Positions 1-64,000 of a stretch of 64,000 nt of DNA are shown piece by piece. The translations under genes and the position numbers were made by a program. The notes below the pieces were generated by a model. That model had not been told where the DNA came from and did not search any database. It saw only the letters and a list, made by a program, of their open reading frames with translations. The stretch's first letter is position 1. Each line of letters starts with the position of its first letter. The DNA is from Cristatella mucedo (taxonomy: Eukaryota; Bryozoa; Phylactolaemata; Cristatellidae), in NCBI GenBank assembly GCA_009760855.2, contig WPIO01000033.1:2561501-2625500 (forward strand), given 5' to 3'.

Positions 1-1080
1 AGTCAGTACCACTGCGATTGTATAAAAACCTATTCAAGAATTCTGACTGGGTAGTCTTTCAGCTAGTTTTGCTGAATCTCTCGGCCGCTTTTGATATCAT
101 TGATTACCCAAGTCCTTCTTGAGCCCATTTATCTCGGCGGTGTGTCAGTGGTACTGCATAGTAATGGCTTATTTACCATCTCAGTGAGGGATTTCGGAGT
201 GTTGATGTTAATGGCGAGCAGTCAACCCATGATCCTCTAAAGTATGAGGTACCCCAAGTATCTGGTATAAGTTCACTTCCTTTCACAATTTATGCTCCCC
301 CACTTATCGATGTAATTACTAAACATGATCTAAGCTTAATTACTATGCCGGTGACACCTATCTGTATCTGTACTTTGGCTCCTCACGGAATCTTAAACTG
401 TCTCAACTCGTGTGCCGCTTTATTGCTGATATTTCCACTTTCATGGCTGGAAAATAAGTTCAAATTGAATGACGATAAAAACGATCTGATAGTTATGCGT
501 AAATCTAGCGTCACTCAGAAACTGAAAAGCCCAACTCTCTTATGGGCTCTGCCAGCGAATCTGCACAGAATCTAAGTGTCCTGTTCCAAAGTGACCAATC
601 ACTAGATGATTATTTCAGCTCCACAGTCAATTCTTTCTATTGCACCTCTGTAACATTCCTTTGCAATAAAGCCACGGCCAAGCTGGTTCGTGGGTTTCTG
701 ACATACCATAACAATGTCAGTAATTCACAATCGGCAAGACTTCGAGCCTGTGCTGCTATGCGACGCTGACAGCTGGTGAAAAACTCTGCAGCTGGACTTA
801 TCTGTCGTGAACGGCACCTCTAGCACATAACACGGCTCTTCTCAAGCAAATGCGGCTCTCCGCCTCTGTCATTCACTGTTATGTCTCTTCATCCTGTTGC
901 TATGGCCCACTTACCTGGAATGCGCACTCCATACTGGCTTCTCATCTAAGCAGCCTCTCCTTCGACCCTAGTCGTTCGCTTTTCCCCCGATCATTGTCAA
1001 GTCCTGTGGAGATCGTGCATTCATTTCTTACTCTCCTCCAGCCCTAATCCCTCTACTGCCTCATACCAAGACATGTATTT
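1..1080 (+). mobile_element. LINE-A (L2/CR1-like) reverse transcriptase fragment, degenerate
   Basis: Translated pieces in shifting frames give LLNLSAAFDIID (RT motif A region), KYEVPQVSGISSLPFTIYAP (RT motif B region), FKLNDDKNDLIVMRKSSVTQ and ESAQNLSVLFQSDQSLDDYF. These are characteristic L2-type RT sequences. The left end is cut by the window edge. A worn 3' tail may run to about 1375 (AGAGATTTATTTCTCTTAAG, then ATT repeats). Confidence 0.75.
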
Positions 1081-1425
1081 TTTGCATGCTTGCCTGCGCA
1101 CGATTCAGTATTCATTCATGATTCACCTATTACTAGCCAGAGGTCTTACTAGCCGGCGGCCGTGGAATGTCTTTGTACTAACTTTAGCATTCTAGCCTAA
1201 GCATGATACTTGCTTGCTTTGTCTTTGCATACTTGATCCGTAGGATTTTCTAATACTTTGTTATTTATTCTCTAGCAGTGAGTCGTGAAGCAGCAGGATA
1301 GAGATTTATTTCTCTTAAGCTCCTACGCAAGCAGCCTAGTATTATTGTCATTACTGTTATTATTATTGTTATCCCTGACTTGAAAATTTGAAAGAAGCTT
1401 AAACCCACCTGTTCCTCACAGCTTG

Positions 1426-1473
<48 letters not shown>

Positions 1474-1527
1474 ATTTATATACATAGTTATGTGCTTGTG
1501 TGTGTGTATGTGTGTGTGTGTTCGGGC

Positions 1528-1607
<80 letters not shown>
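1426..1607. repeat. (TA)n then (TG)n compound microsatellite
   Basis: About 60 bp of TA dinucleotides followed by about 100 bp of TG with a short GGGCGC interruption. It directly abuts the 5'-truncated SINE-B at 1608. Long His/Thr and Tyr/Ile reading frames here are artefacts. Confidence 0.97.
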
Positions 1608-1610
<3 letters not shown>

Positions 1611-1712
1611 CCTGCGGTGGGCGATCCTTGATCACCGCTGCAAGCGGTGGTGATAGTCGTAAAGGCTCTTCTGCCGCTATATAAAAGAAGCTGTTAAATC
1701 AGCTAATATATA
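1608..1712 (+). mobile_element. SINE-B, 5' truncated
   Basis: Starts within the tRNA B-box region (AATCCTGCGGTGGGCGATCC), followed by the central hairpin ATCACCGCT/AGCGGTGGTGAT, GGCTCTTCTGCCGCTATA and the terminal hairpin GCTGTTAAATCAGC. Confidence 0.8.
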
Positions 1713-1920
1713 TATGTATGTATGCAATTTCCTGTCTATGCTTACGCATGCAGAAACTCTGCATGTCACAGCTAGTCAGTTGACATGCTTCCTTATCAGT
1801 ATATTTAAAGAGCCTTGTAATATATTTAGTTTTGCTAGGGTATTGTCCAGATTTCTCTTCATTATGGTTGTTATTGTTGCTGTTGTTATCGCATTATCTT
1901 TATCATTAATAAAAAACAAA

Positions 1921-2010
1921 AAGTCAGCTGATCAACCAGTTTCATTTTTCCAGCAGCAGAAGAGCCTTGACGGCTATCACCACCGCTTGCAGAAGGCAAT
2001 AAAAAATGCC
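1921..2010 (-). mobile_element. SINE-B fragment, opposite orientation
   Basis: On the minus strand: GCAAGCGGTGGTGATAGCCG, AAGGCTCTTCTGCTGCTG and a worn terminal hairpin CTGGTTGATCAGCTGAC. It faces the plus-strand copy at 1608. Confidence 0.7.
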
Positions 2011-2049
2011 AGCTGAAAAACTCGAAACCCGCGACTGTGTCTACTACTT

Positions 2050-2660
2050 TTCAGCTGGCATCGTCGAAATTCACACTTACGTAGCAGGTGACTTTCTTAA
2101 ACTGAATGACGGTGAGACCAACCTAGTAATAGCGTCTCTCTAAAACTAGAATCTAAATGCTCAAAATAAACTACATCCATCTCTCTTCTGTAGCCACTAC
2201 ACAGAATCTCAAGGATCCTGATAGAAAAATTACCCTACGCTAGATGTTTACATCAGCTCTTCATTCAGGTCTACGTAAGTTTCAGTTATCTGTTCTAAAA
2301 CTACAAAATTAGGCATGCTTAGATAGCTTTACTGGCGCCAAGTTATTTAATGCATTTGTGACATCACCTCTAGACTTCGGTAGCTCTTTCTCTTTCCACG
2401 TCCCCCTGCCTATGCAGTTCTAGAAAAGAATTTACAGAAAGTACGCAACTCATCAGCGAGACTTTTCTGTCACAATCAACACAACCTTTTCTTTTTAATC
2501 CTTACTATAAGCCTCCTCCTCAAGCAGTGCATCCAAGTCAAGACATATTACTTACTGCTATTCTCCCTAATTCTCTTCTACCAGCCTACTTATCCGAACA
2601 ATTTACTCCTCTAGTCTTGGCTTTTAACTAGCACCGCTGGCTCCTCTGACTCTCGGTTTT
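2050..2660 (+). mobile_element. LINE-A RT fragment, heavily degenerate
   Basis: LKLNDGETNLVIAS, ATQNLKDPDRKITL and ACLDSFTGAKLFNAFVTSPL are recognisable in shifting frames in the order of the LINE-A C-terminal RT region. Confidence 0.55.
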
Positions 2661-2752
2661 CACCTGTGTGGCTAACCAAGCTCAAATTCTTCGGGAACCA
2701 CGCCTTCTGTTCACAAGCGCCTAAACCCCGGAGCTCTCTCAAAAATAAAAAT

Positions 2753-2897
2753 AAAACATTATTCATTTGTATAGCGCCCCAAGGGAACTTAATCTCTATT
2801 CAGGCACTTCACATATGCCTCGGGGCTCGAGCCGACGACCTCAGCCAGGCCTTGGTCAGGGCGAGCACTTTAACCGCTGGACCAAACCAGCTTGGCA
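2753..2897 (-). mobile_element. SINE-A, near full length
   Basis: On the minus strand: a tRNA-like head (CTGGTTTGGTCCAGCGGTTA, then the GGCTCGAGCCCC B box), ATATGTGAAGTGCCTGAATA, AGAGATTAAGTTCCCTTGGG and GCGCTATACAAATGAATAAT. The plus strand begins with the reversed tail. Confidence 0.8.
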
Positions 2898-2999
2898 GCG
2901 CCGGACTTTATGAAGTACCGGAATTGATGACATTTAAAGCAAAGCTAAAACCCTAACTGTTCTTCATAGCAAAATACTTCGCCTATGTGAGCTATTTTA

Positions 3000-3245
3000 T
3001 GTTCTTATGGATGCTGCCACTGTTGTGCGTGCAATTATCACTATTTAGTAAGTATGCTTCATGTACACCTTAATTTCAAGACATTTTAATTGCATGTGGC
3101 CAGAGGCAAAGCCGGGATTGTCGTCTAGTTCGGAAAGACCAGGGAGATTTTGCAGCAAGTGTAAAGCGCCTAGAAAGAGATTAAGTACTCTGAGGGTGCT
3201 TTATCAAGGGAATTATAATAGTAATTATTATTATTATTATTACCA
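3000..3245 (+). mobile_element. LINE-A 3' end
   Basis: Ends in the conserved stem-loop AAAGCGCCTAGAAAGAGATT...CTCTGAGGGTGCTTT followed by TTATTATTATTATTA. Upstream sequence is a worn 3' untranslated region. Confidence 0.7.
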
Positions 3246-3296
3246 TTCGTGTAGGCGAAAACCGATAAGTAAGGAAAAATTATAGCCCACAGTCGT

Positions 3297-3470
3297 AGCA
3301 TTTATTCGACACGAACTAGGTGGTTGCTCATCGAGTGGAAGTCTGATATAATTTCGTCATTGGTGTCGTTAGTGGATGGTTAGGCGGCCTAGGAATAGGG
3401 AGAGGCTCTGCCATTGGGGCGGAGGGCAAAAGCCTCCTCCCCTCCCCTAGCTCCGACGCTGTATGCGGCG
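3297..3470 (+). repeat. Unnamed ~170-bp interspersed repeat, copy 1
   Basis: Shares TTATTCGACACGAACT, TGCTCATCGAGTGGAA, TCGTCATTGGTG and GGAATAGGG with copies at 4140 and 27848, ending near CCCTAGCTCCGACGCTG. No coding potential; family not recognised. Confidence 0.7.
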
Positions 3471-3519
3471 TTTATGCCTCGGGCTAAGTAGAGCTTCATA
3501 AATTTTACTGACATGATTG

Positions 3520-3970
3520 GCCGCGTGCAATCAAGCATGCAACCACTCAGACTGCTGGTACGCTCCAAACGAATTGCATAGACCCAAAGCAGGTCAGAGA
3601 GATGATGCGTAACTTGGCAGCTGCTATGTTCGCGATCAACGAGCCCAGCTGCCAAGTTTTGCACCATCAATAAGGTCGTCCCTGCACAGGCAGGAAGACG
3701 TGGAAGGAGAAAGTTACAGAAGTCTAGACAGGGTGTCACAAAAAAAGCTGACATGGTCATCGAGCACAAGGTCATTTTGGAACAGCGCATTCAGATTCCG
3801 TGCAGAGGCTACGAGTTCGACGCTGGCTTGGCCACTTTGAGGGTCTGGCTTTCCAGTTTTTGAGTGACACCAGTTTGGCCCATAACTATATCTTGGCATG
3901 GTGTTGTATTGCTGTGGCTCCAGCGGCAGCAGCGCTAGTGGAGTCTCAGAGAGACACGTCGTGTCCATTT
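3520..3970 (-). mobile_element. LINE-A RT C-terminal fragment
   Basis: Minus-strand translation gives VTPCLDFCNFLLPRLPACAG, MVQNLAAGLVDREHSSCQVT and HHLSDLLWV, the LINE-A pattern after the RT core. Confidence 0.75.
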
Positions 3971-4139
3971 CCTAGCTTCGACTTGTAACCACTTCTTCCA
4001 CCAAGTAGCGACTATGTAAGCCCGTGGCTGAGCCAGGATATTCATCTAGGGGAGCAAGACCTGCAAAATCTTTACATGGGGGCAAGACCCACAAAATTTT
4101 CACGTATGGGGGCTAGATCCCCAGTTAATAAATTGGAGC

Positions 4140-4290
4140 GCAAAATCATAGTGTTTATTCGACACGAACTCGTCGGTCGCGCTCATCGAGTGGAATTAAA
4201 ACACAACTTTCTCGTTGGTGACGTAGGTATAGGAATAGAGGGCATAGGAATAGGGGCGGCCCAGGTCGCTGCCCTGCTCTAGGGGGTGGG
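4140..4290 (+). repeat. Unnamed ~170-bp interspersed repeat, copy 2
   Basis: GTGTTTATTCGACACGAACT, GCTCATCGAGTGGAA and GGAATAGGGGCGGCCCAGGT align with copies at 3297 and 27848. It ends in CTAGGGGGTGGGGGCAAAT just before the ATGT microsatellite. Confidence 0.72.
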
Positions 4291-4308
4291 GGCAAATATC
4301 CCCAGTAG

Positions 4309-4405
4309 GTATGTATGTATGTATGTATGTATGTATGTATGTATGTATGTATGTATGTATGTATGTATGTATGTATGTATGTATGTATGTATGTATGTAT
4401 GTATG
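4309..4405. repeat. (ATGT)n microsatellite
   Basis: About 24 uninterrupted ATGT units. It lies at the end of a minus-strand LINE-B tail (4430-4640), so it probably grew from that element's ATTAC-type terminal repeat. Confidence 0.97.
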
Positions 4406-4640
4406 AATGTAAATGTGTATGTACGCATCTCTGTCTACACCTCCGCAAAGCCACAAAAACTATGTAAGTGTGACGCAGGAGTGTTTCATAAAGCACATTC
4501 AAAGCCTAAGCGATTTTCGGTACGCATTCGGTAGTCAGCAGACTTCATCTTACACAGCAAACAAAAAGTGAGAAGCAAAGGTGAGTCAGGAGAGCACTTG
4601 AGGTAGTCCATAGCATGGAATTAGCACGGGCCCTTTTTAC
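4406..4640 (-). mobile_element. LINE-B 3' tail
   Basis: On the minus strand: CTGACTACCGAATGCGTACC, GCTTAGGCTTTGAATGTGCT, then TTACATAGTTTTTGTGGCTT and a CAGAGAT run. It matches the plus-strand LINE-B ends at 31060-31205 and 52120-52265. Confidence 0.72.
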
Positions 4641-5079
4641 TATACGTTATTACGGTAGCCACATCGCATGGAGGAACCTCTGAAAATCTCTTAAGGAAGG
4701 TTAAAGGTTTTGATTTAACTATTGCTTTAGTCGGAGGGGGCTTTATAGAGGCGAGAATGTGTACAAATTGTTCACTGAAGAAGGCTCAAAACTTGTTGGC
4801 CGAGCCATTAATTGCTGAGGAGTGAGACGTCTCAGACTGGCCAGCAAATTGTGTACCGTCTTAGAAATCTGATTTGGACTGACGGTCAGGACTTCAGTCT
4901 TCAGGTGAATAAAGAAGACCTGGCTTTTCTAAGCTTTCGGGTGTAGACTCGAAGGAATTCATTTAAATTGACTAGATTGTCATCAGAACCAAACTTCTTA
5001 AAGCAGCGTTCAAGCCCGCGCTTTACACGGCGGAGCTTTTTTCATAAATTGAAAGGAATCTCCACGACTTTATACGGAC
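4641..5079. other. Unassigned intergenic stretch
   Basis: No reading frame, repeat family or RNA gene recognised. Confidence 0.4.
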
Positions 5080-5250
5080 AGTATGTATGTCACCCCTAAC
5101 CATTCATGTTGTTTGTTTATCAAGCAAAATATTCCTCACCATTCAATTACACTTCCCTGTGCAGCAAATGTAAAGCGCCTAGAAAGAGATTGAGTTCTCT
5201 GAGGGCGCTTTATCAAGTGCGTTACTATTATTATTATTATTATTATTACC
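5080..5250 (+). mobile_element. LINE-A 3' end
   Basis: TGTCACCCCTAACCATTCAT, GCAGCAAATGTAAAGCGCC, the AGAGA/TCTCT inner stem, GGGCGCTTTATCAAG, then (ATT)n. This is a good example of the LINE-A terminal stem-loop. Confidence 0.82.
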
Positions 5251-5560
5251 GCAGCATGCTTGTCAAGGGCACTCCTAAGTGGCATGTTCACTGCATCAGT
5301 GGAATTATTAAGGCTATCGGTCGTGTCTGGGTGCAGATCAAAAGGACATGCCACACATGCAGATTTCAAAATGTTTCCTGATCAATGCTTATTTAAGTTT
5401 CGTCGCTGAAAAAACTTGACGCTACCCTGCACGTACAGCGGAGCAGGAACAGTAAACGAGATAGAGCAATGATCCGAAACGGTCAGTGGGCCAACAACAA
5501 GGTCAGTGCAGCATACACCCGTATTGATAACGAAATCCATTATATGAGCCCGATGGCATT

Positions 5561-6155
5561 AACCCGGGTTACCGAATTTCCGAAAGTAGAATCACAATTA
5601 ACTATTTATTTTTCGGATAGCTGCTCTAAAAAATATAGCGTTTCGAAGTCGAAAACGCCGTTGACCTGATTCAGGAGCGGCACCGTCAGAATCATGTCGA
5701 AGCAATCTGAAGAACTACGTGTGCAAGAGCTCAATGACAGGGTGCAAGCTATGGTTGGCTATAATGACGTTATAAAAGGTGTTAGCAATGATCTTAACAA
5801 CGCAATAGAACTGGTGAGCAAGTTCTTGGAAACCTTTCCCAGCTCCGGGCGTGCAGATACGCTCTGTTGATGCCCGAAGAAGGCACCAGTGGTTGTCCCA
5901 AATCAGCCATCAATCTTGAGCTACTTCTCGAAAATATAAGCTCAATCTTAGTGATCGAGTCCTGGATCCTTGCACTGGATCTGGTCAGCCGCTGCACACT
6001 TTCACAATAAAAATCGTTTTCAAAATCGCTGTCTTTCTGCTGACGAATAGAACTCGTAGAGCCCGACATTTATAACTTATTGCATATACTTTGGACCAAT
6101 ATTCTTGTAGCTATCGAAGTCCGCCCGCACTCGGGTTACCGTGGTAACCCGGGTT
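5561..6155. other. Segment bounded by 13-bp inverted repeats with two convergent small ORFs
   Basis: AACCCGGGTTACC (5561-5573) is inverted at 6143-6155. Inside are a 58-codon plus-strand ORF (5694-5870, starting MSKQSEELRVQ) and a 91-codon minus-strand ORF (6069-5794, starting MSGSTSSIRQQKDSDFEND). Neither is recognised. It may be a small mobile element or chance; identity and expression are unknown. Confidence 0.3.
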
Positions 6156-6159
6156 GCCA

Positions 6160-6870
6160 GCATCGAGCTCATATGGCAAAGACCTGAGTGGTATGACTAA
6201 CGTATTGGACCAAACCAAACTTCTCCAGACGGCCAAGACATAAGCAGACCTGGCTGTTGCTATGGTTGTTAAAGTGAATGTTTAAGTCTCCTGCAGTCAT
6301 AACGGCCTGTCACACAAATATTTTAGTGAGGAACTCCATAAACTGTTCTATAAACAAGGTTAGACAGCCAGAAGGAGGTGGATAGATCACAGCAGTGAGA
6401 GGCATGGTCTTTGATGAGAACCTTATTGCAACTGATTAAAACTATGGCCAATGTCTTACTTCCTTCTGGCTCTGCCACTGGTGTAGGCCACTGCATATAC
6501 GTCAGGTATACACATTAGGACCACTCTGCAACAAATCCAAATCTCATATCAATACTGTTGCAGTGCTGCCACTGAGTTAGTGAGCCTAGCAGATGCTAGG
6601 CCTATCCAATATGATGAAGCTCCACTGGTTAGGTTTAAGAAAGAAAAGCATGTGCATGTCAAGATAGCACTGAGGTTGTAAATGCAGAGACTCTCCTATA
6701 TTTCCAAGTTACACCGAGTCTAATACTCCTCAACATTGCTTGTCTGCCCACAAGATGTAAAAAGATCTGCTTATTCCGTGCCCTACGAAGATGGGCTTCT
6801 TTGACAAATCAAAACCAACCTTTGCATTAACTTGTGATATAATTTGAACCGTGGCTATTACTAGTAATAA
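6160..6870 (-). mobile_element. LINE endonuclease (APE-type) domain fragment
   Basis: Minus-strand translation gives TPLTAVIYPPPSGCLTLFIE, then VMTAGDLNIHFNNHSNS and LGRLEKFGLVQYVSHT. The YRPP, GDFN(I/H) and GL-Q-V spacing is that of the APE-like endonuclease of L2/CR1 LINEs. Confidence 0.72.
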
Positions 6871-8275
6871 GGAGAACAAGTTTAGCTATTTACTTAAGAC
6901 TCATCGACAGAAAACCTTAAAGACTTTTGATGGAAGGAAAACAGCACACACTTGGCTTTGGTCGGCAGCTTTTGTTCGATGCTTCAGTTAGTCAACGATC
7001 GATGTTGTAGACATGAGTCTACACATATAATGGGATAAAAATAATATGTTTTGTAATCCTATAGATACGTGTTGATTGCTGTTCCATTATGATGCAGTAG
7101 ATCTGGTTGACCTCAACGATTGATGCCTCAGGTCGTGCTGGCCCACTCTTAAAGCAGAAACTGACCTTATCAATCCATCATCTCAATGCTTTACAAACAA
7201 GTAGAGAAACTAGAACCAAAACAATCCACTAGTATTATCTGGGGGTATATAGAAGCAGACTAGCTATTAAATTGCTAAGGAAAATGTATATCATCAGTTC
7301 AACCTGACGAAAGTACCCTTTAACTTTGGTGTGCATGTTTAAGAATTGCTCTGAATAGAGACAAAAATGAAATAAGTCGGCCAACATGCCTGGAGACATT
7401 TCCTTATATCCTCTGTATTTCATGTATTTTCTATAGTTAATCTAACTCTGCACCTAAGTAAAGATGGTGCATATTGCACTAATAGGCAGCCCAAAGTCAT
7501 TAGAGATCAAATTAAGGCAAAATGCAAATACTATTCAAGACAGCAAAGTAAAAAAAAAGGTGCTTTAATAATGCTGGCAAATTTATTGCCATTCCAAAAA
7601 TTACCCTGCTTGTAACAATCCCAACAGAACCTTCAGACCTGAAACCAAGCAATAATCACTATTCAACATTGCAGCTGCTTTTCCAGCATGCAGTCTGAGC
7701 AACACTGTGTGCACACGCGTGATGCAGACATAATCAGAACACTTGTTCTAAGTGCTGCCTACCCAACACTCATCGATGAGTTCGCAAAACAAAGCCAACA
7801 AGAATAAATAAAAATACATTAGCTCAATCATACTTCAAAGAAGCAAATCCCCAATACACAATAGCTCGGCATGTGCCGAAACGAAACATTCTCTAGTGAA
7901 GTCGCACACTTTACATATGCACCACGAGATGCTAAGGCATAGGTTAGTAAGGAAGTACTGTAGATAGAGCCATTCACATCAGCATAAGGCACGCAGAACA
8001 GCACCGTGATCTGATGCATCTAATGCCAACATCAGCATGAGCCATTGGACAAAAACGTGCACATGAAGTAAAATAGATGTGCTAAAGGTGGCATCAAATA
8101 CTGCCCTAACACTGACGTTCAGTAAACTGTAACGGTGGTGGTAATGGCTGTGGCATTAGTGCAGTGAAGCAACAGTGGAGATGAACTCGTAGATAAACGG
8201 TTCGGTTCCTGTGCTTCTGTAAATAGATTCTTGCTAAAATCACCGAAAAGATACCTTGTACACATGCATGTAGAC
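6871..8275. other. Region downstream of the RNF217-like stop: likely 3'UTR and flank
   Basis: Few recognisable repeats. It contains the candidate poly(A) signal at 7582-7587. No coding sequence was recognised. Confidence 0.4.
7582..7587 (-). terminator. Candidate poly(A) signal of the RNF217-like gene
   Basis: On the minus strand this is AATAAA, about 690 nt past the stop codon. A T-rich run follows it at 7550-7560. This is a plausible cleavage and polyadenylation region, but nothing else in the sequence proves it. Confidence 0.35.
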
Positions 8276-8457
8276 CTAAGTGGCTTGAATCTTGCCTCTC
8301 ATGTGTAGCAATCTGGATGCTTGCTTTCGTTGTTGGAGATGTCTGTGCAGTCGGATAAAGCCAAAGACAGGACCTGCTATTGCAACTGCAGCGAGGGCAA
8401 CAGGCAGGAGCCCGACTGCAAGTGCCACACCAACAGGCACAGCAAGCACTTGACCAG
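8276..8457 (-). CDS. RNF217: RNF217-like coding exon 3 (membrane segment and C-terminus)
   Basis: The exon begins after the acceptor ttcattgtag and ends at a TAG stop. It encodes GQVLAVPVGVALAVGLLPVA and a further hydrophobic run (about residues 572-603), then a basic tail with HRHLQQRKQ. RNF217 proteins carry a membrane helix at this position just after the RVRGS stretch. Phase and context agree even though the hydrophobic sequence itself is not conserved. Confidence 0.85.
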
Positions 8458-11400
8458 CTACAATGAAAGAGCAGGCAACAGTTCAATGCATCACACAGCA
8501 GCTGCTGCTGCCTGATAGGAGGCAACCTAGTCAGAGCAATGTCGGGGTCATAACAACATTAAAATAAAAAAGCCAATGGCACGAACAGAATAACAGTGGG
8601 GTCAAAGCAATTCAAGTATTTTTGGAAAACTTTGATTTCTTGCATCTGAGTAAGGAGTGAATAGAAGAGTAATTGTGTCACATCAGGCTTGTGAATGCAG
8701 AAGTGTTCCTGGTAAACATCAATTTATCAGCATTTGATAGATCGAACTACAGTGCACATACGTTCTATTGTATCTGCACAGGCTGTGGTAACAAATCAAT
8801 TCAAATAATCAGATGAACATAGTATGAAAACCAGAGCTTCACAGGCAAGTACGTTAATCTCAAATTAAACAGATAGAACATACAGTACTTAAGGTATATG
8901 TAAACGACATCAACATGATGGACACGAATAATGCAGGTCATCTACTGTCTACGATCATAACAAAGATCAGCACAACAGGTCCAATAGCCGGGAGTGCCGA
9001 GAGAGCATAGAAACACAATGTACATAGTTAACAATGCAGAGTGTATTCTATCTGCATCTCCCATCCACATAGCGTCTCATCAATCAATCCAGAGGGACTC
9101 GTGTGGCTGTTCAAGAAAAAACTATTATGTTTGACTTTACTCTAGATGTATACTTAGTACTTACTAAAAATTGAGCCTCGGACAAATCTCCTTAGGTGTC
9201 TTTGCCTTCCTTGCATAAAGGCATATGGGCAGCCAAGAATACTGAGTGGATCATAATGATCTCCAATAAATCTGACTCGCAAGTGTCGCTTGCCGCAGCG
9301 GTAGCAGAAGTCTGTTTCACATTTCTTGCAATGAATGTGATCACAACCTGCCACGCGCTGAATAAGGATCTACAACAGAGGATCACTCATCTCATCAGCA
9401 ACAAATTTCAGTTGCAGGCAGTTACCAATCATGACTTAATTCACTACAACAAGATCATAAATGACTTTAGCTACACGAATAAGCCAGGCAGCATCCACTT
9501 GCCTTATACTACAGGTAAGATCGAAGCTTGTGCTTGCTGACAAAGTGAATCTTTTGTCTATCGTGATGGAGCTCTCTGGCAGTCTTTATAATAATAATAA
9601 CAACAAAATAGTTGCATAGCATCCTAAGAGAACTAAATATCTATCCAGGCACTTTACATATGCTGGAAAGTAAGCAGGTCAATTGATTAGTAATAAAATG
9701 CACAATTCCAGAAATATAAGCACAAGCAGGACTATTCGAGTGGACGAAGCTAACGTTATTTGAAACAGGCTTTATTTGCCATCTCTTTAAAAGGTCTTAA
9801 AGTCGAGGGATGCCGTGATGTCAGTCGGTAGTCTAATGAGTTCTGGGCTTTGGGTGAATAGGAGCTGGTGGCATTGTCTCAAAAAGATTTTGAAGTTTTT
9901 CAGAGGCACAACCAGACGGCCAGAGTCAGGAGAGCAGCTGGTTTCCTGTGAGGCCTGATTAGGGAAGTATTTCAGGTAAACAGGCCGAAGTTAGCGAATG
10001 GGAGGACCAGAAGCTCTGTGACGAAACCTTGAAGTCGATTAGTGTAACGTAATATACCTTCATCTGTAACTTCAAAAAGCCTCAAAGACTATGTGGGTGT
10101 TACGCAGGCGAGTTTTCTTTGGCGAACTCGTTATGTGTTTTTCGACTTCGGTACGAATATGGTAGCCCACAGGCTTCATCCCGTGCAACAAAGAGAAAGT
10201 GAGAAGCATAGCTGATTCAGAAGGGCAGTTGGGATAGTGAGTAGCAAGAAGCAGCTCAGGACGGCTGGAAAAGAGGTATGCATGATGGGAAGCCAGAGCA
10301 GGTTGGTGAGAAGAGGTGTAAAGTGGCAGTTACAACGTTCACGACAGACATGCCCATTGTAGAGATCTGAGCCAACTGTATGCCTCCTATTACACAGCAA
10401 AGAAGACCTGCATTCAGTGAGTAGAGCAGCTTGGTTGCAATATCCTAATATAAAAAAGCGAGTTTGGCTTTCCACTTTCTGAGTAACACAAGGTTTGCCC
10501 ATAACTAGTGAACTTGTTTTGTCGTCATTCAATTTGAGAATGTTTGCTGCCGTCCAGGTGCGCATTTCATCAATACAGGCTGCAAGGGGTCGAGAGAGTT
10601 TTATATGCTGGAAGGCAAGGAGGGATCAAAACACAGGTACAGCTGCATGTAATGTTGTCTAAAAAATAAAAAGCCATGATTGTGCTTGGTGGCCAAAGCT
10701 AAAATGGGAGAGAATACTACAATTGTGAAAAAAGGTAGACCTAGAGCAGAAAGGGAGATACGGCATACTTTAAAGGCCCTTCGGACAAATATTGTGAGTT
10801 AAATTATATGCTCTGAAATCTCTGACAAATTTTGTGACTTAAATTATATGCTCCAAAATCTCTCACTTAGATGGGACCTAAATAGGTGTAGTGCAGTGCT
10901 CGTAATGCCCATGCGAGATGACAGGTGCTCGAGAAAGACTGGGTGATCAATGGTATCAAAATGTGCCAAGAGATGCAAAACAACTAGCAGAGAGACCAAC
11001 TAAGTCAGCTCCTTAAGAGGGTCTTTGTACACTCGCAGCAGTGCTGACTTGGTGGAGTGATTAGCTCTAAAACCTTACTGCAACCTACTTGCTATATTTG
11101 AAATTTTGATTGATAACCCTGAGCTATCTGTCCAGCTTCATCGTGCAGACTAAGTCTCAGTTGTCAAGAAAAATTCGAAGATACCCACTTGGCCAAGCGG
11201 CACAGTAAAAAACAAGAATTACATATTCATAAAAAAATGCAAACAAACACACAAAACAGGTGCTAAATAGTGTGTGAAGTATTCAAGATTTTTAGCGCTT
11301 TCGATGCCATCACAAGTATACATGTTTCACAAGGCTTTACCTTTCCCATTTTTTAGCAGTGTTCATGTGACAACGGTCCTCAAGCCTTTGTTGGTACTAT

Positions 11401-13432
11401 GCATAACCTGTATTTACCTTTTTCTATACTCCTTGAAAGCAAGCTAAAGTGATGCCAAGCCTGAGCAGCAAGTGAAAAAAATCCGTTACGGAGCTATAAT
11501 AGTGAGCTATTTGCATAGCGCCAGCAGCAATTTCAGTAAGTGCCTGCTACTCAATAGGCCCATAAGAAAGCCTGCAAATACAGAAAAAATTCATGGCTTG
11601 ACAGTTGCTTAGGGCAGCCCTAAACGCAATAGTCTAGTATACCAGCCACTCAGCTGACTACAATGATTGCAGTACCTGCTTCTATAAAGTCCGGCATGCA
11701 GTCGAAAAGTGCTCGTTTGAACTGCTACTCTGTGCACACATGGCACGCTTTGCAGCCACTGTGATCACTGCAAACCCGACTGCAACAATCCACTGTAGTA
11801 GACTCTGCAGTTCCAATGAAAGCATACATGGTAACGTCAGGTGAGAAAGCATGGATTGCAACAATGAGAGGCCAGCGATCAGCGAACAAGCCTAGCGGCC
11901 GGCTCTCAGCCTGGTGGTCAGAAGAGGATGGTCGTATCCTTCCGATAGAATTGGCAACATGATATGACGTGCCAGCACGCAAGTAAGAGTGGGTCATGCT
12001 GCACAGCCACTGCATCAAGACAGGAGCACCAACAGGGAAGAGGTGGGGCTTCCTGCTGATAAGATCGACAGTTCAGCTTTCCTGGGGCAGATAGGCATTT
12101 TACCAGTAGCTGTCGCTATAGACACCCAACTGTGCTCACCCAGTCAGCTAGCTGACTGAGTGAGCAGCTGACTGGGTAAGCTAGCTGACTGAGTGACAGT
12201 GACAGGCAGTCAAGTAGCCACTGCCACCAGGGCTGGCTGTACAACCAGCTGGCCAGGAATGTTTGCTTTCCTAGGCAGTACCCTTGGCTGCTGGGATGGT
12301 TCAAGGAGCAGCTGCAGCAGACCCCTAAGCTGATTGTAGGTGGCAGTTAGGTGTGTCCTAATACCAGACGAATGAAAGGGCTGTAGGCTAAGTCAGCCAT
12401 CAGCAAGACCCTAAACCGGCCTCCCTAAGCAAAAATGCAAGCCAGGCAACCACCCTTTTGGTCTTTGCATAGCCAATAGCCAGCATTGCCAGACACGTAG
12501 AGTGACTTTTGCAAAGACCAAAGAGCAGCCTGAGTGTATGGAACTATCAGAACACTGGGCATGAACCGGAACTGGCCCCATTCCCAGCCTATGATCTATC
12601 ACCGGCCTGCTGACAAGTATGGAAAGTGATTGAGATTATGGTCAAGGGGGTTGAGTATGCATGGTCTGTTAGTACTCGACCAAGGGACCATTGCCCGGCA
12701 CGACCGCACGAGGAAACTAAGGTAGTCGTCTGGTCAATTCATCCTCTTGCACTGTGATCGTAATCCGAGCCTGTACCCATAACCTTACAACGGCTTTAGG
12801 AAAGAGATTTTGCTGAAGCAAAGCATGATAACTACTTAAACGAGAGGCCAGACGTTCGAGGCAGAATAGCAGTAATTGCCGTGGATGGATTCCAGAGCTT
12901 TCGATAGGGACTTCAAATCCTGCACTTGGCGAGAGATGGCCACCTGGACACATCCCTAAAAGTGATGTCAGCAGGCCGAACAGTCGGCGCAATTATCCTA
13001 GACTTTGAGAAAGGCCACAGAAGTTACTTTCCTTTTGGTATCTGAGAGCAGTGAGAGGAAAACGGGTGGGCTATCAGCACAAAAAGTCTGCTGACATTAC
13101 AATAGGGCATGCATGCATGGATGAAAGCTAGGAATGCATGCAGTGAACAGGATGGAGGAGCTTTCACTCCCCATGTCCCAAACACCAGCTGCAAGGCCAC
13201 CGCTGAGCTTTGCTATGATGGCTATGAAGCTGAGGGACAGTACACTTCCTGTTGCAGGTGAGCCGTGTAGCTAGCTGGGAACTTCGAGAAGGCAGTCTCA
13301 AGCAAATCATTCCTGGAGCAGAGCACAGCGTCTAGCCCAGCGAAGGGAATGGTCTCCAGCTAAGCTCAATTGGTCAGATTAAGCACAGTGTAAGCCGTGT
13401 ATACAGTGCCAGAATAGGGGGCTCCATCGGTG

Positions 13433-13477
<45 letters not shown>

Positions 13478-13567
13478 TATAACATATATATAAAGCAATA
13501 CATATATATATATAGCTGTATATATTATATATATTTATTTATATGTGTATGTAATATTAATTTGTTC

Positions 13568-13623
<56 letters not shown>

Positions 13624-16600
13624 GAACAAATTGAATAGCCTCCTGTGCCAATCTACAGCAAATTAGCAAATGCAGCCCAGTAACTTCCAGGCAACTGCAA
13701 CGGGCAGTACTATCGACAAGCCCATTAGACTAGAGGACACGGTTGTTATTAATATCGTTTGAATGCTTTACAGACCGAGGCTGCCTGTTGTGTCTTGGCC
13801 CAAACTAGCGACCGAGCAATTCAGCTTGGCAATATTCTTTCGGTCTATGTCATCGATGGGGCAGGCCTGAGCCTTGCCAGCTCACCAGCCACAAAGTGAG
13901 TTAGCAGCTTCCAGTTGTAAGTGAAGAAAATGTAGGCACATTGGCAGACATCTGTGCAGGTTTCAGTCAGATCAAAGTGCAACAATACGATCTCTCCAAG
14001 GGTATAAATCTGCCATGCATGGCTAAGATCGCTCTTGCAAAGCCTGAAAGCCTGCTTCAATAGCCCCTTCCTCTGCTTGCATGCACTTTCTTGACAGAGG
14101 CAGAGCGACCAAAAGTCATCTGGACAATGTTTAATCGATGAGTGCTTTCCTATCCTCTTTAGACTTTAACAACAAGTCTGGCTTTTTAGCCAGGTATACT
14201 AGACAGACGACAGTAGCAGGAACAACCATTTGGTAAGACCTCAGAGAGTTGAAATGTGGCACCCAAAAAAATCAACTGCTGCATGCATTCAGCCGACTAT
14301 TAGGCACACACAAATAAAAATTGAAGAACTCGAGGCTCAAAGTGCACAGCAGGCAGTCGCATACATCTCAGCAAGGATATCACAACTAAGCTAGTATGGT
14401 TGACCACTGACACACCATTCACATCGAGTGTCGTGATGAGATAAGTCACATACAAATCAGAGAGGTTGAAAGGTGTCAATAGGAGCCGCAAACTATATCC
14501 GGCCATTCGGCAAGAAATATAATATTGGGACAGCCTGTGTTCTGGTGTGCAAGTAATAATTCTATGCTATCTGATGCAGAAAAGCAATGTCATGAGTAGC
14601 ATAAACAGCGGAGGTGTATGGTAAGTTTCTTAGCCTGGCTCACGGGTTTGTTTTACAACTCCTGCCTCCTCCAGCAGCTCGGATATTTCCACTTCCAAAA
14701 ATTAACACTTAATGGTAAGATGACTCAAATCAGAAAGCTTCATCTCTCCTCCGAATGGTTATTATCTGGGTGATTCGAAAGTGAGCTCAACTAAGAGGAT
14801 GAGTCTTGACCCAGACTGGTCCAATAACTATGACCTACGACTGTTTAGAATGTGCGAGACATCTACCATCTATTTATAACAGCATTTAGCGGGTCCCTGT
14901 GATTCGTCCTTAATGTGCTTATGCATGCTGACACTGCATGTTGCCATTAACCACATTCGCATGCTGACCCTGTGCATGTCACCCCTAACCATGTTATTCT
15001 TGTTGTTTATTGAGCATGCTACCACTAACCATTCGATCGTGCTTCCTTTGCAGCAAATGTAAAGTGCCTAAAAAGATATTGAGTTCTCTGAGGGCATTAT
15101 ATCAAATGTGTTATTATTATTATCACCCTCCTCCCTGAAATGATTCACCAGCATCGACCTAATGGTTATGCACACAGCAGGTGGATCGCTTGAGTGGCAC
15201 CAGTGCTGAGCTCCTGTAGTAAGTACAAACAAAGATCTCAGCTCCCTATCAACTGCCACGAAATCTCACTGCAACCCAGTCTTTTGTAGTAAGCCGAGAA
15301 GTGGTCAAAGCTGCTCCTTCGGTTCACCCTATTTACTAGCCCTCGGGTAACCTGGCAATTTACTCGCCTGGCAGTGCACATGGCTGGTCTACAAAAAATG
15401 CTGCAAACTCTGCGGCACCCCATAACAAGCTATGGGGAAGGGAAGAGGAGAAGGGAAGGGACACCAGGCCCAGCCTCTCCTCCTGGACCAATCCGAAGGG
15501 AGTGTATCGGACAGAAAAGACCCTGCCACGCCTGAAAGGTCAAGGTCTAGTCATCTTTATCCCAACTTAAACCTGGCTATGTCTACATCTCACCAACCCG
15601 AGCAAGCGTTTTTTTTAAAGGCTGCCTGTGACACTTTTGGTTAGCAAAGAATTAACGGTATACAGCAATGCACGGTGCAATCCATGGTTGGATGCCCAAA
15701 GCGCCATTGCCACGGCTGAAGAAAACTCACCTTGCATTTCGGGCACTTGCGGGCATTCAGCTGACCGAAATGCTTCTCTTTGGCCCAGAGCTTGAGCGCC
15801 TTGTCACCTTCTCGGAACTGACTGCAGGTAATACCGTCATGCCAGGGAGCATGGCACGGGAAGCACCATGTAAAGCTGCAAGCGCTGCACACCACCTTCA
15901 GCCCGCTCCGCTGCTGCACCGCTGCAGCCAGCGTGCCGACCTCGTATAGGTGGCAGCAGTGCGGGCACGTTTTGGCTAGCGGACTGCAGTTGGCGTTCTG
16001 GATGATGCGATAGTAGCGAGAGCGCAGCTCCGGGCTGAGACAGTCGGCCACCTCGTCCTTGGCCACGTGGCTGCGGCAGGCCGCCGCCGGGCAGCGTATC
16101 ACTGCGGCGGAAACGCTGCCCTCGGCGATGCACGTTGCAAAGTACATGCCGAGACAGGATTTGCACACGGGCAGCCTGCAGCACAGTCGCCGGCGAACCG
16201 GTGCTGCTGCCGCCGCTGCCGCGTTGGCTGGTGCCAAGCAAATGGCGCACTCGCCGTCGCTCGCAACCTCGCCCAGAGCGTAGGTCCGAGGCGGAGCCTC
16301 CGCCGCCGCGGCCGCGGCAGCGGCGGCCAGCCCACCGGTGATCCACAGCAGCTCCTCCTCGAGCAGGATGTCAGCGAGCGGCTGGTCGAATGGCTGCGGC
16401 GGTACCTGCTCGGCAGTGTCACCGGCGCTCTCTCGAACGGCCAGCAAGGCCACTTCCTGAAGGACACTCTCGAACAGCTGCAGGTTAGCATGCGCACCCT
16501 CCTCACCGCCACCCCCTCTGCCACCTCCAGAGCTGCTGCCGCCACCATCTGCAGGCTCGCGTTCTTTGTTGCCACCGGCAGCCCCATCTGGGGCGTCAGC

Positions 16601-17230
16601 CGCGTTGCTGCGACCGATGCTTGCTGCTTGCTTGCTGTTGCTTGCTGCGATCACTTGCACCTCAGCGATCACGTGCTCGGGCTGAAGCTGCGAGGAGGAG
16701 AGGCAGCTCGGCAGAGCCGGAGGCTCTGGCTGCTGCTGCTGATGCTGCTGGACGGCAGCAGCAGCAGCATCAGCGGCACCGGCCATTGCTGCTGTCGCTG
16801 CCACCTCGGTCTCGGCTGCGGCGGCTGCCGAATGCAGCTGAGCAGACGACTGCGCCGACACTTCTGCACTAGCTGCCTGGCTGGGTTCAGCCGAAGACGG
16901 CAGCTCCTGGCCGGTGAGTCCGGCGACTGGGAGCACCGACGGTCGAGCAGCACCGCCGGCATCGCTCGCTGGTGCGCCCGACATCACAAGCTTCGACACG
17001 GCATCCTGATCTGAGCCGATCAGTATGGTCAGCCTCTCCAGTTTGCCCAGCAGGCCTCCAACTATGGAGCTGCGACCCAGGGAATCTGTTTTGGACTTGG
17101 ACGTGCCATCGCTCTCGATGCCACTACCAACAGCTGGCTTGTCAGCTGCCAAGCCAATGCTGTCGTCACCGGCAAGGATCGCCGGCATAATGGCTGCAAG
17201 CTGCTGCGGCTCCGCAGCAGTCACGGACAT
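8276..17230 (-). CDS. RNF217: RNF217-type RBR E3 ubiquitin ligase, three coding exons (join 17230-15731, 9369-9165, 8457-8276)
   Basis: The three exons join in phase (1500+205+182 nt) to 628 codons plus stop. RBR ligases take ubiquitin from an E2 onto a RING2 cysteine and then pass it to a substrate. Domains seen: an N-terminal low-complexity region (about 1-327) rich in Ala, Gln, Gly and Ser; RING1 from CAIC at 328 to about 385; IBR with CPHC at 422, CSAC at 448 and CHAPWHDGITC ending at 469; RING2 from CPKC at 496 across the splice junction, with GCDHIHC placing the expected catalytic Cys at 509, then CYRCG; a Leu/Val/Ala-rich membrane segment at about 572-603; and a basic tail. RBR order, the GDHYDPLSILGC stretch, the HLRRFVRGS stretch and the C-terminal membrane helix all fit the RNF217 family as I know it. 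The N-terminal region is divergent. The start ATG has A at -3 and lies 22 nt inside an exon preceded by a good 3' splice site, so a 5'UTR intron is inferred. Confidence 0.92.
8458..9164. other. RNF217-like intron 2
   Basis: 707-nt intron with donor GTAAGT (minus strand) and acceptor ttcattgtag. No repeat recognised. Confidence 0.8.
9165..9369 (-). CDS. RNF217: RNF217-like coding exon 2 (RING2 core, residues 501-569)
   Basis: The acceptor tgttgtag precedes ATC; the exon ends in ATTTTTA before the donor GTAAGT. It encodes ILIQRVAGCDHIHCKKC, which continues the CPKCK of exon 1 in frame. Cys509 in GCDH is at the position of the catalytic RBR cysteine. The remaining zinc ligands are CKKC and CYRC. 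The exon finishes with the conserved HLRRFVRGSIF stretch. One leftover base (A) joins CT of the next exon to make Thr569. Confidence 0.93.
9586..9668 (-). mobile_element. SINE-A/LINE-A type 3' tail fragment
   Basis: Minus strand: GTAAAGTGCCTGGATAGATA, TTTAGTTCTCTTAGGATGC, then TTGTTATTATTATTATA. Only the terminal stem-loop part remains. Confidence 0.6.
9775..11150 (-). mobile_element. LINE-A RT copy in RNF217-like intron 1, interrupted by a LINE-B tail
   Basis: Minus-strand pieces: NILKLNDDKTSSLVMGKPCV, VCRERCNCHFTPLLTNLLWL, then, after the LINE-B insert, IDFKV. Upstream parts extend to about 11150. The same arrangement is seen in the better copy at 40760-42010. Confidence 0.75.
10055..10272 (-). 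mobile_element. LINE-B 3' tail nested in LINE-A
   Basis: Minus strand: CTGAATCAGCTATGCTTCTC, GCCTGTGGGCTACCATATTC, GTACCGAAGTCG and TTTGAGGCTTTTTGAAG. It splits the LINE-A reading frame between LLWLPIMH and IDFKV. Confidence 0.65.
11151..13430. other. RNF217-like intron 1, unassigned part
   Basis: No gene recognised. It includes an imperfect palindromic cluster (12130-12200) built on GTCAGCTAGCTGAC. Short ORFs look random. Confidence 0.4.
13434..13495. repeat. (TA)n microsatellite
   Basis: Mostly uninterrupted TA, grading into ATATAA-type sequence. Confidence 0.95.
13559..13632. repeat. 74-bp perfect palindrome
   Basis: AATTTGTTCATT, then 25 AT units, then AATGAACAAATT. The two arms are exact reverse complements, so the whole block is a perfect palindrome able to form a hairpin or cruciform. 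Confidence 0.95.
13633..14855. other. RNF217-like intron 1, unassigned part
   Basis: No coding sequence, RNA gene or repeat family recognised. Confidence 0.4.
14860..15130 (+). mobile_element. LINE-A 3' untranslated region and tail
   Basis: ACAGCATTTAGCGGGTCCCT, then repeated ATGCTGACACTG- and GTGCATGTCACCCCTAACC-type units, then the terminal stem AAAGTGCC...GGCATTAT and (ATT)n. It matches the region before the tails at 23040-23200 and, inverted, 40870-41030. Confidence 0.82.
15731..17230 (-). CDS. RNF217: RNF217-like coding exon 1 (residues 1-500)
   Basis: This exon has exactly 500 codons and ends at AAG followed by the donor GTGAGT, so the intron is phase 0. It encodes the low-complexity N-terminus (poly-Ala at about 301-310, Gln-rich 161-167, Gly/Ser-rich 228-242), RING1, IBR and the first CPKCK of RING2. 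It is clearly more GC-rich than its surroundings. A 3' splice site (pyrimidine tract then cag) ends at 17253, so the exon proper probably begins at 17252. The frame stays open upstream to 17422, but that part reads through the splice site and is probably intron. Confidence 0.92.
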
Positions 17231-17254
17231 CGTGGCTCCGGTGGGCCCTCCACT

Positions 17255-18325
17255 GTAAGCAAAGAAGCAAAGAAACTGCAAATCCCACGAATGTGTGATG
17301 ACAGACCCAAGTGCAAATAGTAAGAGTATATAACGTAAGTCAACATCGTTAGTATTTAGGAAAGCTGCAGCTTGTCGTGATCTCAATTTACTCCCAAGTG
17401 AGTTTAAGAGTGACACAAACAAAATCAGATTGATTAATATTTGAAGAGCAGATTGGTGTGGTCTAGATAGACCACAAGAGCGAAGCTAAATTGCTGGATG
17501 AGCTATTTGTTCATCACTTTCACTTGTGTGCTTGGCACAGGTCTGATTGTACAGCCATGAATACGATCTGGCATACCGAAATACTGCTTATACTTAGCGC
17601 TTTGGTAGGGCATGATACAGATTACACCAACACTAGCAACATAAGTTTTCTCGAATCCCGAATTGGCAAATTCCTGCCTATCCGGCCTATTCCGGTTATC
17701 ACCAAACTTAGGTCGAGATGATCATCGAACGAGCAAATAGGAAAGAAGAAATCCCTCTCCAATTAAATTCCAAGTGAACTGGCTATCAATGGTTTCCATC
17801 CGTGATAAACCTGATAGCTTTGACTATTTTGCCATGAAAATGGCAATAAAACCCAGATTTGGACACTATTGTGAAAGCAGGCAATATTGATGGTCGGCGG
17901 CTGCCACATACCAGCACACTAGTCCATGAAAAACAGACAACGCATAGCTCTCGATGTTGGGTGGGTTTTGAAGCTATCATTATCGGGCTACTGCACGATG
18001 AGCTCCCTGTTTCACCACCGGTGTGCATGTCAAAAACATAGTAGTGTTTAAGATGGTGTTCAGACCACAATTTTGACTTGGAGATTTCAATATTTTCAGA
18101 ATTCGAAAGTAATAAAACTGAAGAAAATGTTTGCCTTCTGTTTGCTATTTCCTTCTTGAAATACCTAAGATGACTATTAAAACCAAAAATTATATAAGCA
18201 GTTTTTCTGGTCACTGGATTGATCAACTTGTAACCAAGGCTTGGTGCAGTGGCTGAGGTCTGGATACTTACAATATACTCTATTATTACCAAAGGTTTAA
18301 CTTAAAAAGTTACGCTCACAACATA
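17255..18325. other. Region upstream of the RNF217-like coding exon: probable 5' intron and flank
   Basis: A 3' splice site at 17253-17254 implies a non-coding first exon somewhere here or farther right. I could not place it. No other feature recognised. Confidence 0.4.
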
Positions 18326-18639
18326 ACAACGATATATGTATAGCACCTTAAGAGAAGTATTCTGTCTAGGTATTTTCAATATGCTGTTAAGGCAGCACTT
18401 CCATTGCTTAGTGATAAAAGGCACACTTGCCAGCAAGCACAAGCACAAAAAAGATAATTTCAAGGACACAGAAAATGCTGTGAGGAACATAAGCATTTTT
18501 AGTTTCTTATTAGATAACACCAAGTCAGGGGATGTCGTAACGTCAGTCAGGAGCGAGTTCCTGGCCTTGGGAGCATACGAACATAGCATACGAGCATACG
18601 ATCTTCGCATGATCTAAGGTTGATGAGAGGCATAGCTAA

Positions 18640-18812
18640 GAGTGATAGCCCAAGAAGTAAGGTGCTTGCTCCCTACGACCGAGATCGTGGGTTCGAATCC
18701 TGCAGCAGGTTATCCTTTGCTGCCAACTGCAAGCAGTGGCGATAGCCTCTAAGGCTCTTCTGCTGCTATACAGATGAGGTTGTTAAATCAACTAATATTT
18801 ATTTATTTACTT
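18640..18812 (+). mobile_element. SINE-B inserted in a minus-strand LINE-A
   Basis: tRNA-like head with GTTCGAATCC B box, hairpin region GCCAACTGCAAGCAGTGGC, GGCTCTTCTGCTGCTATACA and terminal hairpin GTTGTTAAATCAAC, then TATTTATTTATTT. Confidence 0.85.
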
Positions 18813-20842
18813 AAACAACTTGAATCAGAAGAGCTAGTAGGATGCCTAGCCTAATTGGGCAGTAATTCAGAGGGGTAGGCCTGAGCAAAAAAATGGAGGG
18901 ATCTGAAACTGAGCAAAAGAACCTTGAAGTCGAGATGCTGCTTGACGAGGAGCAAATGCAGATTGGAGAGAAGTAGTGTAATGTAGCAATTGCTATGTTC
19001 ATGAAAGACAAGCCTAGCTGCAGAGTTTTGCACTAAGTGTAAGTGACTTACTGCAAAGGCCGGAAGACCTATCTGTACAAATGCGTGGACGAACTTAGAG
19101 ATGGTATCCCTGTCTGAGCAGGTCTGAATTTTCCAATGGTATGCAGCTGGAAGTAGCCAGACTTGACTGTGGAGCTTACATGGTCATTAACTGAAAAGCC
19201 ACAATGGAATAGGGCACCCAGATTTCGTGCAAATATTACAGGAGATGTGCGAGGCCAGTCCATTTTATGGGATAGGTTTTCCCATTTCTGAGTACAATTA
19301 GGTTTGCCCATAACTCACACGTACGTTATTTTTATCATCACACAATTTTGAGAAAGTTATGTTGCCATCCAAGTGCAACTGCCCGGAAGTACATGTAGCA
19401 AGGGAGTTGAGAGTTTGCCTTGCTAAAAGGTACCAATGGATCAAAGTAAAGCTATGGGTGCATGTCGTCTGCACAAAAAATGAAAGCTTAGAATGCACTT
19501 GGCGATTAAATGGACAGGATGAAGAGTATACATAACAAAAAGATGTGGACAAAGCCAAGATCCCTAGGGTATCCCATCCTTCAGAGGCTCCTAGGATGAA
19601 TCTTGCCGATTGACATTATTGCTATGGAGTCACCCACTGATATAAGATCAAAACCATGGCAGTGCAGAGCCAGTGATGCTATGGGGGATGAGAGGCGCTT
19701 AGAAGCACTTGGTGATCAGTACTACCATGCACTGCAGAAAGATCCTGTCTAAACAAGCAGAGAGACTTTATCTACACGTCAATCTGCATCTTTGAAAAGA
19801 TCGGTATACACTTGCAGCAGTGCTAACTCTGCAGAGTGGTTACATCCAAAACCTGAGTGAAACTTTCTATCTAGATTAGAAGCTTTGACATAAGATTTCA
19901 CTGTTTTGCCACAACTCGTCCCAGTGTCATTGATAGGAACGTCAGTATGGAGACTGGGGAGAAGTTGTGTACATTCTTCTAGTCAAGTGGTACCTGCTTA
20001 ATGACTGGGCTAACAAAAGCTTTTAAAAAAAATAATGGGATAAGACCTGAGGCTATGGACTATTATTGTAGTATGCTAGTTATGCAAGGAAGCTACAAAT
20101 CGATACATCTCAGAAAGAGAACATTGAGTATAGGGTATAGAGGGCTTGTAGCCTTCTTAGACTGAGAAATGAACTTCGAAATGGTGTCACTAGTGGACGG
20201 ATTGAAGGTGGACATTGAAGTGCTGCAGGGAGTTGAGGGAGGAGTTGAGTGGGGACGTTACCTTAAGGATGGACTCTCTGATCTGATCCATCTTGCTGAC
20301 AAAGAAGCTAGAGAAGCAATCTGCTAGATCTCTGCACGGATCGCTATGTAAGGTGCACACCTCGAAGTGGTTAAGAAGATAGTTAATAGTCGACATCAGC
20401 AATTTTTAACTGTGCATCCGTGATTCAACAATTATTACACATCCATGATTTAACTAAAGTTTTATAGAAGCTATACTTGGCTTTAGCTAGAATGGATTGT
20501 ATTATCTACAGTAGGTCTCGTGTGCGAGTCGATGGACTGTCAGTCCTTATCTGTCGTATGCTTTCTCAAGCTTGTATTGTAGTGAAGTTAGTTTAAGGTT
20601 TGCATTAAATCATAGACCTTCTGAAGGCATACAACATGCTTAGTCAGAAAATAAAACTTGTCGAGAACGTCAGCTGGTGTCGTCTAGTAGCATTTCACCA
20701 TTAAGGACAGGTTGGACAGAAGATTGAGCAGCAGTGGCTATTTGAGCAGCAGTATAATATAATTATAATAATAAAAATAATAATAAATATAATTTGAGCA
20801 GCAGTATAATATTCTGGTGTGGCCAGCATCAAAGTTAAGCCC

Positions 20843-20999
20843 TTGGGTCTTAGCCCAGTGGTGAGGTGCTGGCTCTTTACAATCCAGGTCGGGGGCTTGA
20901 GTTCAGCAGCAGGCGATCCTTTATTGATCACCGCAAGCAGTTGTGATAACTGCTAAAGCTCTTCAGCTGATGTACAAATGAGGCTGTTAAATCAGCTAA
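20843..20999 (+). mobile_element. SINE-B inserted in a minus-strand LINE-A
   Basis: GTCTTAGCCCAGTGGTGAGG (A-box part), GGGCTTGAGTTC (B-box part), GCGATCCTTTATTGATCACC and terminal hairpin GCTGTTAAATCAGC. Confidence 0.83.
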
Positions 21000-21334
21000 C
21001 CTAAAAGGGTCTTCAGTTTTGCAATTCTCAGATCATACTTAATAACTAACACAAACTGTAGAATGCATGAGATCTGCATGTCGTCAAATGTGCAGCATTT
21101 AACAATATTAGGAGTTGACAGCATTCAATCCTAGAACCATGGTTGATCGAGTGGGTCACCTTTGTAGTAAGTGAGGCAATGCACGTGAGCTAAAAGAGAA
21201 AATAAATGAGAGTATGAAATTCGGGGCATGAGGGGTCAGTTAAGTTTGCCTACACTGTCTAGTTTTGGGGCATCCCAGGAGCAACCATCTCGAAATTCCA
21301 CAACTTACCTCGAGAGGTAAAGTATATAAAAACC

Positions 21335-22015
21335 TTATGGATGGCAGCAAACTTTCTCAAATTAAATGACAATAAAATCAACTTACTAATTATGGCAAAA
21401 CAAGTGTGACTCAAAAATTGGAAATTTATTTCCTCAAAATCGGCTCTGCCAGCATATCTCCTGTTGCACCTGCATGAAATCTATGTGTCATGTTCCAAAG
21501 TTACCTTTCAGCTCCACTAAAGTCTGCCTACTTTCAGCTGAAATTGCTAAAAATTCGGACTTGCTTAAGCAGGGATGCTACATCCTAATGGGACCATGCA
21601 TTTGTATTATCCCGTCTCGACTTCTGAAACTCACTGCTTGCTGTTCCACTGGCCTGTGTAATCAGGCGCTTACCGTTGTTGCAAAACTCTGCAGGTAGGC
21701 TTGTCTGCCGTTAGCGTCGCAGTTGCCACATCAGCCATTTCTTCCCGACCTGCACTGGCTCCCAATCCAGCAACCCATCGACTTCAGGGTTCTGTCACTC
21801 ATTTTTAGCTCCTTTCATTGTCTGGCTCCAGCCTACTATCAGAACTACTACCCTATCAGAACTAGCCCCAACCAGGCTAAGCGTCGTGCCACCATCGTTT
21901 CAATCAAATCGTTTAGCATACAAACCTCAAATCCTTTGCAGACCATGCACTTAGTTTGTATGCTTCCAAAGCCTAGAGTTCACTCCTGACTGACGTCACA
22001 ACACTATCACTAAAA
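21335..22015 (+). mobile_element. LINE-A RT fragment
   Basis: LKLNDNKINLLIMAK, FHLRFRVLSLIF-like and AYYQNYYPIRTSP pieces of the RT C-terminal region. The 3' tail is absent. Confidence 0.75.
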
Positions 22016-22079
22016 AGAAGCTAATATTAAAAAAGATTTAAAAAGAAAATAATAATGCACCTGTTTAGACAGCAATTTA

Positions 22080-23210
22080 TGGGTCTTTGTGATTTGTCCT
22101 TTATATGTTTCTTCGTGCTAACACTGTGCAGGCTGCCACTAACGACGTTTACATGATGACACTGTGCATGTCACCATAACCATATTATGCTCACTTGCTG
22201 CATGTATTGATGACATCAGCATATGGATGGCAGCAAATTTTCTAAAACTAAACGATGATAAAACTAACTTACTAGTTATGGGCAAACGCAGTCCGATTCA
22301 AAAATTGGAAAGGCTGCCGCTAAAAATTGGCTCTGCCAGCATATCTTCAGTTAAATCAGCTCGAAATTTAGAGGTCATGTTCCAAAGTTTCCAAAGTTGT
22401 TCCAAAGACGACCACATCAGCTCCACAGTCAAGTCTGCCTACTTTCAGCTACATAACATGGCTAAAATTCGGGCTTGTTTAGATAAGGATGCCCCGTCTA
22501 AGTTGGTCCATGCATTTGTAAGATCCGTCTTGATTTCTCTAACTCACTGCTTGCTGGCCTACCGGCATGTGCAATCAGGCGATTACAGCTGGTGCAAAAC
22601 TCTGCAGCTAGGCTTGTCTGTCGTGAGCGTCGCAGTTGCCACATTACACCACTTCTCGACCTGCACTGGCTTCCAGTCAAGCAGCACAGCGTCTTCAAGG
22701 TCTTGTCGCTCACTTTTAGGTCACTTCATTCTTCGGCTCCAGCATATCTCTCAGATCTACTCCCCCCCATCATCGTACCGCCCGCTTTTCGGAATCCAAC
22801 AATTTACCACTACCTCGTACAAACCTCAAATCCTTTGGAGACCATGCATTTAGTTCGTATTCGTTTCCCAATGCCTGGATCTCACTCCCGACTTGGGTCA
22901 CAACATCCCTTGACTTGACCACATTTAAAAATAACTTAAAAACACCGATTTAGGACAGCATTTAGTGGGTTCCTGCGATTCGTCCTTCATGTGCTTATGC
23001 GTGCTGACACTGTGCATGCTGCCACTAACCACATTTGCATGCTGACTCTGTGCATGTCAACCCTAACCATGTTTTTCATGTTTATCAAGCATGATATTAC
23101 TCATCATTCAATCGCACTTCCCTTTGCAGCAAATGTTAAGTGCCTAGACAGAGATCGAGTTCTCTGAGGATGCTTTATTAAGCGCATTATTATTATTATT
23201 ATGCATGTTG
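22080..23210 (+). mobile_element. LINE-A, best plus-strand 3' half
   Basis: Nearly continuous protein from FLKLNDDKTNLLVMGKRSPI through VKSARNLEVMFQSFQS, DKDAPSKLVHAFV and CRERRSCHITPLLDLHWLPV to LLPPIIVPPAFRN, with two small frameshifts. Then comes a 3' untranslated region and terminal stem-loop with (ATT)n at 23190-23203. Confidence 0.85.
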
Positions 23211-23330
23211 ACATTTTGCATGCTACCACTAAGCATTTGATCATCCAGCCAATTTAAAGTGCATATAAAGATATTAAGTTCTCTGAGTTTTCTATACAAA
23301 TGTATTATCATAATTAAACACAAATACAAA
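23210..23330 (+). mobile_element. Second, tandem LINE-A 3' end
   Basis: ATGCATGTTGACATTTTGCA, TTTAAAGTGCATATAAAGAT, ATTAAGTTCTCTGAGTTTTC. A second worn 3' end directly follows the tail of the previous copy. Confidence 0.65.
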
Positions 23331-23879
23331 ACAAGAATGCTCTTCAGTTTTTAGTATAGAGAATTTTGAAAACTGAAATCCCCAAGTTGGTATTGTAATT
23401 TGTACAGCATGCACGACCACTATGTTTAGAACATGCACATGGGAAGTGAAACTAAGATTTTGGCTGCTTGCAGGCCAAGAGTGTCATCAGCCTCCAGATC
23501 CACCCAACATCGAGGACTATGCGTTTCTTTATTTCTACACCCTAGTGCGCTTATGTATGGCAGCCATTGACCACGAATATGGCCTGCTTCCCTAATAGTG
23601 TCTTTATTCTGATCTTAGGGCCTTTTTTAGGGTTATGTAGAAAAAACTCAATAGATTGGTAAAAGAATCGAATAATTGTTTAGGTTACCTTTCAAAAGAC
23701 TATTCAAGGTTATAAATGAGAGCTGAAGTTTTGATAATTTTCACATGTAAGAGTAGCATTAAAAAATGCAATTAGGCAAACCATGTCTAACCCAAAATTA
23801 AACATAAAGCAATATATCTACAAGCAATAAATTTGCCCAATAACTCGTTGAACATTGACAAATGGTGCATGTTGCAGTT

Positions 23880-24100
23880 AGGCATTGAGGTGCTGCAAGG
23901 AGTTAAAGGAGGAGTCCAGTCGGAATGTTACCTTCGGGATCATTTGGTCTGATGATCCATCTCTGATCTGATCTATCTTGCTGACAAATAAGCTAGTGAA
24001 GCAATCTGCTAGATCTCCACAAGGGTCACTAGGTAAGGTGCTGACTTAGAAGTGGTTAAGGAGATGATTGATAGTCGACATCGGCATTTTTGGATGGGGT
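23880..24100 (-). mobile_element. LINE-A linker fragment (between endonuclease and RT)
   Basis: GAAGTGGTTAAGGAGATGAT and GACAAATAAGCTAGTGAAGC (plus strand) match the linker at 35400-35600; translated on the minus strand, it corresponds to the MLMSTINHLLNHF region. Confidence 0.7.
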
Positions 24101-27100
24101 TAATGTTGCAGGTACAGGCTTCACTTAATAGAAACGATTCACTCGAGGCTTTACAGGGAGCTAACCCACTGATATGGTTTAATGAAGCAGGTGGTTTCAA
24201 AATACAGCCCTGCCGGAGGCCGTCGTATCACTGAACGCCAAAAAAGAATTCACTTCGAGCTGGGAACCATCCCATAGCCTCTGGATTTCCGGTCTAGTGC
24301 TTTAACAGAATGGACAATCGAGACTTCTCTTCCCTAGGCATTTATCACTGGGCGTTCAACCCTGACTCCACTAACGTGCTAGCACTGAATCTCAGTGCAC
24401 TTCGCGAATGAATGTGCACATTTATAATTTGGAATTTGGTGCCAAGCTGCAAACATCTGGTGCAGGACTTACTTGGCTGTGTATGCATACTACCTATGGA
24501 AGCCCTGCTCATATCCAAATTAGCACAACAAGCATTCACTTCTGCTCAGTTGGAGGTTTATTAACAGGCTCTTTATGCCATTGGCCCAGGTTGCAGCTAC
24601 TCAGTCATGATGAGGGTCAGCCAAGTCAAATGGGTTCATGCCATTGGCAGCACAAACCTGATCCTGCAGAAAAGTCAGCGACTGAGACATACTCCCATCC
24701 CGGGGTTCTGTTACTATGCACATGCAATAGCCGGCAGGTACATGGTACTGGTAAAGGTAAAGAAATCATAGCTCGGCTAGCTTTGACTACCTATGGTTCC
24801 TGGTTATGTGGTCGATGCCCACGATTGACCGACTGCAGTTCATCCACAAAGAGTTGAAAAATCCGGCACTTCAAAAAAATATATAAACCTCAACCCATGA
24901 GCAGCATCAACAGGGAGGACACGGGCCACTAGCAAGCAACTAACCTGCCACATTTGGAGAGCCCTGTCATTCCCATCTTGACTGAGTCAACTGGCTAAGC
25001 AAACAAAAAGCCCGGCACACCTAATCATCATTTATCCATGAGCCAGGAAGCTGGAGCAAATGGAGTCCAGCTTTTGGCAGGATGGCAGGCCTTAGGCGTA
25101 GCTTGGAGGCCTGCTAGCTTGGAGGCCTACTTCCGGTAATAAAAAGCCACTAGATCAAAGCAGTTAATACAATGGTGCAGGTGTTGTCTACCGTCGAACC
25201 CACACTTTGAGTCGGCAGTAGCAAAAACCAGCAGCATCATCTACAAATACCCTGACATTCCACAGGATGTGGTGAGCAGCCAGTATGGGTTGTGATGCAG
25301 ATGGCTACGGTTTAGAGTCCAGTGATAGTCTACAGAAAATAAGTCCATAAATAGACGGGCTTGGTACTCACCAACCTCAAGTCTGATCACTTACCCACTC
25401 AGAGCTGCAACGCTGTGGGACAGAGCCAAGCCTCTCCTGCAAAGGTCAGTCTCTAGGGTTTCTGGACATCTTGCAGGATTCAGGAATGCCTAGTTGCAAG
25501 TCAAGACACATACGTAGCAGGTGACCTATCCACAGCTCAGTTTTACTACGTTGTTATTATCTTGGTGCAATAATAAAGGCTTATACACAGCCCTTGCTGG
25601 CAACCAAGCATATTGCAGTCACCATCTGCCACATAACGCATGCACTAAATGAGGGCTTTGAATGAGCCAACCTTTACTATGTGCAATATATTCTTAGATA
25701 ACCATTTAAATATGGATTTATATATATATATACATATATATACATAAATAAACACCGTGCACTATATATATTTTCAGTGTGGTGTCTTTCCAATTGATCG
25801 ATCAGCTAATTTCTGCCTTTGAAAAGTGTAAATTTGGCCTATGCAAGAGGTAAATCTGAATTGGCCACAGTCGCCTGAACTCAGCAGGGCTACAGAGAAC
25901 TGCTTTTATTTACTGAGACCACTTTGATCGCTGTCCTGCTCTGCCGACCAGCAGGCAGACATGGCCTGTTATAGATCATTATTGGCTCACTGACCTTTAA
26001 CATACTAAGCCAATATAAACGGCCAATCAGCCGCTTACCAAACATCTATACATCACGAAAAAGCACACGGTTATTAGCCGGGTGAGAGATGGCATAGTAG
26101 ATGCATTGACTGCCCAGTTGACCAGATCTGGCATCAGGTCGGATAACTGTACCTGTATGTACATTTATTTAATATGAGCCTGGGAAATCGTGGGTCGGCT
26201 GCTGGTCACAGCCCAAAGTTCAGCAATAATAGAAGAAAACAACCGGTTACAAATGGTTCTTCCATGTCGGCTAAAATTTCAGCACACATCGGCCATTTTA
26301 AACCAGCCAGGCTCAAACTAGCAGCGATCTGGATGGACCATTGCGCTAAATGCATCCGAGCAGTCTAGCAGTTATCTAAAGAAACTCTCTGCCATCTAGG
26401 CCCAGCCTACTCTGATGACAGAAAGAACCACTTTCTTTGCATTATCTTAAAGACTAGTTCTGTGATAATGTCAATAAAACGGCATTATAAATAGATAGCC
26501 ACCTGAAGACAAGCATCATAACTACAAAAGTAAGAATACCAAGCTACAAGAAGACGACAGGCATTGTAACCACAGTAGGCAAGTCAGAAGTGACAGTAAG
26601 ATTAATTAGAAGGTACCAAATCTGACAGCCTCTAACCTCGAAAGCAGAGGCTACAACCCAAAATGTCTTGGATACTAAAATGAGAATGTTGGTGCCTAGT
26701 CCTTCTACTGATGTTTCGATAGACTTCTAGGTCGTAGGTGTTCCTAGGGCTAAGTAAAGGTGGGATAAGACTACTTTACCCAAATAGCCAAGCACATCTT
26801 CGCTAATTAAATTAGGCATTATATGGCAGAAATATTGCAAGGACAGCCAACAAAGACAAGTGATGACATAATTGACACCAGACATGTGCACTGAATGATT
26901 AAAACCGTGCATACCGAGAATTGCAATGTTACTGGGTCTCTTCTCTGACAATCTATCATCACACACGATCGTCGAATCCCTAGCCACACAATCATTAATG
27001 ACTAGGGCAGTTTTCTACTGCCTGGGCATGCCAGCACCAAGTCTAAGCCCATATGTGCTGCCAGTTGAGCACTCCAGACTTGAAGTGTTCCACATCCCTT

Positions 27101-27355
27101 ATTGCAGCAATTCAGTGGATAACGTGCAAGCATAATACAGGCATATTTGTATCAGTGATTGTTTGCCCCTTGCTATTCACAGGCTGACTAGGCCATAGGA
27201 CAAATCCTTAACATTAACAACCATTTACGACAGTGCAAAACTCTAAGGCAATGTACCAAGCAAATGGAGATTAACGATACATCAGATCTATGGATTGCAC
27301 AGGCCTTACTATTTCAACAGGCACTTGCAGCTCTTGCCACAAACTACATCTCAGT
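24101..27355. other. Intergenic, unassigned
   Basis: No gene recognised. A small TA-rich tract lies at 25715-25745. Reading frames up to 149 codons (24408-24857) show no family resemblance. Confidence 0.4.
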
Positions 27356-27357
27356 TG

Positions 27358-27507
<150 letters not shown>

Positions 27508-27640
27508 GGAACTGAGATGTAGTCTGGTGTATATATAGCCGTCGATGCAGTCTCAGCATTTGGGGCTCTATCGAAAAACCACACTGAGTCGTCTGGCAGA
27601 CACACAGCTGCATGTCAGCAACTGTGTTTTCGAAAAAATC

Positions 27641-27776
27641 TTAGCTGATTTAACAACCTCTTCGTATAGCAGCAGAAGAGCCTTACCGGCTATCGCCACG
27701 GCTTGCAGTTGGCAATAAAGGATCGCCCAACTGTAGGATTCGAACCCACTACCTTAGTCGTGAAGAGCAAGCATAT
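27641..27776 (-). mobile_element. SINE-B
   Basis: Minus strand: GGTTCGAATCCTACAGTTGG, GCGATCCTTTATTGCCAACT, GCAAGCCGTGGCGATAGCCG, GGCTCTTCTGCTGCTATACG and GTTGTTAAATCAGCTAAG. Confidence 0.84.
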
Positions 27777-27847
27777 TTCCTCCAGGACTAGCACGGCCCT
27801 TAAGGAACTACGCCTGGTGATCGCAAGTACTGAACAAGTATAGCATG

Positions 27848-28020
27848 CAATCAGTGTTTATTCGACATGCACTCGGTGGTTGCCCATCGACTGGAGGTTA
27901 AAAGTAGCACATAAGGTCATCGTTAGTGATAGTCGGGGCATGGGTATAAGTATAGGTCTAGGTTGCTGCCCCTTCTAGTGGGCAATTGCTCCCTCAACAC
28001 ACCTAGCTTCACCGCTGATC
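27848..28020 (+). repeat. Unnamed ~170-bp interspersed repeat, copy 3
   Basis: GTGTTTATTCGACATGCACT, TTGCCCATCGACTGGAGGTT and CCTAGCTTCACCGCTGATC align with copies at 3297 and 4140. Confidence 0.7.
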
Positions 28021-28119
28021 TTAGGCTCGAGTAAATGTGTGCACGTATGTGGTAAATCAAGCAGATGGGTGCCTAAACTGCTCTCCTAATTTCCTATAAA
28101 TGAAAGATCATGATTCAAA

Positions 28120-28263
28120 AATCTTATTTACATAGCAGCAGACAAGCCTTAGCTACTTTCACCTCAAAGCAAGCAATAATAAATTGCCTGCTGCTGGACT
28201 CAAACCCACGACCCGGGTCGGAAATTGCGAACAAGTTAGCAGGGCTAAGAAAGTGGCTTACCG
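28120..28263 (-). mobile_element. SINE-B, diverged
   Basis: Minus strand: CGACCCGGGTCGTGGGTTTG, AGTCCAGCAGCAGGCAATTT and GCTTGTCTGCTGCTATGTAA. The 3' hairpin is lost. Confidence 0.65.
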
Positions 28264-30058
28264 GCTGAACTATGGTGAATAACTTCTCAGCAGACTCCCA
28301 AAGAAAATCTTTCAGGGCCCCTGTGTATCCTGCACGAAGTGGGCTGCTCCACTCGCTTGCAGAAGCTAGCAATTGAAGTGCAGGCTAGACCACTACTCGG
28401 AGCCGGGCATTCTGCCACTAGGATGGTGGCCATCGGTCACGACCTTAAAGTAATGGCTTTAAGCTAGGCAGACAATACCCCTCTTGAGATCAGTGACCTC
28501 ATTGCAGGTTAACAGGGCCACACCGGGTGCAAAGATCTACTGGTCCCTTTAGGCTCGGTGCCCTGCCTAGCTCATCGTTTGGGCCCTGGCTGTATGAGTG
28601 AATGCTCTGGCTGGTGAAGACTGTATCGTTTCCCTAGTCCTTGCCATTTAATTTTCAGCAGGTTTTTTTTACCAATCGTGTATGAGTTCACTGTTGTCCA
28701 AGTTAAATAGGGCTAGTTTTTATTGCATTTGCACGAGCTTCGACTGTTAGCTTCATCATTAAAAGCCAGTGTGTCATAATGCTTAAATGTAGTGCTCATC
28801 AGGCCTTGCCCAGACATGCTCACATTCGTTAATTAGTTCAAAATAATGCCAAATTATGTATGGCTGAATGAACCCTTAGCCGGGTTAGTATCGAGTGCCA
28901 GAATGCAACCGTATGCCTAACTAGTTCACTAGTCTCTCTCTGACCAGTTCACTCGCCTTGCAGAGTCAGTGGCGGGGATCGAAGGAGTCGAACTTAGGCG
29001 CACTCACAGCACTTGCGCATTCCGAATCTTGTGATCACACAGCAAAGGCACCGCTTGGCCACAGGTACCTTGTGCCAACAACACGATTGTGCATGCTTCG
29101 GTTTGCTCTTGTCGGTCGCATGCATTCCTGGATTCTTTTGCTTCTGCCAGGGTTCGTGAATTGGGTAACTCACACGAGAAGCTCAGGTGAAGCAAGAGAG
29201 AGGGTAATGAGCACATTCCCAGTATGTCCCAGTCGTTTCGAGTAGCCCAGCAAGCTCTCCAGCAAGCGATGCAGCAAACATTCTTTGTGGTCATCTGGCC
29301 GACTATAACAACGTCGGTAACTAACAAAGGGTCACCATGAAATGTGTGTTTACAGTGCAATAAACCCCTGAAAATAGGCTGCATGATTCTCGACTATGTC
29401 TTTGACATGGTAGCTCTGACTAAGATCTGGCTGGAATCGACTAGCTGCCTGACAATAATTAATGCCACTCTACAAACTTTTCTTTCTTAAATACCGCGAG
29501 GTCAAAATAAACTGGTGGTGGAGTAACGATTGTTACTTGCTCCTCAATTACAAGACGTTTGCTGTTCCCTAGGAAGACTCTTTCGAATCTCTTGCACTGA
29601 ATCGCTCAAATCTATCACTTCAATCGATCGATAGACCTATAGTGGCAGTAATCTATCTCCATGCCAGTTACCAACTCTTGCTTTAGTTCGGATTTTTTCT
29701 TATCTTACTTTGATTTTGTGTTCAATAAATCCACCCTTACTTGTACTAAGTGAATTTAACATTCATTTTGATGACTAACTGACTGCCTACGTACCAAATT
29801 TCTTACTTTAGCTGATTCGTTTTCTCTTGCGGCTCTTGCGAATGGCCCCACTCACAAAAAAGATCACACACTTGATCCACATTGCTCGTGTAATTGTATG
29901 CTTGCAACTCCTCTTGTTTAGCAAATTGTGCATTAAATTCTGTTCATTATTTACAAAAACAAGCTAAAACAATCAACTGCTCCTCACAGCACTTATACCG
30001 TGTGAATTGTCCAGTGCGTACTTAATGCACTGGGGCTGTGAACATTTCACTAGCAATT
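28264..30058. other. Intergenic, unassigned
   Basis: No gene recognised. A tRNA-like A-box/B-box pair at 28970-29075 (minus) does not fold into a proper tRNA. Confidence 0.4.
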
Positions 30059-30059
30059 G

Positions 30060-30135
30060 ACACGTTTCCCCACCAGAATAAGTAAAGTGCCTAGAAAGAG
30101 ATTTGGTTCTCTTATGATGCTATACAAATCCTTGT
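30060..30135 (+). mobile_element. LINE-A/SINE-A type 3' tail
   Basis: AGTAAAGTGCCTAGAAAGAG, then GGTTCTCTTATGATGCTATA and CAAATCC. Tail only. Confidence 0.6.
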
Positions 30136-30619
30136 TAATTAAAGCAAGATAGTTTGTCAGTCCCCGACAAGATGGCGACAGTACTTCCAGGAGTGTCGTG
30201 TAATAGATGCATAAATGTAAATACAGTATTGCATAGACTTAGCAAAGTGACCCCACATGCAGTGAGCTCTAGTGCTGCATTAATACTAATAATAACAAGA
30301 CTAATATTAATAAGGTATTTTATATTGTACCAAGACAATTAAATCTCTTTCTGTGCACTCTGCATATGCTCGAATAGATTAAGACTGCTCACTCGTGATC
30401 TATAAGAATTGGAGCAAGAGCTTGTCCAAAGCCAATTGCGAGTGAATACGCAGCACCGAATTTCAGCAGTGGGGAGGTGGATGCAGTGGGCCCCACACAT
30501 AGAACTGACTAGGGCTGCTGGATCAACTACTTCACTGCAGATACGTGTGGGGCTAAGTAATAAGCCTTATGCTCCTCTCCAATTCATAGCCAGCTGCGGT
30601 GGCAGCTGGCTGTGAATAT

Positions 30620-31205
30620 GGCTGCAAGGCCAGTTTGCAAATCCCAGAGGTTTGACCACGTGTCTCCTTTGCTAAAAGAGCTAGAATGGCTGCCGGTTGA
30701 TCAACGGATACTGAGCAAAGTTCTTAAGCTGACCCACAAGGCACGCCACGGAGTGGCTCTCCTTCGTACCTAGCTGAACTGCTGCACCAGTTTCAGCCTC
30801 CTCGTGCCCTCAGGTCCTGTATGGACAATGAATTAGCTGTTCTATTCCTGAGCTTAAAGACCGTTGGCGACACAAGCTTTAGCCCTGCAGATCCTAGACT
30901 GTGGAACTGGCTTCCACGATTCTTATGCAACAACTACTCTCCTGCTGCTGACTATGGCTCATCCTTTCCAGCAGTCCTGGGCTGCTACTTCCATGCTACT
31001 CACTACCTCAACTGCTCTCCTGACTCTGCTATGCTTCCCTCCTTCTCTTCGTTGTGTGAGATAAAGTCTGTTGGCTACTGAATGCGTACCAAAAGCAGCT
31101 TAGGCTGTGATGGCGCTATACAAAACTCTCTTGCGTAACACTCACACAGTCGGTATGGCTTTGTGGAGTTACAGACAGAGATACATTACATTACACTACA
31201 AGAGG
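30620..31205 (+). mobile_element. LINE-B, 3' end with RT C-terminus
   Basis: [52 protein letters not shown]; then the LINE-B tail GTCTGTTGGCTACTGAATGC, GATGGCGCTATACAAAACTC and (ATTAC)n. A second L2-like family distinct from LINE-A. Confidence 0.8.
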
Positions 31206-33305
31206 ATGGTCATTGCTGACAGGCAGATGCTAAAGCATCAGCAGGCCCTTTTGAGTCTGCCTCACTCTCTATCGACTCTCAGCAAGTAACATCAGACACC
31301 CTTTTCAGCAAGGTCTGCAGTCGTTGTTAGTACAGCTCATCAAGGGCTGACTGCGCAAAAGAGCACAGCGATTGTGGCTCCTGTAGCAGCAGTATTTCGA
31401 ACGGCTGCAGAAAAATTACGAATCATCAGCACGACTCAAATGAAATGAATGATATACTCTTAAGTCCGTCTACTATTCTCACGACTTACGGCCAGCCAGC
31501 CAGCCCACTACAGGGCATGCTACCGTGGTAGACAACATGAATGATGAGCAGAGCCCAAAATCACCAAGTAACAGTGCCATGCACAGACCTATTGCTTTGC
31601 ATGCACAGCCTTGTGGGCAAGCTTTTGATGTTATGCCTCTTCTCCCAGTGAAAAACCCTCTGCCAGCAGAGAGTTCGAAGTCACACGTGCTGCTGACGCA
31701 CTTCGAAGAAGCAGACATATAACCGTGTCCCCCAGCGGCAATTGAAAAGCTGTTCGGACCAACTTTCTGACCATCACAGCTGTCAGACAAAGGCAACAGC
31801 CAGCAGGCAAACCAACGGTACATCATCTGCATATGCTTAGAATCGTGACCAGCACAGCCATCGGCCAGAGCAGGCTGCACCGGAAAGGCTGCCCACCCAA
31901 AAACTATTTCCTGCACTTTGCTTGCAACACAAGCAACCCTTTGCTACAGTAGCCAGCAAGCACTGAAACCGGAAGTTGTGCAGCATCAGAAGCAGCTCCA
32001 TTAGCCACTTATGGCGGTTGTGATGTTTACCTGGGGGAAGGAGCAAGATAAGTATTCAAGTAACTGACTCCTTGACGTCCTCAAAGCTCCAGCAGCATGA
32101 CGAGGCTCTCGGAGGACATTAAGAAAGCACGGCCCGGCCGGGCATAAGGCACGAACATTCTGCCAGGACGTATCAGGAAAGACCCGTAGCACGTGTTCGA
32201 CTCCCTAATCTGTGCTGAAGGGCTAACGCATGCTCACCGAAACAGGTGAAGCGCCCGGTTGTCAGGAGTTCATATATCTCCAGCCGCTCAACGACTACAC
32301 GGCCAGGCGAGCCAGCGAGGGTGATGTTGCAGTGCCGCTGCCGATAGCACAACAATGGCTCTGAGGGAGTCTGCTGCACCAGCAGGCAAACATAATGGGG
32401 CAAGCACTGGGAGCTAATGGAGGCAGACGCCAATGGGGGGGGGGTCGATGAGAAGCCTGCAGACGTCATCGTACCTAGTTCACCAGGATCTGCTAACAAG
32501 CTGAGCACAGTAATTGCCTACAGAGCTGAGTCTGGGCGATGGGTAGGGGGGTGCAGCTACCCAGGAGACTGGCGACTGACAGCTGCTAATGACCGTGTGT
32601 GGGCGAGAGCCTGGCAGAGTGTGTGCATTTTCTCTGAGGAGCCCCGATAGCTGACTCCTTCGGTCTGGGTAAATGGGAACCCCTCGTTCTGCTCGTTAGC
32701 CTCCAGCATGTGAAGACCAGTATTTTCAGACTGAATTGGCTAGTGCTGCTGCCGAATGGGGGTTACATAACCCGCACAGTACAAGGCAGCAAGCCACGCG
32801 GCATTACTGCACGCCCATGCACACTATGACACACTGGTCCCCCAGGTACAGACAGCGAATCAGGTTGAAAGCGCTCAGCTTGGTAAGGCCTCTTGATCCA
32901 GCGACACGACGACAACATGTGCACCAATGTGAGGGGGCAAAGAAGTCGGTCAATGCTCGTTCATGGGAGCACGACATTCGACATAAAAAGGTAAAGACAC
33001 GTGGGAAATAACAATGGGAGCTTGTAAACCCAATGTGTCTCAGTAGTATGGCACAGCTGCAGCAATCGACAAGCCAGAAAACTCCCATTGCAGCCAATGC
33101 AGCCAGGCTTAAACCACCCTGCAGCACAGCCAAAAACACCAAGTCTCATTTTCACGAATACATAAGTGAATGCACAGCCCGGGTCGAGCTCGAGTAGGCA
33201 ATGCTGATTGCACGGCCGGGATCAAGCTCGCGAAGACCTTGTTGAATAAACAGCTGAGATCGAACTCTGCCAGGCTGACGGGAGCAATTCCTCAGCTAAC
33301 CTCCT
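31206..33305. other. Intergenic, unassigned
   Basis: Slightly GC-richer than its neighbours. Reading frames up to 145 codons (31916-31479, minus) show no recognisable family. Confidence 0.4.
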
Positions 33306-33309
33306 CTGC

Positions 33310-36000
33310 CTGTCCCATAATGATAATAATTATACATTTGCTATAGAGCCCACAAAAAACTCAATCTATTTCTATGCACTTTACACTTGCTGTAAAGGAA
33401 CCATAATCCAATGCTTAGTAGTAGCATGCTCAATGAACAGCAAGCATAACATGGTTAGAGATGACATGCACAAACAACAATGCACGTGCAACATGTCAAC
33501 ATGCAACATGTCAACATGCACAGGGTCAGCATGTAAATACGATTAGTGGCAGCATGTACAGTGTCAGCACACATATGCACACAAATGAAGAATCATATGG
33601 GCCGTTAATCAAAGGCTGTGATAAATAGATGCGTTTTAGTTTTTTTAATGTGGTCAATTCAGAGGATGTCGTGATGCAAATCGGAAGTGAGTTCCTGGCT
33701 TTAGAACCATACATACTAAATGTAAGGTTTCCAAAGGATTTGAGGCTTGAACAAGGTATGGGTACACAATTTGATTCAGAAAAGCAGGTGGTACGATGTT
33801 TAGCCTGGTGGGAGAGTAGATCTGACAGTAGGCTGGAAACAAAGAGTGAAGGGACCTAAAAGAGAGTGATAAGACCTTAAAGTCGATGTGCTGCTTGACT
33901 GGGAGCCAGTGCAGGTCGGCAAGGAGAAGTAAATCGGCAATCGTTAGAACAATACTTAAAAAGTCTGGATTAGATACAGAGGTCCTGGCAAACTGCCACT
34001 CAGTTTCCCTTCTTTTTTGTCAAAGAGTCTTGAAAAAATTGTTGCTAAGCAGCTGGTTGCACATATTGAAAAGAATGAAATGTCAGAAACATTTTAATCG
34101 GGGTTCAAGAGGCAGCACTCCACAGAAACTACTCTCCTCCATGTTAACAGAAACATTTTATGTGGTAACGATGACGGGAATGTCACTGCCCAAGCTCTGC
34201 TAGATCTATCAGCTGCCTCGACACCATTGATCACGATATGATGTGGCAGCTGTAATGCTCACGACAGACAAGCCTAGCTGCAGAGTTTTGCACCAGCTGT
34301 AAGCGCCTGATTACACAGGCCGGTAGACCAGCAAGAAGTGAGTTACAGAAGTCAAGACAGGATGTCACAAATGCATGGACCAATTTAGATGTGGTATCAT
34401 TGTCTAAACAAGCCCAAATTTTAGCAGTGTTAAATAGCTAAAAGTAGGCAGACTTGACTGTGGAGCTAATGTGGTCGTCTAATAGAAGGCGGCTTTGGGA
34501 CAGGACACCTAGATTTCGTGCAGAATCAACAGGACATATGCTGGTAGAGCCAGAGCCAATTTCGAGCGTTAGCCTTTCCAATTTCTGAATCACACTTGGT
34601 TTGCCCATAACGAGTAAGTTGGTTGTATCATAATTCAATTTAGTAAAGTTTGTTGCCATCCTTGTGTGAGGTCATCAATACCTGCAGCAAGAAAGTTGAG
34701 AGAATTCGGGCAATTACTTCGGCTAGAGGGAAAGTATAAACCATGAAAAGAACAGGACCAAGCATAGAGCCCTGAGGTACCCCATACTTCAGAGGTTCCT
34801 CGGATGATCTTTGTCCAATCACATCCATAATCTGGAGTCTCCCACTGAGATAGGACCTGGACAATTGCAATGCAGTGCCAGTGATGCCTAGGATGAGAGG
34901 TGCTCAAGAAGGACTTGGTGATCAATATATCAGAAGCTGCCCCAAAAGATCGAGCAAAACAAGCAGAGATACTCTAGTTGAGTCTGCATTCCTAAGTACA
35001 TCGTTATATAAAAAAATGCTGACTCTGTGCGGTAATTAGCTCTAAAGCCAGAGTGGAACTTACTAGCAAGTTTCAATATGTGAGTTCAGCTGGTCTGCCA
35101 CGATAAGTCCCAGTGTCTTTGATAAAAACGGTAGAAGGGAGACTGGGCAGACGTTGCTCAAGTTCTCTTGGTCTAATGTTGCTTTCTTGAGTAGTGGCCT
35201 AACTACTGCCTTTTTGAAAGGTGCAGGGACATGACCTGAGGCTAATGACATATTAATGGTGTTAGTTATGCATGGCAGCAGCAAACCTATACATCACAGT
35301 AGCAGGACAGTGGGAATAGGGTTCAGAGGACTAGTTGTCTCCTTTGATTGGGATATGAACTTCAGGACGAGATCAATAGTGACCTCCTTGAATGTAGACA
35401 TCAAGGTGCTGCATGGAATTAAAGGATATGATTCCAGGTGGGATACTGCCACCCTAGGGATGGACTCCCTGATCTTGTCTATCTTTTTGACAAAGAAGCT
35501 AGAGAAGCTATCAGCTAATTCATCACAAGGATCCCTGGGTAAGGAGCCAACCTGGAAGTGGTTAAGGAGATGGTTGATCGTCGACATCAGCATTTTTGGA
35601 TTGGGCATCTGTTTTTCAACCATGTTTTTATAAAAGCTAGACTCGGCCTTTGCTAGGATCAATTGGTACGATCAGTAGCCCTCGTATGCCTGTCGATGGA
35701 CAGTAAGTCCTGATCTTCTGCATGCTTTTTCAAGCTTGGGCTTAGTAGACCTAGCTAGCTTAATGTCTGCGGTAAACCAAAGGCCATCCGGGCAAGAGCA
35801 CACAGTTCGCAATAGTCTGAGGTACAAACTCACACAGCTAGTATCATCTTGTAGCAATCTACCAACAGGTCGAAAGGGCGGTTGAGCAGCAGAGGTGAAG
35901 CAGATATTCGCATGGACAGCATCGATGTCAAGGGTCTTGAGGTTTTGCAATTCGCATGTGATTTTAGATGAGCAGGAGGAGTGCCCTATATAGGCACTTT
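33310..36000 (-). mobile_element. LINE-A, longest copy (2.7 kb), with an inverted internal insert
   Basis: From the 3' end on the minus strand: terminal tail (33315-33400), 3' untranslated repeats, LLPVPPAFLN-type C-terminus, DLHWLPVKQHI, then an inverted insert at 33932-34237, then VCREHYSCHI, LNYDTTNLLVMGKPSVIQK, LKYGVPQGSMLGPVLFMVYT (RT motif B), KKAVVRPLLKKATLDQENLS, MLMSTINHLLNHFQVG and SGLTVHRQAYEGY. Several frameshifts and stops; not functional. Confidence 0.85.
33932..34237 (+). mobile_element. Plus-strand LINE-A RT segment nested inside the minus-strand LINE-A
   Basis: AIVRTILKKSGLDTEVLANC, LLFCQRVLKKLLLSSWLHIL, RMKCQKHFNRGSRGSTPQK and a motif A remnant ending HDM. It corresponds to the RT N-terminal region and sits between CREHYSCHI and LLADLHWLPV of the host copy. 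Confidence 0.8.
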
Positions 36001-36563
36001 ACAATTGCTGGACCATTAACCATATCCTAAAGTGCTCCCAGGCTAGCACCATACTAAGTGATCCTTAGGGCGATCTAGCAGATTGCTTCTCGAGCAAATT
36101 TGTCGGAAGCATATATAAGAGCAGAGAGTCTGCCCCAAGATAACATCCCCACTGGGGCACACATTGTTGTCGGAATGAGATCTGCATGTGGTCAGATAAG
36201 CAGAATTTGGTAATATAATTTACGACTTTCGAAGTCGATATTCTTTGGGTATATAGCTAAGTTTCAAAAAAGGACATACACCTAAAGATCCTTTACCATA
36301 AAGGAAAGTGGTGATAATTAGTATCAGTGATCACCAGAACTACACAAATACATGGGGACCGATTAGAATGTAGCCCTAGGTGCTGACTAGACCAAGAGGT
36401 TGGTATTATTAATCGAGTACTGGAATGTTGCAAGCATATATCTGAACCAGCACAGCTTCCAAAATAATCCTTGTTGATCGTGTTTACCGGAAATTAAAGT
36501 GGGTACTACTTCCGGCACCTGATGATGCATGCCAACCTTGCGACCCGGCCAGCCTCTAGAGAA

Positions 36564-36724
36564 CAGCTGTTCTCAACCTGTGGGTCGCAACCCCTTTGGG
36601 GGTCGAACGACCCTTTCACAGGGGTTGGCCTAAGATCATCAAAAAACACGAATTTCCACATTATGGTTGGGGGTCGCCACAACATGAGGAATTGTATTAA
36701 GTAAAAGGAAGGTGAGAACCATTG
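36564..36724 (+). mobile_element. SPIN-like non-autonomous hAT element (MITE)
   Basis: A 161-bp element with ends CAGCTGTTCTCAACCTGTGG and, inverted, CAATGGTTCTCACCTTCC. The interior contains GTCGCAACCCCTTTGGGGGT, CGAACGACCCTTTCACAGGG and ATGGTTGGGGGTCGCCACAA. These match my memory of the SPIN/hAT-Charlie short elements of mammals and some invertebrates. Flanks CTCTAGAG and CCCTAGAA are a weak 8-bp duplication match (6 of 8). It has no coding capacity. Confidence 0.75.
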
Positions 36725-36862
36725 CCCTAGAACTCTATGGCATAAATATGGTCCCGGTTGTATGCCCTTTTGGGGCAGAACAGCTTTTATTTTCTTAGCT
36801 TTCTCCGCTGTGGAAGTCACAAATCATGTATTCCTTTTGGTTTTTGGTTTTTGTAATGCAAA

Positions 36863-36866
<4 letters not shown>

Positions 36867-36924
<58 letters not shown>
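36867..36924. repeat. (TA)n microsatellite
   Basis: Uninterrupted TA units. Confidence 0.96.
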
Positions 36925-36925
<1 letters not shown>

Positions 36926-37444
36926 TGAATGTACATATACACATACATCTAGGTATAGATAGGAGTGAATAAACGTATATCAAGTGAATGGACCGGTGTA
37001 TGCACTCACATTACAGCTTTATATACCCATTCGAATCAGCCAAAATCGTAAAAATCATAATAGAAAGGTTAAAAAATAAACCCCCTTTCCCAAAACAATG
37101 TCAAAATCGTGATAAAAAATGTGCGGGCAAAATTAAGGAATAGGCAAAAGATCCCAGCACACTACCGTATGAGAGTAATAGATACACTGAGTTGTCCTCA
37201 GACCTGACTAGTTAATGAGGCTGGTGTCTTCTAATGTCTTTTGGAATCTATACATAATCCTGAAGGGTGCCCCGAATATCAAGAGACAACGTGTCGGTGC
37301 AAAGAGTCATTGCAGTCTTTTTTCTGAATAATTGTCACATTACAAACTAAACAGCACTCTCAGCGTATCCATATTATTTTGCACACAACCTTAGTTTATT
37401 GCTGGATTCCCATTTGTATCGATGATGTGCACGTGTGTACATGT

Positions 37445-37485
<41 letters not shown>

Positions 37486-37506
37486 TGCGCGTCTGTGTGT
37501 GTGTGT
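37445..37506. repeat. (GT)n microsatellite
   Basis: GT repeats with a GCGCGTGCGCGTC interruption. Confidence 0.95.
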
Positions 37507-39675
37507 GCACACGAAAAGAGTGCACATGTGTGCTCAGATGTGATGCTACATTCGGTGACAGTTAAAAGGCTTAATATCCAGACTGCTGATGACAGGAAAA
37601 ATGAGTTTCTGCAGTCTTACGAACAAGACCCTTTATGGGTGACCTGACATGACCGTATTAATAGAATGGACCTGGAACAACCACTCAAAAAGGTCACTTT
37701 ACCGAACTTTCTCAAGCAGCATCTATGTAAATACCTGCATACACAGCTCTTCTAGATACTAAACAGTTCCTATTAGTGATACTGAGCCTTATTCACCTGT
37801 CAAGTGCTGGTATGCATTGCACCTCAGTCGAACTCCTTGAATTGCAATGATAACTAATTCCAAGTTATTGGACATGCTATCAATCCATTTCAGATAATAA
37901 ACAAATGCGAATAGAATGAGAAGGCCTATGCATAGACAAGGGAAACCGGCACAAAGAGAGGGGAAGTAGTATACCAACCGGTACTGTCGTGATGAATGAA
38001 CCAACTATTATAGTTATAAAAACGAAAACTAGGCCAAGCTGAACGGGCAAAGTATTACCAAGATGTCTTGACGATGGGTGAAAAGTTCACACAGAAGCTT
38101 AACACTAAGGCAACTGCCTAAACAGGGAGTATTGTAAACAAGACTTTCGGTTGATGGTGTTTTGCATGGGCCTGTAAGCGATAGCCTTCGAAGTGAACGA
38201 TAATATGACATGCTGCTCTGGAAGGAAATGCTTCAAGGTGTGGAAGGTCAGGCTACAGAGTCTGGCAGCGTTGCAGCCTCCATCTGGTGGCCGGGGCTGG
38301 ATCGAATCGACCATCAGCCAATATAAATGTCACCCCAGGCAGTCCTTTAACAATGGCCTGGATGTCGACAAAAGCAAAGATTTGTCTATAGCAATAAAGA
38401 CATTACAACAACAACAATTCATCATTGACTGAAAATTATTGGGCTGCCAGGTACACAAGAGCACCAGATCATAGCAGCCGGCCAAGAGGCAATAGGAAAG
38501 GTCTTCTCTAACTGATCTGGACTAGCCAGAGCCGAAACCACCGGCTGGCTACCCTGTGCGGCCGAATGGAACAGCCAGCTATGAGTAGGCCGACAGTGAG
38601 AAAATGGAGCGTTTGGTCACTTTACGCTCACGTCATATACTCGGTCCCTTTAGTAGTCGCATCACAAGCCAGGAGCCAAACCTGTCTCGAAAAGCTCATC
38701 TGCTCCAACCGAACCAAAAAAGCACATCCAGTGGGGCTGCAAGCAAGAGATCAGCCGGTTACAGCCGTGACGGTTCATATGACATCGTATCCCTGACCGA
38801 TCAAATGGTACGTGTAGTTCGTATGTACGTATGTATGTATATATTGTATGCCGGCTCCTGACTTGTGACCGTAAGGTCAAGGGAGTTCGACGAGAATGAT
38901 CAGGCAGTGCATTATACGATCGCGGTAGATAACGGGCCTGGCGTCCGAGCACCGCGGCAGCTCACACAACGCATGAGGAACAGCCAACGGTGTCAGATCG
39001 AGAACCAACCCATCTGGAAGAGCTGAATTCCAGCGTCCAGTAATCCCGGCGTACGCCTAGTCAGCTTGGTTCGCGCAACCCTAGACTTCGCTGGATTAGG
39101 TTTTACGTGGCTCGTGAGCTAGGAGACGGCAAACCAAAACAAACCGAGACCAGCCTGTTGGGGGCGGTCTGCCGAACCGATAGCTACTTTTGACAAATGT
39201 TGACCAAATCGTTCAAAAAATCGGAGTCTTAACTCAGACGATAGTAAAACGACAAGCTCACCTGTCGCGATTTCTCGCAAGGCACCAAGAAAGACAGACC
39301 GTGGAGAGGACGCAGCTAGCCACAGCCGTCTGGGTCCCACCTGGTATTTATAGACTGCGAACGTCATACCCCACGTGAACTCTGACCGTCGGCTGCTTCC
39401 GCTAACGCCGACGCGGCAAACCCGATCTCCAGCTTTGTGTACTCTAAAAGGAGTCGGTGCGATTCGAAGCTGTTCCATAAATGGAGAAATTCTGCTTCTA
39501 TTTTACGGCGATCTTATCTGTTTAATACCGAAGTTCTTAATAAATAACGATTATTTTATCTGCTCAAGCCGTTAACTGAGTCACAAGCTGGTAACTGGGC
39601 AACGAGGCTCCAGTGCCGAATGTCTGACGGCGAGTTCAGCTCCTGATGCTGAGATAGTATATTATTGGTCGGCCG
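37507..39675. other. Unassigned; includes a GC-rich block with a TATA-like box
   Basis: 38990-39480 is GC-rich and unlike its flanks. On the minus strand it has TATAAATA (39352-39345) followed about 80 bases later by the splice-donor-like CAGGTGAGC. No protein family recognised. It could be a solo LTR or a promoter with first exon. Confidence 0.3.
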
Positions 39676-39841
39676 TGAAGGCTCACTAGGTAAAGCGGTT
39701 TATTTTCACGACCTCGGTCTCCAGGTCGTGTGTTAGAATCCTGCAGTGGGCGATCCTTTATCGCCGCTGCAAGCGACGGCGATAGCCGCAAAGGCTCTTC
39801 TGTCGCTATACAAAAGAGGCTGTTAAATCAGCTAGTATATA
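39676..39841 (+). mobile_element. SINE-B
   Basis: GTGTGTTAGAATCCTGCAGT, central hairpin ATCGCCGCT/AGCGACGGCGAT, GGCTCTTCTGTCGCTATACA and GCTGTTAAATCAGC. Confidence 0.85.
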
Positions 39842-40104
39842 TTGTCTCTTTCCATTAAATATCAACAATTTCCCACAGAGCTGTTTTAGTGGTTTACACG
39901 TATGCAAATTATAATTAAATTAATATAATTAATAAATATAATAAAATAATAATTAAAATTGATATTAAATATAATAATTATTAAAATATACTATAATTAA
40001 ATTTATACGTATGCATACGTATTCTGTGGCGTCTTCAGACACATTTGCCGAAACCTTCCCTAAGAAGCAAGAAACGTCAGATAGTCAAGATGTATGGCCC
40101 ATCA

Positions 40105-40404
40105 CTAAATTAAAAAAGTTATTGAGCGAGCTCCTTGAATGTAAATCTCTTTTATTTTAAGTCTGAGAACTCGGAATTGAATAAAAACTGGGTTGGCTTG
40201 TTTTTCCAAAGAGTCTTTCCTTTCGCAGAGTTGTAATAACCACACCGCTATTGTATCATCTTCAGCGAGCTTAAGAGTACGGCCTCGAGCAACATGGAAA
40301 TATCTAGCGGATACACAGGAAAGCACTTTCCTGTGCATCCGCTCGAAATTATTCTTTCCCACATGCTTTACTATTTTGCTATTTTCCCGAAAGTATATAA
40401 CCAT
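40105..40404 (-). other. Open frame with weak resemblance to a pogo/CENP-B-type DNA-binding segment
   Basis: A 99-codon frame containing ARGRTLKLAEDDTIAVWLLQ followed by LCERKDSLEKQ. This loosely resembles the G-R-P-LT-EEE-LV-WL stretch seen at the N-terminus of pogo/Tigger transposases. No catalytic domain follows. It also contains a 38-nt hairpin (40306-40343). Confidence 0.2.
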
Positions 40405-40759
40405 ATTTGTACAGCAATCCCATGGATACTTGGCAATAGCTTTTTATTGAAAGACCGCTGGTAAATTACCAATTTTTGAAAACAGCCCAAATTTTTTCTA
40501 AGCCTAGTGCATGAATTAGCTTGTAGAGACAAAGAGAAAAAATTATTGAAAGGTGTTTACCAAAACCACTTTAGAGATGCTATAAATTAATTTGCCCGGT
40601 TTCATTCCCAGCAAGGACGCACTGCTCCAACTTGTTCTGCAAGCGTAGCCAGCTCAGCAACTGCTTCTATACTTCGACGGCTGCAGCGCTCTGCTAGGTC
40701 TCATTTATCTCACTTGTGAGCAAATAATCCGAACTCTTCAAATGCCATCGAAGACGTGC

Positions 40760-42010
40760 ACCAATAATAATAATAATAATAATGCACTTGATAAAGCACC
40801 CTCAGAGAACTCAGTTTTTTCCTGGGCGCTTTACATTTGCTGCAAAGGAAAACGCGATTGAATCGTGAGTAATATCATGCTAGATAAACAACATGAACAA
40901 CGTGGTTAGGGGTGACATGCACAGGGTCAGCATGCAAATGTAGTTAGTGGCAGCATGCACAGTGTCAGCATGCATAAGCACATGAAGGACGAATCACAGT
41001 GACCCACTAGATGCTGTAATAAATCGGTGTTTTCAAGTTCTTTTTAAATGTGGTCAAGTCAGGGGATGTTGTGACGCAAGTCGGGAGGGAGTTCCAGGAT
41101 TTGGGAGCAAATGAACTAAATGCACGGTCTCCAAAGGATTTGAGGTTTGTACGAGGTAGTGGTTAATTGTTGGATTCCGAAAAGCGCGGGCGGTACGATG
41201 CTTGGCCTGGTTGGGGGAGTAGATCTGAGAGATAGGCTGGAGTCAAAGAATGAAGTGACCTAAAAGTGAGCGACAAAACTTTGAATTCGATCCGTTGCTT
41301 GACTGGTACCCTGTGCAGGTCGGCGAGAAGTGGAGTGATGTGGCAACTGCGATGCTCACGACAGACAAGCCTAGCTGCAGAGTTTTGCACCTGCTGCAAT
41401 CGCCTGATTGCACATGCCGGTAGGCTAGCAAGCAGTGAGTTACAGATGTCAAGTCGGGATGTCACAATGTATGAACCAACTTAGACGTAGTATCCTTATC
41501 TAAACAAGCCCGAATTTTAGCAATGTTGTGTAGCTGAAAGTAGGCAGATTTGACTGTGGAGCTGATGTGGTCGTCTAAAGAGAGGTCACTTTGGAACATG
41601 ACACCTAGATTTCGAGCTGATTCAACAGGATATATGCTGGCAGAGCCAATTTTGAGAGTCAGCCTTTTCAATTTCTGAATCACGCTGGGTTTGCCCATAA
41701 CTAGTAAGTTAGTTTTATCATCATTTAGTTTTAGAAAATTTGCTGCCATTCATGTGCGGATGTCATCAATACACGCAGCAAGTGAGTTTAGAGAATTTGA
41801 GGTGCTCGAAGGCTGGGAGGGATCAAAGCAATAGTACAACTGAGTGTCACCCGCATTGAAGTGAAAGCCTAGATTGTGCTTGGCAATCACATCAGTAAGA
41901 GGGAGAGCACAAACCGTGAAAAGAACTGGACCTTGCACGGAGCCCTGAGGTACCACATATTTCAGAGGTACCAAAAATATGGTGTAACTAAGAGGTACTA
42001 AAAATATATA
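40760..42010 (-). mobile_element. LINE-A, best preserved minus-strand copy
   Basis: Tail with (AAT)n at 40763-40783, terminal stem-loop, 3' untranslated repeats, then protein from DLHRVPVKQRIEFKVLSLTF back through ARLVCREHRSCHITPLL, TSRLDICNSLLASLPACAIR, SARNLGVMFQSDLSLDDHIS and NFLKLNDDKTNLLVMGKPSV-type sequence to YVVPQGSVQGPVLF (RT motif B). Only a few breaks. The 5' part is missing. Confidence 0.87.
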
Positions 42011-44035
42011 ATCACTAAAAACTAAACAAATTGAACAGGTCAGCCAGACCTGCAAGACAGCTGTGGCTCACACCGTGGATTACAGTCCTTTGAAGCTTAG
42101 ACTGACTTTTGGGGACCATAAAGTTGAGCTAGGTTCGGGCCGCTGTGCCTCGCCCTGTTGCTGCAGCTGCGTTCGTTTGGAGGACATCGGTAAAAAAGGT
42201 GTACACGTGGTTTTGTGTTTTCTGGAGTCAATTATCACGAATACCTTAGGCTCTTTTACTACTTGCTATCTTTTAAGGCTAGCTTGAATACACCGTTCTA
42301 CGTGGAAATAAATAAATAAGTAAGATAGGAATAAAAATCAAGGTAAGAAGCTTATACACAGCAACAATATAAAAGGTCTGCTGGCAAAAACCTGCGCATT
42401 TTATATTGTTCATGCAGCACTTAGCTTTCCTCTTTTAAGCATGATATTATTTTGTAAATTGTTTCACAGCCTACTAAAACATTGTGGTTTTGGGCGTCCC
42501 ACAAATTTAGCCGTTACTGTCGTCAAGCAGGCAGCAGTATACTTTCGTACGTATCTATATCGAATATTTAAACAGTAGACTAATCGATCAGCTAAACCTC
42601 TAACTCATTATTTAAATCTTCTGCACATTAAATAATCTGTTTGCCAATAACATGTGATTTTTATGTCAGTCAGTATAAATTTTTTCTTATTTAGGCATGT
42701 CTTCCTCCTGAGCAGATGCCGAGCGTATGCAAACATTAACTCATCATGGGTTGTCATGTGATTGAATACTCAGCTCGGGCAAGGCTAAGCTTTACTTTTC
42801 CTCAAAGCGGATTACTTGTACATGCAAGACAAGAAAATGGTGCAACAGTGGTTTTAATTGAGATAGTAACTTATTGAGCCGGAAAATCTTCTCGAACTGT
42901 GAATTTCAACTGCGCCTCCATCATTCATTCTATTCGGTCCGATTACAACTCACTCCTTTGGCCACTAAAATGGTTAGTCATGCAGTGCCTCCTAACTAGG
43001 AGCACGATCACTAAGAAAAGCTTTCGAAATGTACTTGCCGTACTGTACCTCTGGAACATACTAAAATCCTGTCAATTTCTCGCTGTTGAAACCGCTTCCA
43101 GCAACCTCACACTCGCTCAGTTGTCTTTGCATGCAGCCAGTTACACCCACACCCAGTCAATATGCGGCTAAGCTGAAACCTGGATTGACCAAGGCAATTT
43201 TGCGTACCCGTTTATGATAGGAACAAGTACTCTCAAACAATCGACTGAGTTTTAGTACCCTGTCACCTACCATTGCGCATTCGATTTACTGCGAGCGAAA
43301 AATGGCTGCGATCTGTAAAGGGTATCGGAGGTCCAAAGCTCCACTTTCGATGCAAATCTGGCCCACAGCTAGGAATTATTCATGCTGGAATAAAATTGTA
43401 CCTGCAGCGAACCTATCCGGAAAACACAGCTGCAGTGTTATGTCTTAAAACATCCTTCCTGATCGTACAGCTTAAAAATCCGACAAGCAAACGTGCTTCC
43501 CCTTTCGCTCTCGCTAAATTTACTTCGAAAAAATAAGTGGTTTTGTGCTAAAAGGCTTGTGCAAGCAGTCTTCATTATTTTTGCTGTTTTTTGGATTATA
43601 TAACAGACGTTCTTATTTACTGATAGTACTCACAATGTAAATCCTTGTAAAGATCTTATATAGAGTATAGAAAAAATTAACTTTACTGTTCTGCGGCACA
43701 ATGCTAGAGCAAAATAGGAACCAAATGGCTGACTATTATGATCAATATATTCAATGTGTGACCAAATTTTTTTATGGGTAGTAGGTGTTTGATTCTAACG
43801 GGCTATGCCACGGAAAGAAAGAAAATTGCCATTATTACTTACAAACTTTGCTGCTGTCATCAGAACAGGGATTAACTTGAAATTCTATCGAAATCCACTC
43901 AAGACTCATCCTCAAGACGAATCATCCTCATTGCGGTTGAAATTAGGTAAGAAAGAAGCAAACGAATCAAAATTAACTAGAAATTTACTCTGAAGTCGAA
44001 AAAAATTACCAATAGCAAGGATTCAGAAATAAATA
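42011..44035. other. Intergenic, unassigned
   Basis: AT-rich, with no gene or repeat family recognised. Confidence 0.4.
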
Positions 44036-44039
44036 GATC

Positions 44040-45800
44040 CTCTAGATTTGCTGCTACATTGCATATCACTTTCTCAAAGAAGCCCCCAAACATGTTCACC
44101 AAATTTGTAACGCCATTCAAAGATCAGCATATTCCACTGAAATTGCTTGACTTGATCCGCTGAATAAGTTCCCGTGTTCTCCTAGGGTTTTCAAGATAAG
44201 CCTCGAACTTTAAGGAACAGTTTAAATCCATGTTGGCGCAGTTTTACAGGAGAGCCGTATCAACTTCTCGCTGGTTTGGCCCAGTGGTTAAGGTGCTCGC
44301 CCCGATCAAGGTCTGGTCGAGGTCGCAGGCTTGAGCCCCGTGGCATATGTGAAGCGCTTGAATATAGATTAAGTTCTCTTAGGGCGCTATACAAAATGAA
44401 TTATATAGTTTTCAACCTTGTGATGGCCCAGAAAGCTGTGAACCCCTACAACGAAAATGTTTCAAGCCGCCAACTCCATCCAGTTAAGTTTCTTGGAGAA
44501 TCCTTCACACCATGAGATCTTCTTTATCGATGGTCCCACGGAGATAACAGCTTTGATCGTTGCCTCCGACAGCTGCGGCAAGACATCTTGCAGGCACTTG
44601 AAATCTGCTGACTCGTTGTCTAGAGCAGTGAGAAGCCGCTTCACGAGACCTAACTTGATATGCAGCTACGGTACCAGTACCTTCCGAGGATCTACCAGTG
44701 GGTCCCACTTGATGCTGTTCTTGCCATAGTGAACTTGGTCCTCAAAAGCTAGTTCCATTTGCGATAGCACGCCTGTATGAAACCGCCTAAGAGGTCCATC
44801 AGGAAGGATGCCATTTTGAAGTCTTCAATGGCCTCGGAACCCTTGTCGCCACACTTCAAGGCACTCAGCGACATCTTGACAGCAGTGAAGCCCTCTTTGA
44901 GATGCACAGTGTGAACCATAGGGAGAAACGGGTACTTGTTCCCAATATGAAGCAGCCAAGCTTTGAGGCTCCTGGTCGAACTATCTATGAAAAGGCGTCA
45001 TTGTAGAAGAACCACAGCCCATCTTGCCGACTAAAAAAGATGGAAAAGTTGGAAACGGTTTCTCGTACTTGTTACTTTCACACTTGTATCCAAGAAGTTC
45101 CATTCTTCGAGTTCTAGATGCCAAAAGCTCACCATTGAAGTTGGTAAGACGAGGTCTCTGATAAATTATTGAGCTTTTTCTGGTTAGGGCCAAACGGCCT
45201 TTCTCTCCTCAGCCGCACCTGCAAACTTGAAATTAGAACCTGCAATGTATTTTTCGCAGGCTAACTTGCTGCTCTTTTCTGAAGATGGCCGATCCGTCTC
45301 CAGAGGTGTGGGGACGGAAAGCTCGGGCAGTGTCGTACTGGGGCGATGGATGAAGTAATGTCTAGACATACGATGGTAGGTGTGCTCTTGCATGTTCGAC
45401 GTGTGTGAGAGTCCATCATACAGAAGTAGCAGTTGCTGAGTGGACAATCGGTTCCCGACAGAGTCTTCATTAGCACGTTCGTGGGTCTGTTTTCTCTCCT
45501 GTATCAGCGTGTTAAACCTGCCAGAATTCTTTAAATTACGAAATTATATTTTAAAATTACCTTATATTATGCAAGAAATTCGATCTAGTGTGTATCAATC
45601 TTTCACCTTACGTTCAAGGGGTCTGTTACAGTGTTGGCTTGCGAAATGATGTGCCCAGGGGTTTTCTTGATCCCAGACAGGCATTCTGAAGAATGCTTTG
45701 TAGGCCTCAGACATCTTAACAGATGCTTTCACTGAGTGCTTTTTCGCTCTTGTCTTGATTAATTGCCCTCGCACGTAGCTAAATGCATCTGCTTGGTGCA
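44040..45800 (-). pseudogene. broken copy of a multi-copy animal protein family of unknown function, split by a SINE
   Basis: Reading the minus strand in shifting frames recovers an ordered series of blocks that I recognise from a repeated uncharacterised protein family in many invertebrate genomes. They are ADAFSYVRG with DQENPWAHH; NCYFCM; FIRDLVLP with EEWNFLD; RLFIDSSTRSLKAWLLH; NKYPFLPMVHTVHLKEGF; DPRKVLVP with LHIKLGLVK; SFLGHHKVENY; then, beyond a SINE, ENTGTYSADQ, FEWRYK and GEHVWGLL. At least two conserved Trp positions read as TGA (before RLFIDSS, and in the LAA-NIF stretch), one codon reads TAG, and several frameshifts are present. No function is assigned. Copy number suggests a transposable-element origin, which is inference. 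A SINE-A copy lies inside at 44272-44404. Confidence 0.75.
44272..44404 (+). mobile_element. SINE-A, full length, inserted in the broken family copy
   Basis: CTGGTTTGGCCCAGTGGTTA (A box), GGCTTGAGCCCCGTGGCATA (B box), GTGAAGCGCTTGAATATAGA, TTAAGTTCTCTTAGGGCGC and TATACAAAATGAATTATAT. The two parts of the pseudogene lie on either side. Confidence 0.87.
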
Positions 45801-47070
45801 AGCAACCTCTACATATGTCTTGTCAATCAGATATGGCTGATTCACTATTTTCTTATTCTACAATAATTTAAGCTAAAATCGTATGCACCTGAACAGTTAA
45901 AGCTATGCAAAAATTCATCTGTAGTGCTGTGTCGGCCTAAGCCTCATTAATTCAGGTAGCCGAACACTTGCTACGTGAGAGAACCTTACGTCCATAGGAG
46001 CCAAACAGCTAGACTAGAAATTTTCAAAATATCATTGTCCTGACACAAGAAGAAAAGTTTTTGTCGACAAAAGCTTATTTCTATTTTCTATTTATTTTAG
46101 GCATAAGGGGTTGGAAAAAACAGTATGTACCCAACGGAAAAAATAAATTGAAATCTGTTACCAAGTGCAATTACAATAATAGTAGCTTATGCCCGTGAAA
46201 AGTCACGGGGAATTTCAGCATTGCCTTACATTGCGGGCCTGAGTGTTCGCTTAAGTATTGGTAAGCTCAGCTTAGCTGGTGAGCTCAATCTACTGTCGGG
46301 CATGGACTCTATAATATGACATTGGTCGTGAAGTGGTAGAATCTCAACACCGTTCTCCCCTTGTTACACTGTCTGCACAAAACTCCCGAGCTCTCGTTAT
46401 TGGTAAAAGCTGGACAAGTTTGAAAAAGGATCATTTAATGTGAGCATAGCTGTATATGCGTAGAGTATTCAACTAGCCACACGGTTATACCTAGCACAAC
46501 GACGCGAATTTCACCGATTCTGCTCTCGACAAATGAGCGCACCTTACCCTCTATCTCCTTATAAATATTAAGCCTGTTCACATATAAGTTATTACAATGC
46601 TGTTTCCAACCGGTTTTAAGTTTCAAGTCATACAAATATACGCAGGGGGAGTGGTTTATAAAATGCCATATAATGAAGAAAACAAACGACTATTTCGTTC
46701 GCTTCAGGCACGTGGACAAGCGGCGAGTCTTTCCAACGGCAGTGCAGATTACATAATTCTCCTACCACACGATTACTGCTGCCGGATTAAACGCTTTAAA
46801 GTACGCAGAAGCCGGGGCGCTGGATAGTATGGAGTCTACACGCACGTGTCTGCAACGCCACATCATGAAAAGGCCAATTTCGCGCGTCAAGGGCAGTCTA
46901 TCGCACACCTTTCTTAGCTTTTGCTCAGGCTCACTCTTTTCATTGTGGAGCAGTAAGCCCGTCGAAGATCCTTTAGGTTTATTCCAGTATCCAAACCACT
47001 ACTTTCCTTATTTTATTCATTAATATCGCGTAGCATTCTGTTGTCCCCTAGGGTTTACCTCAGCCGTCTA
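45801..47070. other. Intergenic upstream of eRF3
   Basis: Small reading frames at 46597-46827 (plus) and 46635-46435 (minus) show no known family. Promoter-like motifs begin at 47071. Confidence 0.4.
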
Positions 47071-47138
47071 GCGGAAGTGCCGCAGAACTTTCTTGCTTTA
47101 CAGCGAGTACAACTTCCGTACCATTGCGCGCAGGCGCA
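47071..47138 (+). promoter_or_regulatory. TATA-less eRF3 promoter region with ETS-like and NRF1-like sites
   Basis: Within 135 bp upstream of the eRF3 ATG there are GCGGAAGTG (47071-47079), AACTTCCGTA (47111-47120; the same ETS-type core on the other strand) and CGCGCAGGCGCA (47127-47138), which fits the NRF1 consensus. No TATA box is visible. This set is typical of animal housekeeping promoters. Binding and start site are inferred. Confidence 0.5.
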
Positions 47139-47201
47139 GCCCGTAGCTGGATTGCACGAGTTCTGGTTTTAGCCGCGTAGGCGCTTTAGCTTTCGTTCAG
47201 C

Positions 47202-47418
47202 ATGGAGACAGCAGATCCAGCTCCCGACGCGTGGGACAGTGACATGGGCGGACCGGACTCCGGAGGTGGTGCCGTGGGGCAATTGAAGGACCAGATGGCG
47301 AACCTGAACGTAAACGCGACGTCATTCGTTCCTGGTCAGAACATCAATGCCTTTTCGTTCGTACCGTCTTGGCTGCCTAAGGCGGAACCCGCGCAGCCGA
47401 TCCCAGTCGAAACAGCAG
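47202..47418 (+). CDS. GSPT1: eRF3 exon 1 (start, PAM2 motifs)
   Basis: ATGGAGACAG in a strong start context. It encodes 72 codons plus one base. [20 protein letters not shown] matches the overlapping PAM2 motifs of eRF3, which bind the MLLE domain of poly(A)-binding protein. The exon ends in GCAG before the donor GTAATG. Confidence 0.95.
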
Positions 47419-50400
47419 GTAATGTTATGCCTAATCGTGGCAATTAGCTGAGTCGTTCGAAGATGCACACGCCTTGACTGTCCTGCTTACGTTGTGCACC
47501 TTTATTTTGTCTAGCGTTTATCCTAATTCAAAGCCCATTACTGAAGCTTCGCCGTTCCAGATTTCTTATCCTTGAGGTTTGAGCTGGTTCTGCTTATTGG
47601 TAGGCCCGAATTGACTGCACTTTGCTGACTCTCGGTCGCGCGATGCTAGCATATGGATACTTTAAAAATAGGCTAGCACTGCACATCAAGGGTCATGTAC
47701 CATAACTTGTATGTACCTGCAGCTGTTCGAGTACTTGATGGTAGCTAACTAGCTTAGGTTGTTTTCAGTTGCTTTCCGGAAAGCACGTACAACCTTATCA
47801 ACCCAAGTCCAAGCAGGAATGTTACTTAGCTTGAGGATCAGACTATTAACGAATCGATCATGCTTGATTTGTAAAGCCCCAAACTTGATTCTCGAAGAGG
47901 CCCACCAGCTACCTTCACCCTGAGGCGTTTGAATGGAACAACAGGCCAGGGTCCTAGGCGAGTAGGGCTAAGACGCCACAATGTCCGGAGAAATTTTCAC
48001 GCCCCTCTCTATGGTAGTGTGGATATCCACACAGAGGGAAGACCCACCAAGCTGCTGAGGCCAGCCACCCTGCCCTGGAATCAGCACAGCGAACAGGCAG
48101 CAGCTGATGACCTGCCACTATCCTTGGCTAGCCTAACAGACCCAACTACTGGTCCGTCAGGCTTGCTCTGGGCAGCTATCCAGTGTGTCTAGCCAGTTGC
48201 ATACTTTAAGTAGGGTCTGTGAAAGACATGGGCTAAGAACATTACTGTTAAGATTGCTAGCTGCCCGTGGCCAGACTCATAGACAGCAACCCACACTAGT
48301 TAGTAACTTTACTAGTAGATCCCCCATATTGCTATTGTAGCCTTGATTTATCAAGTTTCGTCCATTGTGGTGATCTCTCATCGTCTACAGCCTGCTTGTG
48401 TCTGCTATGGTGCCCTGTGTCTCAGCCATAGCCAAGCTCTCAATAGTGCGGCTCTGTCATTGAGAGTCAGGCTGCAGTCACCTGTTTTCCCATATATTAC
48501 TTTCCAGCGCAGTGCGATAAATGACCAAGGCTGTTCTTGTGAAAGTGCATGCCCTAAATCTTAGAGCGGTGACTTCACCTGTACTTGTTCTGTAATTTTG
48601 TAATATCAGGACGTGTATGTTTGTTTGTGTGTATGTGTGTGTGTGTGTGTGCACTTTTGCACGCATTTGTGTACATATGCATACAACCGGTCAATTCTGA
48701 ACAGGGTAGGGCCTTGCTGCTAGATTCTCATTACATTACTTAGATTCTCCTTGGTCGCTCGCAGCATACGACACTATTGACAACCAGACCCTTTTGGAGC
48801 ACCTCTTGGCACGCCCAGGTAGCATCGGCACAGTGCTAAACTTTGTTAGGTCTGGCCTCAGTGAGAGTTATCTGAGTGCAGATGTATAGGCCTGCCGGTC
48901 ATTTATAGAGCCCTTAAGTGCAGGGCACCTTGGAGTTCGGTCTCAGGCCTCATTATTTTCCCTACCTCTGATCTCCCTCTGGCCTATGTAGGCGGCAAAC
49001 ACAATCTTGGCTCTCATTTCTATGCCAATGACTCTTAGTTCTACCTATTCTTTGGCTCTATCTCAGCCTTGCTCTGCGTCGAAATTTTTTGCCTCCCCTG
49101 CAGCCTGATTCGACAGCGTTCGCCGAGCTGGTTTGGTCTAGTGGTTAAGGTGCTTGCCCCGATTAAGGTCTGACTGAGGTCGTGGGCCTGAATAAGGATT
49201 AAGTTCTCTTGGGGCGCTATATAAATGAATTATATTTGTATTTTATTCTCATGTGGATTGCCACTTTACTTCCTGAAGCTCAAAAGTGATAAGACTTGGA
49301 CACTATTATAATAATAATATTGCATTTGTATAGCACCCTCCGAGAACTTATTCAACTCTTTGCAATGCTGCTACTGTCCAATTGACCTAGCTTCAGCTTA
49401 CAAGCATTGCAAAAATTAAGGCATGCTTAGACAAGTGTATGGCTGCCAAACTAGTTCTGGTGTTTGTGACATTCAATCGAGATAGCTGCAATTTCTTTGA
49501 TTCAGAACTCCCGGCCTGTGCCCTCAATCGCCTGCACCTGGTGCATAACTCAGCAGCTCCCCTGACCTGTCTTCATCGGATTACTTGCAGCATCACACAC
49601 TTTCTGCCTGAGCTTCATTGGCTCACCATTGAGCATAGCATCGCTACATATCCGACCTCCTCACTCCTCAAAAGTGCTCTAACACTCCCCACTCGTCGAC
49701 TTCAAAACAGCTGTTGTTTTGCCACTCATTTAAAAGGTGATAGTAACCAAGAGCTCTTAAGTAATTTGAGCCCAGTGTCTCTAGTGCTGCTCATATTAGC
49801 AGTCACGGAGTGCCTTGAGGCAGACCAGCTTAGTTCCAGTCAGGTTGTAGAGCTCATCATCCAGCAGAATCAGCACTACAGTAAATATATTGTGACCTCA
49901 TCAGGAATTTATACTCGAGTCCCTCTGCTTGCTTTGCTAGATCTTATGACTGTGTTTGATAAGCTCTATCTCAGTAAGAGATTTCAGAGCATAGATGTCA
50001 ACAAGCAGAAGTCCTCAGAGGAGCCTTTAAAGTACAGGTACCCCCTCCCCGGGGATCTGTGCTTGATCCTCTTCCTTTAACAATTTATACTGACTTTTGC
50101 CGATGCGATTGCCGAGCACAAGCTAGACTTCCATTTCAATGCTGATGACACACGGGTGTACCTATGCTTTAATCTTTCCCAGCCTTCCTGCACATCAAAC
50201 TCTCAACTCCATTGCAGTTTGTGTTGCCGACATTCACACTTGAATGGCAATTAAGTGTCTCAAATTGGATGACAATAATACTAGCTTAATAGTTATGGGA
50301 AACCTAGTGTTCATCAGAATAGGAAAGTTTAGTGCTCAAAATTGGCTCTGCTAGCATATCTTCTGTAGCACAAGTTTTTCTCTCACTTGTATGTACCTTC

Positions 50401-53400
50401 CTGTCTCTTGCTCCAGCCTACCCACCGAGCTTTCCAAGCAAGCCATCCAACGTGCTACTTGCTCTTCTGACTCAAGTCGTTTAGCTGTGCTTGTAACCAA
50501 CCTCAAATCCTGTGGAGAACTAGCCTTAGTGTGTGTACTCCCAAAGCCTGGAACTCTTATCCCAACTGACGTCACGACACCCCCTGACTTGACAGCATAT
50601 AAAAAAAAAACTAAAAACGCACCCACTCCTCACAGTTGGGCCACACTCTTTCACTGACTGGCATGGCCCTCCATAGCTTGGGTCCTTCATATCTTGCTGA
50701 ACTACTGGACCTGTATCAGCGTCCCAGTGCTTTCAGGTCCTCTGGGGCCAATACAATGGCTGTATCTTTTCTACTCTTAACGAACGTTGGCGACAGAAGC
50801 TTTTGCTCTGCAGGATCTAGACTGTGGAACTTACCTCCACTATTCTGAGGCAACGACATCTACTCTCCTGCTGCCGACTTTGGCTCTTCACTTCCTGCCA
50901 ACCTGAGCTGCTACTTTCACGGTGACATTCTCTTGGTTGCGTGAGATGTCTGTTGGCTATCGTTATATAGAAAACTCTTGCATAGCCCATGTAGTCCTTG
51001 TGGCATAATGGAGTTACAGACCGAGATAGATTGCATTACACAATATTTGCTGGGTAAGTGAATTGCCGTCTGTGTGCTTATGTGAGCTGACACTGTGCTT
51101 GTTGTCACTTACCAAATGTTTACCTTATTGCTGTAGCTGTAGAGGAGTCATGGGGGCTTTTGCCACACTTTCAAAAGGCAGTGAGTTGCCTGCTGAATGA
51201 CTCGAGCTCACAGCCGGGGTCTTGGAGTGCAAGCATATTACCGTGAACTGTGAGATCCTTACCGTTGGCCTGGGGACCTTTGGTGTGCATTCTCCCTCTT
51301 TTCTTCGTTACCACTGCATTTTGTGCAAATGTAACACGACTTATTTCCCAAACTATAAGTTAGTAATTATCCCTCGTCATCGGATTTTGTCAAGGAAGTT
51401 TCTCCCCTTTGTTGCAATTTGTTTAAGTAATGCTCTGCTCTCATCGTTTTAGAGCCTAGTGCAATGGATGTGGCACATGCTGCGTGCCCATCAGGCGATG
51501 ATGCTCCCATGCCAGAGAGTACAGAAAAGACTGGTAGGTGCTGTGACTCCATCTGACGCCGTTATTATGAGCAGTTATGCCAGTTTTCGTTAAGTTGGTT
51601 GCCACCGAGGACATATGTATAAAGATGGGTACCGAAAAAAATGCCATAAAGCCTCTGTAGCTCGTGATGAAAATGGCTGCTAGGCTTTGTCAATAAATCC
51701 CAGAGGTTGAGCCATGTGTCTCCTTTGCTGAAGGAGGTGCAATGGCTCTCGATAGGTCAATGGATACAGAGCAAAATTCTTACACTGCCCCACAAGGCCT
51801 GCCATGGCTTGGCTCGTTCACACCTGGCTGAACTGCGGCACCAGTCTCTACCTCTTTATGGCCTCAGGTCTGCTAAGGAAAATACATGAGCTGATTCATT
51901 CCTCAGCTTAAAGGCCGTTGGGGACAGCAGCTTTTGCTCTGCAGGTCCTGGACTGTGGAACTCACTTCAACAATTCTTATGCCACGACATCGATTCTCCT
52001 GCTGCCGATTATGGCACATCCTTTCCAGCAGTCCCGAGCTGCTCCTTCCATGCTAATCACGCCCTAAACTGCCCTTCTGACTTAGCTATGCTCTCCTGAC
52101 TCTGCTATGCTTCCCACTTTTTCTTTGTTGAGTGAGACGAAGTCTGTTGGCTACCGAATTCGTACCGAAAGCCGCTTAAGCTGTGAGTGCGCTATACAAA
52201 ACTCTCCTGCATAACACCCACGTAGTCTTTATGACTTTGTGGAGTTGCAGACAGAAATACATTACATTACATTACATGCTTCTGACTTTCACTGTGTTAC
52301 GTAAGATGAAGTCTGTTGGCTACAGTATGTGCACTAAAAGCCGCTTAGGCTTTGAATGCACAATAGAAAGCTGTCCATCGCGTAACACCCACTTAATATT
52401 TGTTGCTTTGTAGAGTTACAGCCGGACATATGCTACATACCGAGAGTTCTCAGACTGACTAGAACAGTTTTGATTATAGTATCATAATCTGGCCGTGGCC
52501 ACATCACACAGCTTGTGCATTTCCACAAATTCTATCGATACAGCATGTATTCACATTCACACGTAACCTTGGCAGGTGCTAAGACAACTAGGTACATCTG
52601 TGCTGACGCCATCAAGCTTTTGCAGTTGCTGTTACCCCTTGTTGCTGCCTCCTCTGTCTTGTCGTAGTTGCATTGATGCCCAAAAGTTGGTGTGCCGTCA
52701 GAGCCACGTCGATGGCTGGATTAGGCAGTTCTTCAGCCAATGGTCGAGACCTGAAAACGCGGTCATTGGGCGTTGAAAAAACGTAAGAGATCTGCTGGAT
52801 CAGCAGCACCGTTTACATAGTGGCTAACGAGTAGTTTCTTTCACCCTGCTTTCGGTTGACAATTAAGGATTGCCTGATGCAGGACTCTACCCACAACCTG
52901 ACCCGTGAAGTGCATGCACATTATTGTTTACGTTATTATGTACCTTATTGTGTACCTTATCGCTGGGCTAAGACCCAGTGGCAACAGGAATAGTTAATGA
53001 GCCCCTCAGCTGAGTGAGGTCGTAACTGACCTCGTGCTGTGGTTAGGCATTTGTGTGCTTTGCAGCTACCAGTGTTGCAAAGGCCCCAAACACATACGCC
53101 ATTATTGCATCTTATTGACTTGCCTGTTTTAAGGATGCCTATGTTGTGTACTAGGATCTTCGGCTGAAGCTGCTGCGTCGGCAGATCTTTGTGCATCCAA
53201 TGCAGTAGTCGAAGATGCTTTGGAAGACGAGGGTGATCTCGAAGTTCGAGCTGAACAGGTTAAAACAAAGAGGAAACCTGCAGAAGTGGTAGTCAAAGAT
53301 AAGAAAGAACCTGTTAACATTGTTTTCATTGGACATGTAGGTGAGTCGCCACATGCATATTCGTGCTCAACTTTGTGCAAGTTATTCCAACCTTAATCAA

Positions 53401-56400
53401 TTGAAACGCTTCCTTTTCAGCATATGTAAAGCTCCTAGAACTGGGTTTAATTCTCTCGGGGTGCACTAAAAGTGTATTATTTTTATTCTTATTATTATTG
53501 GTGATATGATGAGGTTGTTACATGCATACATGGAAGGGGTAGCTAGCTAGATAGAGCAAGGTAAGCTTTCAGCTTTCATAAAAAATAAATTACTGCCCTG
53601 TCTGGCTAAGCCCCTTGGCTGCTGTTTGTTCTACTGTTGCATCACGTTCTTACTTTTTTGGCAGCCCCACAATTTGAGATTACGATATGGTGTGTTTGTG
53701 CGTACGTGTGTGTCCGCACATGTTGACTGTGGTGTGGCTTATGATGTTGGTTTAATGAAGCAAGCTAGATTACTATGTGGTTAACAATTGACTATGTGAT
53801 GCCTGGCAGCTTTTATTGGAGCTATGTGTAGAGATGTATTACTTACAGTTCGAACTATATCGTGTCCTGAATATTAAGCATTAATAAGGTCGTCTGTAAC
53901 TTCTATTACTGCATCTTGTAGATGCTGGTAAATCTACAATTGGTGGCCATCTCATGTAAGTAGCATTGTGGCTCCTAATTTATGCTTTCCTGTCCTATAA
54001 TTATGTCAGGCTCCGGTACCAGATTCGTGTTAATTGTGACGATAGTCTTGGCATAGATAAACAAGGAAACTGTTTATACTGATTGCCCGTCATTCATACT
54101 GCCCCTGCACTGTTTACTGTCCAGCAGTTAAGTTGCGATCGAAATTATTAAGAATGCTTGTTATTTATTCACAAAAAATTTTTTTCCTGCCTCTATTAGC
54201 CGAGGCCTCGTGTTTTGAGATTTGTTGAGATGGCAGCAGTAGGGTAAAATAGCTATTAAAGCTGAGCCAAATACCCGATTTGTGTAGTGTGAACGGATTA
54301 TCCTGCTTTAAATTTCTTGCTTTACCGTGTCATGCTTACCTTTTAAATTGAACCCTAGCAAGTGGTGCCGAAAGCAGGCAAGCATCTTACAACTGCACCA
54401 TTTGAACAGACTGTGGGTTTGTTCAGTTAGAAGAGATTTACAGTCTCTTTGGTAAAAATCTGCAGATCGTAGTTACTGTGTTAGAGTAAAACATTTTTGC
54501 CTCATTTTGTTGAAATATTGATGGCGTTTCCAAATGGACTAACAGTCAACAAGACAAGTGCTTCATTGACTTAATTTGAGAGCGTTTTAGGTTATAGCAT
54601 AGGCTGATCAAGTAGCTTCACTGAGGCTTCGTAGTACAGCCTTGCTCTACTGACTGCTGTGCTTCCATTTGAATGCAAGTAAATGACCATGTACAAGGCT
54701 TTACTCTTTCTATGAGGGCCTGGTTGGGGTAGTGCACATGCATGCAGTGCTTTCATGGCGATTTGTAATGCTGCCAATGGTTGCTGACCATCAGCTATCA
54801 TGCTCTAGTAAACTGACATACCTGCTTGGTCTTACGAAAACATGTGGTAGCAATGGAGGATAGGGCACCAATTAGAAGCAGTTAGAATACCATTCCATTT
54901 CTGGTACATCTTGGAAATTGTGTGGACAGAGAACTGGTGGTTATTCGAAGTTAGCTCTAAATTTGTGCAGCGATGTCAAACAAATTTGTGCAGAGGTGGC
55001 AAACAATTATGCATGCATGCATTTGTGCATGCTTGCACAATTGTTGTGTATGATGTGTATGTGCAAGCATGTTCCGAACAGAGCTAAAATAGGGGGTGAT
55101 GCAATTGTGAGACATTATGCAAGTGTGTGTGCACATGTGTGCTCGTTGTGTATGTGCAAGCATTTGGTTCCTAAATATATGGCGATGCAAGTTGTGATGG
55201 TGTGTGACCATTCTGGTCATCAAGCAGAGTGGTCTAACAGATGCTCAATCTCATCTTAATTGAATGTGTAACCTAGATTGCATGGAAGCTTGCATTGACA
55301 GTTTTTTGCATCTTGCTATGTGCCTTATATTTAATTCGTAAACCTATTTACAGTGCTGGCCTAAAAATGGATGTACCTGACAGGGCTTCTTACTTTGAGT
55401 TTCTTGATGTATTCCTTATAAACTGCACAAAGCAATTTGGCAGATCCTTATTTGGCGCTAGTGCAAGTAGCTCAGCCACCTGTCCGATTTGAACCCAGTA
55501 GAATGACTATGGAGAAATATCGACAGGCGGCTGAGGCCGGGTGTTCGGCCTGCACTAGTAGCCAACCTGTTCAGTAAAACTCAGGCTCTTTGGAATGTGC
55601 AACAGTTTAAGAGAGCATAAAACCTGGTAGCTTTTATTACAGGCCAGACAAGGGAGGTCATAAGTAATCGTGAATGGATGACGTCACACTAAACGTATGT
55701 GCTCGCGCTCACACACAGTATGTTTTTGGGTTGTCAATACATATTTTCTAATGCCTAGCAGTACGCTTGGCATCGTAGGAGGCCCTCTCATTACCCAAAC
55801 AAATTTACAGCCGCAAGCAGTGACCCTACTGCAAGGATTTTTGCATCTGTATTTAGACACAGAATGAGCTGTACATTGGGTGGTGAATTGAATTGCTGCT
55901 TTTGAGGCATGAGGACCTGCATGTCGGCCAACTTATCTGAACTAAATGACGATAAAGTTTACTCCTATTAGGAAACCCCCTCTGAGTATAACTAGAATAA
56001 GTGACTTAGCTTATAACTGGAAGTGCCGTTGTGAGACTACGTGGAGTGCTCGAAATTTGGGTGCCCACTTGAACTGCTGCCTAGTGCTTGACCTAGGAAA
56101 GTTTTCGTAGCCTCCACAGTTAGTCACCATAGGGGCTGCTTACTGCAGTGGCTAAGGATGCATGGCTACTGCAACCTTGGTGTTAGCTTGGCTGCCAAGA
56201 AAACCATTAATAATTGGTGCCGAATGCAGTCCTAGCTTGTTTCGTAAGTTCAAGACGTTCAGTCACGGTTACCCTTTGCATACAGGCTGTGGTGGCTAGC
56301 TGTTGATTAGTGGATGGCCTGCAATGGCTGCCTGCATTATGATAGCTTGCTGAACTACAATGTTTGACTCTTCTTGGCCACCACCCCTAATCGTCTTTGG

Positions 56401-59400
56401 ACTGAAATGCTTTCTTTCCAGCATCTTTTAAGTGTGTAGATAAAGGTTTAGTTCTCTTATGGCACTATGCAGTTGAGACTCTGGAACTCAACGCCAAAAT
56501 TCCTGCCTAACGACGCTATCTTCACTGCTGCTGCTGACTCAAGATACTTCCCTGCCAGCCGCTATGCCCTGCTACTTGCATGCTACTTCTGTCAGTCTCC
56601 CAGATCCAGCTACGGTCCTCAGTTTTTCCTTGAATATGCTACTAGAGCATTTTCTTAGCTCTTTAAGAGAACAGAATGCTTTACCGTAGACCGGAAATAA
56701 GTGTATCAAATGATTAGTGAGAACATGCCATGTTCATGGGCACTTTCGTCCTTTTTGCTTCGGTTTAATGTGCAAAGGCACATTGCTGTTTTTCTACACT
56801 TTTGCTTTCCTACATAGAACTGATCCGTGCCTGCATAATGTAAGCCAGTCTTCTAAGAATTTTGAGGTTGGTTTGAGAGCCAGTTAAACGACCGGAGTGA
56901 GAAAAGCAGTTCGTACGATGTGAAGCCTGATTAGGAAGTATTTCCGATAGTTTGACTGGAGCAGGAAGCTGAATTGGCCTCAAAGTGAGAGTGGGAGAAC
57001 CTTAAATGTGATGTGCTCTTTCATTTGGAGCCAGTGCATGTCTGAGAAGTAGTGTACAGTGGAAATAGAACAGATCTCCTTTCCATTGCTGAGGTCGCGT
57101 ATTCTAATTCCTGAGTACGACAAGGTACATCCTCTATTTTTAGCGCTACGATATGTGTATCTCTGGGGTGTATTATATGTAGTATGAAAATCCGATTGAC
57201 CATTTAGCTGCGTATTTTTTATATTTTAGCTTGGAAGATAATACCGACTGAGTCCGATGTGCTTGCCTTTTGTTCACAGTTTCGGTCCTGATTGCCTTCG
57301 AACATCAATCTCTATTTGATGCAAAGCGGTTGTCCTATGAGCAGCTTGATCCATTTTGCTGAAAGCGTGTTCTCCTTATTCTAGTTGCGGAAACTGGAAT
57401 GTGAAAGCCATGTGCCCATTGCTTTCAAGTGTGGGCACCGGTCTTCATTGTTGGTTTTTTAATTATAGGCAAAGTCATGTTCTTACGAGTTGTTTGGTGC
57501 ATCTGACCTCTACTGGTTTGATTAGATCTTGATTCTGGCTGTAGCTGCCCTTGAAGGGCTCATTTTCTGTGCTCCAAACCGTTTCTGTAATTGCACCTAA
57601 CAGGTATCTGACGGGCATGGTTGATAAGCGCACGCTGGAGAAATATGAAAAAGAAGCCAAGGAACTGAATCGCGAGTCTTGGTAAGCATTAGAGACCGGA
57701 ATGCTTATGCATGCAAAGACGGTCAAAGCTTATGTTAGTTTCCTTAACTTTATCTTTGGCGTTCATGGCGTTTACCAGAGATGCAAAGTGTGGCTGGGCT
57801 CTCCTGAATGGGGCCGATGCTTTTGGATTGAATACCATGAGTTCAGTAGAGTCCTTAATGTTTGTGCATTGTGCTACACTGTGGTCATTCATACAAACGT
57901 GTTGGTAGGCAGCATGTAGGAGGATGTGTGACGATGCCGTCCTGTATGTGGTCACCAGAAATGGGCTGAACGTTACATGCCTCATCATATATAATCTTTA
58001 AACATTTCCAGTTGTTTCTGAAGGTGCTTGGTTTTATTGGATATGGTTATTTTGACGCCTTACGTGTTATATTTTTATTTTTGCTCACCATGAGTTGTGA
58101 TTTATAATTTCATGCACGTGCACATTAAACGTAACGGCAGCTGGTCGCCGGGTTCACTGAACGTGCAGTTAAGTTACTTATGTTTGGATTTACCTTTCAA
58201 TTCAAATAACACCAAAAGTTCCTAACTTTGTCTGCTCCCAAGATGATCTATGCCGTATTGACCTGTTTCTATAGCACTGCTGTGTTAAGGTATAATGGTG
58301 TAAATGCTGATTAAATAAGATGTCATGCTTTGTATTTCCAGACATGGTGAGATTAGTCAGTGAAGCAGCCCTGCTTGATCTACCTTCTTGTAGTTGGCAC
58401 TCTATCTGAAGAGATAGTGCTTTTAGGCCATCTTACTACTGTGGGCACGACCTATGACAAGGGGCCTGTAAGCATTGTTGTACCATACGTTATTGCAATA
58501 ATATTTTGGGAGTCTTGATATAGTGGAGGCGTGTCTGTCTCTTGATGGTGTTGCCCCTGAGGCTTAGCCCAGGGGTAAGGTGCTTACTCATCACGACCCC
58601 GGGTCGTGGGTTCGAGTCCTGCAGTGGTTGATCCTTTATTGACCACTGCAAGTGGTGGTGATACCGACTGTTCTGCTGCTATATAAATGCGGCTGTTGCA
58701 GCAGCTTACTATTTCATTTCATACGCAATGGACGGCATGCCGAACAACAATCTCAACTACTCTCGTGGTTTTTAATTAGCGAGCGATGAACTTGGTCTTA
58801 CATGGATGAGGGAGTGGGGGCTGCCTGAAAGGCATTTTAAGAAAGGTATGGAGGTTGCCAATCCAGATGCGAACATAGATATTGCTGAACATGTCACCAT
58901 TAGACCTTATGCGATCAAGAAACGGTAAGGCATGCTTTTGGCAATATGTGGGGAAATGATTGCTTAAACTTGGCCTGGTGTGTGAAGGCACGGCTCGATA
59001 TTTGTCTGTCGGTCTGCCTTGAAGTTAGCATAGAAGTCTACCTGGAGAGGGTTACTGAGGAGTTTTACTGAACTGTAGCATACTGAGAGTGGTTGCTTAC
59101 CAGAAGGTGAGCAACTCTTAGCAGTGCACATGGATGCCTGGCTGCTAAGAATTTTTTTTAAGAAGGTATAGTGAAGAATCTTTCAAATGTGCTAGGTGTA
59201 TGTACACTAGTGGCCATAAGTTTTGCCACTCTTGGCCTACTGTGAGTAGGGTCAAGGTATCTCAGCCGATAGCTGTTGGAACTACTGTAAATTGATGGTA
59301 AATACTAACGAATATGTTTAGATTCATTGGCTATCAGAAAGCAGTGTTTTGGTCTGTAACTTTTGCTCAGCAGGGCGTCTGAGTGCTGAACGGGGGGGGG

Positions 59401-62400
59401 GGGAATCCGGCAGTAGGCATATCTGTTGATGCCCTCCTTAGCAACCGGATAACTTCAATGCCGATGGTCGGCTGTGGTTCCGGATTTCGGTGGCTGGGTG
59501 GGAAGTATTACTCTGCTCACCCTTGGGCATGGTACACGATAATTATTATAGAAACATCTACTATTAGAGAAAATCTGTATCGTGGTTGTATTTTTAAATA
59601 TGGCTGCCACCCTACATGTAGCATTTGCAGACTTCTTTGTCTAATAGAAGGTGCGACGTAGTCTTGTTGTGCTAGCCCACAGGGAAAGTTGGGCAGACGC
59701 CCAGTGACTTTGGCCTACATCGGCAGACAGTATCAAAACATTCGTGCACTACTAGCAGCTATGGCAAAGGGAGGTCGCCTTACTGATTTTGTCAAGTGCC
59801 AGCTATGGTCAGCTTGGAATAAGCAAAAAGCTGCCCGATATAGCATTCGGAAAATGTCTGTGCTAGGGACGATGAAGGACCAGCCTGTGTCTGGGTGCCC
59901 TCGGGCTTCTACTATGAGGGATGGTCGGCTCCTGAAAATGTAGTGTCTGAAGGCCTGCTTTGCCTCTGCTCGAGTCTATGCCAAAGCACTCGAGCTTACC
60001 ACCGACAAGATCCTCAGTGAACAGACGATGAGGCGAAGGCTCGACGAACAGGGGCTCATGATGGCAAGGGGTGGCAAAGGAAGCTCTGCCACTGAAGAAA
60101 GCCCGTGAGGAAGCACGTCTTATATCGGCGTGGCAGCACAGCCACTGGACTACTGGTTATTCTTTACCGACAAATTACGCCGTGTATGGCAGCTGCAAAT
60201 GCCGAACCTACGTTCGACACAAGAGTGACGAAGCATGTGCTGATGTCTCCTTGCAACACACTATGAAGTTCGGGTTCGGATCAGTGATGATGTGGGGAGG
60301 CTTTGTAGCAGGCGATGTAGGGGCCGAAATTCACCGAATTGAAGGCATAATGAGTAAAGACGGCGGCTACGTGCGAATCCTGGACGACGTTGCTGTTCCC
60401 AGTACATTGCGACTGCTAGGCGCTAATTTTATATAGCACTAGGACAACGATCCGAAATATACTATCAAAGTTGTGCTGCCGTTTCTCGACAGGTTCATTT
60501 CACACGCTTGCAATGGCCGAGTCAGAGCCCGGACCTTAACCTGATTGAACAGCTGTGGGATGAGGTTCAGCTTCGGCTAACAGCTCTAGGCACTAACGTT
60601 AGATCTCCGGCCGAATTATGGGACACATTGCAAGCGGTCTGGCATGCTGTACCATTCGAGGTAACCGTGAAATTCGTCGAGTCCATGTCAGTCCGAATAG
60701 CAGAAGCGGTCGCTAATCGGTTAGGTGCCACATCCTGCTAGATTTAGTGTTTCTACTGCCCATGCTGCTGTTTCTGTGTTGAAAAATTCTGTTGGACTGT
60801 ATTGTTTACTTTCGCATTAATTTCACTCGTTCGGACGCTCCAGGAAGACTTTAAAACTGCCTACAGCAATAGTCGACCAGGTGGCCATAGTTGGAGTGGG
60901 TGTGGCAATAGTTATTGCCGCTGTTGTGTTCCCACTTTTTGAATACTGCGCAATAAAAAAAACAGCATTTTACTGGTTAATTTAGAGGGGCTTTTCTGTG
61001 AATGACCCACTTCCATTACTCGATTTACTCGTTTAGTCATTCTATAGCACAAGCTCATGTAATCCGAGATGTCTGGCTTTAGAAGGATTTACTTGCAGGT
61101 CGAAGCGTGCAATCCTTTGCGGTACCATATTAGGCTTTAATGTTGTATTAAGAGTTTCTACTAGCAAGATATGTTGACCCGCTTGCCTATTTAGAATTGT
61201 ATGGGCTGCATGCCTAGCAGGAGCAGCAGTGCCTGTTTGCTCACTTACCTTGTTTCCACTTGATAATCGTAACCCTCGCACCGTAAAATGGTGCTTGCAC
61301 CTAACGGCTTAGGCCACTGGTTCGAGTCACGTAGCTCGAAATGCATGATTGCCAGCTGGGAGCTGGGTGAAAGCCACTGAGGCTCTTCTGCCGATACCAA
61401 ATTGAGGCCGTTGAATCGGTCGATTTTTCTCTCCCCCCTTTTTTACCCGATAATTGTGTTGTGTTGTGTGTAAAGTTGGCCTGGCTGTGTCTAGGTACTT
61501 GTCCTGGGCCTTGGACACAAATATAGAAGAAAGAGAAAAGGGCAAGACCGTCGAAGTTGGCCGGGCATACTTTGAGACTGAGCATAAGCACTTCACGGTT
61601 CTCGATGCACCCGGCCATCGCAGCTTCGTACCCAATATGATTGGCGGTGCTTCACAGGCTGACATAGCTGTACTGGTAAGATGTGCTTGCGTGTGTAGCC
61701 GTTTGCTCGATTGCTCGTCTCTTCTGCTGCATTATGCCGAGGTGCACCTTGTGCTTCTTTTTTGGGGCAGGTGATATCTGCTCGCAAAGGCGAATTTGAA
61801 ACAGGTTTTGAGCGTGGAGGCCAGACCCGGGAGCACGCCATGCTTGTCAAGACGGCAGGTGTCAAGCATCTCGTTATACTTATCAACAAAATGGACGATC
61901 CCACTGTGGAATGGTCCGAGGAACGGTTCGTGTTCGGTTGCTTTTAACTTTGTCAGCTCAAAAGTGTAGCCTTGCCTCACTGCATGAAACAGCTGTCGTT
62001 TATTCTTCTATATGCTGCTGATGTCGACTGTATGTGCATGTGGCTCTGGCAGCACCGGTTTCCTATTTGTGGGACTTGCTCCATCACTTAGGGTTACGTA
62101 AACCTGACCCGATGATTTAACAGCACACGTTTTTGTAGGTTACCACTGAAGCCATACTTGGATGCTCACCTATTTCCCGGTCTTAGCAGCCCTATGGTCT
62201 TGGCCCAGGGTGCTGCGGTCGTACCTCATTACTCAGATCGTAGTTTCGAGTCCTGAAGCTTGCTATTCTTCATTGGCCACTGCAAGAGGGTATAGCTGCT
62301 CTAAGACTGCTGCTTCTAGATAGATGAGGCTCGTGATTCAGATGACCTTTATTTTTATCACGGGCCGAGATCCCCTCTTAATAGTTATGCTAGCAAGCTG

Positions 62401-62678
62401 GAATGTTCGTGTCGATCGTCATCTGCCCGTGCCAGTCGGTTGGACTCCCAGTCCTGGTTTGGCCCATGTATAAGGTGCTCATCTTGAGTGACCAATGTCA
62501 TGGGCTCGAGCCCCGTGGCATATGTAAAGCTCCTGAGTAGAGATTAAGTTCTTTTATCTAGTATATACAGATGAATTGTTTATTTTTTATCGAGGGCACT
62601 CTATCCGGCACTGTCGTTTCAAGAATGGCCAAGGACATCTTAGAAAAACGAGGGCAGATAACTTCAATCTTCAGAGCA

Positions 62679-62746
<68 letters not shown>

Positions 62747-63871
62747 CTGTATTGGCACTTGCTTTGTGTCAGTTGTCCAGGCTACCGGCGTGTCTGTTGC
62801 CATTGTTGCCACAATTAGATTGAAAAGCTTGAAGACATTCCTGCCTCACTCTGTGTTAAACCCGACATTAGTTGTACTCATTGACAGATGGCTGTTGCTG
62901 TGGTAAATAAATTGCCTGTTTATGTCGTCTTGGTGCCCAGTTTAGGCTGATTTCATTGTCGGTTTACTTCCAGGTTCAAGGAATGTCGTGACAAATTATT
63001 ACCGTACCTGAAAAAAGTTGGCTTCAATCCTAAAACGGATATCTATTTCATGCCTTGTTCGGGCCTAAATGGTGCGTTTTTGAAGGAAAGGCCCGACGAT
63101 GCCCGTGCTGCATGGTACAGGTGAGTTCTGAACGAGCCGAGACTGCCCACACTCCGTGTGCTAATCGCTAGTTTAGCGACGGTGTCACTCGCCGGCCTTG
63201 GAGTCTCGCTCTGGCTTCATTCCGACTGCCTCCTTGAGCCATCTGCCTGTGTTTGAGTTTCTTTTCCTGTCCGCTGTTTCACTGGCAACTGTTTCCAATA
63301 TCTCCTTGAAGCCACGGCCGCTTAAGCCTGCTAGCGCTGCTGGCAGTCGACATTTGAGACCTTATCCACACTATCCCCTTTTTCGTTGCTGCAACACCGT
63401 CTTTTCTCGGATCATTTTTCATTCGCTAAAGTAAGCAATAAGCTAATGTCAAGGTTAGCTAGTTCATTTATGTAGAAGTAGAAGTGCCTCTTTGCAGCCT
63501 TTGCCCTCCTCCCAGACGTGCAGCAGGCAATATGCCGTATTGTCTGCTGCACGTCTGGGAGGTCGTGCAGTGCCGGCGCCTTGCTACTGAACTAGGACCC
63601 AGGGTCACGCAATTGTTGTCAGTGGTACTTTTCTTGTCACGGAAAGATGCTTCTATAGAGGAAGCGCCTTTGATAGCTCACGGCGTTGCTGCTGTGATAT
63701 GCAAATGCGATTGTGTGTCAGCACCAGTTGGATTTTGTCGAGTTGATGCTTCAAAACGGATGATTACTGCTTTGCAGTGGACTCACGTTTTTGGAGTACA
63801 TTGACCAATTGCCGTCACTGACTCGAAATGCCGACGGTCCAGTGCGAATGCCAGTCATAGACAGATACAAG
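47202..63871 (+). CDS. GSPT1: eukaryotic peptide chain release factor GTP-binding subunit eRF3, 5' nine exons, continues beyond window
   Basis: eRF3 is the cytosolic GTPase that works with eRF1 at stop codons. Exons join(47202-47418, 51453-51533, 53155-53340, 53922-53955, 57604-57681, 61495-61675, 61771-61925, 62974-63120, 63778-63871) give 1173 nt (391 codons) with every phase matching. Seen: an N-terminal region with two overlapping PAM2-type motifs (about 35-58); an acidic then Lys-rich linker; the EF-Tu-like GTPase domain from about 153, with P-loop GHVDAGKST (159-167), switch Thr217 in GKTVEVG, DAPGH (236-240), NKMD (298-301) and CSGL; and the start of domain 2 at the right edge. The rest of the GTPase/C-terminal part (roughly 200 or more residues by family length) is outside. 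The start ATG has A at -3 and G at +4. GSPT1 and GSPT2 cannot be told apart; outside mammals a single gene is usual. Confidence 0.97.
48613..48651. repeat. (TG)n microsatellite in eRF3 intron 1
   Basis: TG/TTG repeats. Confidence 0.9.
48740..49260 (+). mobile_element. LINE RT fragment in eRF3 intron 1, disrupted at its 3' side by SINE-A
   Basis: [39 protein letters not shown] and [12 protein letters not shown] correspond to RT motifs A, B and C in shifted frames. SINE-A at 49126 follows. Confidence 0.65.
49126..49240 (+). mobile_element. SINE-A in eRF3 intron 1
   Basis: CTGGTTTGGTCTAGTGGTTA, GGTCGTGGGCCTGAATAAGG, ATTAAGTTCTCTTGGGGCGC and TATATAAATGAATTATAT. About 20 bp are missing after the B box. 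Confidence 0.85.
49300..50640 (+). mobile_element. Rearranged LINE-A remnants in eRF3 intron 1
   Basis: Pieces out of normal order: [20 protein letters not shown] (C-terminal), then [20 protein letters not shown] (N-terminal), [14 protein letters not shown] (motif A), [17 protein letters not shown] (motif B), [20 protein letters not shown] (motif C, ADD present). Starts with a reversed terminal tail at 49300-49350. Confidence 0.7.
50641..51045 (+). mobile_element. LINE-B 3' end in eRF3 intron 1
   Basis: [36 protein letters not shown], then GTCTGTTGGCTATCGTTATA and a short ATTACA tail. Confidence 0.72.
51453..51533 (+). CDS. GSPT1: eRF3 exon 2
   Basis: An 81-nt exon between ctcatcgttttag and GTAGGTG. 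It keeps the phase (one base carried in, one out). It encodes a low-complexity acidic linker ([14 protein letters not shown]). Support comes from splice sites and phase rather than sequence conservation. Confidence 0.8.
51660..52430 (+). mobile_element. LINE-B 3' end with an extra tandem tail, eRF3 intron 2
   Basis: [40 protein letters not shown], then the LINE-B tail with ATTACATTACATTACAT (52258-52275) followed by a second, worn LINE-B tail (52300-52430). Confidence 0.8.
52846..52915 (-). mobile_element. SINE-B head fragment, eRF3 intron 2
   Basis: Minus strand: CACGGGTCAGGTTGTGGGTA, GAGTCCTGCATCAGGCAATC, CTTAATTGTCAACCGAAAGC. The 3' half is lost. Confidence 0.55.
53155..53340 (+). CDS. 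GSPT1: eRF3 exon 3 (acidic linker, start of GTPase domain)
   Basis: Encodes an Ala/Glu/Asp-rich linker, a basic patch (KTKRK), then [14 protein letters not shown], the first strand of the G domain. The donor GTGAGT splits the P-loop between Val161 and Asp162. Confidence 0.96.
53410..53490 (+). mobile_element. LINE-A/SINE-A type 3' tail, eRF3 intron 3
   Basis: CAGCATATGTAAAGCTCCTA, GTTTAATTCTCTCGGGGTGC, then TTATTCTTATTATTATT. Confidence 0.65.
53922..53955 (+). CDS. GSPT1: eRF3 exon 4 (34-nt micro-exon, P-loop)
   Basis: A very short exon encoding [11 protein letters not shown], the nucleotide-binding loop. Acceptor ttgtag, donor GTAAGT. The split ATG codon (Met173) is completed by the next exon. 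Confidence 0.96.
53956..55885. other. eRF3 intron 4, unassigned part
   Basis: No repeat or gene recognised. A 54957-55223 stretch is rich in TGTGTG/ATGCATGC-like words. Confidence 0.4.
55890..56690 (+). mobile_element. Degenerate LINE-A and LINE-B remnants, eRF3 intron 4
   Basis: [16 protein letters not shown]-type start, a terminal tail (CAGCATCTTTTAAGTGTGTA, 56418 on), then [20 protein letters not shown] and [10 protein letters not shown], the LINE-B C-terminal pattern. Confidence 0.55.
56850..57070 (-). mobile_element. LINE-A RT C-terminal fragment, eRF3 intron 4
   Basis: The plus strand reads GAGGTTGGTTTGAGAGCCAG, TGAAGCCTGATTAGGAAGTA and AGCCAGTGCATGTCTGAGAA, matching the inverted LINE-A at 9890-10060 and 40990-41330. 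Confidence 0.6.
57604..57681 (+). CDS. GSPT1: eRF3 exon 5
   Basis: Encodes [20 protein letters not shown] and on to NRESW, the switch I region of eRF3. Acceptor cctaacag, donor GTAAGC. The Trp199 codon is split across the 3.8-kb intron that follows. Confidence 0.96.
57690..58555. other. eRF3 intron 5, first part, unassigned
   Basis: No repeat recognised before the SINE-B copy. Confidence 0.4.
58559..58718 (+). mobile_element. SINE-B, best full-length copy, eRF3 intron 5
   Basis: GAGGCTTAGCCCAGGGGTAA (A box), GGGTCGTGGGTTCGAGTCCT (B box), GATCCTTTATTGACCACTGC, AAGTGGTGGTGATACC, GTTCTGCTGCTATATAAATG and GCTGTTGCAGCAGC. Confidence 0.88.
59205..60928 (+). mobile_element. Tc1-like DNA transposon, inactive, in eRF3 intron 5
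   Basis: The element is about 1.72 kb with recognisable inverted ends: CACTAGTGGCCATAAGTTTT at the left and, inverted, about 18 of 25 matching bases near GGCAATAGTTATTGCC at the right. It has TA at the left junction; the right junction is altered. It sits between eRF3 exons 5 and 6 in the same orientation as the gene. Confidence 0.8.
59689..60741 (+). pseudogene. Tc1-like transposase, DD34E type, frameshifted
   Basis: Tc1/mariner transposases cut and paste DNA between inverted ends with a DDE nuclease. Seen in order: a helix-turn-helix linker with [25 protein letters not shown]; the first Asp in FFTD (near 60169); GSVMMWGGF; the second Asp in QDNDPK-like DNDPKYT (60443); and [14 protein letters not shown] with the Glu at 60547. 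The distance from second Asp to Glu is about 34-35 codons, as expected for DD34E. Stop codons (for example after 59940) and at least three frameshifts make it non-functional. Confidence 0.82.
61290..61425 (+). mobile_element. SINE-B variant, just before eRF3 exon 6
   Basis: CTAACGGCTTAGGCCACTGG, GTTCGAGTCACG, central stem CCAGCT/AGCTGG, GAGGCTCTTCTGCCGATACC and terminal hairpin GCCGTTGAATCGGT. It ends only about 70 nt before the exon 6 acceptor. Confidence 0.78.
61495..61675 (+). CDS. GSPT1: eRF3 exon 6
   Basis: Encodes [20 protein letters not shown] through the G3 motif DAPGH (236-240) to SQADIAVL. Acceptor gtgtctag, donor GTAAGA, ends in phase 0. Confidence 0.97.
61771..61925 (+). CDS. GSPT1: eRF3 exon 7
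   Basis: Encodes [20 protein letters not shown] through the G4 motif NKMD (298-301) to WSEER. The donor GTTCGT is a weak match to consensus, but the next exon completes Arg311 in frame, so the join is secure. The intron between exons 6 and 7 is only 95 nt. Confidence 0.96.
62196..62357 (+). mobile_element. SINE-B, diverged, eRF3 intron 7
   Basis: TGGTCTTGGCCCAGGGTGCT, GTAGTTTCGAGTCCTGAAGC, TCATTGGCCACTGCAAGAGG, AAGACTGCTGCTTCTAGATA. Confidence 0.72.
62450..62580 (+). mobile_element. SINE-A, eRF3 intron 7
   Basis: CCTGGTTTGGCCCATGTATA, GGGCTCGAGCCCCGTGGCAT, ATGTAAAGCTCCTGAGTAGA and GATTAAGTTCTTTT. The closing arm is altered. Confidence 0.82.
62681..62745. repeat. (TC)n microsatellite in eRF3 intron 7
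   Basis: About 32 TC units, uninterrupted. Confidence 0.97.
62974..63120 (+). CDS. GSPT1: eRF3 exon 8
   Basis: Encodes [20 protein letters not shown] through MPCSGLNGA (G5 region) to DDARAAWY. Acceptor tacttccag, donor GTGAGT. Confidence 0.96.
63508..63562 (+). repeat. 55-nt near-perfect hairpin in eRF3 intron 8
   Basis: Arms CCTCCCAGACGTGCAGCAG and CTGCTGCACGTCTGGGAGG are exact reverse complements (19 bp). Inside, CAATA pairs with TATTG around TGCCG, with one G-T pair between the two stems. That gives about 25 paired bases and a 5-nt loop. Confidence 0.95.
63778..63871 (+). CDS. GSPT1: eRF3 exon 9 (last in window)
   Basis: Encodes [20 protein letters not shown] then [12 protein letters not shown], the entry into beta-barrel domain 2. 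Acceptor tgctttgcag, donor GTGAGA, phase 0. The downstream exons lie beyond the window. Confidence 0.95.
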
Positions 63872-64000
63872 GTGAGACGTGCCAGAGATTCGTTCGGCTT
63901 GTCACTTGGCTGCGTCCAGGCTGCGCCGAACTAGGCCACTGACTACCATGGAGTTGTGCTTTTTGTTTTGACTTTGTTGTTGTGATTTCATTAGACTTTG

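Follow-up and report, generated by a model that had tools for sequence, protein, structure and literature searches.

Predicted hairpins and their paired changes in SINE-B, a dispersed repeat family of the bryozoan Cristatella mucedo

The stretch of Cristatella mucedo DNA analysed here (64,000 nucleotides, hereafter the window) carries copies of two SINEs, which we call SINE-A and SINE-B, together with many LINE fragments and an exon of RBR type (IBR domain PF01485, scored at 24.7 bits with the cut-off at 24.3) that presumably resembles RNF217. SINE-B is a real repeat family, about 160 bp long, dispersed and of high copy number; in the window, iterative nhmmer recovers 13 copies with E below 1e-3, where a first-pass annotation of this DNA had counted 11. 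The hairpin arms quoted in that annotation at 1608, 18640, 20843, 39676, 58559 and 61290 are all present in the sequence at those places. The copy that it named (the 58559 copy) is built as follows, with three hairpins labelled HP1 to HP3 in its 3' half.

58553..58709, + strand: SINE-B copy of subfamily A (nhmmer with the subfamily consensus, E 5e-34)
58565..58575, + strand: A-box-like TAGCCCAGGGG in the head (read in the sequence, by likeness to the box consensus)
58609..58619, + strand: B-box-like GGTTCGAGTCC in the head (read in the sequence, by likeness to the box consensus)
58620..58650, + strand: HP1, TGCAGTGGTTGAT-CCTTT-ATTGACCACTGCA, a 13-bp hairpin absent from the first-pass annotation (mean pair probability 0.98 here; in the minimum-energy folds of three subfamily consensuses)
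58651..58680, + strand: HP2 region, arms AGTGGTGG (58651-58658) and CTGCTGCT (58673-58680) (alignment, folding); this copy is without 6 bases of the HP2 inner hairpin, and HP2 is not predicted in it
58691..58706, + strand: HP3, GGCTG-TTGCAG-CAGCT, the terminal hairpin (sequence and family alignment; altered loop and a pair probability of only 0.01 in this copy)

The other SINE-B copies of the window are listed next, followed by the SINE-A copies and the LINE fragments to which their tails are compared.

1607..1706, + strand: SINE-B copy nearest to subfamily C, with a (GT)n tract in place of the head (nhmmer, alignment)
1923..2035, - strand: old SINE-B copy (nhmmer)
18642..18794, + strand: SINE-B copy of subfamily B with a GTTG/CAAC HP3 (nhmmer; among 5 exact 18-mer copies genome-wide)
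20839..21000, + strand: SINE-B copy nearest to subfamily A (nhmmer, alignment)
27642..27790, - strand: SINE-B copy of subfamily B (nhmmer, alignment)
28111..28250, - strand: old SINE-B copy (nhmmer)
39688..39833, + strand: SINE-B copy of subfamily C, which of A, B and C is closest to its own consensus (nhmmer, alignment)
51122..51243, - strand: old SINE-B copy (nhmmer)
52794..52981, - strand: old SINE-B copy (nhmmer)
61281..61419, + strand: old SINE-B copy with a GCCG/CGGT HP3 (nhmmer)
62190..62346, + strand: old SINE-B copy (nhmmer)
63455..63604, - strand: old SINE-B copy (nhmmer)
2758..2902, - strand: SINE-A copy (tail search)
44267..44404, + strand: SINE-A copy with a tRNA-like head and a two-tier hairpin tail ending in GCTATACAAAATGAATTATA (tail search)
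49118..49234, + strand: SINE-A copy (tail search)
21338..23199, + strand: LINE fragments, pieces of a reverse transcriptase C-terminus (as far as 22762) followed by a hairpin tail with (ATT)n at 23138-23199, probably one element judging by their distance (tblastn, tail search)
40770..41764, - strand: LINE fragment, reverse transcriptase piece at 41764-41082 followed by a hairpin tail at 40830-40770 with (ATT)n (tblastn, tail search)

Searches of the whole genome (572 Mb in 688 contigs) with three SINE-B copies of the window gave 3,271, 5,055 and 3,409 first-look candidates, the best 40 of each being scored, and an 18-base word spanning HP3 has 5,155 exact copies; candidate and 18-mer counts together place SINE-B at thousands of copies genome-wide. 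For the alignment we used a sample of about 361 kb, made up of the window plus fetched loci totalling 297,346 bases, some of them picked for SINE-B. It holds 124 non-overlapping SINE-B matches at E up to 1, among them 109 below 1e-3, whose nearest subfamily is A in 46 cases, B in 47 and C in 16. From the 124 we dropped 15 with E above 1e-3, 5 partial ones, 2 that were identical and 2 that repeated window copies; the statistics below rest on 96 copies, 4 of the 100 aligned having been dropped for more than 12 gaps in the body columns. The alignment separates at least three subfamilies, A (58559 type), B (18640 type) and C (39676 type), which have a common body and different heads. Their members show a median identity to the own consensus of 86% in A, 89% in B and 92% in C, and subfamily C is probably the youngest of the three because its value is the highest. 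The genome search with the 39676 copy returned, among the matches listed, itself and 39 others at 88-91% identity, and old copies with identities from about 58% up occur beside the three subfamilies. Target-site duplications are weak, with a score of at least 9 in 4 of 93 copies (null 0.93%) and of at least 11 in 2 of 93 (null 0.05%). One degenerate word had 0 matches in a viral collection, and the RBR exon had none in a plasmid collection.

The head had been described as tRNA-like. Box-like words are indeed visible in the 58559 copy, TAGCCCAGGGG and GGTTCGAGTCC, which we take to be A-box-like and B-box-like respectively, and similar words can be seen by eye, against the pol III consensus, in the aligned copies. 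The search programs, on the other hand, give no tRNA: ARAGORN at default settings finds 0 tRNA genes in the window and 0 in four typed SINE-B consensuses, and Rfam has no tRNA match in the window, in 58500-58760 or in 11 loci. A relaxed ARAGORN run produced poor tRNA-like folds for A and B among the matches listed. The matches that Rfam did report for 58500-58760 and the 11 loci score far below the gathering scores and were set aside as chance.

Behind the head, the predicted fold of the 3' half, computed for each subfamily consensus, is more stable than every one of 200 shuffles, with z values of -5.40 (A), -4.21 (B) and -3.00 (C), and these values support the view that SINE-B RNA is structured. 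Three hairpins make up the predicted fold: HP1, of the form TGCAGTGGTCGAT-CCTTT-ATTGACCACTGCA or its like, is found in all three consensuses, as is HP3, the terminal hairpin of the first-pass annotation, whose letters are nearly identical across the subfamilies. HP2 lies between them and is two-tier in A and B (outer AGYGGTGG/CTGCTGCT, inner AGCC-GTTAA-GGCT), while in the minimum-energy fold of C the inner part is unchanged and the outer part takes another pairing register. Taken one by one, 53 of the 96 copies have a mean pair probability of 0.5 or more at HP1, 49 at HP3, 37 at the HP2 inner part and 21 at the HP2 outer part. A joint RNAalifold prediction, for which L022:1-110 and L089:46-141 were left out of the 96 copies, yields essentially no consensus structure in the resulting 94-copy alignment (-0.13 kcal/mol, 3 pairs), which may be what is to be expected of decayed copies.

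The first-pass annotation had drawn a different central stem and had proposed that compensatory changes in the source genes preserved both this stem and the terminal hairpin, perhaps because a partner reverse transcriptase recognises them. Its central stem (arm b plus arm c) joins the 3' arm of HP1 to the 5' arm of HP2. For each of its halves, 2 of the 96 copies show a mean pair probability of 0.5 or more, as against 53 for HP1, which uses the same middle arm; of the two pairings, HP1 has the higher probability in 76 of the 96 copies and the lower in 20. The arms of this central stem also vary independently: the dinucleotides in question, compared over 88 of the 96 copies, fall into four main cells of 2, 10, 9 and 58, where 1.5, 9.8, 9.0 and 58.9 are expected. 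The stem was accordingly rejected on both grounds, though it beats HP1 in those 20 copies, and the covariation claimed for it is not supported.

An important aspect of such comparisons is the decay of CpG steps, which together with chance over thousands of copies can easily imitate covariation in old repeats. A CG opposite a CG in a stem decays to TG or CA in each arm, and half of the doubles pair again. The window has a CpG observed/expected ratio of 0.61, and CpG sites of the consensus diverge 1.6-2 times faster than other sites (0.162 against 0.081 in C, 0.244 against 0.125 in B and 0.260 against 0.167 in A). Several of the SINE-B paired changes sit at CpG steps; the difference between the 1608 and 39676 copies in the outer central stem, for example (ATCACC/GGTGAT and ATCGCC/GGCGAT), is a change of CG to CA in one arm and of CG to TG in the other. 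One CpG step of HP1 shows a weak association between its arms (Fisher p 0.028, shared descent included). Most of the matching changes that had been read as kept structure can be explained by random decay.

Whether the two arms of a base pair change together can be asked cheaply of a whole genome with four word counts per pair, namely of the wild type, the two single changes and the double. We made these counts for two pairs of HP3. At the C-G pair that is T-A in the 18640 copy, the wild type occurs 5,155 times, the singles 185 and 176 times and the double 5 times, the 18640 copy being one of the five, where independence would give 6.3. This double is chance-like. A single change that keeps a pair (G.U, 185) is about as frequent as one that breaks it (C.A, 176), and we read the C-G pair as decaying neutrally because these singles are equal and the double matches independence. 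The T-A to C-G change, one of those seen in the 61290 copy, gives another picture: singles of 176 and 217 are accompanied by 22 doubles (GCCG/CGGC) against 7.4 expected (odds ratio 2.97, Fisher p 3e-5). This roughly 3-fold excess supports, at one pair, the earlier statement that the terminal arms change together, a statement that the 18640-type double leaves at chance level; the 61290 copy, with its other loop and stem letters, does not enter these counts. The T-A to C-G doubles may belong to one minor lineage. Given this possibility, and since both singles at this pair create CpGs that back-mutate, the excess may reflect descent or compensation.

For the 96 aligned copies we compared double changes with a home-made null in which independent columns evolve along a FastTree tree at per-column Fitch rates. 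The central stem of the first-pass annotation shows 3 double-change cells in its outer half and 20 in its inner half, numbers that the null reaches in 196 and 37 of 300 runs. The HP3 helix shows 4, reached in 221 of 300 and, in a second run, in 358 of 500; its paired fraction, on the other hand, is 0.883 against a null of 0.80 and is reached in 9 of 300 and 19 of 500. HP3 was therefore rejected as a covarying helix in this set, its double changes not exceeding the null though its paired fraction does. HP1 shows 37 double-change cells (null at least as many in 10 of 300), an excess due to a single pair: most copies of subfamily A have T-A there and the others G-C, a difference by double transversion. 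This pair stands out in its own null (1 of 1000) and is associated within subfamily A too (Fisher 5e-6, shared descent included), but family-wise over the 30 pairs of HP1-HP3 the null reaches it in 57-63 of 1000, and HP1 without it and without the CpG pairs is matched by the null in 343 of 500. No pair among the 30 passes 0.05 after correction, the best, in HP1, lying at about 0.06. Both the T-A pair of HP3 and the T-A/G-C pair of HP1 could be explained by shared descent of one source lineage. What had been claimed for RNA structure as a whole thus survives in part: the consensus folds are stable and HP3 is paired somewhat more often than the null, whereas covariation fails at the central stem and at the HP3 C-G pair.

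The tail of SINE-B can be placed by comparison with the other elements. SINE-A, the second SINE of the window and the fetched loci, ends in AAGCGCCTGAATAGAGATTAAGTTCTCTTGGGGCGCTATACAAATGAATTATA (25 copies aligned). Its tail aligns to that of SINE-B with a score of 42, against 19.6 +/- 3.9 in shuffles, and with a score of 37 against 15.6 +/- 3.1 after removal of HP3 and the end repeat; 0 of 2000 shuffles reach the observed score in either comparison. On this sequence evidence HP2 and the adjoining GCTATAYAAATGA of SINE-B are homologous to the SINE-A tail. LINE tails of the form AAAGCGCC...GGGYGCTTTATCAAGTG(ATT)n were found with a joint query common to SINE-A, which has 91 matches at E up to 1, the best 70 of the 91 being listed; 47 such tails were aligned. 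At two places of the window reverse transcriptase pieces are followed by the LINE tail, at a distance of 376 bp on the + strand and of 252 bp on the - strand. RNA folding of typed consensus tails predicts two-tier hairpins in the LINE (-26.3 kcal/mol), in SINE-A (-24.5) and in SINE-B, and the joint-query matches and these folds are the basis on which the SINE-A tail resembles that of the window LINE. Compared directly, the LINE and SINE-B tails show no significant likeness (their score is equalled in 279 of 2000 shuffles, and in 646 of 2000 without HP3 and the repeat), so the link between SINE-B and the LINE runs through SINE-A only. The upper stems of SINE-A and SINE-B differ in their letters on both arms and keep the loop core TTAA with its flanks, but the 3' arm is shifted by about 2 bases, and we therefore do not count this as strict compensation. 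One pair of the LINE lower stem is C-G in 25, T.G in 13 and T-A in 6 of 47 tails, shared descent included.

The window LINE is one that we take to be of CR1/L2 type. Its pieces in the window have 30-93% identity (tblastn) to the 302-residue consensus of a young LINE family that has reverse transcriptase and endonuclease domains; the pieces beside the two (ATT)n tails have 30-60%. The 3' end of the young family is without HP3 and ends in (ATTAC)-like repeats. More generally, a LINE carrying the terminal hairpin at its 3' end, the partner sought on the strength of the first-pass annotation, did not turn up among the tail matches outside SINE-B in the sample of about 361 kb, where one match, L010:3130-3154, ends at a locus edge and is undecidable. 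Behind the AAATGA of its tail SINE-A passes directly into an AT-rich end, and SINE-B has the HP3 block in between; HP3 and the end match neither the SINE-A tails nor the LINE tails significantly (scores equalled in 158 and in 475 of 2000 shuffles, respectively).

Taken together, we consider it probable, if by no means settled, that SINE-B is an ordinary multi-subfamily tRNA-like SINE with a LINE-type tail, whose copies are mostly in neutral decay. Such an element would consist of a head with A and B boxes, a body and a LINE-type tail, and the boxes suggest that its RNA would be transcribed by pol III. The 3' half of the RNA is predicted to fold into the 13-bp HP1, the two-tier HP2 followed by GCTATAYAAATGA, and HP3, with an (ATTT)n-like end in B and C. 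The two-tier tail hairpin would then be recognised in trans by a stringent CR1/L2-type LINE reverse transcriptase, and target-primed reverse transcription would follow, with priming near the (ATTT)n end. The tail most likely serves for recognition by a partner reverse transcriptase, because part of it is common to SINE-A, whose tail resembles that of the window LINE; HP3 could be part of the recognition handle or a later addition. Inserted copies would be subject to neutral decay, which is quicker at CpG steps and would account for most 'compensatory' differences of single copies, with a small part, the T-A to C-G change of HP3 and the T-A/G-C pair of HP1, possibly reflecting real change in source genes.

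Of the other readings, one holds that sequence alone is inherited and that the hairpins are incidental, the paired changes being due to CpG decay, shared descent and chance. The stem steps with CG opposite CG or its decay products, the faster divergence of CpG sites and the empty RNAalifold prediction all fit it; we nevertheless regard it as unlikely, given that the consensus folds are far stabler than shuffles, that SINE-A and SINE-B keep a two-tier shape and loop core despite different stem letters, and that the double transversion of HP1 is not a product of CpG decay. The T-A excess and the paired fraction of HP3 likewise go against pure neutral decay. A chimeric tail, with HP2 and GCTATAYAAATGA from an L2-type LINE and with HP3 and (ATTT)n added later from another LINE in a switch of partner, would account for the HP3 block inserted behind AAATGA, for its unmatched sequence and for its near constancy over A, B and C. 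This is an improbable scenario to our mind, as HP3 could have originated within the SINE, and the tail matches in the sample of about 361 kb and the young LINE family offer no source for it. We are similarly doubtful of a two-part 3' handle, in which the L2-type two-tier hairpin would be combined with an HP3 and (ATTT)n derived from, or matched to, another LINE, the pairing of HP3 being kept by compensation (T-A to C-G). If true, SINE-B would document either a partner switch or dual recognition; and should HP3 have a LINE of its own, the family would show how a SINE comes to exchange its partner or to gain a second one. The original proposal, that source-gene compensation preserved both the central stem and the terminal hairpin, can draw on the HP3 T-A excess and paired fraction and on the double changes of HP1, yet it is very unlikely in view of a central stem that hardly forms and has independent arms, a chance-level C-G double, HP3 double changes within the null and an HP1 excess confined to one pair.

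Several known systems help to place these results. SINE superfamilies with a central domain comprise several subfamilies with different heads and one common body, an arrangement that SINE-B shares. The conserved central domains listed in the part of the literature drawn on here are V, CORE, Deu, Nin, Ceph, Inv, Pln, Snail and Meta (PMC8010984). A text search of the literature with a 12-base HP1 word and 'sine' gave two herpesvirus papers, both unrelated, a kind of search that says little. Compensatory change in the tail hairpins of SINEs and LINEs is already published for plants: in excerpts of that work, plant L1-clade LINEs and monocot SINEs have a 3' hairpin with compensatory stem mutations and a conserved loop (PMC3747384). 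Unlike that hairpin, which on the same excerpts is common to LINE and SINE, HP3 of SINE-B was seen in no LINE of the sequence covered here, and clade and host are different.

Closer to the tail itself are the L2-clade elements ZfL2-1 and ZfL2-2 of zebrafish and UnaL2 of eel with its SINE, for which the sections of the report used here describe a 3' stem-loop that has an upper and a lower stem and a short repeat behind it; deletion of the stem-loop abolishes movement in these LINEs, and in ZfL2 the loop outweighs the letters of the stem (PMC4176376). According to the same sections, stem changes in UnaL2 reduced movement (PMC4176376), so that freely varying stems are not the rule. The recognition proposed for the SINE-B tail fits these findings. 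As far as those sections go, SINE-A, SINE-B and the window LINE appear to be similar, with predicted two-tier hairpins, a loop of TTAA/TTGA type and differing stem letters; unlike the ZfL2 and UnaL2 pairs described there, SINE-B adds HP3 behind the L2-type part and the 13-bp HP1 before it. HP1 itself has been lengthened into a long hairpin in one old copy of the fetched loci (in L002), which points to template switching as another possible origin of paired changes.

The young LINE family, which has possibly been active recently, is present in 16 of the loci L039-L060. Its copies are about 98% identical to the consensus in the 3' part, and they end in (ATTAC)-like repeats; one copy, in locus L059, carries endonuclease and reverse transcriptase domains in a single frame. 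Elsewhere in this genome (G000), contig C387 holds two clusters of reverse transcriptase frames of up to 722 aa, lying within a few kb:

G000:C387:2522672-2534087, reverse transcriptase frame cluster
G000:C387:3424084-3431140, reverse transcriptase frame cluster

The second SINE of the window, SINE-A, is represented by three tRNA-like copies:

44267-44404, plus strand, SINE-A copy
49118-49234, plus strand, SINE-A copy
2758-2902, minus strand, SINE-A copy

The SINE-A tail resembles that of the (ATT)n LINE, whose proper SINE partner is perhaps SINE-A.

As for SINE-B, the 13-bp hairpin HP1 is lengthened in an old copy (L002:30-74) into a near-perfect hairpin of about 20 bp, which might be the product expected of template-switch repair acting on an imperfect palindrome. 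Near-identical sequence flanks the same SINE-B copy in L023 (contig C525) and L024 (contig C464), reflecting either a duplication or uncollapsed haplotypes.

One further feature of the window is an exon with long runs of alanine and glutamine, which we take to be RNF217-like:

15641-17485, minus strand, RBR-type exon, IBR (PF01485) score barely above the cut-off (24.7 vs 24.3 bits)
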